Origin: Apricaphanius iberus
Taxonomy: Eukaryota; Chordata; Actinopteri; Cyprinodontiformes; Aphaniidae
DNA: 64,000 nt
Assembly: GCA_028564705.1 (NCBI GenBank)
Contig: JAPXFQ010002662.1
Span: 1,178,001 to 1,242,000, forward strand
Direction of reading: 5' to 3'
A program made the translations under genes and the position numbers. The notes under the pieces are model-generated. The model searched no databases and was not told where the DNA came from. It was given only the letters and a program-made list of their open reading frames with translations. Positions 1 to 64,000 of this stretch are shown in pieces. Positions within the stretch are counted from its first letter, which is position 1. Every line of letters starts with the position of its first letter.

Positions 1-159
1 TTGGAACTAGATTAGGACAAAGCAAGCCATAAACCGCAGCTACAAGGTACAAACACATGACGCAGTGCCCGCAGACTAAATTCCATTTTAGGCTGGACTA
101 TCCCTTTAAAGTATAAGTGACTAGAAGGTACTGAGCGATTGGTTGCTGAGTGTTTTTAC

Positions 160-3100
160 TGAGTTAGAGTGACATCTCTCCAGATTTCCTGCTCATCCTC
201 CACAGTCAGCTCTCGTCTCTGATGATGCTTCTCCTCTGCCAGCTGATTTGCTTCGCCTTGCTGGGTTTGGAGAGCGGGATCTACATTTTCCTGAAAGCAA
301 ATTGGAAAATTACAATATACTTTAAATGGTCAAAACTAACAGAGTACTGTACAATGTGATGATTTTTCACATTTGAGCTCCCAACCATGGTTTCCTTCTC
401 CTTCTTGAGGTTTCGGAACTTAAAGAAACCCTCGCGGTCCCTGAGCGACGGTCTTTTCCTAATGGACCTGGAGCCTGATGCTGGAGCTGGACATGGGATG
501 GGTTTCAGAGGAGACGTAGATGGAAATCTGGAGACAATTCACACGAATGAGTTTAAATGTGTACATTTTCAAATACGCTGAGAGAACAATTGAAGGTTTT
601 TTCCACAAAAAAAAAAAAAAAAAAATCACCTGAAGAGCATGTGATTGTCCTCCAGGTCCTCCGTTCCCCAGCGACCCTTCACGTCTTCGATCACGTGGTT
701 CTTGAGAAACTTCTTCAGGAGCTGAACGGTTTGCTGCCTGGTGACGTCAGGGCCAAAGTTGCTGTTGCTCTGCAGCAGCTGGTGCAGCCAGTCCACCGCG
801 GCAGACGCGGTGAAGCAGGAAGCATGGTGCCTGAAGTTCTGTCGGTGCTTCCTGAGGGGCATGCCAGCCCGAAACAAGCGCGTCACCTCATTCCACTGAA
901 AGACGACAAAGACATGTCGAGATGTTGTGACTAGAGGTGTAACGGTCCACATACATACATATATGGACGTTTAGGTAGGGTCCCGTCGATTACCGTAAGG
1001 AAACAGGGTTTTCTGCCTGAACACATGCAGAATTTTTATGTGCAGAACTCAGAGCGCATTGCAATTTCGACACTTTTTTTGCAGCGCAATCTTTGTATTA
1101 CTATGCCTTCGTGTATTATTTTATTTATTTAAGAAATCAAATTAATATCAGGAATTGAAAGGTAAAGAAAAAAAGGTTATTTGTCTGAAGCTAATCTAAG
1201 TAAGCATGTAAAAAAAGAATGAAAAAAGTCAAATGCACATCTGATTTCTTTTTTCTAGATTACAGTGTACTAAAACCGTACCGGTGTAGGTACCAGATCG
1301 GTTCGGGGGGCCTGCGCTTGCCAAAAACGTCACACTACGGCAACTCAACTTGGACAAACTACCTTGCAAGCGCTTTATGGCTCCATTTAAAAGACAGATA
1401 AATGTTAATAACAGCTCCTGTGGAGAAATTAAGAAAAGGTGACATTTTTTCTGGTACTGCTCTTTCTAGCTTGGGCTTTGGAAAGAGTTTTGCAGGTTGT
1501 TATTTAATGTATTTTGACAGACTTTCCTATGATGTACAAATGCTTTCTTCTGTTTATTTTGAAAACCCCAAAAGGGTATGTTGAACTGTACATCAAATCA
1601 AGGCTATCAAGAAGAATGCTGTCAAAACAGTTCATATACATGCATTTTTGCGTGTAAGGCATTTTATTTAACACCCCTGGCTGTTTGTATCTGTTAAATT
1701 CCTCTATATACTTTATTTGTTTGTGTTTTGTATACCTGCTATTTGTTTAATAAAATTATTCTTTAAAAAAAAGCACACTGGGTCATTCCAGCCAACCATG
1801 CTTCGTCACATCTAGGCGCAGGCTCCGGAGCACATCTGGTAGCTACGCCGGTACACCTATAGTTGTTGCATATGAAAATGAGACGGTTGTGTTTGTTTGA
1901 ACAAAACATTTAAAACAGACAGAGGTTCAACAACTGCTTTTACCAAAAATCTAAAGCAACACTAATGTTGCACAGAACTACACGCTTTAGTTCCCGTCTA
2001 TCCTGAGGCTCAATCAACTAACATGACTGCCACAAAAAATGTCCCTTCTTGCAGTGAATTCTCCCCACCGCTGAGTTCTTGTGAAGCTGCTGACAAAAGA
2101 ATCCAGACTCATTTGTCACCGTGAATTCCTTCAGCAAACAGTTCGCTGTGGTCATTATAGAACCCGAACGTAACACATTATCTGAGTACTTGTCATCTAG
2201 ACAAAAAAAACGACAAGTTATTCCTACAGCTGCATGAACACTCAAACATCGCAATTTTGTTACAATTATTTCGATACACAGACAAAAGTACGCCAGACTA
2301 AGATGGTCACTACAGCACTTTCTCAGGTATTTCATTAAAGTTACTTCAACCTGCAGGAATGGTGGGACCGTTTTTTGGAAACTTGAAAATCCTTAAAATT
2401 TGGTTGCCTAAACTTCTAGTTCTCCATTCTTCTTGACAGAATAAAGAACTGCTCAATTGTGTAAGCAAATAACGGACTTATTTACCACCGATTAAGGTAC
2501 ACTGGGACATCAGGTAGTCTGGGACTGGACAAGAAAAAAAGTTATTTCATCCACATCTTGAAAAATACATAAAATGATTCTGTTGATAGATCCTGAGCAG
2601 ATGTAATGGCTTCACTATATCATGTTTTTTGACAATAAGTACCTGAAATGCAAGCTTAAATCCCAGAGGAGTTCAAAAGGAAGCTCCATGGATGCAGAGC
2701 AGAGAGAGAAGGATGAAGTTCAAACCATCTCTTCCATCCATCATCAGGGCAAGGATTATATCCCTTGCTCCAACGTCTTTCTGCTCAACTTGCTGACAGA
2801 GATTTGAAGAGGAGCGCAAAAGCAAATGAGGTGGATTAGCAGTGCTTACCAACAAATCGTGGTGTTATCCAAGACATGTTGCTGGGAAACAAGGGCTGGG
2901 TATCGATTCAAATTTCAAGAATCGATTTGATTCCGATTCTCAAGCGTTAGAATCGATTTTATCTTATCCAGTTCGATAAAGGTATGAGTCAGTGCTGTTA
3001 AAACTGTTGTTTTTCTAACAGTTATCTCAATTATATGCCTGAAATTCAATGATTTAACGCTGGGTGAGTAACAGTTCACCATGGGGAACTGTATTTAGCC

Positions 3101-3984
3101 TTTCAGACACAAAACGTAAAAAAATAAAATCGATTTTTGAGCTTGCGAATCGATTCAATTTCTACAAGAATCAATTCAGAAGAGACTTTTCGATAATTCC
3201 AACATAGCACTTTGTGAAATATCATCTCTTTTGCCTGAACATTGAGCAGTTAAGAATGTCATGACAGGAATGAGCCCGTCACAATGCAAACATCGTCAGT
3301 CAGAGGCCACTTCAGATTTGTTGCATGGCTGACTGCTACTGGAGATCCTGTCGGCACACAACACCTCCATCTACAACGACTCTGATTTCTCTTTGGGAGT
3401 AATAAAAAATGTTTGAGCTGAATTTGAAATTACATTTGTCTTTACTGTACAGCTTCGTTTTTACATTTTTTTTACCCGATGTCTTTCTGCATGTTTGTGT
3501 TTGCTGGTAGCAGACCTGAGTTTCCAGTTCGAGAACAATAAATATATATTTTTTCTTTCTTTACTTCAAAGCTCCCAGCATGATTTAAGCAGGCAAATTT
3601 GTTAAGCAGACCACATGATCTAAAATAGAAAAAAGGGTACAATATAACCTAAGATTACCAGCATTTAGTAACCGAACCACTATATAATTTATTTTTACTC
3701 CTGAATAACGGCAATTTGTTAGAGTCTCAAAGAAAAGAAGCGATTTGATCCTATTTTTATGACTGAGGAATGTTTTTAAGTAAAAGTGAGATAAAGGAGC
3801 GTCGTGCTAGTTTATATTTGCATTAAGAAATTGGTTATCGACGCGCTGAAAGTCACTGTAACTGCTTTTTGATACAAAAACGTTTCGGTTAGATAGTTAG
3901 AGATCTCATCCTGCTCCATAAGCAGCAAAAACTCACCAATTTTGTAGCTCGGTAGGGTCCAGGAGTTATGATACGAGAGCTCAT
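160..3984 (-). CDS. depdc1: DEPDC1 (DEP domain-containing protein 1), 5' four coding exons, gene continues off the left edge
   Basis: Four exons with consistent GT/AG borders and phases: exon 1 3937-3984 (starts [16 protein letters not shown], phase 0), exon 2 630-895, exon 3 386-527, exon 4 160-290. Exon 2 is the DEP domain ([38 protein letters not shown]). Exon 3 gives [11 protein letters not shown] and FFKFRNLKK; exon 4 gives [14 protein letters not shown], the start of the RhoGAP-like region. [18 protein letters not shown] and NSNFGP match DEPDC1 better than DEPDC1B. The family is mitosis-associated and has a DEP domain followed by a catalytically divergent RhoGAP-like domain. The exon 1 start fits because ATG opens the conserved PYRAT segment directly before a gtgagt donor. 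The exon 3 donor (GTTGGG) is weak, so that border is least certain. No break was seen; intron 1 (896-3936) holds repeats. Confidence 0.9.
896..3936. other. DEPDC1 intron 1, repeat-bearing
   Basis: No exon recognised. Between 2888 and 3190 the sequence repeats ATCGATT-type motifs (GGGCTGGGTATCGATTC at the left, further AATCGATT blocks to about 3160), like the common fish hAT-type MITE that begins this way; its right terminus is not clear. A run of A and AT-rich DNA fills the rest. Confidence 0.5.
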
Positions 3985-4215
3985 ATTTGATAATTACAAC
4001 ACGGAGTTATTTCCACCTTGCTCAAAGTACTGAGACAGAATAACGCCCATTCTTTGGAAAAGTTTTGTCGATGTTTTGCTACTAGCTAACTAGCAGCAGC
4101 AGCATTCATCGCTAACTTGCCTGGCTGCTCCCAGTCTGTTCAAAATTACGAGCCGTCCGCTTCTAGCAGCTGATTGGACGGCGCTCTGACCACGTGACAA
4201 GCAGTCGCCTCAGCC
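3985..4215 (-). promoter_or_regulatory. Probable DEPDC1 promoter with CCAAT box and CHR-like element
   Basis: Read on the minus strand upstream of the start codon at 3984. CCAAT lies at 4177-4173 and TTTGAA, which fits the cell-cycle genes homology region (CHR), at 4144-4139, about 30 bases downstream. A CACGTG E-box lies at 4191-4196. CCAAT boxes about one helical turn multiple upstream of a CHR are typical of G2/M genes controlled by DREAM and NF-Y. The motifs are visible; their function is inferred. Confidence 0.4.
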
Positions 4216-4945
4216 TGCAGAGAGTCAGGGCGGAAGAATGCACAGCCTGAAAAAATTTAAAATGTCAGAAGAATGGCCTTAAAATATTTATATATTAACC
4301 GTTTTACCTGTTTCCTATTTTTTCAGATATTATTACCTCAATGTTATCTCCCATTGAGAGTTTGTAAATTTGTGCAGAGGCGAAAAAAAAATAAGTCCCA
4401 TACGTGCCTGCTTTTCAAACAATGAATGTATTTTATTCTGTAGTGGTGCTTCAGTTACCTTAAGTGAGGGTATGACATTTTGTTGTTGTTGTATTTAAGT
4501 GTGTTGCTTAAAAAAATACATAACATTCGCTGTTAAGGCAGGTGATCCCTTCTGACTGTTATTGTGTTTAGTTTCATGATATACATAATAGCTTAGCGTC
4601 TGCATTTTATACATGGACCACATGTTCTAAGTTCCAACTGTGAGTCAGCTCGTTTGTGTTTTCTTGAAGGAAAATTTGATTATCTGAAGAGGAAGTCTGT
4701 GGGGAAAATCACTAACAGTGAGACAAAAAAAAAAAAAAGATTTGGGGGACAAAATAGGCCACATGACAATAAATGCTAACAGCATAATAAATTGTAAGGG
4801 AAATGAAAACTTGTAATGAAAGTTTTCTGATTTTGTATTCCTTTCTGTTTTTTGTCCTTAACATCCAACAAGTATTCATAATTGGATTAGTAGTATTTCA
4901 AAGTGGAAAAAAAATCCTGGTAGACTTCATATATTCTAATAAGCA
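4216..4945. other. Intergenic, nothing recognised
   Basis: AT-rich sequence upstream of the DEPDC1 promoter. I see no exon, no repeat family and no conserved motif here. Confidence 0.4.
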
Positions 4946-5000
4946 CACACACACACACATATATATAGCTTATATATGTATATATATATATATATATTTC
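4945..5000. repeat. (CA)n-(TA)n microsatellite
   Basis: A run of CA dinucleotides passes directly into TATATA with one interruption. Confidence 0.9.
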
Positions 5001-5004
5001 CTTC

Positions 5005-5255
5005 TGTGACCTGTGGGTTGGTTAAAATTGGGTAGATAACTCAACTTGCAGGATGCTATTCTGACAAACAATGCTAGATCGACAGAACACCGGATCACCC
5101 ACACCCAAAATGTAATCACTTGTTCCAAGACCCACTCTAGACGTTTCCTGAAAATTTCATCAAAATCCATCAATAACTTTTTGAGTTATGTTGTTAACTA
5201 ACAGACAAACAGACACACAAATCCTGGTGACAACATACTCTCCTTCGCAAAGGTA
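5005..5255 (+). mobile_element. RTE-type LINE 3' tail
   Basis: The sequence has the style of RTE/Rex3 3' ends in fish: 'CAAAATCCATCAATAACTTT', then 'AACAGACAAACAGACACAC', 'GGTGACAACATACTCTCCTTCG' split by the element end, and a short A tract. No coding part is present, so it is a 5'-truncated copy. Confidence 0.55.
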
Positions 5256-6060
5256 AAAAAATACGTTAACATAATGAAATATGTATTCTAAGAGAAGGAA
5301 AAAGTTAGGAAGCCTGATCCCCATTGGTTGAAATAACTGTGATGCGAGGCTTTTTTAACCATCTGTCAGTCCTTGGTGGGTTTACTGGTATGTTATTATT
5401 ATGATTCTTATTATTATTTATTACAACAGATGGTCTCATATTTTCTATTTTCCTTAAAATGCCTTCTCATATACAGTAGAGTTCATGGTGGATTTTATTC
5501 CGTTTTTCAAACTAAAATGGGGTTGATTATAATTGTATAACATATTTTTCACATTTTTCAGATTTAATTTGAGGATGTAAAGGCTCAAAAGCTAGTTTAA
5601 GTTACTAGTGTGAAAATTTTTGCAGGCTATTGCATAATTCCACTATTTAATAAAAATCAGAGGTGGACGGTAACTAGTTACCTTTAGTTAGGTACATTTA
5701 CTTGACTAAATCTTTGGGGGGAAAAATACTTTTAAGATTATTTTTACAGCACTGTATGTATTACATAAGTAATATTATTATTATGAATTATTACTACTCT
5801 TACTGTGCTGAGCCCTTTGTGGACACCGGAAATACTTTACCCTGTTCTAACATTTATACAGAGGTGGGTAGATTAGAAAAACCTATGAAAGGAGGACTAC
5901 TTCAACAACATATTTTTACTCAAGTAAAAGTAAAACGCTGTTCAAAAAATTACACAAATATGCAGTGGTGGAGTTGTGTGTCGGGAGTGTATGGAACTTT
6001 CCCGGTGGCCTGGTTGCCAAACTGGCCAACTCGGTGATTGCAGACAGTCAGGTCGAGTGG
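5256..6060. other. Noncoding stretch with fragments of a dispersed fish repeat
   Basis: Pieces such as AGGTGGACGGTAACTAGTTAC near 5662 and CAGAGGTGGGTAGA near 5861, with CTCAAGTAAAAGTAAAA after it, and a related piece at 6955-7015, resemble the repeat that begins AGAGGTGGGTAGAGTA in many fish genomes. No gene seen. Confidence 0.4.
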
Positions 6061-6079
6061 AGCTTGATTTTTAAACAAA

Positions 6080-6280
6080 CGATCCATCGTGAGGCTTGTT
6101 AGAGCATCTGCCTCACTGAACAGACATGCGGGCTACGCGTGGGGCATGTCCCTCGCACTTTCCGGTTCTGTTGACCGGTCCAGTCAGACCAGAAATTCTC
6201 GCCATAAGAAAAATTTCTTCCCCTCTGCTGTTGCATTCATGAACATAAACTGCTCTGTTTCAGTCACATGACCCTGTGTT
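6080..6280 (+). mobile_element. LINE C-terminal tail fragment
   Basis: One short frame reads SSQTRNSRHKKNFFPSAVAF, resembling the end of CR1/Rex1-like and L2-like reverse-transcriptase proteins, where a basic stretch precedes FFPSAI.LLN. It is too short to assign a clade. Confidence 0.35.
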
Positions 6281-6574
6281 GTATTTTTGCACCCATCAGA
6301 TTTTGCACTGATCGTCACCTACACTCATTATTGTTTTTATCCAATTTTATTTTTATTCATTTTATACTTAGAAGTGTTTGTCTTATTGTTAGTTGAGCAG
6401 AGACGTCACTGCAATAGTTGGCAGGCCTGCCAGAGAAGGTCTACTTCCCCCCTGCTGTCCTGTTGGAGAATTGCCTTGCCTTTCACCAACGGTGAAGTAT
6501 AAAAGGAAAAAAAAACTACATTAACAAGTGTGTATGTGAGCACAAACTTGCTGATGGAGAAGTATAAAGTAGGC

Positions 6575-6870
6575 CTAAGAGTGGTAGGAGATGGGGGCTG
6601 TCGCAGTAACAGGGGCTTTCCAAGGATTCAGGCTCTTAAACTTCTTCCTCACATCTGCTTCATTGACATGATAGGGTGTGATGGAAGAAAGGGATGTGAG
6701 CTCCTTGTAGGTTTGGGCTGAAGAGGGGGATGCTGAGGTTGTAATCCTTGATGGTGGTGATGGCTTTGTGGTGGGGGGAGCGAGAGAGTGGGGAATGGTG
6801 GAGGTGTGAGAGCTGCTTGATGGCTCATCAAAACGGCAGTAGAAGCCATTTTGCACCAAACCTAACTCCC
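6575..6870 (-). mobile_element. CR1/Rex1-like LINE fragment (linker between endonuclease and reverse transcriptase)
   Basis: The minus strand encodes FYCRFDEP, a Ser/Pro-rich linker, then NEADVRKKFKSLNPWKA. That is the usual linker and first RT motif (VRK.FKSLN.RKA.GPD) of Rex1-like LINEs in fish. The GPD motif and the rest of the RT are absent. Confidence 0.6.
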
Positions 6871-7029
6871 TCTTAAATAGGTGGTGGTGGGCTGGGATAG
6901 TATGAAATATCCTAAATTATTGTCTCACAGTAACAGTCTCACATAGCAAGTAGAAATTTTACTCATGTAAGAGTAGCAGTACTTCATAAGAATATTACTT
7001 AAAAGTAAAAAGTAGGCTACGATGTCATA

Positions 7030-7165
7030 GGCAAGGCAATTTTATTTGTATGGCACACCTTCAACACAGGGCAATTCAAGGTGCTTTACATATGATTAGA
7101 ATACGAATGAGCAGTTACAATAAGAAAATAATCAAGAAAATACAACTGTAATGAAATCATTGAAG
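7030..7165 (+). repeat. Dispersed fish repeat (GGCAAGGCAA... family), partial
   Basis: Begins GGCAAGGCAATTTTATTTG and contains GGGCAATTCAAGGTGCTTTA. The same repeat starts at 15760 in this window, so this copy is the 5' part of that family. Confidence 0.75.
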
Positions 7166-8035
7166 GTGAGGCACTGTCTCTTTAAATATGCTGTTGCTGG
7201 AGCTGCCTCTCAGGTGTTTTGTATAAGGGTGAGAGGCAGGCCCAACAATTCTGTCAGTTTGGAGATTTCCACAAACTCCACTCTCAAACATGTAAGTGTT
7301 TGTCACTCTATCATGCAACTGTAACATGCAATTGTTGGAATTTAATGTGAGTTTAAACTATTCTTATGACGTCCTCAGCTTCCCAAATGTTTTAAGCCAG
7401 CTGCATGGTATGGCAGAGTGGCTAAAGTTTGATAAAGTTTGCATCCCTTGGCAAGCGAAGCGAGGTATGTTACCATGAAAGGAAGACTTTGTATGTATTG
7501 TAATTTATTGGATATTGATTGTTTCAATAATTGTGTTGTAATTGTTCCTTGTAGTTTTCACGGTGTTTAATGGTCCTTCAAAGTTCTCATTGTACTCACA
7601 ATGTTGTGTGAGAAACTAAATGAAGAAAGGAAATAAAGAAAAAGGTCTACACCCGTCGAGACTCTCTCGCTGCATATTGTTTGGATGTCAAGGGGCTGCT
7701 ACAGTGATATATATTAACACTATCTACATGTTATGCACCGTCCTCCACTTTGCGTTTTGGTGGACTTTGGATAACGACCACGTTAATTCGTATCACTTCC
7801 CATTTGGGTTCATTGTCTTCCTCAGAAATGTCCCGAGAGCCAGATTTCGGCTGTTCCCTGTCAGCGTGCGCAGATGTATTAGCAGCACCTGAGAAAAGGG
7901 TTTCTGTTTTTCTATCTTGATCAAATTTATTTGTTTCAGATACAGCTACATCTAGTTCTGTGTTGTGGTGATTAAAAAGAAAGTTTTCTTTCGAGTTTGT
8001 TGTTTCTACCCTATTTGTGATAAACTCACAGATCT
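7166..8035. other. No gene recognised
   Basis: Short open frames only, no motif recognised. The segment ends at the terminus of the Harbinger-like element. Confidence 0.35.
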
Positions 8036-8410
8036 GGGGTCTCATCTATAAACGTTGCGTACGCATAAAACGGGGCCTGAAACTGGCGTACGCCACTTTC
8101 AAAGCAAAAGTTGGGATTTATAAAAAACAGACTTGACGGGAAAATGTGCGCACCTGTACTCTGACCCGTGCGTACGGACATTTTGGAGACAGGGAGGAAT
8201 CAATGACGCAGTTGGTGAGGTGGTGAACTGCAGCCAGACTACATATTACTCCTCTCACACATATCATTTCACCTCACACCAAACATTAATGATGGATCAT
8301 TGTTATTATAAACATCCAAGCCAGCAATGTTATCTATATTGTAGCTTTGCAGTGAGCTATAGCTCTTCTAAAAACATTTATCAATATTAAAATAGATACA
8401 TAAAATTTAT

Positions 8411-8690
8411 CTCAAAACCTTCAACTCAGATAAAAGGGCCGGGACTGTGTGCCGATTAATAAATTGAATCATCTGCCGTCCCTGAGCGCAATAATGCCTG
8501 CAGTCTTGGATGGGATCATTAAAATGAGCAGGCAATACATCACGTTTCCATATACTGCGGGGGAGCAGGTTTAAATTAAAATGCAATTTACAGCAATGTC
8601 CGGTTTTCCAAACATAATCGGCGCAATTGACTGCACCTATTACTACAAGGGCCCCGTCCGAAGATATTCCCCTCCCTCCTGTCCTACCAC
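8411..8690 (+). pseudogene. PIF/Harbinger transposase fragment
   Basis: The plus strand reads VLDGIIKMSRQYITFPYT, an in-frame stop, then SGFPNIIGAIDCTYY. FPN(I/V)IGAIDCTH is the first catalytic Asp motif of Harbinger DDE transposases; the usual His is Tyr here. The downstream D and E motifs are absent, so this is an inactive remnant. A long Gly-rich frame on the other strand of this stretch is a shadow. Confidence 0.7.
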
Positions 8691-8989
8691 CTCCCCAGCA
8701 TGAGAACCACGACCCACAGCCACCTCCTCCTCCACAGGAAGCCTTCAGCCAGGGAGCAATTGATCGACCAGGATGTAAAAATTGTTTTATTGTATAATTT
8801 AAGGTACCAATGGCTGTCACTAGACGCTGGGCAACCTCATCTTCCTCAGCCTCCTAATCCTCGCCATCTAACAGTTGAAAAGACACGGCATATTAGTTTG
8901 TCTCCTTAAAATATGCTCCAATGTGGTGTCAGCTCAGGTGTACAGGGACCCCCTCCAGTAGCAGACCCACTCTGGCGGTGGGAGGCACG

Positions 8990-9245
8990 TCTTTTTTTTT
9001 TTTCTTGACTTTGAGGTCTGACCACTTTTTTTTCTCGGGTACCGTCCTGTCAGTTGCACTGACAGTCTGCACTACAGACGTGACATGCTGCTACTCGCAG
9101 TTCTTTCTTTTATTTGTGACACCGGTGCTGTGTACACCAAATAAAATGTCTCTTCCAGCCTCCAATTCACCCACTAGCACTTCAATCAACATCTCCGTAA
9201 AGTTTCTCTTCTTGTTTTGTCTTTTGTTGTTGCCATATTTCCCTC
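8990..9245 (-). pseudogene. Myb/SANT-like (NAIF1-type) Harbinger accessory protein, relic
   Basis: On the minus strand, split by a stop and a frame change, I read EVLVGELEAGRDILFG, VHSTGVTNKRKN, VVQTVSAT and DRTVPE, then KKWSDLKV. This order matches the Myb/SANT-like DNA-binding protein of Harbinger elements (EVLV.EVE..K..LFG...GVTN..K...W..I...VN.V...RTV.E.KKKWSD.KV). A T/A-rich insertion lies in the last helix at 8990-9035. It faces the transposase fragment, as expected for the element. Confidence 0.65.
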
Positions 9246-9344
9246 TTCTTCATGTGCATCAATATTCATGTCCTGCTTTGCATTGACCTTTTATAGCCAG
9301 ATTTGGGAGTGTTCAGGGCGGGATATGAGCCAAATTCACATTTT

Positions 9345-9490
9345 CACAGTAGCTATAGAGACGCAACCAACACCTCCAAGAGAGTTAGCGGGCGAAATCT
9401 CCGATATATAATCACTAACATCTGAAAACTGGGAGAGCTTTAGAGAGAAACTTAAAATCTGTATTGACAGCGATATAGTCCTTTTAGATA
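9345..9490 (+). repeat. Exon-like duplicated segment, copy 1
   Basis: Shares long stretches with 10448-10590: TAGAGACGCAA..AACAC.TCCAAGA.AGTTAGC, then CTGAAAACTGGGAGAGCTTT. A frame reads SENWESFREKLKICIDSDI, so the duplicated unit may have been coding. Confidence 0.7.
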
Positions 9491-9491
9491 T

Positions 9492-9775
9492 GTGAAAGAC
9501 TTTAATTTGATTCACTGGTGTCCTGGCATCAAAAACACTGAGGAGACATGTATTCATGTTCCTAAAACTGACCCTTCATTCATGAAAAAGTTTGTAGCTT
9601 TCAAAGGTCTGGAGGCCCGAGATTATGTTGTCAGGGAGAGTTGGGCCGATCTCTATGAAACAGAAAGCCGTCTTTGAGCTAAAAGCGGAGATAAGACAAG
9701 CAGAAACACAACGTGATTCCCATCAACTGTGGGTGATTGTCAAACGGCGAAATCCTCAACGTGACTGCAAAGCTG
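9492..9775 (+). other. Unrecognised coding-like segment
   Basis: An open frame continues past the first duplicated segment and reads KTDPSFMKKFVAFKGLEARD, then ESWADLYETESRL. After a stop the same frame goes on as ELKAEIRQAETQRDSHQLW and VKRRNPQ. The composition is protein-like (heptad-style, charged) and the stop splits one apparent unit. I do not recognise the family. GATATGTGAAAGAC.TTAATTTGATTC at its start recurs at 11627-11656. Confidence 0.35.
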
Positions 9776-10164
9776 GGTAAATCCTCATTGATCACCGTCC
9801 TTATTTTTTTATCTATTTATTTATGGAAATGTAATCACTGTTGTACAAGTTATGTTGAGTAATACTTGAGTCATACAGTGGAAAAACTGAATATCAGAAC
9901 TTACAGTTATTTCTTTAATCTAGCCTTACAGAAACATGCACTCACATAGCAGGTTTAATGATTAAATAAATTAGAAGCAGCTGTCTGGATCGGATTTAGA
10001 GCTCTGCATGTACAGCAGTGGGCAGAAGCGGTGCTGATTACAGTTTAGGACATCTGAATCAGAACATGAAAAGAATATAACTTACAGGATTTTAAAATAG
10101 TCAAACCTCACGTTTTTTACATAAACATGATCTTAATAACAAATACAGGATCACAATAACTTAC

Positions 10165-10340
10165 CATGAACAAAGTGAGCCTCACAAACTCTGTCAGTTG
10201 CTGCAGGAAACCAGACTTTCTTTTGAGCATCCAGGTTTAATCTCCTGATTGCCTGCAATATCTTTCGTTTTTTGAAAAACATTTTATCAGGTCCCCTAAA
10301 GGCCATACAGTCGACCACACAGCAGAGGTGAGTCATCTGC
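10165..10340 (-). pseudogene. THAP-type zinc-finger exon
   Basis: The minus strand reads MTHLCCVVDCMAF, then KKVWFPAATDRVCEAHFVHG, followed by a good gtaagt donor at 10164. This has the C2CH pattern of THAP domains: CxxxC near the N-terminus and C-x2-H in RVCEAHF. The middle is short and lacks a clear AVPTIF box. THAP domains are DNA-binding modules found in host proteins and in P-element and Kolobok transposases. No downstream exon was identified, so it may be a remnant. Confidence 0.55.
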
Positions 10341-10447
10341 TCTGCTAAATCCTCCTCCAAACGTGCAAAAAAATCAAATTATGTTTCCTGCAGCCCACTA
10401 CCATGGTGCATTGCGAGAAAAGAAACAAACATAGACGTCATATAAAT

Positions 10448-10590
10448 ATCCTCCTATAGAGACGCAATGAACACTTCCAAGACAGTTAGCAGGCAAAATC
10501 CCAGATATAGCACCACTTTAACAACTGAAAACTGGGAGAGCTTTAGAAAGAATGTTAATCCCTCTATTGATGGCGAAATAGAAGTTATTT
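10448..10590 (+). repeat. Exon-like duplicated segment, copy 2
   Basis: Second copy of the 9345-9490 unit, with point differences and small indels. A frame reads TTENWESFRKNVNPSIDGEI. Confidence 0.7.
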
Positions 10591-11013
10591 AAAATAGAAC
10601 TGGCATGAAATTCCCTGCAATGTTTGGGCCCTTTTTAGCCATACCCTAAGTACCTTAATACTATATCAAAGGATCGCTTGCCTTAATTCAGCCTTGTTGT
10701 AGAATTGCAGGTGTGATGAGGTAACCCTTCTGTGAGCATTAGCACAGAACAACCAGGTTTCGGAGGGCGGGGCCTAGGCTATGCGCTTCTGTGGTCAATG
10801 AGTCTCTAATGATATTTCGAGTGTTCAGCTATAATATATAATATTTTTCCCCCAAAATAAAAGCATACTAGCACCAATGCTACATAAACAAACTGGGGTA
10901 TTAGCTGTGAAGCTAATTCTGAATGTTAGCTTTGAAGTTAATTGTAAAGCGAACAACTCAAACAATGCCACAATGTGTACTAACAGCTGAAGGACATTAT
11001 TGAGGAAATATGC

Positions 11014-11300
11014 TTACTTGTAAAGGGATATTTGCTGGTTCACGGAGAGTATTGATCCTGGTAGAAGTTTCAGACAACCTGTGAATCCACTACTGTATTG
11101 TCCCAAGTTGGAAAAACAGTTGTCCAAGAAATGTTTGCCACAAAGTACCACATGCTTCCTCAGTCGGTCGGGCACATTCCCTGCATGACTAAAATATATC
11201 CACAAGCTTTTCAGTGGCTCAGAAGTGGGGAGGACAAAAAAGATTTATGTTCTCCTTTGTACAACCAGGTACAGTGCAATTTGGATGCAGTCTGTACTCC
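11014..11300 (-). pseudogene. Second THAP-type zinc-finger exon, frameshifted
   Basis: The minus strand reads NCTVPGCTKENINLF, a stop and frame change near 11215, then VLCGKHFLDNCFSNLGQYSS and GFTGCLKLLPGSILS. CxxxC, C-x2-HF, DCF.NLGQY and the L..GSIPS-type ending match THAP domains of the class seen in fish transposon-derived genes. It is distinct from the exon at 10.2 kb and is broken in the middle. Confidence 0.55.
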
Positions 11301-11914
11301 ATGCTGTTGGTTTGTTGTTTGCCTATTACCGTAGTTCTCCGTGCAGCGGAGGGAGGGGCTTGGAGGGTGTAGTTCGGGGAATGGGGTAATTTGCTGGAAC
11401 TCAACAAGTAATATGCCGAAACGTGTCGTCATATGCCAAACTGCCAAACAGCCTGTTTCTTAGTGCTAATTTCCCGATGTAGGGAGACATACCCCGGTAC
11501 AAAGGAAAGACTAATCAGTAATTTTAACCCCTTAGGGGCCATAGGCAGGCTGGGGGAACTAAAAGATATGATCAAAAACCTCAAAAAATGCAAATTTGGT
11601 GCCAGGTCCACTTTAAAGCCCCTTTAAGATATGTGAAAGACATTAATTTGATTCTAAAATAAAATGTATTTGTTTTAGAAACACTGTGGGCACCTCTCCC
11701 CCTCTTGATTACTGTAGAATGGTTCAGTCCGCTGGCACCAAAATCATATTCAGAACAGCAATATCTCAATTAGCCAGCTTCATAACCCCAAAGAAGACAG
11801 AAGAAGCGAGGAAAAGAAACTGGGCTGCAATAGCAACTGGCCGAGCTTCGCCGCTGCAGGAGGCTTTTTATGCAGATTCATACCGGGGGACATCCGTTCT
11901 GCAGCTGGTGTGAA

Positions 11915-14900
11915 TCGGAGATAAGGGAAGTTCCAGTGTTAAGTCGGCAGAGCAGCAAGATGGGAGAGGTCAGAAAACAACTCCTTCCCTTTATTGCTGT
12001 GAGAGATCTTTTCTGTCAAACTGTTGCTCAGTTTAGGTCAAAGTAGGATTAGCTTCTTAAACCCAGTATTACAATTTTTCAGTTTTGTGTGGTTAGCTTC
12101 TGTGAGTGACACGTAGAGATACAGCAGAATGTTGAAAGAGCCGTGTTGCTAAAAGATTGGTAAGTAATAAATGCATGCTTTGGGGTTATTTGGGCATGAT
12201 GATCTGATACAGTGCCAGGGAATTTGTTTGATGGTTTACTAACTGACACGCTGTCAGTTTGATGTTTTGTTCTTTTGACTGTGCTTGTAAACTTCTTCAG
12301 AAGTGCTCCATAGAGATTTCAATATCTTCTTTGGCTGTTGCTCGGTATTGCTAATAACCAGGAGCCCTCATGTCGCAATGCAAAGAGTTTAAAACCGCTA
12401 TATTTGTGGTTTTTATGCATTTTGGTTGACTATATAGTTTCAGCACATTTTGTATTGAGTTACCACTGCGTTACAGTGCGCATTATTCAGTTAAAGTGAT
12501 GTTTTCGGACATAAATTAGTACTAGCTCATTAGCGGAGTCGCTCTTTAGATCTTTACGTCATGGCGATGTGATACAGTGATACAGTAGCTTTGCTCAAAT
12601 AAGTAATTTCGATGTTGTGATGCGTTCCATGCATTCTGGGGTTTTGGACACCAAACAGGCAGAAGTGAGCATACATATAGACACATTGAATGTTATTGTT
12701 TTCATCTGGGTATTTTTCGCGCATATGTTGAAAACACATACATAGAAAAATAAAAATATAAATATTCAAAATAAAGTTAGTAAAAAAAAATAATATAAAC
12801 ATCTGTAAAAGTATTCCAAAGCAATATTAGCAATGCCTAATGATGTCATAATATTCATATTAAGGCTACAACATTTATATCAAAATTTTATATTCTATAG
12901 AAAAAAAAACAGGTGCCTAAAGAGGTAAAATCAAAGTCAACATTTTCTTTCCGGGGAGCCTGCCCCCGGACCCACCTAGATGGGTAATATCCATCTCACC
13001 TTTTTTAGCCCTGATCCGTTTTCATGTCTGGACTGGTCAGCCTTTACAGACCCAACTCTTCAGCTAGGGTGAGAGGAGATAGTGGTGGCCCCCCACAAGT
13101 TAGCTGGGCCTTAGCCTTAGCCTTCTTTTGATTAGCTGCATGATGGGAAGAATGCACAAAAAATACTTAATAGACCTACATCTATCCAGTAATTAATTGA
13201 TTTCAATCTTATCCCTTTGGAAAATCTTTTTTGTTTCATTTTGACTTGAGAAAGAGTTAGTTTGGCTCCAGAAGGATTGCATCTAATTAAGTTAGAGCCC
13301 AATATATGTCAAAGTCAATATACAATATTATTTTTTACTCAATAAATTGGTGGCAAAAGAAAGTAAACTTTGAATAATAATCGAACATCCAGCAACACAT
13401 TTTAAATTATACATTATCTTCCAGCACCAGTTGACCTCAACTGGGAATAACGGGTAGAAAAATAATAAATAAGAATGAATATTGTAGAGAGCTAGTATAT
13501 TTACGGGTGATGTCTGCAATAAAGCTGAGCCAGTAGGAATGCTCTATTATTCAAATTAGAGTGCAGTGTAACGTTTTAACTTGAAGACGGCACTCCACTG
13601 ATGTTTTTTGGAAGAAAATTAATATTATTTTACTAAAATGTACTAAGAAAATAAAAAATAATGAAGAGGCATGTAGATTATACAGCATATCAGCAAAACA
13701 AAGTTGATTAGAAATGAGTTGGACTTTAAACTCACACACACTGTTATTTTTTTGCCAAGCCATCGTTCTTTCTTTAGCTTTATTTCTTTTTATTCATAAT
13801 GATTGGCTTGAATTCCTAATTAGTCAGCATTAGTACTTTCAGCTCCACTTCTTTGACGTATTCTGCCCTTTTTTTCTCTTCAGTTTCCTTTGTGATTTGT
13901 GAATTCGGTGATCCATTGAGAGAGTCTTTATGTCTCAGGGTTTAGCAGGAGTAGGTTGATTAACCAGATTCTTATTAGGTGTTCTGGAACCAACATACTG
14001 TGGTTAAGCAGGTTTTGGGTTGATTAACCAAGACTCCAGAGTTTACCACATGGTAAGTTAACCAAGCTTTCTGGAACAGGCCCCAGGTGGCACCCGGCAT
14101 GTCTTGGTGAGTAAATTGACATAATGCATGCTATAAATTAGGTCCAGATTGAAAAAAACAAATTTCCCCTTTTAAAAAAACTAAGTCATTTGGAGGATTC
14201 TGGAGAACTTGACTCCATACTGTGGAAAGTTGCCGGTCTAAGGCGAACGATAAAAGGAGAAGGAGGGACAATCAAAATGGTGGCAAAGTCCGTTTAGGAA
14301 TAGCAGTGCACAGAGCTGATTTTAAATGAACACGTTCAGATGCAGGCAGCAACTTCAGTTGATCCTGTCTTCAGACAGCTGCTTTCGTATAACTCAGATG
14401 CCAACAGACTTCCTTGCTGTACAAAAGAGAAGTTGGATAGCTTGGCAAAGTAATGCTCTGAAGGTTTAGGAAACTGGTCCTGTCCTGGCCCGTAGGTTGG
14501 AACCAAAGGAGAAGATTTTGCTAGCAAAGATTTGAGTGTCCCTGTCGCCCAATAGGGATGGAAAGACAATAGTTTATTTGAGAATAGTCCTTTTATTAGC
14601 TCTGCCTGTCATCACTGGCCAAAGACCAATGAGAATGCACCGAGGGCAGTGCAAGCTCTTTCGTCATTACTGGTCACAGGCCAATGAGAAAGATCTGAGG
14701 GCATGCAAAAGGGTTCTGGGGACCGCGTAAAATTTATGGAAAATGAATATCAACACGAGCAATTTAATTCTTGGTTGGTTTGGTTTCCGACCTTTTCAGA
14801 GAAGCTTGAGATCATGTAGAGATACCAGCTAACTCCATCCTTACCCAGCTTGTCTCAGCCTGATAGCCTTTTTCCACCAATTTGAGACCACATGCGTGCG

Positions 14901-15200
14901 GTAGGAGTAGAGTTTACTTGGGGTTCTTGTTTTACTAACAATATCACTCCAAACAGAAAATTTTGGGCATAATAATAATTACTAATTCTTATTTTTCACC
15001 AAATGAATCAAAAGCGATGCATAATCTAAATTATTCAGCACTCCGTCCCTCATTCTGTGTCTCTACTCCCTCTTTCGGTACTCCCCATAAAGATAGTGCA
15101 GTTGTATAATGATGATAACATAAAAAATATATATATAATTTGGAGATAAACCTCACAAACAAAAATCCTCCAACAACCTTCCCTAAATACTGCTATTAAC
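11915..15200. other. Long AT-rich stretch, nothing recognised
   Basis: Only short frames without motifs. No exon, terminal repeat or tandem array recognised. Palindromic TTAACC/GGTTAA pieces at 13955-14070 suggest an unclassified repeat. Confidence 0.35.
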
Positions 15201-15399
15201 GCCATGTTTAATCAGGACCTTTGAAATACCGGGTCATGTTATATTTTGTTTTTAGATAGTATTGATTGCTTTTATATTTGTAACAACTGGGGATGCACCG
15301 ATACCGTATAATGTACTCATATCGGTTAAAGTTAACTGATACCATGAACTGATACTTAAAATGTGTAAACTCAGCAATAATCTGCAACCTCATCAGAAG

Positions 15400-15560
15400 A
15401 TGCTCCTTTCGAGATGTTAACTTCCGTGGACGACCTGGACTCCGTAAGATGGTTGCACTTCCATCTTTCTTAAGTTCTTGGGTCACTTTTGCTACAGTAT
15501 TTTGACTGATATAAGAAGCTTTGTTGATCTTTTTTTAGACCTCACCTTTTTTGTGTAAAG
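15400..15560 (-). mobile_element. Tc1/mariner transposase N-terminal fragment
   Basis: The minus strand encodes NKASYISQNTVAKVTQELKK, then DGSATILRSPGRPRKLTSRK: a helix-turn-helix followed by the GRPRK AT-hook-like motif of Tc1-like transposases. The DDE domain is absent. Confidence 0.7.
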
Positions 15561-15759
15561 AAATTATTTACTTTCTCAGATTTTGTGACATTTCTCTTCC
15601 ATGGGGAGCCATTGCCGACAGCATGAAATGGGAATAGTCACCTGTCTGCTATACATTTCTTAAATAAATCACTAGACTCACCTGTGGTTGAATGCCTGTT
15701 AGAATGTTGTATTATTAAGTGTCGCTTTTATTAAGTGTGGGGTTAGGGCTGGGTGGTAT

Positions 15760-16493
15760 GGCAAGGCAAGGACATTTTATTTGTATAGCACACTTTCAAC
15801 ACAAGGCAATTCAAGGTGCTTTACATGATTAAAATTGGAACACAGCATAAATCAATTTGATGATCAAAATGCAAGAAAGCAATTACAATAAGACAATAGT
15901 CAAGACAATACAACAATGTAAGGACAAGCGGGTAAAAACATAGTTTGTATTCACTAACTGATCTCACTGAAAAGCTCCAAGTTCTTCCTTCCACTAACTG
16001 ATCGTGCTGCAAAAGCTCACAGTTTTAATTCACTAACTGATCTTGCTTCAAAGCTCACAGTTATTCGTTCCACTAACTTATCTTGCTGAAAAAGCTCACA
16101 GTTATTTATTCACTAACTGATCGCGCTGAAACGCTCACAGTTTTTATTCCATAACTAATTTCGCTGAAAAGCTCACAGATCTTCCTTCCACTAACTGATC
16201 TTGCTGAAAAAGATCTCAGCTTTTATTCCATAACTGATCTTCCTGAAAAAGCTCAGTTTTTATTTACTAACTGATCTCGCTGGAAAGCTCACAGTTTTTA
16301 TTCCATAACTGATCTCGCTGAAAAGCTCACAATTCTTCCTTCCACTAACTGATCTTACTGAAAAAGCTCAATGTTCTTAATTATAAAAAAGAAAGAAAGC
16401 ATTTACAGTAATCAATTGTGTGAAAATTAAAAAGAAGCAAGTAAAAACAGTTACTCATAGGCGAGTCTAAATAGGTAAGTTTTAATTTTAGAC
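15760..16493 (+). repeat. Dispersed fish repeat, 5' half, interrupted at a TTAA-type site
   Basis: Begins GGCAAGGCAAGGACATTTTA and continues GTATAGCACACTTTCAACAC and GGCAATTCAAGGTGCTTTAC. It contains the expanded minisatellite, then GAGTCTAAATAGGTAAGTTT. From memory of this family, the next consensus part (TTAAAGGAG ... GGTAGTTTGTTCC) is found 12.6 kb away at 29114, so this is half of one repeat. Confidence 0.75.
15951..16378 (+). repeat. Minisatellite, about 39-bp unit, 11 copies
   Basis: Units follow CACTAACTGATCTTGCTGAA, then AAGCTCACAGTTTTTATTC with 37-41 bp spacing; about 11 imperfect copies. The array sits inside the dispersed fish repeat. Confidence 0.9.
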
Positions 16494-16497
16494 CTAA

Positions 16498-16516
16498 AGG
16501 AGCAGGGGGCCGGATT
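16498..16516 (+). repeat. Left terminal inverted repeat of the TTAA-type element
   Basis: AGGAGCAGGGGGCCGGATT, matched in inverted orientation at 29095-29113 allowing two single-base indels. The preceding CTAA corresponds to TTAA at the right end. Confidence 0.65.
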
Positions 16517-16648
16517 GAAGAATTAAACTCGCAACTGCTGCGCCCGGCGCTGCGAGTAACTACAGCCAACGCGGGAGCGCGTGCAAAAAGTAAATCAGCG
16601 ACGTAACGTAATTTCAGGCCGCCGCACATCACCAGCTGTACAAGCAAC

Positions 16649-18236
16649 ATGTCTAGCGATGAAGTAAGCAATAGTGTGTTCTTTGTTGTAACATTAGTAA
16701 ATATATTTGACAACATTAGCATATTCATTCATACATACCTACCAGTAGTGATGTAAAGCATCTATACCTTCCTCAGACCATTTCAAGTTGTTTTATTACT
16801 GGCAAGAAGCCAACAGCGTAATGCTACTTTACCACGACAGGTTTTAGCTGCGTCTGATTTTTGACTTCCTTAGGCAAATTGTATCTAGCCTATTATCTTG
16901 CAGGAATGTTGCTGGCAAGCTAATGTAAATATGGCCATCATCACATAAAAAGATAATCTTTCAAGCCTTTGAACATTCATGAAAAAGTTTGCATTACTGA
17001 CAATGCACAATAACAATGTAAATTAGAACAGAAATGTCAGTGTATCAATAATAATGCGTCAAAAAATATATCCTATTGAGGGTAATAATTTGGCTTTGTG
17101 TCTGAATATGATTTCTGACAGTTGTAGTGAAATTATGGGTATTATTTTGGATCAGGCTTCCAAGATAATGCAAGTGTGTAATCATGTAAAAGCATTTCAT
17201 GTTTCAAGGCACTGACAATTTATGAAACTTTTGTCATTACAGACAATGCACCATAACTACGTAAATAAGAAAATAACTTTCAGTGTTGGTTCAGAGATAA
17301 TAGAATCAAATATATCCCCTTGTATATCTCATTGTTTTAGGAAATAACTCTGGAAAGTGTGATGGTGGACTCTTCAGAGGAGTACAAATCTCAGCCTGCC
17401 ACAGACTCCAATGAGTCATGGAAAAATTTTAGAATAGGGGGTAAAGGAAAGGGTGAGAGGAAAGGGTCGGGGTAGGGCACGTTCAAGGGGTGAGGGCAGC
17501 AAGTCGAGGTCCAGAGCTGCTTCAATATGAACAGGGCGCCGGGGCGGGCAGCGAACAGCAGCTCACCGGGAACGGCTTGCATTGCTGAGAGCTGCGAGTG
17601 TAGCGGACATGCAGGTTGGTTATCACTTCTATGGTCAAAGAATTATGTGAACATGTAAAATGGCTAAAATTTGAATAATGGATGTAGTACAAACATTTGC
17701 CTCTGATTATTTTCTAGATGGCTTTACAACAACTGAGCCAAGAGGACAGAGATCACATTCTACAGCAGGTGGTGGCCCGTCTACCAGGTGTGATGCTGGA
17801 CATCTTGGAGTTCTGTCAACAGACACCAGCTCCCCACTTTCCTGATCAAGGGCAGCCGACATGGTGCACTTGCCTGAACTGCAGACGTATGCCTACATAG
17901 ATGGAAAACCTGTGCTGTTGGCAGACTTCTGAATTCTGTCTAAGCAGAAGTGCTTACCTGGAGCTATACTGCATGGATGAAGGCATACTATGCCTGGTGA
18001 GGATGACCTGGAATTATATATTTGTCTTACAGGACAATCAGAATGTGGGTACCGACAACAGGGAGTTTTGGTTCGCTTCCTACCACCAATTCACTATATG
18101 GCAACATGGGCATCTGGGAAGAGGCAGTCGGAGGCCAATTCCAAGTTGCTGTGTCCTCTGCATACGTGCAAAATTCCCTGACCCATTTGGCAGTTATGTT
18201 GTCTACAAAGAAGCTCCATTCAGAGGGGAAGACTGA
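16649..18236 (+). pseudogene. P2RX7_C-domain protein gene (P2X7 receptor cytoplasmic 'ballast'-type domain), three exons, disrupted
   Basis: Exons: 16649-16663 (MSSDE, donor gtaagc), 17341-17614, 17718-18236. Exon 2 opens EITLESVMVDSSEEYKSQ (acidic), becomes Arg/Gly-rich (GRGRARSRG) and ends HRERLALLRAASVADMQ. Exon 3 reads LSQEDRDHILQQVVARLPG, WCTCLNCRRMPT, ENLCCW, DNREFWFASYHQFTIWQHG and IPSCCVLCIRAKFPDPFGSY. The Cys pattern (CxCxxC, CC, SCC), WQHG and the FPDPFG.Y end match the zinc-binding C-terminal domain of P2X7 receptors; there is no receptor channel part. Breaks: a 1-base insertion in exon 2 (274 bp where phases need 273), TGA at 17528-17530 (CGA to TGA type) and an in-frame TAG at 17898-17900. 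Cytosolic function is unknown. Confidence 0.8.
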
Positions 18237-18397
18237 AATTTACAGCTGATCTAGGACCACAACGACTCAAAATAGCAACCACACATAAAAAATATTGTTT
18301 GTGCAATATATTTATTTTTATTGTTCAAAGTTTACAGTGTTTTTAAAATTTGTATTTGTACATAGTTTGCTTTTCTAAACTTTTCATAAAAAAAAAA

Positions 18398-18403
18398 AAT
18401 AAA
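18398..18403 (+). terminator. Poly(A) signal for the P2RX7_C gene
   Basis: AATAAA about 160 bp after the stop, within an A-rich stretch. The signal is plausible but A-richness weakens it. Confidence 0.4.
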
Positions 18404-19052
18404 TAAAAAGAATACGTTGGTTGTCTCTTCTTCTCATGTGTCATGTAGCCGGTACCTTTATGGAGAGGAGAAACAGTAGTATTAGAACATATAGCAAGGC
18501 GCTAGCAAATATCGCAATTGTCATTTTCAACTTGCCATTGGCTAAATGTGTACCAATGGCTTGATGCTGGTAGTGTGCTCATTTCAAATAGTTCCAGACT
18601 TTCACAAGAATAACTAGCGGATTACCATAAATGATTCAGCACAAAGGTTGTCAGATTTTCTGCTCACTTGTACAGCAGGTGGATTAGAAGACTTTTTATT
18701 TCACCAGCATAGCAATTGAAAGTACCGGTAAGCTGAAATAATATGTGGGATGCAGGTCAATGTAGGTAGCGGAGCAGGGCACACTTAGGCCGCCATGATT
18801 GGTTCTCGTTCCAAAGAAGGATAGTGTATGGAAGTAAAAAAACAGCTTTCACAAGATCAATCTTGCTTCGTTTTTATTGCATTATACATGCACACAGCCA
18901 TACACAAACGCATTTCGTCCAGAGCAGCTTTTGACTAAAATACATATGTGTATTGCTGTGTGTGCGTCTAATGCATTAAAAAGGCAAAAAGACTGATCTT
19001 GTCAATAAGGTAGATTCATCATGGATTCAAGTGAATGACATACCTCTCCTCT
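18404..19052. other. Interval between two convergent 3' ends
   Basis: Lies between the stop of the P2RX7_C gene (18236) and the stop of the transposase-like gene (19053). It holds AATAAA on the minus strand at 18878-18873, a reasonable poly(A) signal for the latter. No coding content seen. Confidence 0.45.
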
Positions 19053-19929
19053 TCAAATGTGTGTCTGGACGAGTTCTGCTGTAGGAGGTGGCACAATTTG
19101 AGCAAGATTTCCAAGATACCTTGGATCTCCCGGCCAAACTTCCGCCGTTCTTGGGAGCCCCCCTCTGTCCATACACTTTCTCGGGATCTGACGCTGCAGT
19201 TTGGGGATATAGCTGCAGTCCATCTTAACCTTACCACTTGAACACGGTAATTGCGGGACTTCTTGTTGTATAGTTGCTTGTATCTAAAAGACAAACGTAC
19301 AATATTCACTGCAGTTCCCCCTCTTTCTCCTGTCTTTTCTGTCCATCAACTTTATAATACTGTACTAGCACATTTGCAAATTTTTTTGAAGTACTTATAA
19401 TTCTCCCTTCTACTGAAAGTAAAAAAAAAAAGTTATACTTACGACTTCTCATTATTCCTGTGTATGTAATCGGGTCAGTGGTTGTGTTGGTTGTAGTGGT
19501 TGTAGTCCAACGCAGCAAAAAGGCACCTTGCTTCGTAGACCGGAGGAGAGACCGCAAACCTGTGTTTATGCATGGAGGCCGAGGGACAGGTTTAGAAAAG
19601 CTGAACCCTATAATTATCCCTAGAATAAATTTTTCTTGGGCAGAATATTTGCTCAATACTTCTATTCTTTGTTTAGAACCAGGAAAATACAACAATGGCA
19701 ATACTTTCAATAAGCTTTTATCAAACATGGAATAATCGTATCAAGATCCAATTACCTTTTTCCAGCATACATGAGTATGCAGTTCTGGAAGCTCTCAAGT
19801 TCTTCCGTCGACCTGGCAGAAAAAACCAAGCTGAAACTTAACAAACATTTGTCTTTCTAAGTCCCTCTTTCCCCTTGTTAGTACTATATTCAATTTATCA
19901 GCTTTTATAATGACACTGTAGCTTTTCAG

Positions 19930-22900
19930 CTTATTAAAACAATGTTATTAATGTACCGAAAGGTAAGATACACTGACACTGAGATACATCTTATAGTTAT
20001 CAGTGATCACGCTCCTGTTTCTTTAAATTTAGCAAGTAGAATAGCAACCCTTCAATATAAAAATTGGAGATTTAATACATCATTACTTAAGGATAGAGAA
20101 TTTATTAAATATATTGAAAAAGAATGGGCTTCATACATGGAATTTAATTATCTCCCTGGTATGTCGCCATCCACTCTCTGGCAGGCAGGGAAAGCTGTGA
20201 TTAGAGGTAAAATAATTTCATTCTCATCAAATAAAAAGAGAACAGAAAATAAACATGTTCAAGACATAGAAGAAACTATCAAATCATTAAAAGCTTCCCT
20301 TGATAAAGAGAGCTTAAGCAAAATACGGAAAGCAAAATTAGAATTGAAATTATTAATAAACGGACGCAGTTCTTAATCCAAAGACTTCGAATAGAAAACT
20401 TGAACATAGTAATAACTCAGGTAGCGTCTTAGCTAATCAGTTAAAAGTAAATAAAGAAAAAAACAACTATATCTGCAATCAAAGACAAAATTGGGAATAT
20501 AATATATGATCCTGAAAGAATAAACAACACATTCAAAGAATTTTATGCCCTGGATTCATCGCTAACAGTGTCTGAACTCCAGGAGGCCCTCCAATCCATG
20601 CCTAATAATAAAGCTCCAGGCCCAGATGGATTTCCAGTAGAGTTCTATAAAGAATTCTGGAATATTCTGGCACCAACATTGTACAAAATGTTACAGGAAA
20701 CAAAGGAAAATGGTCGTTTACCACCAAACATGAACTCTGCCTACATCAATCTTCTATTAAAACCAGGAAAAGACCCTATGTCTCCTACCAGTTATCGTCC
20801 CATTTCTCTTATTAATGTTGATTTTAAAATAATTTGCAAAGCTCTTGCAAGATGGATTTAGAAAATAACACCTCTAATAATTCATCCTGATTGAAACAGG
20901 TTTTATAAAAGGTAGGCTCTGTTCCACAAATTCACGTAGATTAATAGATTTAATAGATTATTCCTACTGTAAAAACGTCCAAACGAATATATTATCTTTA
21001 GATGCAGAAAAAGCATTTAATAGAGTTATTTGCAACCTTACATACATTTGGGTTCAGTAATTCTTTTGTAAACTGGTTAAAAATATTATACAGCTCACCA
21101 ACAGCATGTATTAGGACTAATAATCAAACATCATCAAGGTTTTTCCTTCAGAGAGGTACCAGGCAGGGATGTCCACTTTCTTCCTCCCTCTTTGCTATTT
21201 TTATTGAACCCTTAGCAGCAGCAATCGGGCAAAAATAATAATGTTAAAGGTATACAATGCAACAAAATAGAACATAAAATTAGTCTGTATGCAGATGATG
21301 TACTACTCTTTCTACAGCATTCACAAACTTCTTTCTCTCAGGTAATTGAGTTGATAAAATCTTATTGAAGAGTTTCAGACTATTCCATAAATTGGTTAAA
21401 ATCTACAGTCCTTCCAATCAACTGTTCTTTCCAGGGTCCAGTTGCTGTGCAACTCTGGTTGGGAAATATTACATATCTAGGTATCCATATCTCACCAAGA
21501 CTGGCAGACTTATCAAAGCTAAACTACGTCCCACTTTAAAAAAAAGTGGAAGATGATCTGGCAAGGTGGAAATCCCTTCCAATATCACTTATTGGAAGCG
21601 TAGCTACAATAAAAATGATGGTTTTGCCTAGAATCAATTATTTATTCTCAATGATCCCAAGCAAACCATCACCTGATTGGTTTAGAACTCTGGACTCTTC
21701 TGTTTCTAATTTTTTTTTAGACAGATAAACCCCCACGTATCAGCTTAAAAACACTACAGAAGTCCAAAGATATCGAGGTCTAGACCTACCAAACTTTTGT
21801 CATTATTTCTTAGCTAACAGGCTCCAATACACATCAAGATGGGTAAAACACAGTTATATCGATGAGTGCTGGGTAGATGTTGAACAGACACTATGCAATA
21901 AGATAAGACTTTCAGATCTACCTTTTGTTAGCTCAAATATAAAACAAAATGAATGTTTTAAAAGTATTAATATCAGCTCCTCTCTGACAGCTTGGTGGGA
22001 ATTTCTTAAAATGACAAAGACCTCACTAGTCCAATGCAGGCGTACACCCATCTGGAATAACCCGGATATCTTACAAAAAAAATGCATGATCAACTTTCCA
22101 AGCTGGAGTTGTAAAGGAATTGAATACCTGGAGCATATATTTGATGGAACATACTTTATCCAATTTAATAGATTGGTTACACAATTCGGAATTAACAAGA
22201 ATAAATTCTTAGAATACCAACAAATTAAATCAATTATAAAAAATAAATTTAGGCTCAATACAGTTGATTTACAAATTCCAGGAAAAGTTTTAGACTTCCT
22301 TAATCTTAACCCTCCCAAACTGCTATCTAAAATATACAAAACATTAAATAGAATAGATGAATCAATAGCCCTTCCTATTTCAAAATGGGAGATGGACTTG
22401 TCCATCTCAATTGACCAAAACCTCTGGTCTCAAATTTCATTAAGAACCTTTAAATTTCTTAAAAATCCTAATCTACGATTAATACAATATAAAATCCTTC
22501 ATAGAGTGCATTATACAGGGCAACGGATGTTCAAGATGGGTTATACGCCGTCTGATACCTGTTTACAATGTACAAGCAATCTACCAGACAATTATATTCA
22601 TGCTCTTTGGTTCTGCCCACCTGTTAAGAAATATTGGTACCAGATATGTGAAGACCTATCAAAGTGTCTGAAATGTAATATCACACCTGCTCCCACAGTT
22701 TGCTTGCTGGGAAATTTAGATGAAGTTACCATGGATACAAAGTCTATGCAATTAGTTCACATCGCCTTATGCATCGCTAAGAAAAATATTCTCTTGAACT
22801 GGAAAAATAAAAATACTCTGAATATTAATCAATTTAGAGATCTCCTTCTGGGATGAATTTAGGTCTGCCCCTGGGATGGGGGCGGGCGGATGGCCTGGGC

Positions 22901-25205
22901 CCCCATGGGGCTCGGAGGTGCCGCTGTCGTGGGACTTAACGTGCTGGGGCCTCCCACCCCTGGTGGATCGGGCCGAACGGGGTTGCCTATTGGAGTCAGC
23001 AGGGGAGCTGGCTCCCTGGGGTTGGCAATGGTCACCCCAGTTATTTTCTCCCCATCCCCATTGCCTCTGTCCACCTGCTCCTTCATTCTACCATTCACAA
23101 GGCCTTGGGACGTGGGCACGTCACTGGGGTGCGGGATGGAGCTTCCGTCTTTGCTACCCGGTGTCGGCCTGTGTCCCGATTTTATATAGCAAATTAGACA
23201 CTTACCTTGCAACATTTACATGGAACGCACATGTAGGGACCTGGCGGTGGGGCGCATTGGCGCTGGGGGCGGGACCCCTTATGGGGGGCCCCTTAAATGC
23301 AACTAGACACTGAGGGCCCGGGGGGGGGAGATGGGGGTACCCGGCAGTATTCCCATGTCCCACCCCTCTGTTTTAAGTGCACATTAGAACAACACGCAAC
23401 CACACCACATTGAGCGGGGGGAGAGAGGCTGGGGGGCATTTCCACACCCCTGTTCGTTGGACCATCAGGGGTCGGAGCCCGGGTAGAACATCAGGCCTGG
23501 TCGGGGTCCTGGGCTGGTGGGCTGCTCTTGCCGGTGTGGGGGCCTTGGCGGTCTGCTTGTCCCCATCCTGTTGGGCAAAGGGGTCTGTCTCCCGGGTGTA
23601 GGGGCAGGGTGCTCTATTGGGGCGTCTGTCCCTGGGAGTATGGAGTATAGTGTATGTATGGGGGGTATGAATGAGTGTATAGCGTCCTTTTTTCGTATGT
23701 CCTGTATTTGTAAGAATGTGTACGCATGAGAGGGAGGGTACGAATGACTGTCTCTGTCTGTCTATGTCTACCTGTCAGGTTGGGTGTTTGGCTTCCCTCT
23801 GGCCTGATTCGTCTTCTTCCCCTCAGTTACTTCCCGTCGGTGATGGATTCTCCTGCCCGCTGGTTGATGATGGCTCTCGATGCCTGGAGCCGGGGGTCCC
23901 GGTTGCGGCCCGGCTCGGTCCTGGTGCATGTCTGGCGGGTCCTGGGTGGTCCGGTGTGTCGGGCGGCCGCTGTTTCGGGCCGACGTCCTCCTTGGATTGA
24001 CTGGGGCACCTCTTATGGGAGTGCCGGGGTTGTAGAGTAGGTTGGTGCCGTCCGGTGGATCGGTGGGGACCGTGCCTGGCGCCCAGTCCTCCTGCCGGTT
24101 CCAGGACTTCTGCTGGCTGGTCGGTTCATCTGGGGGGGCTGTCCGGCATTGGCTGGGCCCCTGATCTTGGCGCCCTGCGTGGGGAGGGATCTGGACCCAG
24201 GAGCTGGAAGATCTGGATGTCCAGGTGCTGGCTGGGCGCGGCCTGGGGAGGGCGTACATCCGCTGTGGCTCTTGCTGTGGCTCCCTGGCGTGTGGGTGTG
24301 TGGGGGCGGGCCGGGTTGTTGGCGGTGGGTATTGGTCCGGGGTGGCGGCGGCGTGTGTTGTCCGTCGGTTGGCTGCGGCTCACCCTTGCCTGCGGCGGCG
24401 GCGGGGGGCCCTTGTCGGCCGGTCCCTGGTTGGGGCCCCGCTGGGGGGCTGGGTGCCCCTGGTCCCCGTGGCCTCCGGGTCCTGATCCGGGCCCGCCCTG
24501 GCGTAGCCGGTTTGTGGCGGAGCCCGTGGTTATCGTCACTGCAATCTCTCGGGCCCCAGCATTGCGGCTGGTGGGTGTTCCCCTGGGGCTTCCATCTGTT
24601 CCTCTCTTGGTGGGTGATCGACCCTGCGCTGATCCGCCTGTGGCCTCTGTACTCTGTGGGACCCTGGATGCATACATCTCTTGCCTCCTCCATGTCTGTG
24701 TCGATTCCTGTAGGACGGATTGACGGTTCCTTACACCAGCTATCAATCACTTGCATGGGGAAACCTTATTCAGACCTGCATGCTCGCACACACATAGGTG
24801 TGGGGACATTGGTGTGGACGGACATATCTTAAGCTGAGGTTATCATCATTAGTTAGTTGTTCACAGGAGCTTACCAGAAACATTTGAATTATGTTCATTA
24901 ATCCATGCTTGTGTGTAGTGAGTGTGTAATTCTTAGTTTATTCTACTAGATCCGAACTATTGGTTTGGTTCTGTACAGTTTGTTGTTTTTGTTTGTATTA
25001 CTGTTTCTCTGCCGTCCGGCAGAGGTGGAGGACTGGGATGTTTTCTTGTGTTCTTGTTTGCCTCCCTGTCTTGTGTCGTCGGTTCGCGCCTCTGCTGGTC
25101 CGGTTTCTTTTCTTCAGAGAAAGAGAAAGAAAAAAAAGAAGGAAAAAAGAAGAAGAAAAAAAAAGCTAAGAAAAAAAAGAGAGAAGAAAAAAAATAAAAA
25201 ATAAA
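19930..25205 (+). mobile_element. 5'-truncated L1-type LINE with a long GC-rich 3' part
   Basis: Begins inside the endonuclease domain (VISDHAPVSLNL, about 19975). RT follows in broken frames: MPNNKAPGPDGFPVEFYKEF and SYRPISLIN (20568-20861), RQGCPLSSSLFAIF (about 21160-21215), SLYADDVLLFL (about 21280-21315), then an open C-terminal frame 22011-22856 with C..C..(H)..C (CLQCTSN..IHALWFC). Multiple stops and frameshifts make it inactive. From 22857 the base composition turns strongly GC-rich to about 24800, then returns to mixed sequence and ends in an A-rich tail at 25117-25205. The GC-rich block sits where a 3' UTR should be. No target duplication was resolved. Confidence 0.75.
22857..24830 (+). 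other. GC-rich 3' untranslated block of the L1 copy
   Basis: Follows the ORF2 stop directly. It contains many G runs (GGGGGGGG near 23320) and open frames on both strands that are a by-product of low A/T content. The segment from 24535 is repeated at 25906 in a second L1 fragment, showing it belongs to the element. Confidence 0.65.
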
Positions 25206-25210
25206 AAAAA
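25117..25210 (+). repeat. A-rich tail
   Basis: (GA)-(A)n tract of 90 bp ending at GCCATGAATG; taken as the degenerate poly(A) tail of the L1 copy. Confidence 0.7.
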
Positions 25211-25905
25211 GCCATGAATGTAATAGGGCATCAACACAAAATAGATTTTACAATCTATGTTGAGAGAAGGGAACAACACATGAAATTGCAACTGGACATC
25301 CAAGACCTTTTAAACAAAATTTCTAGTCTTGAAAAAAAATGCTGATATATTTTAAGAAAAAAAAAATAGTAATAATATGTATTTTGTTTGTTCTTCGGTA
25401 TGTAGTAGAAAATACATTGAAAATATTTAGTATGCACCAAACGTTGCTTATCAATAATCATTAAACAGAAATGTATGGCTTATTATTCTCATTGTTTTTG
25501 TTAGACATTTTAAAAGTCCTAACGTTATTGAACTCAGCATATATTTCGGACTTCATTGAAAGCGCCACAGGTGTGCAGCGGATGCTGCTGGATGTTTATG
25601 TGTAGCTTATAAAGAAAGATCGCTCGTATATACTTGCAGATTTATAAAGAAAAAAAAACTTTAGCCAAGGGCGTCATTAGCATGGAGAAGACCTTTTAGA
25701 CGGCCCAAACATTTACCTTCAGCAAAGATGGGGCGGGCTGGATTTCTCTTTCGTCTTTCATGCTGAAGCTTTAGCCTAGCGGGCTACAGCTAGCTAGCTA
25801 GCTAATGGCGCATCTGACCTGTCAATGCGATGGTGGCCGTTGCATGACAAACACTACGCGAAGCGAAAATGTAAAGATGTTCAGAAAACATATTAAAAGT
25901 GGGCT

Positions 25906-26508
25906 CGTCCCTGCGATCTCTCAGGCCCCAGCATTGCTGCTGGTGGGTGTTCCCATGGGGCTTGTATCTGTTCCTCTCTTGGTGGTTGATCGGCCCTGCG
26001 CTGGTCCGCCTGTGGCTCCTGCGCTCTGTGGGACTCTGGACCCATGCGTCTCCTGCATCCTTCATGTCTGTGTCGATTCCTGTAGGACGGATTGACGGTT
26101 CCTTACACCATCTATCAATCAGTTGCATGGAGAAACCTTATTCAGACCTGCATGCTCGCGCACACACACATAGGTGTGGGGACATTGGTGTGGACGGACA
26201 TATCTTGAGCTGCAGTTATCGTCATTAGTTAGTTGTTACCAGGAGTTTACCAGAAACATTAGTATTGTGTTCATTAATCCATGCTTGTGTGTAGTGAATG
26301 TGTAATTCTTAGTTTATATTACTGGATCGGAACGATTGGTGTGGTTCTGTTCAGTTTGTTGTTTTTGTTTGTTTGTTTGTTTGTTTTTTTACCGCTTCTC
26401 TGCCATCTGGCAGAGGCGGAGGACTGGGATGTTTTCTTGTGTTCTTTGTTTGCCTCCCTGTCTTGTGTCGTCGGTTCGCGCCTCTGCTGGTCCTGTTTCT
26501 TTTCTTCA
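25906..26508 (+). mobile_element. Second L1 fragment, 3' end only
   Basis: Collinear with 24534-25116 with scattered substitutions: GGTGGGTGTTCCC, GATTGACGGTTCCTTACACC, GTGGGGACATTGGTGTGGAC and TTGCCTCCCTGTCTTGTG occur in both. It is a 5'-truncated copy of the same L1 family inserted in the same intron of the transposase-like gene. Confidence 0.85.
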
Positions 26509-27382
26509 CCTTCTTCCTTTCTTCCTTCTTGTCTCGGTTTCGTGTCCATGACTTCAGGAAATTGAACCCACAGTAGCGAAGCTGTAACACTCTGCTTGGG
26601 AAAGTAAATCTCTTTGGCTTGTAGTTGGTACTTAGACACCAATTCTGAGTAGCAAACTGCTAGACAGGGCAGGTAAAAAAAAAAAGAAAGAATGGTAAGA
26701 TACTTGGCAACATCTTTCAACCAGCGTCTGTTGAACATCACTCGAAGAGCCTCGTGAGGTGGAGAGCCTGGCATCATGAGCTCTTTATCAAGGGCGACCT
26801 CATCAAGTGGTCCATGGTCACATTTGCCTCGGGTCCATTCATGTTTCCCTGTGAAATGATTAAGCACGCCCACCCACATATCCTACAAAGAAATACAAGT
26901 TTTAGGAGAAGAATAATTGACATGTAAAACAGTTAGTCCTCAATCACCCAAAGCAAGTGGGATAGCATTCATTAAAATGTAATGGTAATCATTTTGACTT
27001 ATATATTTGTTTTGATGTCCAAAATATGACAGATTACTTATATTGAACATGTCGCATGTTCAGCTTTCTTGCAAATGTACCAAAACTGATTGATAATGTC
27101 CTTCAGCCACACAAGTAAGATGGAATTGCCTTTTAGAGTCCCAGCCTGTGAACAGAAAAAAGATAAATAAATGTTGTTATTACCAGTAGGTCTATTCACA
27201 ATTTGGTTTGTATTTTGTCCACAGTGACAACACTGATTATGTCCTTTGACACATTTTCCATTGCGGTATAAGTGCAGTACAGGGCTGTATTGCCTGTAGA
27301 GTTAGTACAATATGAAAAAAAAACATTAGCATGCTGAACAGGTGTCAATACAGCAACAAAATTTGATCATTAGAATATTTAC

Positions 27383-27406
27383 CTGGAGAGTCCATCCTTC
27401 CATCAG
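27383..27406 (-). pseudogene. 24-bp microexon encoding the DGRMDSP motif
   Basis: Flanked on the minus strand by a pyrimidine-rich ..TGTTCCAG acceptor and a GTAAAT donor. It joins in phase to the exon ending GCACTAG (27559) and to the one starting at 27293, giving ADGRMDSPGN, the expected first catalytic Asp motif. Confidence 0.65.
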
Positions 27407-28820
27407 CTGGAACAGATAAAGGCAAGTATAAGAAATGTGTAATTGAAACAAGGGCTACTACATAGCATGGCAAACAGTTTTTCATCTGTGTAAAAACAAT
27501 TTGTGCAAATGTAAAGTGTTCTCTGGTGCTGGTTTGTACAATGCATTCCCACACGTACCTAGTGCAACAACACTTTCCTTTGGATGCAAGCGGTCAATGA
27601 TTGCAGCTCTCTTCTCTCAAAACTCTTTTATAGATTCAATGAAATAATGGCTCTGCATGAGTCTGAATGTTTTCCGAGATAAAAAGCCTATATTCATGTA
27701 TCTAAAGAAGAGGGCAATCTTCGAGAATTTATTGCCAGAGAGGAGTATGTTTGTGGCGAGCATGAAGACCCTCCTTGCATGGAGTACTTCAAGATGGGCT
27801 GGCTATTCCACTTCCATAGCTTATGACCATGACTGCAAAACTAAAATGGACATGTTATGGATAAGTTAACATTAGGCCTAATAGACAGTAACAATAAAAA
27901 TTTCAAAACAAATATCTCAGTCAATAACGCTGTGTACAACTTGCATGACCATATTTTATTCTACCCTAGATACACAGTGCAGATTTTGGCCAATGAACAC
28001 TAATGTATATGACAAACCAGCGTTTACTTTGTGTAAAGTTTGCCTAGTTGTGGCAACTGATTCAGTTCCCTTCAGATAAGAATTTCCGTGTTCCTTTTCT
28101 GGCTGAATTATTCTTATTTGCTTGTTTGGCCAAATTCAGTAGATCCACGAGATTTGCAACATGAAAAATAATTCTGCCGATATCCAGGTGGGTCAAAAGG
28201 CCACTACTGATTGTGTGGGCAAACATAGATTTCGTGGCGGTAACACAGACATTACAATCAGGGAACCGAATCAGATGTAGCATAGCAACTGTTGGACTAG
28301 AGCTAACAATGCGCTGCTGTAGAAGACAATGACTCCGGTAATCGGTCTACAATCAATTTCCATCACGTTTTACACAACATTGTTAAACGAGCAGTAAAAC
28401 TATGGCATGTTAGGGGTCTAAGTTATCAGTAAGCTGATATCATTTCAATATCAAGCTGTAAACATTACCTATATTGTTTCTTAGCATGTGCTAGCATTGA
28501 TAACTGTAGTAGACAACAATGACTCCGGTAGTCGGTCTAAAAAAAATTCCTTCACATTTTAGACAGCATTGTTAAACAAGCTGTAATGTTTCTTACCTGT
28601 TCAATAGGAAAATAGCCATATCTGCATCTGTTTTCAGTCCAAGTTTGAGCTGTAGCAGCCACCAATCATCGAAGGCGTAACCAATATTTATATGGGGCCG
28701 ACTTCGATCATATCTTGCTTTATCAAGAGATGCAGCCGATGAAGCCGTTTTCTTTTTTGTGCCACTTTTTAGTGGGCTTTGTGTGGTGCTTGTTCGTTTG
28801 CCTGATGCTGAAGAATCCAT

Positions 28821-29094
28821 ACCCACAGTTGAATCAAACACGTATGAAGTCCGGGTTCTTTCTCTTCCTTCTTCCTGTTAAATTGAGAACACACAAAAAG
28901 TTGTAGATTGACGTCACATCTGTGCGTAAGCGGCTAAGTGCGGGAAATTCAGCCCCGAATCGCAAACTATTTTGCAGCACACAGGCTCTTTAAGATAATG
29001 GAATTACACATGAGTGGGCTCATATTACTTAGTTTAAAATGCTTCATTACCAAACACAGTTACAAATCTGAACATGAATATAATTTATTTCACA
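28821..29094. promoter_or_regulatory. Right subterminal region and probable 5' flank of the transposase-like gene
   Basis: Lies between the first ATG (28820) and the right terminus (29095). It includes TGACGTCA at about 28910-28917, a CRE-type palindrome. Otherwise no motif recognised; promoter function is inferred from position. Confidence 0.35.
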
Positions 29095-29113
29095 AATCCA
29101 GGCCCCTGCTCCT
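29095..29113 (-). repeat. Right terminal inverted repeat of the TTAA-type element
   Basis: Read inward on the minus strand as AGGAGCAGGGGCCTGGATT; counterpart of 16498-16516. Followed outside by TTAA. Confidence 0.65.
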
Positions 29114-29117
29114 TTAA

Positions 29118-29392
29118 AGGAGTTCATTGTCTCTGCAGTTTTGCATTCTTCCGGTAGTTTGTTCCAAATATGAGGAGCAAAGAAGTGAAAGCTGCTTCTC
29201 CTTGCTTGGTTCTGGTGATGATCAGTAAACTAGAGCTGGAGGACCTGAGTGATCTGGATGGTTTGTACCATGATAGCAGATCTCTAATGTAATCTGGTGC
29301 TAACCCATTTAATGATTTATAAACCAATAAAAGCACTTTGTAGTCTATTCTGGAGGGAGCCAGTGTAAGGACTTTAGAACTGGGGTGATGTG
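29118..29392 (+). repeat. Dispersed fish repeat, 3' part (LINE-derived), first block
   Basis: Continues the repeat that starts at 15760: AGGAGTTCATTGTCTCTGC, CCGGTAGTTTGTTCC, GAGTGATCTGGATGG, CCAGTGTAAGGACTTTAGAAC. On the minus strand it reads like a LINE tail (KVLLLVYKSLNGLAPDYIRD). It resumes at 30103 after the hAT MITE. Confidence 0.7.
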
Positions 29393-30102
29393 CAGTGTGG
29401 GGAGTAATGCATTAAAAAAGTAATATGTTACAGGAATAGATTACTTTTTTCAGTAACTGAGTAATGCAATGAATTACTTACAAAATATACAGCAATATAT
29501 TATTAGTTACAATTTCAGTAACTCAAGTTACAAAAGTATTTTAAATTGTTTTTCTGGCCAACTAATGCAACAGACCAAATATAGCTGGATGCGGTAGAAC
29601 AAGATCCACCATCCACTTCCTGTTGCTTAAAACGAAAACATCAGAGAATCAGGACGACTGAGGAAAAGATTGACTGTATATTTAAACAGCGGCATCATTC
29701 ACACTGTTTTCTAACCATCTGTTGTAAGACTTCAGACATCAGAGTCTCATCTTTGTCAACCATCTTTGTGATGAGCACTTTCAGCACATTCTTTCGATTA
29801 GATTCAACAAACATTACCATGAAATAGAAGGCATGCAAAAGAACTTGAGACTTAATTTTAATAAAATAGTGTTAAAACTACAGTATTAGTGGTGTGACAC
29901 TTGTGTAAAATTTAAATTCATAAGTTACGGTGGTAAGAAGTGGTGGTAAATATTTAAGATATTTTACCAGAAGTAACTTAAAGTAGTGTAACTCAGTTAC
30001 ATTTTTAAAACAGTAATATGTAATGCAAACATATTATATTTTTGACATTGTAACTAGTAATGTGAAATATATTACAGTTTCTTTGTAACTTTCCCAACAT
30101 TG
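29393..30102. mobile_element. hAT-type MITE with 8-bp target duplication
   Basis: Termini CAGTGTGGGGAGTAATGC (left) and, inverted, CAATGTTGGGAAAGTTAC (right). Flanked by GTGATGTG at 29385-29392 and 30103-30110. It splits the fish repeat. An 8-bp duplication and CAGTGTTGGG-type ends fit hAT. Confidence 0.85.
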
Positions 30103-30110
30103 GTGATGTG

Positions 30111-30180
30111 TTCTACTTTTCTGGTTCAAGTGAGAACACGAGCAGCAGCATTCTGCATCAGCAGCAGCAAAATTGTCATA
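30111..30180 (+). repeat. Dispersed fish repeat, 3' part, second block
   Basis: TTCTACTTTTCTGGTTCAAG and GAGCAGCAGCATTCTG continue the consensus after the MITE. Confidence 0.65.
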
Positions 30181-30604
30181 TCACAGTATTTTTAAAAAAC
30201 ATATCTGCATTACAGTATTTAACTGTATTTATTTCCCCATACAATACGTTCATATCCACATTATCTTATAAAAATGAATAATATAAAAATGTGCTTAAAT
30301 AGCCCATTTTACCATCATAAGCACTGCATCATGTTGTTTTTTCCAGACACAGTTGAATGATATAAAAAGAATTAAAATGATTATGATTCTAGTAGACATA
30401 CTTGAAGTACTAAGGCTGAAAGTATACTTGTTTTCTTTAAGCTCACGTTGACGCAAACAGCAGATTGCATGCTGTACTGGCTTTGCATGTAGTACTGAAG
30501 AATCCCGCTAGGGGGCAGAGTTCAGACTGAGACCGGATTTTGCCAAAGAAGAATTAAAGTAAACAAGGTGACCGTAGATTATTATTTGCTGGTTAATATT
30601 CAGA

Positions 30605-31870
30605 TAATAACAGAAAAATAGGCGGTAGGGATGGGTATTGTTTAGATTTTATTCGATACCGGTGCCAAACCGGTACTTTTGAAATGGTGCCGATGCTTAA
30701 AAGGTGCTTGAACTGGTGCTTCAAGAATGGAAAACATATATACTTCGTCCAAAAACCCTCTTATTTAGTTATTTTTTTAAGGCTGTCAAACAATAAAAAA
30801 AATGTGATCTAATTAATCACAAAGTAGCTGTAAATTAATCAACATTCCTAAATATGACCCAAAAAAACCTACAGTTTTCCGTGTAAATAAAAGGACAAAT
30901 GTAGATGCGGGCGCTCTTTAAAACATTTTTATATAAGAGAAATCAATGAAGTTTTTCTTTTGAATTCCATAATCACATTCACAATGTTTGTGTAGTCTCA
31001 TATGAAAAATAACAGCAAATTGAGGTAGAACTAACCAAAATCTATAAATAAACTTAACATTTGGATATCAGCAGACTGTATTAAATATCAAATAAATCAT
31101 ATGCAATATAGACTAATCTAATGTCACAAGTGACCATTTCCCAAAAGTAAAAACTCAGCAGATTATCCAGTTCATCACAACAGGAAATATTATGAAGATG
31201 TACACAGCTACTTCCGCTAATAGTTAGCACTAATTTAGGTCAGAAAATATCACTTTAACTGAATAATTTCGTATTTTTGAAGCAGTTGTATCTCACTATG
31301 AAATGCACTGAAGCTATACGGTGAACCAACGCGCATTATTAACTTAAATACGGAGCATTTAAACTCTGCACCGCACACACAGCAAGCACTGCCATGCACA
31401 CACCGAGCTGATATCAGAAGCGGATGGATAATTCTCAGACCACTTATGAACTTATCATATCACCACAAAGCCAATACGGCAATAATACTGTACTCACATG
31501 TCATTTAGGATCAAGAAACACATGCTGATGCAAAACAATCGCAGTTTGGCTGGTTAGGAAGGGCACTGTTCTGGGAATGCGTTTTTCATTACGTCATAAC
31601 AAGGGGAAAAAAAACAATTCTAGGAATTAATTGATCCACGTTGGTGCGTTAATTTCAACAGCCCTAACCTTTAACAGTTTGTTGCACAAAAATAGCCATG
31701 TTTACCTTTTCTATTGATATAGGGAATCACTCCTGGCTGATGGCACGCCCAGAATAAGGCACCGAAATGTGCGCTGCTTTTCGGTTTTACCGTTTATGTC
31801 AGAATCGGTGCCATGATGGCACCGGACATTGGTACCTATTTTATTTTTTTCCTACTGGTTTTGCAGCGTT
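30605..31870. mobile_element. Nested MITE-like repeats
   Basis: Outer element: GGGATGGGTATTG and ACCGGTGCCAAACCGGTAC near 30630-30680, matched by inverted-style CGGTGCCATGATGGCACCGG and GGTACCTA at 31805-31845. Inner element, about 30779-31667: left GGCTGTCAAACAATAAA, right TTAATTTCAACAGCCCTA, a frequent fish MITE signature. Target duplications were not resolved. No gene inside. Confidence 0.5.
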
Positions 31871-32045
31871 GACAGACTTACAGATGGTCAAATAGCGCTT
31901 TTTTGTGTGTGCAAATTAACAAATCTTGTTTGCATTCAATGGCCCACATTGAATGCAAATTCCATTCAATTCCATTTTAAATGATTTTATCTTAAATTTC
32001 TACTTTAAACTTATCTGGTACTTCAAGGGTTTCAATCCTTCCTGA
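31871..32045. other. Spacer, nothing recognised
   Basis: AT-rich, contains a short direct repeat of TTGCATTCAATGGCCCACA/TTGAATGCAAATTCC. No gene. Confidence 0.3.
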
Positions 32046-32199
32046 TTATTTTTCTCTCATTTTCAAGTTCCCTTTTAAATTCATCGTCCATCGTGACCTG
32101 TCCCTACCTAACCCTGAGATGAGTAAGCCAGCTCTGTTTAGAAAGCTTGACCATTTCAAACAACACTTCTCTTCCGGACAAAACAAAAACAAGTCCAAT

Positions 32200-32960
32200 G
32201 ATGTGAAACAGTTAACAAGGAATCCCACGAAGAGGGAAGAGGTGTTGACGAGGCCAGCGACGAGGAAACAGGTGTCGAAGAGATCAGCAACGAGGAAACA
32301 GGTGTCGAGGAAGTTGGAGACTTGGAAAGTGATGACGAGGTAGCTGGAATCTGAGGAACTGGTCACATGGTGGCCGATGTTTGAGGAACTGGTAATGTGG
32401 TTGCTGAAATCTGGGGAACTGGTGACATGGTGGCTGGCGTCTGAGGAACTGCTGACGTAGTGGCCAGCGGCAGAGCAGAGCCTTGTGGCGTGGAAGGTGG
32501 CGAAACAGCAGAGCCTGGTTGTGTGGAGGCTGGTGGCGGAGCAGAGTCTGTGGCGTAGAAGCCAGTGGTGGAGCAGAACCTTGTGCCTGGGTGGCCGGCA
32601 CCGATGAACCTTGTGCCTTCGAGGCTGCCTTGTGTCTTGGAGGTCGGACTGAAGCTTGTGGTAAGGCTGGCTAGACTGAAGCTGGTGCTAAGGCTGGCTG
32701 GACCAAAGTTTGAGCTGACTTGAAAGTCAGCAAATGTGAACCTTGTAATGAGGCAACAGCCGTCAGAGCTGAACCTTGTGGTGAAGCGATGGCTGGCAGA
32801 ACTGAAACTTTTAGTGAAGTGATAGCCGACAGGGATGAACTTCTTATTGAAGTGTTTGCCAGCAATGATGAACCTTGTAACTGGGTGGCGAGCAAAAATG
32901 TACCTTGTGCCTTTGAGGCTATCTAAGCAGAAACTTGTGCCTTTGAGGTTGCCTATGTAG
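32200..32960. repeat. 30/33-bp coding-like minisatellite, left block
   Basis: Units such as GAGGAACTGGTGACATGGTG plus GCTGGCGTCT (30 bp) grade into GAACCTTGTGGTGAAGCGAT plus GGCTGGCAGAACT (33 bp). About 24 units. Because the unit length is a multiple of three, long frames stay open on both strands, with a repeating 10-11-residue pattern. No real gene is claimed. Confidence 0.8.
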
Positions 32961-32964
32961 CAGG

Positions 32965-35165
32965 GAGGAGGGCCGCGACCAGCCCGGCCGTGACTAGCCA
33001 GGCCTAGGACAGAGCCAGAGCGAGCCCCTGGATCCGAGAACCGCACGCAGAAGACTGCGACGAAAGCGGGGGAAATGAGGAGGACTCTGGGTCAGACTGA
33101 GGGCACTCCCGCTAAAACCACCGATTACCAGTAGCTGGCCAACGTGAGATCGCTGGAAAATACGATGGATGAGCTGTGAGCCAGGATCAAATCTCACAGG
33201 AAGACCAGAACGTGCTCCAGCTTTATTATCGTTGAGACTTGGTTAACAAAGAACATCCCGGACCCAGCTATGAGTCTGGAGTGCTACTCTTTGTTCCAAG
33301 CAGACAGAACCGCGGACTCTGGTAAGCGAGGAGGGGGAGGTGTTTGTGTTTACATCAACAATGCATGGTGTAGAGATGCCCAGATGGTGCAGAGACACTG
33401 TTCACTGGACCTGGAGTTTTTACTGCTAAAATGTCGCCCTTTTTATCTACCGAGAGAGTTCACAGCGGTGTTTCTGGAGGCTGTTTATATACACCCGCAA
33501 GCGAACCAAGAACTCCATGACGTCATCAGCGAGCTGGAGATGGCCCAACCAGACGCACTGCAAATTTAGGCAGGTGACTTTAACCAGTGTAAACTTTGAA
33601 GTGATCTGCCTAAATATTATCAGCATGTGGACATTCCTACATGGGGGAAAAACACCTTAGATCACGTTCATAGTAACATCATAGTTGCTCTGAGAGCGGC
33701 AACACGCCCCCCCTTCAGGCAGTCTGATCACAAAATGGTGTTCCTGTACCCCGCCTACAAACAGAGTGTCAAACAAACAGATCCACTCATACAACAGGTC
33801 AACACAGCATCCCTGGTCTGTTACTCAGAGCATCCTGCCTGAATGACTACAGACCAGTAGCCTGAAGTGCTTTGAGAGAGTGGTACTTTCCCACATTCAG
33901 AGCAGCATACTAGACACTATAGACCCTCTGCAGTTCGCCTACAGGTGGAAACAGGTCCACCTCAAACGCCATCGCTGCTGCCCCACACGTCTCCCTCACC
34001 CACCTGGAGATTAAAGATTCCTTAGTCAGAATCCTCTTCATCGATTACAGCTCCTCCTTCAACATGGTGGTCCCCCACAAACTCACAGTACTTGGACTCC
34101 CCCCTTCCCTCTGTGACTGGGTCCTGGACTTCCTGACCTGCAGGCCACAGTCTGTCAGGATCGGGAACAGAACCTCAGCCAGCATCACCATGTACACCGG
34201 TACCCCACAGGGGTGTGTGCTCAGCCCCATCCTCTACACCCTTTTCACCCACGACTGCGTCGCCTCCCACCCAGACAACATCGTCCTGAAGTTTGCCGAC
34301 GACACCCCGGTGATAGGATGCATCAAAGAAGGGGACGAGACGTCCTACAAGAAGGAGGTGGACAGTCAGGTGACACGGTTCGTGGACAACAACCTCACCC
34401 TCAATGCAGACAAGACCAAGGAGATGATAGTGAACATGAGGAGGAAGTGGAGGAGACCTCATCAAGCACTGTTCATCCGAGCCCAAGAGGTGAAGAGGGT
34501 GAGCAGCTTTAAGTACCTGGGGGGCCACATAGGCGACGACCTCACCTGAATAACCAACAGGAGGTGAAGAAGGCTCACCAGCGGCTATTCTACTGAGGAG
34601 GCTAAGGAAATTTGGTGTGCCACCCAAGATCCTCAGCAACTTCTACTGCAGCATCATTGAGTCCATTTTGACCAACTGTATCACCATGTGGTACGGCAGC
34701 TTAACCATGAAAGACCACAAGCACCTGCAGAGAGTCAAAACTATATAAGATCACCAGAACACCACAACCCTCTAGCAGTGCATCTACAAGAAGAAAGTGA
34801 GGAAGAGAGCTGCTTTCATCATCAAGGACCCCACACACCCCCAGCACGATCTGTTCACACTTCTGCCCTCAGGACAGAGGTACGGGAGTGTGAAGAGCAG
34901 ACCTAACTAACTTAAATCATCTTTCTTCCCCCCAGCCATCAGACTGTTGAATAGCTAGAATTGCTAGTATATTCTTATCTGATTTTATTTATCTAATTTT
35001 ATTTTATTTGTCTGTTTTTTTTTATTATTGTGATTTGCACATTTGTTTCCGATTTGCACATTTATTTCTTGATAATTATGGCATCTTGGTGGGGGGTTCC
35101 GGGACAAAGTAAGAATTTCAGTGTACACAGTACAATTGACAATAAATACTTTGAATTTGAAATTG
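32965..35165 (+). mobile_element. CR1/Rex1-like LINE, internally deleted
   Basis: Endonuclease part 33230-33840: ETWLTKNIPD, CYSLFQADRTADSGKRGGG, then AGDFNQC and a DHKM motif (QSDHKMV). RT part 33845-34550: LNDYRPVA-type sequence with a stop, [65 protein letters not shown]. The region linking endonuclease and RT is missing at about 33840. The 3' end is CAATTGACAATAAATAC followed by TTTGAA-type repeats, typical of this group. Several stops make it dead. It interrupts the minisatellite. Confidence 0.75.
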
Positions 35166-36090
35166 AATTTATGCAGAACCTTGCGTCTTGGTGATGCAGA
35201 ACATTGTGTCTTGGAATCCGACGATAAAGAACCTTGTATCTTGGAGGCAAAAGTAGGTGGAGCGGAACATGTGGATGCTAGTTGAGACTATTTTGATTAA
35301 ATGGATGGTTATTATGGTGAAGCCGGCTGCAAAGCAGGATCTTGGCCGGCGACAATGAACTTTAATTCTAGGAGACCGACAGAGTTGAACCTTGAGAATT
35401 GGACGCCAGCAGCTGTGAACCTTGAGATTTGGAGGCCGACGGCTTTGAACTTTGAAACTTGGAGGCTGGCAGCGGTGAATCTTGAGACATGGAGGCTTTG
35501 TACATTATACTTTATCTTGGGATTGTGTTGTGGTTGAGAAGTGTATGGTAGTTGGTATAACAGAACCTTGTTTATTGAAGACTGGCAGCGATGAACCTTT
35601 TGTTTAGGTGTGAGGCGGCAGCGGTGAACCTTGTGGCTTGGGAGGCGACTGGGATGAGGCTTACGCTGAGGCGAGGACCGGCAGAGTTGAACTTTGTGGT
35701 GGCCAGGAGGCTGGCTGGACTATAGCTTGTGATAAGGCTGGCTGGACCAAGGCTTGTGCTGACTTGAAAGTCGGCAGAGGTGAACCTTTTAGTGGGGCAA
35801 CAGCCGGGGAGATTAACCTTGTAGTGAAGTGATGGCTGGCAGAACTGAACCTTGTAGTGAGGCGATGGTAAACAGGGTTGAACTTTGTAGTGAAGTGATA
35901 GCTGGCTGAGCTGAACCTTGTAGAAAAGCGCAGGCCAGTAGGCCTGAATCTCGTGGCTTGGAAATCGGCGGGCGAGCATCTTGTTGCTTGGGGCCAGCAG
36001 GCCTGAGTCTTATGCTTTGAAGACCAACAACAAAACTGGGACCCACGACGAGACTTAGATAACCCTCAGAGGTGCGTAGACTGCTCTTAT
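35166..36090. repeat. 30/33-bp coding-like minisatellite, right block
   Basis: Continues the left block after the LINE: GAACCTTGAGATTTGGAGGC plus CGACGGCTTT, then 33-bp units such as GAACCTTGTAGTGAGGCGAT. Same unit, same orientation, so one array was split. Confidence 0.8.
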
Positions 36091-36199
36091 CGTGGAGGCG
36101 CTAAGGACCCACGACGTGGTGGCGTAGGGGACCAATGACATGGTGGCATAGAGGACGCTCTGAAGGCATAGACAACCATCTGGAGAAAGGCGTAGATGA

Positions 36200-37275
36200 T
36201 CCTCTGTAGGAAGGCGTGTCTTCACCAATTCGGGGAGGACAGGAGCTGGAGGAATGTCTTCTCAGACCCGTCTTTCAAGTCCCACCATACCGTACTGTGA
36301 TGGCTCTCTTAAGGGTTTTTAATGATGTTCTCTTAACTATTGACCCTGGGAAGGCAACTGTGTTAGTGCTTTTAGACTTATCTGCAGCCTTTGATACCGT
36401 TGATCACCAGATTCTCCTGTTCGGTCCGGAGCACTATATAGGCATCCAGGGTGTTAGCGTTGAACTGGTTTATATCTTATCTTGCAGACGTTTACAGTAA
36501 ACGTGGGACAATTCTTTTCCTCATCTGCGTTTTTTTCTCGGGTGTTCCACAAGGTTCCATTTTGGGCCATCTTTTATTTTCTATATATGTGCTACCCCTT
36601 GGTTCGATCCAATATTATTATATTATATTCCTGATAGTTCCCAATGCGCTTCCATAAATGCATTAGTAAATTGCTTTACTGACGTTAAAGTCTGGTTACA
36701 AACAAATTTGCTAACACTGAATGAGAAAAAGACTGAAGTTATTGTTTTTGGAAGCCCTGAGTTATCAGCCAAAGTAGGTAGTGTCCTAGCCCCATTTGAT
36801 CTATTTTCTGTCATGTATCATCATGTCTAGGATCAATTACTGTATTCACTTTACTTTGGTCTGGATCAGTCCTCCATTTAAAGCTTGCAGCTGGCACAAA
36901 ATGCTGCAGCTCATCTATTGACAGGTAGGGGGCACCAGGAGCATTATACCCTGTGCTGGCAGCCTTACACTAGCTTCCGATCTCACACAGGAGTCTGTTA
37001 AAATTTTTTATGTTTTAAATCTTTGCATGGGTTAGCTCCCTTATACTTAACAGAACTACTACAGAGACATGCCCCCACTAGGGCTCTGAGGATCTCCTTC
37101 CAACATTTATTAGTAGTACCATTTTCGAGACTTAAAGGGTCTTCCATATGTCCACCCAAGCTCTGGAACGAGCTTCCCTTGCAGATCAGGGCTGCTCAGT
37201 CTCTTGAAGATTTTAAATCTTGCACTGATCAACTGCTTACGTTTGTTTTAGCCACCATATTCTTCTTCTAATACT
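36200..37275 (+). mobile_element. L2-like LINE reverse transcriptase remnant
   Basis: Frames in pieces: VLLDLSAAFDTVDHQILL (36216-36500), then SGVPQGSILGHLLFSIYVLP (36451-36657), NEKKTEVIVFG (about 36720), and HGLAPLYLTELLQRHAPTRA, PKLWNELPLQIRAAQSLEDF (37023-37271). The order matches the RT and C-terminal tail of L2-like LINEs. The YADD block is lost and many frameshifts are present. Confidence 0.75.
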
Positions 37276-38330
37276 ACTGTCTTGTTGTTGATTGTCACTT
37301 CCCCATCGCCCTATTTCCTGAGGTGCGCAGTCGGGGGGCTGGTTGTGGAGAACTCAGATTCCCAATCACAATAACTGGGTAGCTTAGTTGAGCGTTCAAA
37401 AGTCTGATTTCAGACTTTTGAAATGCCCCCCAACCATACGTCATAATGCTATCTTAGCATTCATGGCCTTGCCTACAAAGCTTTAAATTGCCCATGGGAA
37501 TGTTGTTTTTGGCAAAGTGAAAGCCTAGCAATTTACCGCTGCTAGATGCTATGGACATTACAGTACTGGCTTTGCCTGGAGGTTGTACTTAAAAGAAGGA
37601 TCTGTACCATCAGAACAGTGGAACACCAGCTCCCAGGCTGTAAGTAGTGTTTTGCTTTTCACCCAGTGTTTTACTGTCAAGTATTGTGTTAAAACGTACC
37701 ATGACATTGAAATGTACTACCTCGGCTAACATCTGGTGCTCCTGACAGCCTCCTATCAGGTGCAGTTGTTACACAAGCACACTCTACGCTGTAAAACGTT
37801 TTTTCCCCTAGTTAACAGTCACATTAAGCATATGATAAAATATGTAAGCCCTAAGCATAATGTAATCCTTTGAAAATTTCAATTTCAGATAATAGTTTTA
37901 TTACTATGACACCTAATATTCAGGGTAGATGATTAGGCTAATATCTCTCACCAGCACCATAATTTTCCTGAACTTGAGAAATAGTTTTAAATTAAAATAA
38001 ATCAACTAAATACATTTAATTTAAATGAATTCTTAAATTAAGGTTTGCTAGCTACCTTTTTAGTCTGGCTTTTATGTAGCAGTACTATGTTAAATATATG
38101 GTTACCACTTATTATAAATCTAGTTATTAATTTATCCATCAGTAATTCAATTCATTTACATTAACATCTTTGTTCAAATGAACATGTAAGTCTTTAGTTC
38201 TCACTACCTCTTCACTGTGGTCTGTTTCTACCGAAAAACAGCATGGAAAGTTGGGGGTCTGCTCTCTATGCAAATACATAGTATTTTGAATGAGCTGAAT
38301 TCATGATGGTTTTTTCAGACAATAGAACAA
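37276..38330. other. No gene recognised
   Basis: AT-rich sequence with short inverted repeats (GTCTGATTTCAGACTTTTGA near 37403). No family recognised. Confidence 0.3.
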
Positions 38331-38475
38331 GTATTAAATGATTAGCGGAATGTGGCCCAGTATGGCATGGTATGATTTTTATTTAGACAGGGACAGAGCA
38401 CAATTTAACATTGATCAAGAGTGAAGATGCTTTGTACCAAGTTATAGCAAAAATGCTAATTTCCACCTGTAGTCC

Positions 38476-38519
38476 CTGGGCAGGTTGACTTTTACAGTAG
38501 TAAAAGTCAACCTGCCCAG
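38476..38519. repeat. Perfect 20-bp inverted repeat with 4-base loop
   Basis: Left arm CTGGGCAGGTTGACTTTTAC at 38476-38495, loop AGTA, right arm at 38500-38519 is its exact reverse complement. Confidence 0.95.
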
Positions 38520-38701
38520 TTTATTTAGTATTTGACAATGGTGATAGCTGGGTTTCTTATCTTGGATATTGACTGCATACTTATATAATGATTCAAGAGG
38601 CCCCAGAACCGTTTTAAAGCCCTGTGACCAACTCAATAAGCAATACACAAAATGTGACAAGATCATAGAGTTCAGGTACAAATGGGAAGCCTCCGTGGTA
38701 A

Positions 38702-39040
38702 GAATGGTAAATGGTAAATGGCTTGCATTTGTATAGCGCTTTACTCAGTCCCTACAGACCCCAAAGCGCTTTACACTACATTCAGTCATCCACCCATTCA
38801 CGCACACATTCACACACTGATGATGGCAAGCTACGTTGTAGCCACAGCTGCCCTGGGGTGCACTGACAGAGGCGAGGCTGCCGGACAATGGCGCCACCGG
38901 GCCCTCTGACCACCACCAGTAGGCAATGGGTGAAGTGTCTTGCCCAAGGACACAACGACTGAAACCGTCAGAGCCGGGGCTTGAACTGGCAACCTTCCGA
39001 TTACAAGGCAAACACACAACTCCTGAGCCACAGTCGCACA
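38702..39040 (-). mobile_element. tRNA-derived SINE in the LINE
   Basis: On the minus strand the head reads GTGGCTCAGGAGTTGTGTG and GGTTGCCAGTTCAAGCCCC, matching pol III A and B boxes. The body has CTTGGGCAAGACACTTC and AAAGCGCT motifs, ending in a TTTACCATT microsatellite at the plus-strand left end (GGTAAATGGTAAATGG). Confidence 0.75.
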
Positions 39041-39760
39041 GAGACCCCCATATGTATTTAAAGTTAGAGAAGTTAAATTTTAAAGAGTTTTGAAGTTTTT
39101 TTACGTGACTTTTGAAAGTCAGAGTTGGGTCCAGGGTTACACCTAGGTAGGTGAATTTCGTTAAATTTTTTTATTTTTTTACCATGAATAAAGACATTTG
39201 GATAATTTATGCGTTTACCTCTATTAAAGTAAAAATTTACCTCTAGTAAAGCACGTTGCGACTGTTTTGTCAGTATTTAATGTCAGACAGTTTTGACTCA
39301 GCCAGTCAGATACTTTTTGCATTTGGTCAGTTAATTTTGTTGCCACATCACTTTTTTTTTTTTCATGCACGTACAGTACTGTATCATCTTCGTACATGAT
39401 GACATTGGCAGTGCAGACAGAGGGGAGGTCATTGATGTAAACACTAAAAAGCAAAGAACTAGGATGGAGCCTTGCGGCCCTACCATGGTGTAATCTTTAG
39501 GTGGAGAGAGGGCGTTTTTTTATTCTCACAGACTTTTGTCTGCCACTGAGATATGACTTGATCCAGTTTATTGTCTGATTAGAGAGTTGATAGTGTCTCA
39601 TTTTGCTAAGGAGAACATTGTGGCTGACCGTGTCAAAAGCTTTACAGATGTCAAGGAACACCGCACCCATCACACCTCCTCGGTCGAGGCTGGATTTCAT
39701 TTCCTCAGTAAAGTAGCAGCAGGAAGCTAGAGTATTTACTCCTAAAACCAAATTGGAGAG

Positions 39761-40130
39761 GGTTTAAGAACGCATTACTGTCAATTTGTTCAGTCAGTTG
39801 TTCAGAAAGCTTAACATCCATGGCTTCAGTAAGCATTCAGGAGATGTTCCTGGGTCTTCATAATATTTATTGATGTACTGTTTTATCTTCAAAGCTGAGA
39901 CAAACTTGTTATTTTTTTAAACTGCCAAATTAACAATAACGAACCTAAGCTGCTGTTTATACTACATGACCAGCAGGGGGAGCTTTAACGACTCAAAACT
40001 AATTCTGTATGTAAAGAAACGTTTAAAAGGCAAGAAAGGAAGCAAAAATCCTTCATTGAACAATCTACAAATAGTAAACATGATCAGATTAAAACTTGAG
40101 GTACAGAACAAAAATTATTGTTGTCAAGGA
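39761..40130. other. No gene recognised
   Basis: Some residual LINE-like sequence near 39761-39860; otherwise nothing identified. Confidence 0.3.
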
Positions 40131-40319
40131 TGAAGGACCGGGTTTCCCTCCCATTCCACGAGATACTGTCATCCTTCGGACCGCGTATGCTGAATGCCCC
40201 TCATATTCAGGGAGATAAAAGGAGGGCACAAGGTGCTGGAATGGACTGGTTTCATCTAAAGGTTTGATGGATCTGTAGAGATAAGGGGAACTTAAGGCGG
40301 ATGGCTGAGGAACTACTGA

Positions 40320-41060
40320 CTAATTTTGATTGTATTTCGTAGGGTTCGATGGCTCTGTGGAATAGTGTTTTAGACATGGACTTGTGGGGAATGTCATGGG
40401 AAGATAACCAAACTCTCTAACCAGGAAAATACATAGGAGCAGTATGTTCTGTTGATCAATATGGTTGAAAGCAGTGATGATAGAGATCCAGATCATTTTA
40501 CAGCAAAGAATGTGATGATCAACAGATGTGACACCGATAATTTTCTCTTTTGAGGGGAAAAATGGTAGTTGGTAACCAAGAGATAATTCAAATGTAAACA
40601 AACCCGAGGCGGTGGAGACGTGTGAATTGTGGGCATACTTTATCCAGGAAATGTTTTGACTCCAATATGAGGGGGTTGGTGGATGTGACACAACGAAAGG
40701 CTGCTTCAAAATCTCGATTCATTCTTTACATAATTCTATTTGACTTTGGGTGGTAACCAGAGGTAGGGAGCAGAAAAGAAGTGTTTCCAAACTTGAGAAA
40801 AATACTGGGGACCATAGTCAGACAGGATGTCTTGTGGGATTCCAGGCAGGCAGGAGTTGAGCAGTTTGCAGGGCTGTAGGAAGTTTCTATACCACAAGTA
40901 GATGGCAGGGTTTGGAAAAACTTACGATGATTGTGAGTTTGGTGGTCATACTTTGGAGGGTGGAAGGCCAGTGGCAATGTGGGACCAAGGTTGTGAGGGT
41001 ATAAAGAGAGTTCCGCAGAGGATTGTGTGGTGGTCTTGAATCGGAACAAACAGGACAGCC
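40320..41060 (-). mobile_element. Ty3/gypsy integrase fragment
   Basis: In broken minus-strand frames: SLYTLTTLVPHCHW-like start, LPTALQTAQLLPAW, SGYHPKSNRI (40726-41049), then YWSQNISWIKYAHNSHVSTA, FELSLGYQLPFFPSKE (40320-40709). These correspond to the integrase core and the NSL.S.ATG.SPFE.SLGYQPPLFP segment of fish gypsy elements. Several stops; no LTR or other domain found. Confidence 0.75.
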
Positions 41061-42560
41061 GAAAATGTGATCTTTAATATCTTTATGAAAGGGATGGTCA
41101 TGAGAGTCTTCAACTGATCAGAGAAATTATTTGACTGACGCAGGGATTACATTTGATCTCAGAGGTGTGGATCCAATGGATAATATACCAAAAAACAAAA
41201 AAAACTATATAGGGTTTGTTGGTGGTACAGTACCTTGATCAAGTTCTTACTATTAAGCTTGGGTTATGATGTCCTTGATCTCCCAGGTCGGAGCGCCCAC
41301 GGTACAACTAAGAGAAACAATGGATTTGGGAATAGAATATTCTACGTTGGATGCATGGACTCTGGAGAGGGTGTTAGTTTAGAGGGTTAGGGTGTTAGAG
41401 GGAGTTAGGAGAAGTTGAATCCTGAGAAACGTAGAGACCATTGTGACTTTTGAAATTTCAGTATCTGGGCTATGTGAAGATGAGGTAGATTTCTATGATC
41501 GGTCCCTCCAACCAATGGTACAATTCTTGCAATACACATGAGGAAAAAGCTACAGTTGAGCGGGATACACGAGTATCCGGTACGGATAAAGGAATTTTGC
41601 CGAGTACAAGTTCCATAACGTGTTTTGTTGATTTGCTATTTAGATATTGGATTCTCCTAATTTTACACACCTCTATAGTTTTCTAATTAATTGTGCACTT
41701 TATGTTAAATTCCACAAATTTTCTATTTAAAATAATGATCCAACGGTTGGCATTATTACAATGTACAGGCTTGTTTATGTACTAAGATGCATTTCTCAAA
41801 CGTATCTTTCCTACAGTTCATAGTTTAGCTCAAATTTGTCTTCAACTAGAATTATTTATGATCTGACATTGTTAACCATAAATTATTCATTGCCCCCTTG
41901 ACGAGGTCAGAACTGGCCTCGTCACTCAAGTTAATGGTAGAAGTTTTACACCCATTGTAACTAAGTTAGCTGTTCTAAGTGTGGTTCCTTGTGTTGGTAC
42001 TAAATGGCAGTGGGCTTGGGGTAGCAGCTACTGTCAGTGCTGCCAGATTGATGATTCACATTACTGGCTGGTGTAGTTACAGTTGCGGTTGTTAACCCTG
42101 TTAGCAATGAACAGGTGAGGGTTCTGTTAATTGTTCTCACAAAACTTTGAAACCAGAAATATATATTTTGTTCCTATTTACTTGTTTAATTTCCCTATAG
42201 ATGTTAAAGTGTCTATATGTTTGTGATCTATGTGTGATTGTGCTTTAAATTTGCTGAATACTGGTAACTGACTGAACTGGTTTGGTCCGGTGGGTGGCAT
42301 ATTGCATCATACTTTCGTTCCGATTTACTTAACTTTGCTGGGGTGGACAGTTCCTTCTGGCTGCTCTCTTTTGCAGTTGCTATGGGGATTGGGCGTTGTT
42401 TTCTGTTCCTCTAGGTGTCATCTTCACCTCCTTCAGGACCAGCCCTTTTTCCTGCTATTACTGACTTTGGTCTGGATGCCGGTTGGTGTTGTTTGGACCA
42501 CATCTGATGAATTCTCACGCCTTGGTTTGTGTTATTTCCTCCAAGTTAATGTGACGATCT
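41061..42560. other. No gene recognised
   Basis: Some of 41061-41170 may extend the gypsy fragment. The rest has only short frames. No repeat family recognised. Confidence 0.3.
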
Positions 42561-42569
42561 GGCCTCAGG

Positions 42570-43099
42570 CCATGTCCACACATAGCCGGGGTTTTTTTTA
42601 AACGAAGATTTTCCTCTGCTCCTTGGAAAAAAAATCTCCATTCACACGTAACCGGATAAAGGCGTTTTTCAGCACATTCATAGACGGGGCAAACCTGTAG
42701 GGCGCAGTAGTTCTCCCCAGTCCTATCCGCCAAGAAAAACTTTATATCCTCTATCTTCAGCACGCAGCAGTCATACAGCTTATAAAAGCAAACAAACAAG
42801 ACGCGCTTTAACAATGGATGATACCAACACAGCGCTGAGGAAATAAATGCTGTTTTCGAGAGTAAACACAGGTCGCACATGTGGTGTTGGAGCATTTTTT
42901 GTTGCGGATAGTGGCGTCACAGCTCTTAAAACTCTGTTTTCAACCGTCCACACGCAGATACTGAAAACGGAGAAAACGCAAATCTCCACTTTGGCCGGAG
43001 TTTTTAAAAAGCGTAATTTTTGGTGCTACATGTGGATAACAGGCCAAACCGTAGAAAAATATCTCCGCTTTGTGAGATACCCGGCTACGTGTAGACAGG
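42570..43099. mobile_element. hAT-type MITE, 530 bp
   Basis: Left terminus CCATGTCCACACATAGCCGG; right terminus inverted CCTGTCTACACGTAGCCGG. GCCTCAGG flanks both ends (42562-42569, 43100-43107), an 8-bp duplication typical of hAT. Because GCCTCAGG is nearly palindromic, part could instead be terminus. Confidence 0.8.
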
Positions 43100-43107
43100 G
43101 CCTCAGG

Positions 43108-45670
43108 GTCCACTGGGGTCCATTGGCTCTGCTAAGGGCACCTTTCTTTTCTCCATCTCCTGCAGAGAATTGCTTGTAGACACTAAGTAATCTGATATGT
43201 TATTATAATAACTTAAGTGTGATTGCGGAAGCGAAGGATCCTTCATCGTGCAGCTGTGTAGATCGGCATTTCAATTAGTAGCAAATTAGTTTTGCATTCT
43301 AAAATGCTGAAAGTGGCAAAATCATCTAGCCAGATTAGTTTTGAACATGCACATATCTTGTTAGTTTCATCAATTACTCAATAAATATATTATTGGGTAA
43401 ATAATCATTATTTCTGATAAAATCACTTTCTAAGCTAAAATTAAAGTGATCTGTTTTATCAGTAAGAGTGAGATCATAGGCACACAAGGCTTAGAATGAG
43501 GTTGGTTTCATTTTCAGACGCGCTCCACACTAATCAGTTCACACTCTAGCTATGGCTAACATGCTTTGATTTAGATTTTTGGAATCTAGCATTTACATTT
43601 TCAGTAATGATCATACGTAATATTTATTCTGCTGTTAACAAATAATATTTTCAAAAAATGTCTAAAATTGTCATTTACATTATTGTCTCAAAGAAGTGCA
43701 AGACATGCTTTCCCATACTTTCCCTAAAGGTTTTGCTTTATTTTAGAGCAATTTTTTTTGCAAAAATAGTCACTAAATAGCTGGTTGAATTTAGATACTG
43801 TGGTTTAGTAAATATTGTTGCTTTGTTGCTATCTAAATTTTTATTTAGTTGACACATTGCACACCTTCCCAAATGATTTGTTTGCAATTTACTTAAGCCT
43901 AATGGCACCTGGAAATTGAATGTTTGTTTATTTGCTTAACTTACATGAGGTATTACTGGATTTAATTTCTCTAAGGGTTTGTTAGCCCTTTTCCCATGCT
44001 TTTTGACCATAACTATTTTTCATCACCCAATGTAACTAAATTATATTGTTTCCTTTTTCTACCTTAACTACAATCACGTCTACTAGTTGCATCTACCCAT
44101 GAAATCCTGAGTTGTCTAAGCAAGACTGAACTTAAATCCACAAAATGTCTTCAACCTCAGACGTACTCCACAGCACCCCGATCCAACTTAGTGTCCATGG
44201 GGGTAAGCTAGTTTAGTTTCCACTGACCAACAGTTTCATGGGGGAGCACCTCTTTGACCTTTTCTCTAGGCTCTGTGGTTAAAAAGTCACTTTATTCGCC
44301 AGTCAGCTGATGACTGAACACATTGTTCATGGGATGAGGAAGGAGGAGGAATTTTTTGTGTATAATGAATAATGCATCCCCTATTATTTCAAATAGTAAT
44401 AAAGTTATGAATGATGCATCATTTTCTACACAATTCCATATGTCCTCTGAGCTACTGGGATGCTTTAAAACGCATCCCCTGTTATCTCCAAGGATGATTG
44501 AGTTATTATGTAGGCTATAGACTATAATAATAATTTTCTACACAGTTGCACTTGCTGTATGAGCTTCTACTTGGGTAGGAATCCCAGCTCTGTGGGACAA
44601 TTATGGGTTTAAACTTTGGCATCTTCCAAATTTCCATTGCCAAAAGATACCCAGCTCGAGTTCTTGAACAGGAGTATACACAAACAACCAGGTAGAAGGA
44701 TTTTGATACTTTATTGAGAAATAAAATACTGTTTTAACGTAATGAACTTCATAATAACAAAAGTTTTAGCCCCCAACCCCCCAGACTCTTTATGAAGACT
44801 GCTGTTTAAGAAGTTTTAGATTAACCGGTCACAAAATTGTGCAGTCTACCATTACAAGCGGATAGAACATTTTTCCTACTCATACTGTGTCCTGTTTGCG
44901 TCGATATCAGCCCTTTAATCCCCACTTTAAAAAGTTTAGATGTTATAAAATGCTTTAACTGTTATGCTGTTAGTAGAAACAACGCGTAGAATGTGACACA
45001 TAAACACCAGAGCGCCGAAAAATACATCGAAGACACAGTGACGTTAAAACAGTATAAAGTCAAAAGTGTTTGGATTTCTTTTTTATATATAGCCTACATT
45101 CAACTGTGATAACGTTTTACGTTTTCAGGATGCACATGCATGAGAACCGTGGTAATATGACAAGTATATGTAAAAGGTGTTGCGTTGCTGATATTTTAAT
45201 CCGTTTTCTCATCGTTATCAGCGAGTTTACAACGATGCGCGTTCCCGCGGCAGGGGATGCAAATCTAGGCAGGCAAACGCACTGCTTTGCCGGCGGGATG
45301 GAAAGAGCGGTGCTAGGTGGCTAGTTAGCGTGTCCTCATTCAGACTGGCTGCAGTCGCATTACTCAGAGTTCTAATAGTTTCTGCTGAGGCCAGTATCGT
45401 ATTCAGTAAGGCAGCTGCTTCGCTGAGGTTACGTTCAGGCTGCTGAGCAGATATTAGTATAGGATTGATCTAAAATAAATCTTTGTGTCATCAACTTCTC
45501 CCACTTCTTCTGCGTTTGTTTTGAAAATGCGCTCCTTTTTTCTACGACTTCCGTTTCAAGTGGAATTTGCCTCTCACACATACAAGTAAAATCACTCTCA
45601 CACATAGCAGTAGAATTGCTTTTACACATACTAGTGAAATTTGATTTAAAAAATGTTAGTGTAGTATGTG
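43108..45670. other. No gene recognised
   Basis: AT-rich, with direct repeats of 'GCATCCCCT.TTAT.TC' near 44370 and 44470. No exon or repeat family identified. Confidence 0.3.
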
Positions 45671-45675
45671 AATGA

Positions 45676-45972
45676 TTTCAGTATTTTATCCGAGAAGATT
45701 TCACTATGTTATATGAGAGGGTTTCACTGTGTTATATGAGAAGAGTTCACTATGTTATAGGAGAGGGTTTCACTATATTATATGAGAGGGTTTCACTATG
45801 TTACATGAGAGGGTTTCACTGTTATATGAGAGGATTTCACTATGTTATATGAGAGGGTTTCACTATATTATATGAGAAGATTTCAGTATGTTATATGAGA
45901 GGGTTTCACTATACTATATGAGAAGATTTCACTATGTTATATGAGAGGGTTTCACTATGTTATATGAGAGGA
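45676..45972. repeat. 23-bp minisatellite, about 13 copies
   Basis: Unit TTATATGAGAGGGTTTCACT plus ATG, with AAGA for GAGGG variants. It directly abuts the truncated pol frame of the BEL/Pao element. Confidence 0.9.
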
Positions 45973-47955
45973 TATTTCAGTTTTAGTTTCTCTTTGAAGG
46001 ATGTGACAACATGTATGAGTCTAGCTAAAACTCTGCACAATCTGGTCCAGTCAGAGAATCTCTGAAACCGTTCAGAACCTAGCTGTAGTTCTAAAGCTGC
46101 AGTTTTCAACACTTTGATCTCTAGACGTAGCTCTTTGTCCATCTCAGGTTCGACGAGCGTGAAAGTGGCAGTGTTTGGTCTCACATGTGAGTCAGAGTGT
46201 AGAAAGGATGGACCTGAAAACCAGGTACTCTTCTGCAGGTCAGTTGCTGGAATATATCTGGTAGCCTGGTCAGCTGGATTTAGCTCAGTTGGTACGTAAT
46301 GCCACTGGCTAGGGTGGGTAGATGTTCGAATGCGTGTAACCCTGTTGGCAACATACATGTAGAATCTTTTGGAACTGTTGTGTATGTAGCCTAACACAAT
46401 TCTGCTGTCTGTGTAGAATGTCACACAGTCTACTTTGATGTCTAGCTCGTCTCTAATTAGCTCAAACATTTCCACTGCAAGTACAGCAGCGCAGAGTTCC
46501 AGGCGCGGTACCGTGTGTGCAGGACGGGGTGCTAGCTTGGACTTCCCCATTACAAACCCAATGTGGCTTGCTCCATCATTATCAATCGTACGCAGATAAG
46601 CTACTGCCCCAATAGCTAGAGTGGAGGCATCGGAAAATATGCACAGTTCTTTCAATTTCATTGCACCTAACCCATCTGGACTGTAGCACCTAGGTATTTG
46701 GAGGTGTTCAAGGGCTTGCAAAGAGTCTTTTCCAGGAGATCCAGATTTCATGTTTTTCAGGGGGCAGTGGTGTGTCCCAATCTCCTCCACCAGATGATAG
46801 CTCTCTGAGTAATGCTTTTCCTTGTATTGTTATGGGAACTACAAAACCGAGGGGGTCGTACAGGCTGTTGACCATTGATAATACTCCTCTGCGTGTAAAT
46901 GGCTTGATCTCACCAGATACCTTGTAGGTGAAACTGTCTGATTCCAGATTCCAACAGAGTCCTAAACTTCTTTGAACCGGAAGGGGGTCCACTCCTAGGT
47001 TTAAATCTTTTAAATCTTTTGCCCGATCCTCAGGAGGGAATGCTTCCATAACTTGGCTACAGTTTGATGCCACTTTATGAAGGCGTAGATTAGACTCTGC
47101 TAACATGTTCTGTGTTCTCACAAGCAAGTCCACTGCTTCTTCTGGTGTAGCAACTGACATGAGCCCGTCGTCGACATAAAACTGACGCTCAACAAACTCT
47201 CTAGCCTTAGATCCATGTTCTGTTTCTCCCTGCTGTGCCGCCCGTCTCATGCAATAAATGGCAACAGCGGGTGAAGGGCTGTTTCCGAACACATGCACCT
47301 TCATTCTAAACTCCCTTACGTTTTTTGTGATATCGTTATCCTCATACCACAAATAACGCAGAAAATCTCTATGTTGTTCCTGTATAACAAAACAGTAGAA
47401 CATTTGTTGCACGTCCGCTGTCAGCGCTATGGGCTCTTTGCGAAAGCGCAGCAGCACTCCTAACAGGGAGTTGTTTAGATCCGGACCGCTGAGAAGAACT
47501 TGATTTAAAGAAGTTCCATCACATTCCGCGCTAGAATCAAAAACAACGCGTATTTGTTCTGGCTTCTGCGGGTGATATACACCGAACGTAGGCAGATACC
47601 AATGTTCTTTATTTTTTGGTAAGGGAGGAGCGGAGTCCGCCTGATCGTTATCCAACATTTTTTGCACGAATTGATATAATGATTTTTCATCTCAGTTTTC
47701 TTCTCTAACATCTTCCGGAGAGAACAGAGGCGCTTTAAAGCGTGCTCTCTGTTGTCTGGGAGCCTCCTTCTCGGAGAGCGAAAAGGTAAAGGTGCTACCC
47801 AGCTGTTCTCATCGTTTTGATGAACCTCATTGTCCATGATTGTCAGGAATGTTTTATCATCGATGGACATGGCCTGTTTGTCATCACGCTCAGATCTAAC
47901 AAACACAGTGTCCCAAACTGTTTGTGACTCTGTTAGTGTTTCTGTTGCTCTCATA
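45960..47955 (-). pseudogene. BEL/Pao reverse transcriptase and RNase H region
   Basis: Three overlapping frames (47954-47505, 47667-46708, 46790-45960) cover one protein, implying at least two frameshifts. RT motifs: VFDSSAECDGTSLNQVLLSG, ALTADVQQMFYCFVI, FGNSPSPAVAIYCMRRA and FYVDDGLMSV (catalytic YVDD, about 47170). RNase H-like part: LCIFSDASTLAIGAVAYLRT, AAVLAVEMFELI, FYTDSRIVLGYI. It ends in KEKLKLKYPL directly at the minisatellite; the zinc finger/integrase core is absent. Confidence 0.8.
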
Positions 47956-49335
47956 GTCCTCCTTAACGTGAATTATGCTTGGACAAGGCTCAAAATAAGA
48001 CGTTCGGCCGTTCTCTAATGTATGTGTTTTGTAAACGTTCACATCTGCCTGACTGTGCACTTTTCCTAAACACACCTCGCCCACAATAACCCAACCTAAG
48101 TCTAGCCTTTGAGCATAAGGTGAATTATTTGGCCCATTAATTTGCTCACGTACCTTATGAACCCTGAGTATGTCCCTGCCGAGGAGTAAGAGAATGGGGG
48201 CGTGGTGGTCAATAGGTGGGATTTTGTCTACAACGGGAAGAAGATGTGGGTGATGCTGTGCGATCTCCGGAGAAGGTATTTCACTTCTGTCATCTGGAAC
48301 AGAGTCACATTCTATTAAAGGGGGAAGCTTGATCTCAACTTTTCCGTCCATGGATTCAAGGAAGAAGTTTTCTGCTCTCCTACCTGAGGTCAGTGCTTTA
48401 CCGGAGCAAATCTTGAGAGTATATGGAGTGGACTTAGCTTTGACTTTGAAAAGGCTAAAAAACTCAGACTTAGCCAATGACCTATTGGACTGCTCATCTA
48501 TTACAGCATACATTTTTCTGGCTTTCTCTTTGTGGCCTGCAGGATATACTTTGACCAAGCTGATCTTAGAACATGAACGAGAGCTGTCGTTTGGACCACA
48601 TACCTCCGTGCACTTTGACACAACTGGAGGAGAGCTCTCAGTTTGCTCCTCGTTGTTGATGTTTTCCAGCGGAGTGCTCCTTGAGGCAGGATCAGGGCCA
48701 GGATGCATCGCTGCTAAATGTTTAGGGCTGTCGCACTCCATACACTTAACTGCTGTTGAACAATCTTTTGCAATATGTCTAACAGATCCACAGCATCTAT
48801 AGCAGATGTGGTGCTCTTTCAAATAGGCCTGTCTTTCTTCAATAGGCTTACCTCTGAAAAGCTTACATTTCTTCAATGGGTGTGGTTTTTTGTGGATCGG
48901 GCACTGGCGATCTGGTTCTTCCATTTTCTCTGGACTGCGATTGTAATGATTCGGCTCAGCTGTAATGTCGGTTTTGTGTGCTGCCACTGTAGGTTTGCGA
49001 TTGTGAGGTCTTGGTTTTTCTATGTGAGAAAGAAGATGGCAGCTAGAATTAGACATAACAAAGCTTGGGTCGTTCTTCATTTTCGCTTGCTGCTGGACAA
49101 ACTGGGTGAGAACTGAAAAAGGAGGAAAAGACACATTATGAATCTCTTTATACTGCGTTCCCACACTCATCCATCTTTCCTGCAGGTTAAAAGGGAGTTT
49201 CTCAACTATTTGTCTGACTCCCCTAGCAGTGTCTAAGCATGCGAGTCCCGGGAGAGCACCATCTTGTTTTGCACATTGGAGTTCCATTAAGATGTCGCTA
49301 AACTCTTGTAACTTGACATTTTCTTTATTTGTCAT
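47896..49335 (-). pseudogene. BEL/Pao zinc-knuckle and protease region
   Basis: Contains HHICYRCCGSVRHIAKDC and KCMECDSPKHLAAMH (zinc knuckles, residues about 175-215) and then YAVIDEQSNRSLAKSEFF, the DUF1758-type aspartic protease with DEQS in place of the usual D.GS/D.QS active site, and LLLGRDILRVHKVREQ. The frame is lost at about 47900, where the coding sequence moves to another frame (ATETLTESQTVWDTVFVR). Confidence 0.75.
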
Positions 49336-50388
49336 TTTGGGAAAATCTTCAACCTTTTTTAGGAGCGCATCCTCAATGGCTTCAGATGCGCCGTAGCACT
49401 CTTAGAGGCGCTGCCTGACCATCTTGGCACCTGCTTCAGGATTTAGGGTGTGAACAGCACGAATGTGTTTGGCTTGTTCTGACGATTTCGGGCCTAACCA
49501 CCTGGTTAGCAAGTCTAATTCTTCTCTGGGAGACAAGCTTAGATCGTTGGTTGCACTAATAAATGAGGTTTTCCATGCCCAATAGTTCTCCGGTTTGTCA
49601 TCAAATTGCAAAAGTCCTGAGCTCACTAGTTCTTTTCTAATGAGGTATTTTGCAATATCTGGTGTGAGATTTGGCTCGGTTTTGTGATTGTAAAAATTAC
49701 CATTTGGACGTGCAGGGTTGAACTGACTTGTGTTGGTTATGCATGTGTATCCCGTTTGCTCCTTTGTAACTTCTCTTTTTACTGGAAGTAGTTTTGCTTG
49801 AGAGTTGGTTGTGAGGAGATTAATTATTTGACCACTGTCTTGTATGTTTACATAATTTTCCTTTTCCTCAAGAGGCTGCGCTGCATTGGACTGACTGTCT
49901 GACAAGAGAAACTCACATTGTTGTTCGACATATTCACTCGTACGCTGCAATGCGTTAATAGATTGCGGTTCCACGCAAGGTTCTCTGCAGGACTCCCCGC
50001 TCTGACACTCTACTTCTTCATATGCAGAGGCCTCAGCTTCAGCTGCAGCTATTTCTTTTTGGCACTTTAGGACATGTAGATTAGCATCCAGTTCAGCTTT
50101 CTGTTTAATCATGTGTGCCTCCTTTTCAGCAAAGACCAGTTGAGCCTGTGCTGCTTTTGCTTCAGCATATGCTCTAGCTGCTGCAGAACTGGTAGATGAA
50201 GAGGATGTACGCTGAGAAGGCTTTGTCGAAGCTCTGGATATCTGGGACCTGTTGTAGAATGTCTGCGACTGTTGCTGCATTTCAGCTTGTTCAGTGATGA
50301 CCTCCTGTTGTTGGTCGACACTGGTTGCTTCAGCTGGATGCTGTTCAGCATAGTCTTTCAGATAATTTTTTCCTGAGCGCAGACTCAT
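49336..50388 (-). pseudogene. BEL/Pao gag-like region
   Basis: Starts MSLRSGKNYLKDYAEQHP. An Ala/Glu/Lys-rich coiled-coil-like stretch covers residues 65-125 (AEKEAHMIKQKAELDANLH). The C-terminal part (PENYWAWKTSFI, LSPREELDLLTRWLGP, GAKMVRQRL) is the typical DUF1759-like gag domain of Pao/BEL elements. A TAA at 49402-49404 interrupts it inside the expected RL.ECYG motif; the same frame continues ECYGASEAIEDALLKK into the next part. Confidence 0.75.
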
Positions 50389-51584
50389 GATGCTGTTGTA
50401 GCTCTGTATGCTTAAACCGTCGAATAATCGGTTTTTTTACTGTGCTGCCCTCACTACGTGTAGCTAGGTGAAGCTAGACAGCCAGCGAATATTAAATTTA
50501 ACAAAGGAGGTCTTTCAGGCAAGGCTTGCTTTTGTTTATCCATGAAAGATTGTTTCCTTTATTGCATTCATTTTTCCCTTTTTGTAACTGAAACATACAA
50601 GAAAAAACAATCAGGCTAGCAGTGTATACACACTTCTAAATCACCCTGAAACTCACATGAGTTTATCAAATTATTTAAGTAACTTAAATAATTCTAAAAC
50701 AATTTAAGTTCTTTTCTGAACACATAATACTCACAAAAACGAAGGTTTACCAATGTTCAAACGTGTAGAGCACACCAAGCGTGAGAATGAGCTGTAATCT
50801 GACTTCTTACTCAAACAAAACTTAACCGACATCGTCTCAGAGGAAAATACAACAAAGATCTTTTGTATAAAGAGTGCTCACAACAAACCCCCAACTCAAA
50901 AACACACCACATTCCTTTTTTTCAATCACACATTTTTCTCTTCAAACTCGGCTGTGTTACATTGCGTCTAACAAAACAGCGATTGTTTGTATAAAAGATG
51001 GCTCACTTTGATCTGATTTTAATAGTAAAACGTTTTTAACCCTTTTTAACATAGATCTGCTGACTATTTATTAATCATTAACTTATTTTTATCTTCTTTA
51101 AAACAACCTATGAACTGAAAGATATTACCTTACACACAAAGGCATCACAGAAAAACTTAAGATTTAAAGCGTGAACTATTTTCTTCTAAAATACCCTTAT
51201 TCTATCCTTTGTCAGTCATATAAGGTTATCAATCAATTATTTTCTCTTTTCATTTTCTCTTTGTCTGTTTTTACTATGTTTGTTGGTATAAACCAGTTAT
51301 TTTAGAAATTTTATGATTCGCATCTAATGTTATACTACAGTTTTTTCTGTAGCCACATTTTTAAGGTCAGATTGAATTCAGATTTCAAACTTTGTATATT
51401 TTTCTTACAGGATTATAGTGTACACTTTTTGAGTGCACGTTTTTTCTCTATTTCTTGCGCTGATTTAATGCCAGCTTGTGGACAAATAGGCCATATATAA
51501 TTAACTCCACTATGGCAATTCAAAAACCCTAATTCCAGACCGGTCACCTACACACGCACTTCTAGCTTTCGGAGCTAGGTATTC

Positions 51585-51587
<3 letters not shown>

Positions 51588-51634
<47 letters not shown>
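51588..51634. repeat. (TA)n microsatellite
   Basis: Uninterrupted TA run of 46 bases. Confidence 0.95.
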
Positions 51635-51636
<2 letters not shown>

Positions 51637-51720
51637 TATTGTGTGCTTCTAGAAAACTCTACCCAGAATCCTTACGTACATCTTCCGGGATCTGCCATCG
51701 CGTATACTCCTAACAGCTGC

Positions 51721-53329
51721 TGAGATCCAATGTGGAGTCCTAGTTATATTTTGGCTTACTCTATTTGGCACATAATATCAGACGCAAATCTACCTTTAAT
51801 TAAACAGTTTTAGCATAGGCAACATTTCCAAAACATACATTTCCAAACCCAAAGCTGTTAAAACAAACTCAGGCCCTTACCGACATCACCCACATCAAGC
51901 CGTCTCGTCCACACATCGAGGAGAAAAATAATGTTCTTACCTTAATAGGTATTTTTGTTCGACTGGCCTTGACAGCCAGAGGAGCGCGGGTATGCCTGGC
52001 TGGCTTCGCCAGTAATGTTGGTTCTCAGGGTGTCATCAAGTATTGAAAAACATAGACACAGCTTTAGTGAATGGAAATGCAGCCTTGCAAATGTCACAAA
52101 AAGGTAGTTGTGGTATAAAACTATATTACAAATCAATTAGCTACAAAAATACCTGGTGTATAAATAAAATAAATTAATAAAAAAGAACCAAAGAAAATCC
52201 CACTGATCATAAGAAAAATTAAAAGTTAAAAAACAAAGTTATGTTGAGATGAAAACTCTTGTTCATTACATTTTACTTAAAAATTGCAACTGCAAGTGTT
52301 GTATTAAGTGTTGCAAAACTTTTTCTGTATATAGTTTTTTTGTTATCAAAACCATTGATCTGAAGCGCAATGCTGATGTTATGTAAATAGATTTCTAATC
52401 AGCAATAGATATAACAATTTCCAACCCATATCAGTTGCATGCTTAATAATACATACTGGTTAAAGCCATTTCAAGATAACCTAACCAACTTCCATGTTAA
52501 ATCCCGCCCACTTCCGGGTTAGACCCTGTCCAATCCGAGTACAGAAACAAATACAGATAATTCTTATGGTTAACAGATACAGATAATGCTCATCCCTAGA
52601 AAAAGCAGATTGGAGCGAGCTTTCACTAACAATTGAGCTGCGCAACAGGGCATGTTCTCCACATTGCTGGGAGCAAAGAACAGAGTTAGCTTCAGGTTAA
52701 AAATGGAAGGGCCAAGCTGGCGACTAGGCTGAGCCAAAAAGATGCAAACTATGATCAGTTTGTGGGGAAAAAAAGAGAAAACATGAAAAAAGATAAATAA
52801 AATGGGTTCTGCTCAGGATAAAACCAGTTGAAAAATACACGGATAATAAAAAAGCTACAAAAACACAGGCATGTGGCAACGCTAGTGAGCACATGGTATC
52901 ATGGCTTGAAAAAACATCAAACCAATAATAAACAATGTCTAAATTGTTCTGCCCTCTATCACTTCCCAGACACACAAGAGGAGAAATAAAATGAATCGGT
53001 TTGATCCCACTTGCCAGTGATGACTTGTCAGTCAAGGAAGATTGCCTAGTCCATGGCAAAAAAAGAGAAGGGAAAGAGTAGAAAAGTTGGACAAAAAGCC
53101 ATCAGCATGGCAAGATCTTTCTGAAACAGGGTTCTGTTGGCCGCAAATCAATTTCAAAGTTAGCCAGGGCCCACCTTAAAGAACTGTCTTGGAAAAGTTC
53201 TGCTGCCAGCGAATTTTGTGCCACATTTTTAGCTAAACTTAGATATGTTAATTTATATGTTAAATAAATTAGTTATTCTGTACTATCGTTGACATAAACA
53301 CTTTACCTATCTTCTATCTTCATCTACAG
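51721..53329. other. No gene recognised, one MITE end
   Basis: Around 52530-52600 repeated ACAGATA and GCTCATCCCTAG resemble the terminus of a fish hAT MITE. Otherwise short frames only. Confidence 0.35.
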
Positions 53330-53446
53330 TTGGTCTAAGCTGTGTGGGAAGGTTTCGCTGTGGTTCATCATCCCAGTGCGTTAGTGCCTTGGCTCAGTGT
53401 GATGGAACCGTGAACTGTGAAAACCATGAAGATGAGCTTGGCTGTG
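53330..53446 (+). CDS. Single exon encoding an LDL-receptor class A domain
   Basis: Preceded by CATCTACAG and followed by GTGAGG. The 117-bp exon has phase 1 at both ends, the usual arrangement for LDLRa modules. It reads LSCVGRFRCGSSSQCVSALA, QCDGTVNCENHEDELGCG: six Cys in the right spacing, and CDG..NC....DE where the calcium site usually has D at the Asn position. Similar modules occur in type II transmembrane serine proteases (TMPRSS group) and many LDLR-family proteins. No partner exon (SRCR, protease, transmembrane) was found within the window, so the host gene is unknown; it could be a decayed exon. Confidence 0.6.
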
Positions 53447-56400
53447 GTGAGGTGCCCTGGTCAAACACACTTCATTTTGTGCAGCTGAAACCAGATATAC
53501 ACACACTACAACATACTATTTTTTTCTTTTAACTGTCTGACATCAAATTAGTCGAAAATGTTTTTCTGTTTAAGGTCAGTTAGGATTACTAGTATGATCC
53601 CTAAGCTCAGACGAAAATAATGAGACATTTTTTCCAGAGTTCTTTTTTACTTTCTTCAAAGTTTACATACATGTCCTTATTATTTTGTAGAACGGACTTT
53701 TGAGCTGTATAATGAGAATTTAAATTTTGAAAACTGTGTAATAGACTTGTTATCCCCTGAGCTCTGATTTCTTGATAAATGTCTTTAAATGTTCTGTTAA
53801 TATTTACATATGATGTTCTTTGATGATATATTTAGTGAACTGCATCAGTAGCTCTTCCCGCAAAACATGCACACACCCATTCAGAAAGACCAGCAGTGGA
53901 ATGAAATCCCTTACTGAGCATTCATGTTGTCAGATTTGCATTTTCTTGATGCACATTCAAAATCATCAAGCAGGATGTAGAATGAAAGGTGGAAAAGATC
54001 TAGTTACAATAAATGTTCAAATGTACACACAGAAGAAAGGCTTGATCTCAAGGTTTCGCTGTCTGGTTAAGAGACACATGCAGTTAAAACAGAAGTATGA
54101 TGGCAGCGGCAACTTAGGTGGAAGGAGCAGTGATGACCATGAACTGATTAAAAGTCCAACGGAGGTGTCTGTTGTTTGCAAAGTCAGTCATTTGAAGTTG
54201 GCACTGGGGTAAACATTAGTATCCTTTGATGTCACATCACTTTTTACCTGCATACCTACATCCGACGCCATGTTACAACAAAGGACCGACTTTATTCCAG
54301 ATCATATTTGCTCCTTACTCAACCTCTGCCTACACAACTTCTACAGGCAAAAACATTGATGTGCTATGGGATCCCTCATTTCTCCAATTGTGGTTTATCT
54401 CTAATGGAAGATGTACTGTAGAAAGAAGAACATTGAACACATTTAAAGAGTCGCCACGACTAATCGGATCACGTTTAAAATGCATTGTAGGAGCCTAAAG
54501 TGATCTTTAGGAATGCATAAATAAGTAACTGTTTAATCTTTATTGTTTTGAAAATATTAGAATATATGCAAAATCATAGAGGTAATGTTAATCATTTATT
54601 TTTCTTTATGAGCCTTTTGACAGAATAATTATTAGTATATTTAATTTAACAAGAGGAAGTGGGTGGGCCGATGGAGAGAGCAAAGACATATTCCAAACGG
54701 ATAGGGTGTGGAGCCGAAGCCGCACAGTTTCTTGACCTCCTCCCATGCCACCTGCTATTTGTGCGATAAAGAACTGAGAGATAAAACGTATGGATTTTTG
54801 TTGTTTGTTATAATCTTTCAGGAAACGGTAAAAGCGCAAGCAGAGTTTGAGTTTTTTTTCCTTTTCCCTTCCTTTTCGAAGAGGTGACGAGGTTATGGAG
54901 CGTCAGACTGGGTTTCCTCAGATGGAATTTATGGATCTATATGCATGTTATTGCAGGACCAAGCGGCTGATATAATATTTGAGTGTTACCTCGAAGTGTT
55001 ATGTAGTATCTAAAATAGTGTTTTCTAAGATGATAGCTCATTTAACGTTTATTAACTATATAAAACATAAAACATGGTTGCAGCAGACACATGATGTCTG
55101 CTAAGTGTAGTGAAATTACAATCAACACTGTTAATGTTGCAGCTATCAAGTAATATAACAGCCTCTTCAGTCAGGAGCTTCATTAAAACTATTGAATAGT
55201 CCTTAACGAAAGATCCTTCCTTCCCACAGCCATATATCATCTAAAGTAAGAAAAAACATTACATTCTGCCAAAATAAGTATTTTAATGCAAATATAAGAA
55301 TAATAAGCAGCAGTTTTTTTATTGCGACACCTGCACCTTGATGTCCTGTAAGCAGCAGCAGCAGCTGTACTAATTGTTCTGTGTATGAACAGATCAGAAC
55401 CAACCTCGAAGAAGCAGCTCCGGCCATAAAGGAGTCATATGAGAGAATCTATACATTTTGTTTCATCAATCCATGAATACCCCTGGATACCTAGGAGAGG
55501 AGGTGAAAAGCCAACATTTTGCGGGGATGGCTCTACTGTTGATGCTAATGTTAGCAGCTAACAAGCTAACTAGCTCACAGAGGCTACTGTCCGTGTTTGT
55601 CATCAGCCACAGCGGGCTTCCCTTTAAGAAGCTCAAATAATACTGCTGTATTGTTGTTAAAAATCTTCTCCAGAATTTTACAGGTAAGTTGTCGGGTCAC
55701 TGCTGATACTGCTTCTGGTGACTGCAACTGACCCAGACTGCGCATGTGCGTGAGGGGGAGAAAGGCAGACCAAGCATATGAAGGGCCGGCGACCATTTTA
55801 GGAGAAAAACAAGGCTTTTAAAAACAAAAAAGGATAATGTTGATTAACACATTTTTTGTTGACTATTTTACTTTTCAACGTTGTTGTGACAAATTGACAA
55901 ATCGTGGCAACCCTACTTTTGACTAAGGAGATCACAGCTGCAAACAACAAATATTGGGGGCATTTTCACTATCGCAACTTCAGGGTAATTTTACCGGAAC
56001 ATCCCAATACTCGCGTGTCTACATTTCATTGGGCCAGGCTGACAAGGCTTTTTTAGAGTTCATTTGGGCAGGTGTGAATGGGTAATCGAACTCTGATTCG
56101 GACCAACCAAACATACTCTTGTCCACCTAAAAATGGTGGTCTCGGTTCGATTGAAACAAACTCTGCTTCGGTATGATAGCATATGTGAATGGTAAACGGA
56201 TGGGGCTGCACCAAAAGAAAGTGGACTACTGTACAGGGCATCCTGGAAAAAGAAAATCTAAACAAACACTAATGCTGGATCTTGTACATACCTTGCTCAA
56301 CGTCTGTATAAGGAGGCCATCTGTACTGGAAGTTGTATTCAAGCGGTGCTAATGATAGCATAATGCTCATATAGAGCCTTTTCAGCCATCTTATATAAAA

Positions 56401-57318
56401 AACAACATTCTCCATTGTCCTCGGCCACATTCTATTTTAATCTTGAGTTAGTGCCACCACAGGTGGAGAGGTGAAATTGTTGCTCAAAGACCTGGACTTT
56501 CTGATAATAAAAAGCCAATGTGAATGCCAACCGCACCAGCTAAAAACAGCAACAATGTTGCAATTTCGGTCACCAATTGAACCGAGTGTACCGGAGTATC
56601 AGGTGTGAATGCAGCCTTAGAGGCAGTTGCAGGAATTGATGGAGTACCTGAATGGGCACATGTACTTGGAAATGGACCCATCATGTCAGATCAAACAGAA
56701 AGAAGCCCTTGCTTGTTGCGTATATATATATATATATACTGTATATCTATATCCTTGGACAGAATTGAAAAGACCTAGAACTAAAGTGTCATTTTAAGTA
56801 TATTTTCAGAACTTTGTCTTTAAAATAATATTAACAAGAAAGATTCTTAAAGGAATAGTTCACCGTTTTTACATACTGACATATGTTCTTACCTTACCTT
56901 AGACTAGTTGATATGTACCTGTCTGGTCTTTGTCTGTGCGCTCTGTTGTGCAAACGGAGCACAAACGCAGCCTCTTCCACATACGGTAGTAGCAGTTTAA
57001 AAGTTGTCCTGTTTCCAAGATGGGTCCTTGACCGGCCCTTGGTTGGTCCTTCACAGGTCCGTGATGATAATGTAATCCCCACACTATGACGTCTCAGTGA
57101 GGCCCCACCCCAAGGAGCCTGACTGAAATCCAGCTGCAATGTCTGTTTTGTCCACAGGGAGGAGCAGTGATTTTAATGTTCTGATCTCAGTAGTCTAAAC
57201 CCGGTGCCATGCCAAAGTCGTTATACCGACACAATCTGGATCCCCTGATACAGGAGCGCATTGGGGGAGAGGACAAAAAGAAGGAATGAAACAACAGCGT
57301 GTAGTTTGGAGGAAGAGA
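53447..57318. other. Long stretch without recognised gene
   Basis: No SRCR, protease or other exon recognised. At about 55950-56615 there is a MITE-like unit (TTCACTATCGC..ACCGG at the left; GTGAATGCAGCC at the right) with the fish motifs TCGAACTCTGATTCGGACC and AACCGAGTGTACCGG. An exon-like minus-strand frame at 55052-55240 (MIYGCGKEGSFVKDYSI...) follows a possible acceptor but matches nothing I know. Confidence 0.35.
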
Positions 57319-57615
57319 CAGCAGTCTGGTCATCTTTTTTTTTATAATATTTTATTTGTAAATTTTCAATATAATAGACAGGACAACAGACAGACTTTGA
57401 CATTATAAAAAAAAAAAAAACACATCACTGGCTCAAAAGAAGATAAACATAGACAAGTAGAGAGAAGGAAAACAGAAAAAAAAAAAAGAAAAAAAAAGGG
57501 TCCTGCTCAGAAACAGTATACCTTCACATATAGAACGTACCAGGTATTATATAAAAATCAAAATCAAAAACATGGGGTTATGTTGACAAAGATGTATGAG
57601 AGTTAAGTGTTACTT

Positions 57616-59765
57616 TTAAGTCAGTCTTGACAAATGTAGAAAAAATGGTTGCCACATCCTATCAAAGGTTGCAGAGCTGAGAGATACATTGTGTCGAATC
57701 CTTTCCATATGCAACAAATTAGTAATTTCTGAAAGCCAGGCCTTAAAGGAAGGGGCCTCATCACTTTTCCAATAAGATAAGATGTTCCTTTTTGCAATGA
57801 CCATTCCATATTGTATAGTTTTACGGTGTGAGTTGGTGAGCATAGAAAGGTGTCGAGAGCCACCTAGAATTGCAGTGAGAGGATCTGGAGAAATATTACA
57901 GTTATATACCTCAGAAAAACATTTGAAAATATCAGACCAGAACTGATTTAATTTAGGACAGAACCAAAATAGATGGCCCAGAGTTCAATCCGCTGATTTA
58001 CATTTTGAACATATTGGGGATATAGAAGGGTAGAAAGAGTGAAGTTTAACACAAGAGTAGTGTAGCCTGTGGATAACTTTAAACTGAATAAGGTGGTGTC
58101 TCGAATTGATTGAGCAGCTGCGGATGTCACCAAGGTAAGTTTCCCAGTCATTGTCACTTATTGACAGAGCTAAGTCTTTTTCCCAAGCCTCTTTCAAATG
58201 GTGGGATGAAGTCGGGTTAAGTGAGTTAAAAAGGTCGACAAATCGTGAAGTAAGTCTCTTAGAGTCGGGGGAACGATTAAGAAGAGTATACAGTTCAATG
58301 GGAGCTGGTAATGACTGAAAGTGAGAAATGTTTTTGCGGACGAAATCTCTAACCTGTAGATAGCGGAAGAAATGCGTATCAGATAATGTGAATTTCTCTT
58401 TCAGCTGAGTAAAGGTAGCAAAAGTCTTATTGAGATAAAGGTCCTCAATGGTAATGATACCCTTTTTAACCCAGAGCAGAAAAACGTTGTCCGACAGTGA
58501 GGGTGGGAAACTGTGGTTTCGGTGCAGAGGGGTGGAGGTGGAAATTGCAGGCAGGTTAAACGATTTCCTTATTTGGTACCATATTTTTAAGGAATTTGTA
58601 ACTATGAAGTTATTTTCAGGATTGGATTTAGGGGGCTGAGGTGAGGAGAATAGGAGAGCAGGCAAAGAACTGATAGGGAGACTCTGTTCAATTGCAAGCC
58701 ATGACGGGGTGGAGGAACTAACATTACCTTGTCGTGGGTTTTGCCAGTACATCAATACTCTACAGTTCGCAGCCCAATAGTAGTGGCAGAAATTTGGTAA
58801 ACTGAGGCCACCAGCTGATTTGGGTTTGGTTAAATGCTTTTTAGAGATGCGATGCGCCTTAAAACCCCACACAAAAGGCAAGATGAGTGAATCTATTAAT
58901 TTAAAAAAGGATTTGGGTAAGAAAATTGGTAGGTTCTGGAACAGGTAGAGGAATCTGGGAAGAGTAACCATATTAATTGCGTTGACCCGACCTATAAGAG
59001 ATAAGGGTAGCAGTCTCCAGGATTCAATATTTGATTTTAACTTGTCAATCATGTCGAGGAAATTCAATTTATAAATTAGCTTGGGGTCTTTAGGAATTGT
59101 GACTCCTAAGTACTTGATTTTATCAAACACAATTTTAAATGATAAGTTTTTAAGAAAATTTGGGTCCAGATCACCTGTGAGCGGCAGGAATTCACTTTTA
59201 TCCCAATTTACAGTGTAGCCAGAAATTTCACCAAATTTTTCAATGAGTCCTAATAAGGGAGGGAGAGAGGTTTCTGGGCGAGACAGAAACAGAACAACAT
59301 CGTCCACGTACAGCGAGATGCGATGGTCTACTCCTCCCAAAATTAAAGGGGCAATAGAGGGGTGATTCCTGATACTTATAGCCAGGGGTTCCATAGCAAC
59401 AGCAAATAATAAAGGGCTGAGGGGGCAGCCCTGTCGGCAAGATCGTTGTAGAGTGAAGGCAGGAGACCTGTTGTTGTTGGTGATGACCGAGGCAGTGGGG
59501 CGAGCGTATAACATTTTGACCCAGGAGGCGAAATTCTTCCCCAATCCAAACTCCTTAATTGCAGATAAAAGGTATGGCCACTCAACTTGATCAAACGCCT
59601 TTTGTGCGTCAAGGGCGAGAACGGCAATTTTAGAATCTTTGCTAAATTTAGTGTACATAATATTTAGCAGACGCCTAACATTAAAAAACGAAAATCTACC
59701 TGGAATAAATCCAGTTTGGTCTACATGGATAATATCTGCAATACATTTATTAAGTAGAAAGAACA
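57616..59765 (-). pseudogene. L1 ORF2, reverse transcriptase and C-terminal part
   Basis: Resumes with CIADIIHVDQTGFIPGR, then VLALDAQKAFDQVEWPYLL, RQGCPLSPLLFAVAMEPLA, ISLYVDDVVLFLSRPE (catalytic YVDD) and GRVNAINMVTLPRFLYLFQ. The first RT motifs (GPDG..., SYRPISLL) lie in the deleted part. An in-frame TGA at 57985-57987 breaks the Cys-rich C-terminus (CSKCKSAD / TLGHLFWFCP); reading resumes to a stop at 57616. Otherwise open. Confidence 0.85.
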
Positions 59766-60835
59766 GCGTTATATTTCGACTTTAATTTGATTATTTCATT
59801 AAGCTTGGTTGGAGAGGCGGTCGCCTTGTAGTCTTTTTCTAACGGTTTGAGTTGGGCTGTGATATCTGCTAATTCTTTCTCCTTATCCTTTTTTATTTTA
59901 GCCTCGTGGGCTATAATATTTCCTCGTGTTACAGCTTTAAAGGCCTCCCACAGGGTGGAGTCATTTACCTCAGATGTGTCATTTTGATCAAAGTATTCTG
60001 TTATTTTGTTGGCTGTTTGCTGGCAGAATTGAATGTTGTTAAGTAGTAAAGGATTGAACCGCCAGTTGAACGCAGCTTTAATTCTACCAATATTGATTTT
60101 TAGTTCAACGGGGCTGTGGTCGGAAATTACAATATCATGATATTTGGAGGAGATTATATCCGAGGTCAAAATGCCGTCAGTCAAAAAGTAGTCAATTCTT
60201 GTATATGATTTATGAACATTAGAGAAGTAGGAAAAGTCCTTATCATTTGGGTGTTGTAGTCTCCAGATGTCAACCAGGTTCATTGACTTAACTATATTAT
60301 TAAGAGCAATACTAGCGTTAGAGGGACTGGTGGGGCGGGTGGAGAGTCTGTCAAGAAAGCAGTCCAGAATTGTGTTAAAATCTCCGCCTGCAATTAAGTG
60401 GGTAGATGATAAATCCGGGATAAGATTAAAGACTTTCCTAAAAAAACCAGGGTCATCGAAGTTGGGCGCATAAATATTCAAAAAGGTTACATGTCGTGAC
60501 AGAATGCGACCTGACACGATCAGATAGCGGCCGTTAGGGTCTGAAATAGTTGAAATATGTTCAAATGGGACATTCCTTCTGATTAATATGGCTACACCTC
60601 TAGCCTTAGAAGAAAAAGTTGACTGGTATATCTGAGATATCCAAGCACATCTCAACCTCCACTGCTCATTATGTTTGATATGCGTTTCCTGCATAAAAAT
60701 TATATCTCCAGTTAGTGACTTTAAATGGGAAAAGACCTTGCCCCTTTTTAAATTAGTCCTTAAACCCCTGACATTCCAGCTGAGTAATGTTAAGCTGCCA
60801 CCATGTGGTGGGATGAGAGGGTCATTAGCAACCAT
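59750..60835 (-). CDS. L1 ORF2, endonuclease part (truncated by a deletion)
   Basis: Starts MVANDPLIPPHGG at the expected place. Apurinic-like endonuclease motifs in order: LLSWNVRGLR, FMQETHI, LNIYAPN, AGGDFNTILD, YTRIDYFLTD and VISDHSPVELK. The frame runs into the domain linker and ends LKSKYNAVLST at a stop created where about 200 codons are missing. The RT continues in another frame from 59755. Confidence 0.85.
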   Translation of the reverse strand: MVANDPLIPPHGGSLTLLSWNVRGLRTNLKRGKVFSHLKSLTGDIIFMQETHIKHNEQWRLRCAWISQIYQSTFSSKARGVAILIRRNVPFEHISTISDPNGRYLIVSGRILSRHVTFLNIYAPNFDDPGFFRKVFNLIPDLSSTHLIAGGDFNTILDCFLDRLSTRPTSPSNASIALNNIVKSMNLVDIWRLQHPNDKDFSYFSNVHKSYTRIDYFLTDGILTSDIISSKYHDIVISDHSPVELKINIGRIKAAFNWRFNPLLLNNIQFCQQTANKITEYFDQNDTSEVNDSTLWEAFKAVTRGNIIAHEAKIKKDKEKELADITAQLKPLEKDYKATASPTKLNEIIKLKSKYNAVLST

Positions 60836-61254
60836 AAAAGGATGATAAGTTTACGACAACATACCATATCCAAAGCATAATTATAATTAGTGGGGTACGT
60901 ATTCAGAAGAGCAGGTAAAAAAAAAGAGAAAACAGGAAAACATACAGATTAGATCCATCCCCCTGTCCCCCTCCCCAAACGAGGTGGGACGAAAAGACCA
61001 TGAACACTGAGAAACAGCTAGACACTGCAAGAAACCGTCGAGCTCAAATAAAACTCCTGACTAAAGCAGAGAACGTAACTATCTCCACACTCGTGTGAAA
61101 GCAAAAACAGAAATAAACACTTACGTATTTAGCGGTTAAATAAAACTCAATTCTTGATGAGACTGAGGAACAATAGAGTAGCCTGCCATTGAAGAGTCTC
61201 AAACAGGTGACTGGGTGCGGCAGCAGGCTGAATAATCCCGGCCGGAGGTACAGT

Positions 61255-62169
61255 TCACTCCGCAGCAGCGGAGGATGTGATAAATCTGTCTATAAAAGTC
61301 TCGGCATCCTTGGCATCCTGAAATATTTTCTGCTCCGTACCATGGTTGAAGGTCAGTCTGGCTGGAAAGAGGAGACCGTGTTTGACTCCGGCGGCCCTCA
61401 GTTTCTTTTTCGCTCCATCAAAGGTGCGCCGTTGTTCGGTGACTTCAGTTGAGAAGTCCGGGTACACGCTGATCCTGGCACCGTTGTAGGTCAGTGGAGC
61501 ATGTAGCCGAGCGAGTTTCAGGATTTTCTCCTTCTCTGGAGGGTGATGAATTTTGGCGATCATGGTGCGTTGACGTCCGGCTGCGGGTGGACCGATACGA
61601 TGCGCCCGGTCAACTTTGAGTCCGCTGGTGAAGTTGTTGGCTCCGAGGAGTTGCGGCAGGAGCTTAGTAACAAACTGTGTTGGGTTGCCTTTCTCAACTT
61701 TTTCTGGTAGGCCAGTGATTTTAATATTGCAGCGTCTAGATCGGTTCTCGAGATCTATTAGCTTACGTTTAATTGACTTATGGATTTCCAGTAGCTCCGT
61801 GCACTGTTTCTCCAGATCTGTGATGCGGGACTCGTGGTCGGCTGCAAAGCCCTCCAGGTCGGAGATGCGTGATGTGTAGTCCGCCAGGGAAGTCTGGACT
61901 TGGTGGAGTGTGCAGTCGAGCGTGTTAAATCTGGTGTTCATGTCTTCGTCCAGTTTCCCAATGGCAGCCATGACGCTAGCCAGCGTGGGCTGAGAAGTTG
62001 AAGGTCTATCGGTGCCAGCAGTAGTGGTACCCGGGCTGCTAGTCGGGGTTAGCTCGGGGCTAACGGCCCTGACCGTATTCATGGCAGGAACTGTCTTTGC
62101 GTTTTTCTTCGGGTTTGAGTTCGGATGCGTAAGCTTTTCCTTAGTTTTATTTTTGTTGGAACCGCTCAT
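61255..62169 (-). CDS. L1 ORF1 protein (RNA-binding, coiled-coil and RRM)
   Basis: 304 residues, uninterrupted. Basic N-terminus (MSGSNKNKTKEKLTH), Thr/Pro-rich linker to about residue 60, coiled coil about 65-145 (LADYTSRISDLEGFAADHES), then RRM-like domain from NIKITGLPEKVEKGN to about 235 (VDRAHRIGPP) and a C-terminal domain with RISVYPDFS. This is the L1 ORF1 (Transposase_22-type) architecture: trimeric RNA chaperone that coats L1 RNA. ORF2 begins 419 bases downstream. Confidence 0.88.
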   Translation of the reverse strand: MSGSNKNKTKEKLTHPNSNPKKNAKTVPAMNTVRAVSPELTPTSSPGTTTAGTDRPSTSQPTLASVMAAIGKLDEDMNTRFNTLDCTLHQVQTSLADYTSRISDLEGFAADHESRITDLEKQCTELLEIHKSIKRKLIDLENRSRRCNIKITGLPEKVEKGNPTQFVTKLLPQLLGANNFTSGLKVDRAHRIGPPAAGRQRTMIAKIHHPPEKEKILKLARLHAPLTYNGARISVYPDFSTEVTEQRRTFDGAKKKLRAAGVKHGLLFPARLTFNHGTEQKIFQDAKDAETFIDRFITSSAAAE

Positions 62170-62719
62170 AGTTGAGTAAGTGTTGATTTTTAGCGAGTAT
62201 TTATCGAGAGTGTGGAGGAGCTACTCGAAGACACGACTGCTCCATGCGGCGTTCACTAGCGCCCCCCAGCAGTCTGGTCATCTTGACGTGTTTTCATGGT
62301 TTCAAGTTTTCTCTCTAGGTTTTTCATACAATAATGTCATCATGTCCTCCTGCTGACAGCATGACTCAAACAATCACAGACAGTAAATAACACAATACAA
62401 TGCCTGCAACATATCCTTATGTCCCGCAACATCTTCTGCTCTATTCCACATAGGTGTACACATGGCCACAGATAACTTCTAACAGCTTTCTGGAATTTTA
62501 GCCACTTACTGGACCCACGCTTACTGGGCTCCACCCTGCTTCAATCGCTGAGTAGAATCACTAGTGGGCTTTGAACAGATGTTTAGGACATCAATCTATT
62601 TGAGGATTCTAACATTTGTAATCCTTTATTTTCCTTATTCTGCCCATAAATCAACTTGATTTCTTTGTGATTTTTTTAGCTTCTTCAAAACACATCTGAG
62701 TAGTTAGTAGTTGGCTTGC

Positions 62720-62955
62720 AATCGGAGGGTCGTAGGTTCGATTCCAGCTTCCTCCAGTCACATGTCGATGTGCCCCTGGGCAAGGCACTTAACCCCCAAA
62801 TTCTACATTGTCCTACCGAGCCATGTTGGGTGTCGGTGTATGAATGCGAGTGTGAATGGGTGAATGTGGCTTCAATGTAAAGCGCTTTGAGTGGTCAGTA
62901 AGACTAGAAAAGCGCTATATAAGTTCAGTCCATATCATATCATATCATATCAATG
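62720..62955 (+). mobile_element. tRNA-derived SINE
   Basis: Pol III B box GGTTCGATTCC near 62737, body CTGGGCAAGGCACTTAACCC, GTGAATGGGTGAATGTGGC, AAAGCGCTTTGAGTGG, and a CATAT repeat tail (62930-62952). Same class as the SINE at 38.7 kb. Confidence 0.75.
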
Positions 62956-64000
62956 TTTGCCAGGTTCCACAGACCTGGACTTATTACACTGTTGATCTAA
63001 TATTATGACATTTTTAATACTTCAACCCAGTATATTTGAACTGGTTTGAGGGAAAATGCCTAAAAGGCATTCATTTAAATCCAAGGATTCAACCTTCTAC
63101 TGTAGAACTAGTTTCCAAGGCGGAATCCTTATGGGTGTCTTAACCCAGACTTGAGTGGATTTTAGACTCCCCTATTCAGTTCCTAGAAGGAAGGTTACAA
63201 TTCACAGAAGCTCGACAACCTGTTTCTTCATGAAACAAGTCCTTCTGACTGACACACTCACTGGTTGGCCGCCAGCGTTTGGATTTGTCCCCACCTCTCT
63301 GAGCAACTCAGGTGAACGGATTTTTATTTTTTTCCTCCCTTTTTGGATCCAAGATTTCCTGTTTTCGACGCCCAGCCTCAATTCGTGGACTAAAGTAGGA
63401 AAAATACTTTCTTTACTCTTATATCTGGGTCAGAGCCTATTTAGATTGATTGTGCTAGCATGCTTTATCATGAACAAGTTTAATGTGTTGTGTTAAGGTT
63501 ACTCTGTATCTGTAAGCAAAGTAGTGTGTTGATTTTTGCGTTTGCTCTTTGTTAAGTTCCACGAACTGGAGTGTTTCTGTAGAGAACGAGCAAAGGACGG
63601 ACAGTAGACGCCATTCCAGCTTTGCCTGAGTTTATGACACTTTGTTAGCCACCAACCAGGCAGTATCAACACGCTGTCTTCCTTTATCTACAAGAGCCGA
63701 CCGTGTGGCTTGGTTAAATCACCCTTATTGGTATGCGACCTTCCCTTTTTTTTGTCCTTCGCTCTTCTCATCCAGGTGCATTCTGCATAAGCACATAAGA
63801 ACGTGAAGGGAAAGCCTCTGTTGACGTGGCTGTTTTTTACGTAGAGCAGTATCTTAGGCCATTTAGCTTAGCAGTTCGCAGGGACGGAACTAGCCGAGAT
63901 TGAACTCATTTTTGTTTGTGTGAGCAATTTAGTTATTAAATTCTTTAAACTGAGTTAAATTTCTCTGCTTTTTTTATTAAGGGTGTTTCAATATGTTCTT
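62956..64000. other. No gene recognised
   Basis: A 113-codon open frame at 63155-63496 has no recognised motif and an atypical, hydrophobic composition. No terminal repeat identified. Confidence 0.3.

Follow-up and report, generated by a model that had tools for sequence, protein, structure and literature searches.

The stretch of DNA analysed here (the window) comprises 64,000 nucleotides of Apricaphanius iberus, and contains a segment at positions 16498-29113 (12,616 bp, or 12.6 kb) that is bounded by inverted termini of 19 nt with 2 mismatches. Within the segment lie two multi-exon genes that point towards each other, one on the + strand for a KolX protein with a P2RX7_C domain, and one on the - strand for a DDE transposase, whereas pieces of a LINE flank the segment on both sides. 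The features are as follows.

16451-16493, - strand: end of the interrupted LINE's coding sequence, SKIKTYLFRLAYE-stop, immediately past the insertion point
16494-16497: left target-site copy, CTAA, one change from TTAA
16498-16516, + strand: left terminal inverted repeat, AGGAGCAGGGGGCCGGATT, beginning with AG (5'-RR)
16649-16663, + strand: KolX exon 1, MSSDE, then a GT donor; called by eye
17341-17614, + strand: KolX exon 2, Arg/Gly-rich, with a frameshift and an in-frame stop in the window copy
17718-18236, + strand: KolX exon 3, P2RX7_C or ballast domain with seven aligned Cys; in-frame TAG at 17898
19041-19283, - strand: last exon(s) of the transposase, in two frames
19442-19561, - strand: C-terminal exon of the transposase, PPVYEARCLFAALDYNH, containing a stop
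19755-19814, - strand: transposase exon with the third catalytic residue, ELESFQN
19882-22856, + strand: LINE reverse-transcriptase ORF pieces within a transposase intron; RVT_1 and zf-RVT matches below cut-off
26685-26882, - strand: transposase exon with the H-H-C-H zinc finger, HFTGKHEWTRGKCDH
27056-27145, - strand: transposase exon, AGTLKGNSILLVWLKDIINQFW...; the preceding part (TDAH, DxxH) is without a match
27205-27303, - strand: transposase match following DGRMDSPG, TALYCTYTAMEN...VDK
27381-27407, - strand: transposase exon with the first catalytic Asp region, ADGRMDSPG (Asp337 in the relative P0016)
27557-27840, - strand: transposase exon, HKLWKWNSQP...NILLSGN..., with a frame change near 27766 and a stop; P0012 residues 48-143
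28596-28820, - strand: transposase exon 1, start Met at 28820, then a GT donor; P0016 residues 4-45
29095-29113, - strand: right terminal inverted repeat, AGGAGCAGGGGCCTGGATT
29114-29117: right target-site copy, TTAA
29114-29411, - strand: upstream part of the C-terminal coding region of the interrupted LINE, read in two frames

The KolX gene runs from a start codon at 16649, 151 bp inside the left end, to a stop at 18236, and the transposase gene from 28820, 293 bp inside the right end, to a last matching exon that ends near 19041. This arrangement agrees with the initial annotation, made from the sequence alone, which had placed the two inward-pointing starts 150 and 290 bp from the ends and had the 3' ends meeting at 18.2-19.05 kb. 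The exon borders of both genes were set by eye and with tblastn, without transcripts.

All three KolX exons are bordered by GT/AG. In exon 2, residues 5-26 and 42-106 of the relative P0001, from Nothobranchius furzeri, match in different frames, and the Arg/Gly-rich character of this exon is shared by P0001. By sequence comparison, exon 3 matches P2RX7_C and solved P2X7 structures, and its seven zinc-site cysteines are present by alignment, in the motifs WCTCLNC, LCC, FC and SCC; the alignment includes 11 of 11 relatives, several of which are truncated at one end. Unlike the P2X7 receptor, the window KolX has no P2X channel part that could be found, the P2X channel family being absent from the Pfam matches of the two KolX pieces scanned, and P2RX7_C is the sole Pfam match in the relatives P0001, P0004, P0005 and P0010. 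Of five GDP-contact residues of rat P2X7 that are listed in a passage of PMC7016195, the profile of the KolX relatives keeps only R546 and R578; its position 547 is aromatic, 574 is Val and 583 is Asp (rat P2X7 numbering). The window copy has Trp at position 546. The AlphaFold model of P0001 (11 rows) is poor, with a pLDDT of 40.6, and the assignment of a ballast fold to KolX thus rests on sequence.

The transposase belongs to a mostly fish family, here of 53 relatives, that possesses D, D, E, DxxH and a zinc finger. In the window copy, the exons carrying the first Asp and the Glu are present, as is the H-H-C-H zinc finger at 26685-26882, and the part with the second Asp was not found. When the 53 relatives, of which 40 contain TDAH, were compared with the element by tblastn, no HSP displayed TDAH. 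Three HSPs cross the expected place (P0015, P0023 and P0031), two of which traverse introns and stops at 27-28% identity, whereas that of P0023 (E 0.91) lies elsewhere. Likewise, residues 1-47 of P0012 and 46-240 of P0016 have no match within the element. Pfam gave nothing useful on the window transposase pieces; in the case of the relatives, the 'Mutator-like transposase' family is a borderline match for P0019 (26.6 bits, cut-off 26.5), falls below the cut-off for P0012, P0014 and P0016, and does not match P0013 or P0015. A search of PDB sequences with the transposase profile returned only weak matches to unrelated enzymes (best E 0.45). The model of the whole transposase is middling (mean pLDDT 61.3, pTM 0.55), and in a Foldseek search against the PDB no match reached E<=0.001, the best being Hermes at 2.4e-3.

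Much of the region from 19.85 to 26.7 kb is other repeat DNA, and this, together with the broken state of both genes, is an addition to the initial annotation. The LINE reverse-transcriptase pieces at 19882-22856 occupy the intron that separates the exon for the zinc finger from that for the Glu, and do not count among the transposon's own genes. They share 25% identity (E 7e-21) with a LINE reverse transcriptase at 58.0-59.8 kb of the window (RVT_1, E 4e-28), and the inner LINE may be of an L1/Tx1-like clade. The same large intron holds a direct repeat of about 600 bp, in two copies (24533-25116 and 25905-26508) that are 88% identical and about 1.37 kb apart, with an A-rich tail (25116-25211) after the first. 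Judged from its sequence, the transposon copy looks dead, because KolX has a frameshift and stops and the second-Asp/DxxH part of the transposase has no match.

Elsewhere, the window is rich in retroelement sequence. A LINE on the - strand at 57616-62220 has long ORFs for an endonuclease (PF03372) and a reverse transcriptase (PF00078), with a putative ORF1 at 61255-62220. A BEL/Pao-type retroelement, also on the - strand (45960-50436), has a Peptidase_A17 match and an RVT_1 match below cut-off, and lies beside a 23-bp tandem array at 45676-45971. A further reverse-transcriptase ORF on the + strand (33923-34549; RVT_1, E 4.5e-16) is flanked by several tandem arrays of 27-66-bp repeats, at 32228-35923, that lie in long open frames. 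The sole host-like gene piece among five scanned is a DEP-domain piece at 629-970 on the - strand (PF00610, E 3.5e-17).

The termini read AG...CT, that is, 5'-RR...YY-3'. They were also recovered by an automatic repeat search, as the second inverted pair listed for the region, with arms at 16495-16527 and 29084-29116 that are 82% complementary over 33 nt. In a search of the window that allowed up to 5 mismatches, every other match to the 19-nt termini has exactly 5. At up to 2 mismatches, the left terminus is matched once in the window, on the - strand, and not at all in 200 first-order Markov sequences of window length, a control that is modest when taken alone since the termini had been chosen post hoc in the initial annotation. 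The terminus pattern was also searched for in viral contigs, where it occurs in one stretch (L001).

More telling are the flanks, which the initial annotation had described as two halves of one fish repeat lying outside a TTAA (right) and a CTAA (left). The letters at 29114-29117 and 16494-16497 bear this out, and the repeat can now be specified as the C-terminal coding end of a LINE, perhaps of an L2-like clade, whose halves rejoin in frame across a single TTAA. On the - strand, with the target counted once as TTAA, the reading runs from KLPEECKTAETMNSFK, at the end of the right flank, into SKIKTYLFRLAYE-stop in the left flank. Joins shifted by 1 or 2 bases leave the LINE halves in different frames (one frame was printed per shifted join). 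With the joined reading as query, which itself combines two frames of the right flank, 84 relatives were found; in 72 of these the best alignment extends at least 5 residues to either side of the join, with a gap at the join in none of the 72, and in the remaining 12 it stops short of 5 residues beyond the join. Because the frame is restored and the 72 relatives have no gap at the join, the 12,616-bp segment is read as having interrupted the C-terminal coding end of the LINE at a TTAA. This reconstructed empty site is the strongest evidence that the segment is a single mobile unit. Past the stop codon of the interrupted LINE, a ~38-bp unit repeated in tandem some 11 times (15942-16370) lies near the left end of the transposon.

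The combination of genes and ends is that of a described group of transposons. In the passages of PMC9587614 that treat the superfamily, the hallmarks of Kolobok are TTAA duplications, 5'-RR termini and a C/DxxH motif, and almost all lineages have a zinc finger between C/DxxH and E. The Kol0 lineage encodes a transposase and KolX (Kojima & Bao 2022, PMC9587614), and KolX is there described as similar to P2X7 476-595, including its seven Cys, and as the P2X7 ballast domain. The same passages conclude with the proposal that P2X7 arose by fusion with KolX, the source of its tail, and that Nanor is likely another domesticated KolX.

In the 12 rows chosen from the 53 transposase relatives for alignment, D337 and D404 of the DDE triad are invariant and E549 is present in at least 90%. 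The motif between the second D and E (D429..H432) is invariant in 12/12 relatives and was not found in the window copy; the zinc finger between C/DxxH and E, with Cys in its third position, is likewise invariant (H487, H492, C499 and H501, 12/12). The window KolX has the similarity to the P2X7 ballast and the seven Cys, and the termini are of the RR...YY kind. The TTAA-specific 4-bp target duplication, which Kolobok shares with piggyBac, is evident from the one insertion seen, with the left copy differing by one base; this CTAA in place of TTAA counts against a Kol0 reading. By sequence, the testable Kol0-type features are thus all found, some only in relatives of the broken copy.

We therefore consider it very likely, at a probability of roughly 0.92, that the 12.6-kb segment is a decayed DNA transposon inserted at TTAA in an older LINE, a Kolobok of the Kol0 lineage with broken transposase and KolX genes, which would have arrived by cut-and-paste through an intact DDE transposase; the assignment to Kol0 is based on published features and not on a transposase tree. 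Since the features match Kol0 as described in the passages of PMC9587614, the element is an independent sighting of a known kind. The view of the initial annotation that one TTAA-inserted DNA transposon had moved as a unit with both genes holds, as the termini enclose both genes and the LINE frame is restored without the segment. So does its proposal of a mobile, stand-alone relative of the P2X7 cytoplasmic domain, in that KolX is a P2RX7_C protein within a transposon. Its term 'undescribed', however, must be dropped, the pairing of Kolobok transposase and KolX being that of Kol0 in PMC9587614, P2X7-origin conclusion included; and although it mentioned that TTAA is used by Kolobok and piggyBac, it had filed the element in neither.

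Three other explanations were considered and rejected. The TTAA target would equally fit a piggyBac-superfamily transposon that had acquired a ballast-domain gene, and a few piggyBac families do have a KolX-like protein, according to passages of PMC9587614. By the same source, however, termini that begin 5'-AG (RR) mark Kolobok as against piggyBac, and piggyBac versions of the protein mostly lack the seven Cys, all of which the window KolX keeps. The transposase relatives moreover have the DxxH and zinc finger of Kolobok, and no piggyBac family was matched by Pfam in six transposase relatives (E<=0.1) or in six short window pieces (E<=10). A piggyBac origin is extremely unlikely. Both Kolobok transposases and KolX (as Nanor and P2X7) have been domesticated elsewhere, as passages of PMC9587614 and PMC6004289 relate, and the host could have retained the two genes as a domesticated pair; the stops, frame changes and missing catalytic part that break both window genes make this scarcely credible.

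It is also conceivable that the KolX and transposase genes are unrelated pieces, from different insertions or host genes, that became neighbours by chance. In its favour, repeats crowd the window, the transposase gene is split by intervening LINE sequence, and the window showed no further copy bearing both genes. Against this, the two genes share one pair of termini, excision of everything between restores the LINE frame, and their pairing is the published content of Kol0 (passages of PMC9587614). Relatives of both genes also occur in Nothobranchius furzeri, Neogobius melanostomus and the genus Epinephelus, a co-occurrence at the level of the taxon. Chance neighbourhood is accordingly very improbable.

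The Kol0 Kolobok elements of the Kolobok-1_XT type, as treated in passages of PMC9587614, have in common with the window element a DDE transposase with KolX, the TTAA target and 5'-RR termini. The window element differs in being a single decayed copy, with the second-Asp/DxxH part undetected and LINE sequence in an intron; its convergent gene order is observed here, and those passages give no gene order for Kol0. Xenopus Kolobok (XKol, T2-MITE) shares TTAA, termini of the AGGA type in several XKol subfamilies and full-length elements of 6.8-13.9 kb (passages of PMC6004289), and the main text of PMC6004289 has no occurrence of KolX or P2X7. For the P2X7 C-terminal ballast and Nanor-like proteins (PMC7016195), the likeness is in the zinc-coordinating Cys pattern of KolX exon 3. 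With piggyBac, the shared trait is the TTAA target, whereas the termini differ by the account of PMC9587614 and the window family has transposase features of the Kolobok type.

In the Kol0 reading, and by extension from the family, the transposase would bind the AGGAGCAGGG ends, cut with its D-D-E residues and join the element into TTAA, from which the 4-bp duplication would result. KolX may be an accessory nucleic-acid-binding protein that aids transposition, a role suggested by the Arg/Gly-rich N-terminus that precedes its two-zinc Cys module. After insertion, the copy likely decayed, with loss of the second-Asp/DxxH part and entry of LINE sequence into the intron, and it could now be mobilized at most by transposase supplied from another copy.

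The element, from a window annotated blind, is independent support for the published idea of a P2X7 ballast domain carried about within Kolobok transposons, and what the window newly contributes is a clean empty-site demonstration and a copy that is broken but readable. It is a speculative and on balance doubtful suggestion that KolX, Arg/Gly-rich and with two zincs, serves the transposon as a nucleic-acid-binding subunit of its own, in which case the fish relatives, being close enough to the P2X7 tail, would allow a direct test of whether the P2X7 ballast is a transposition factor put to new use, with its zinc module retained and the full GDP site gained later. The fish relatives of the element are, in any event, good material with which to test the role of KolX in transposition.
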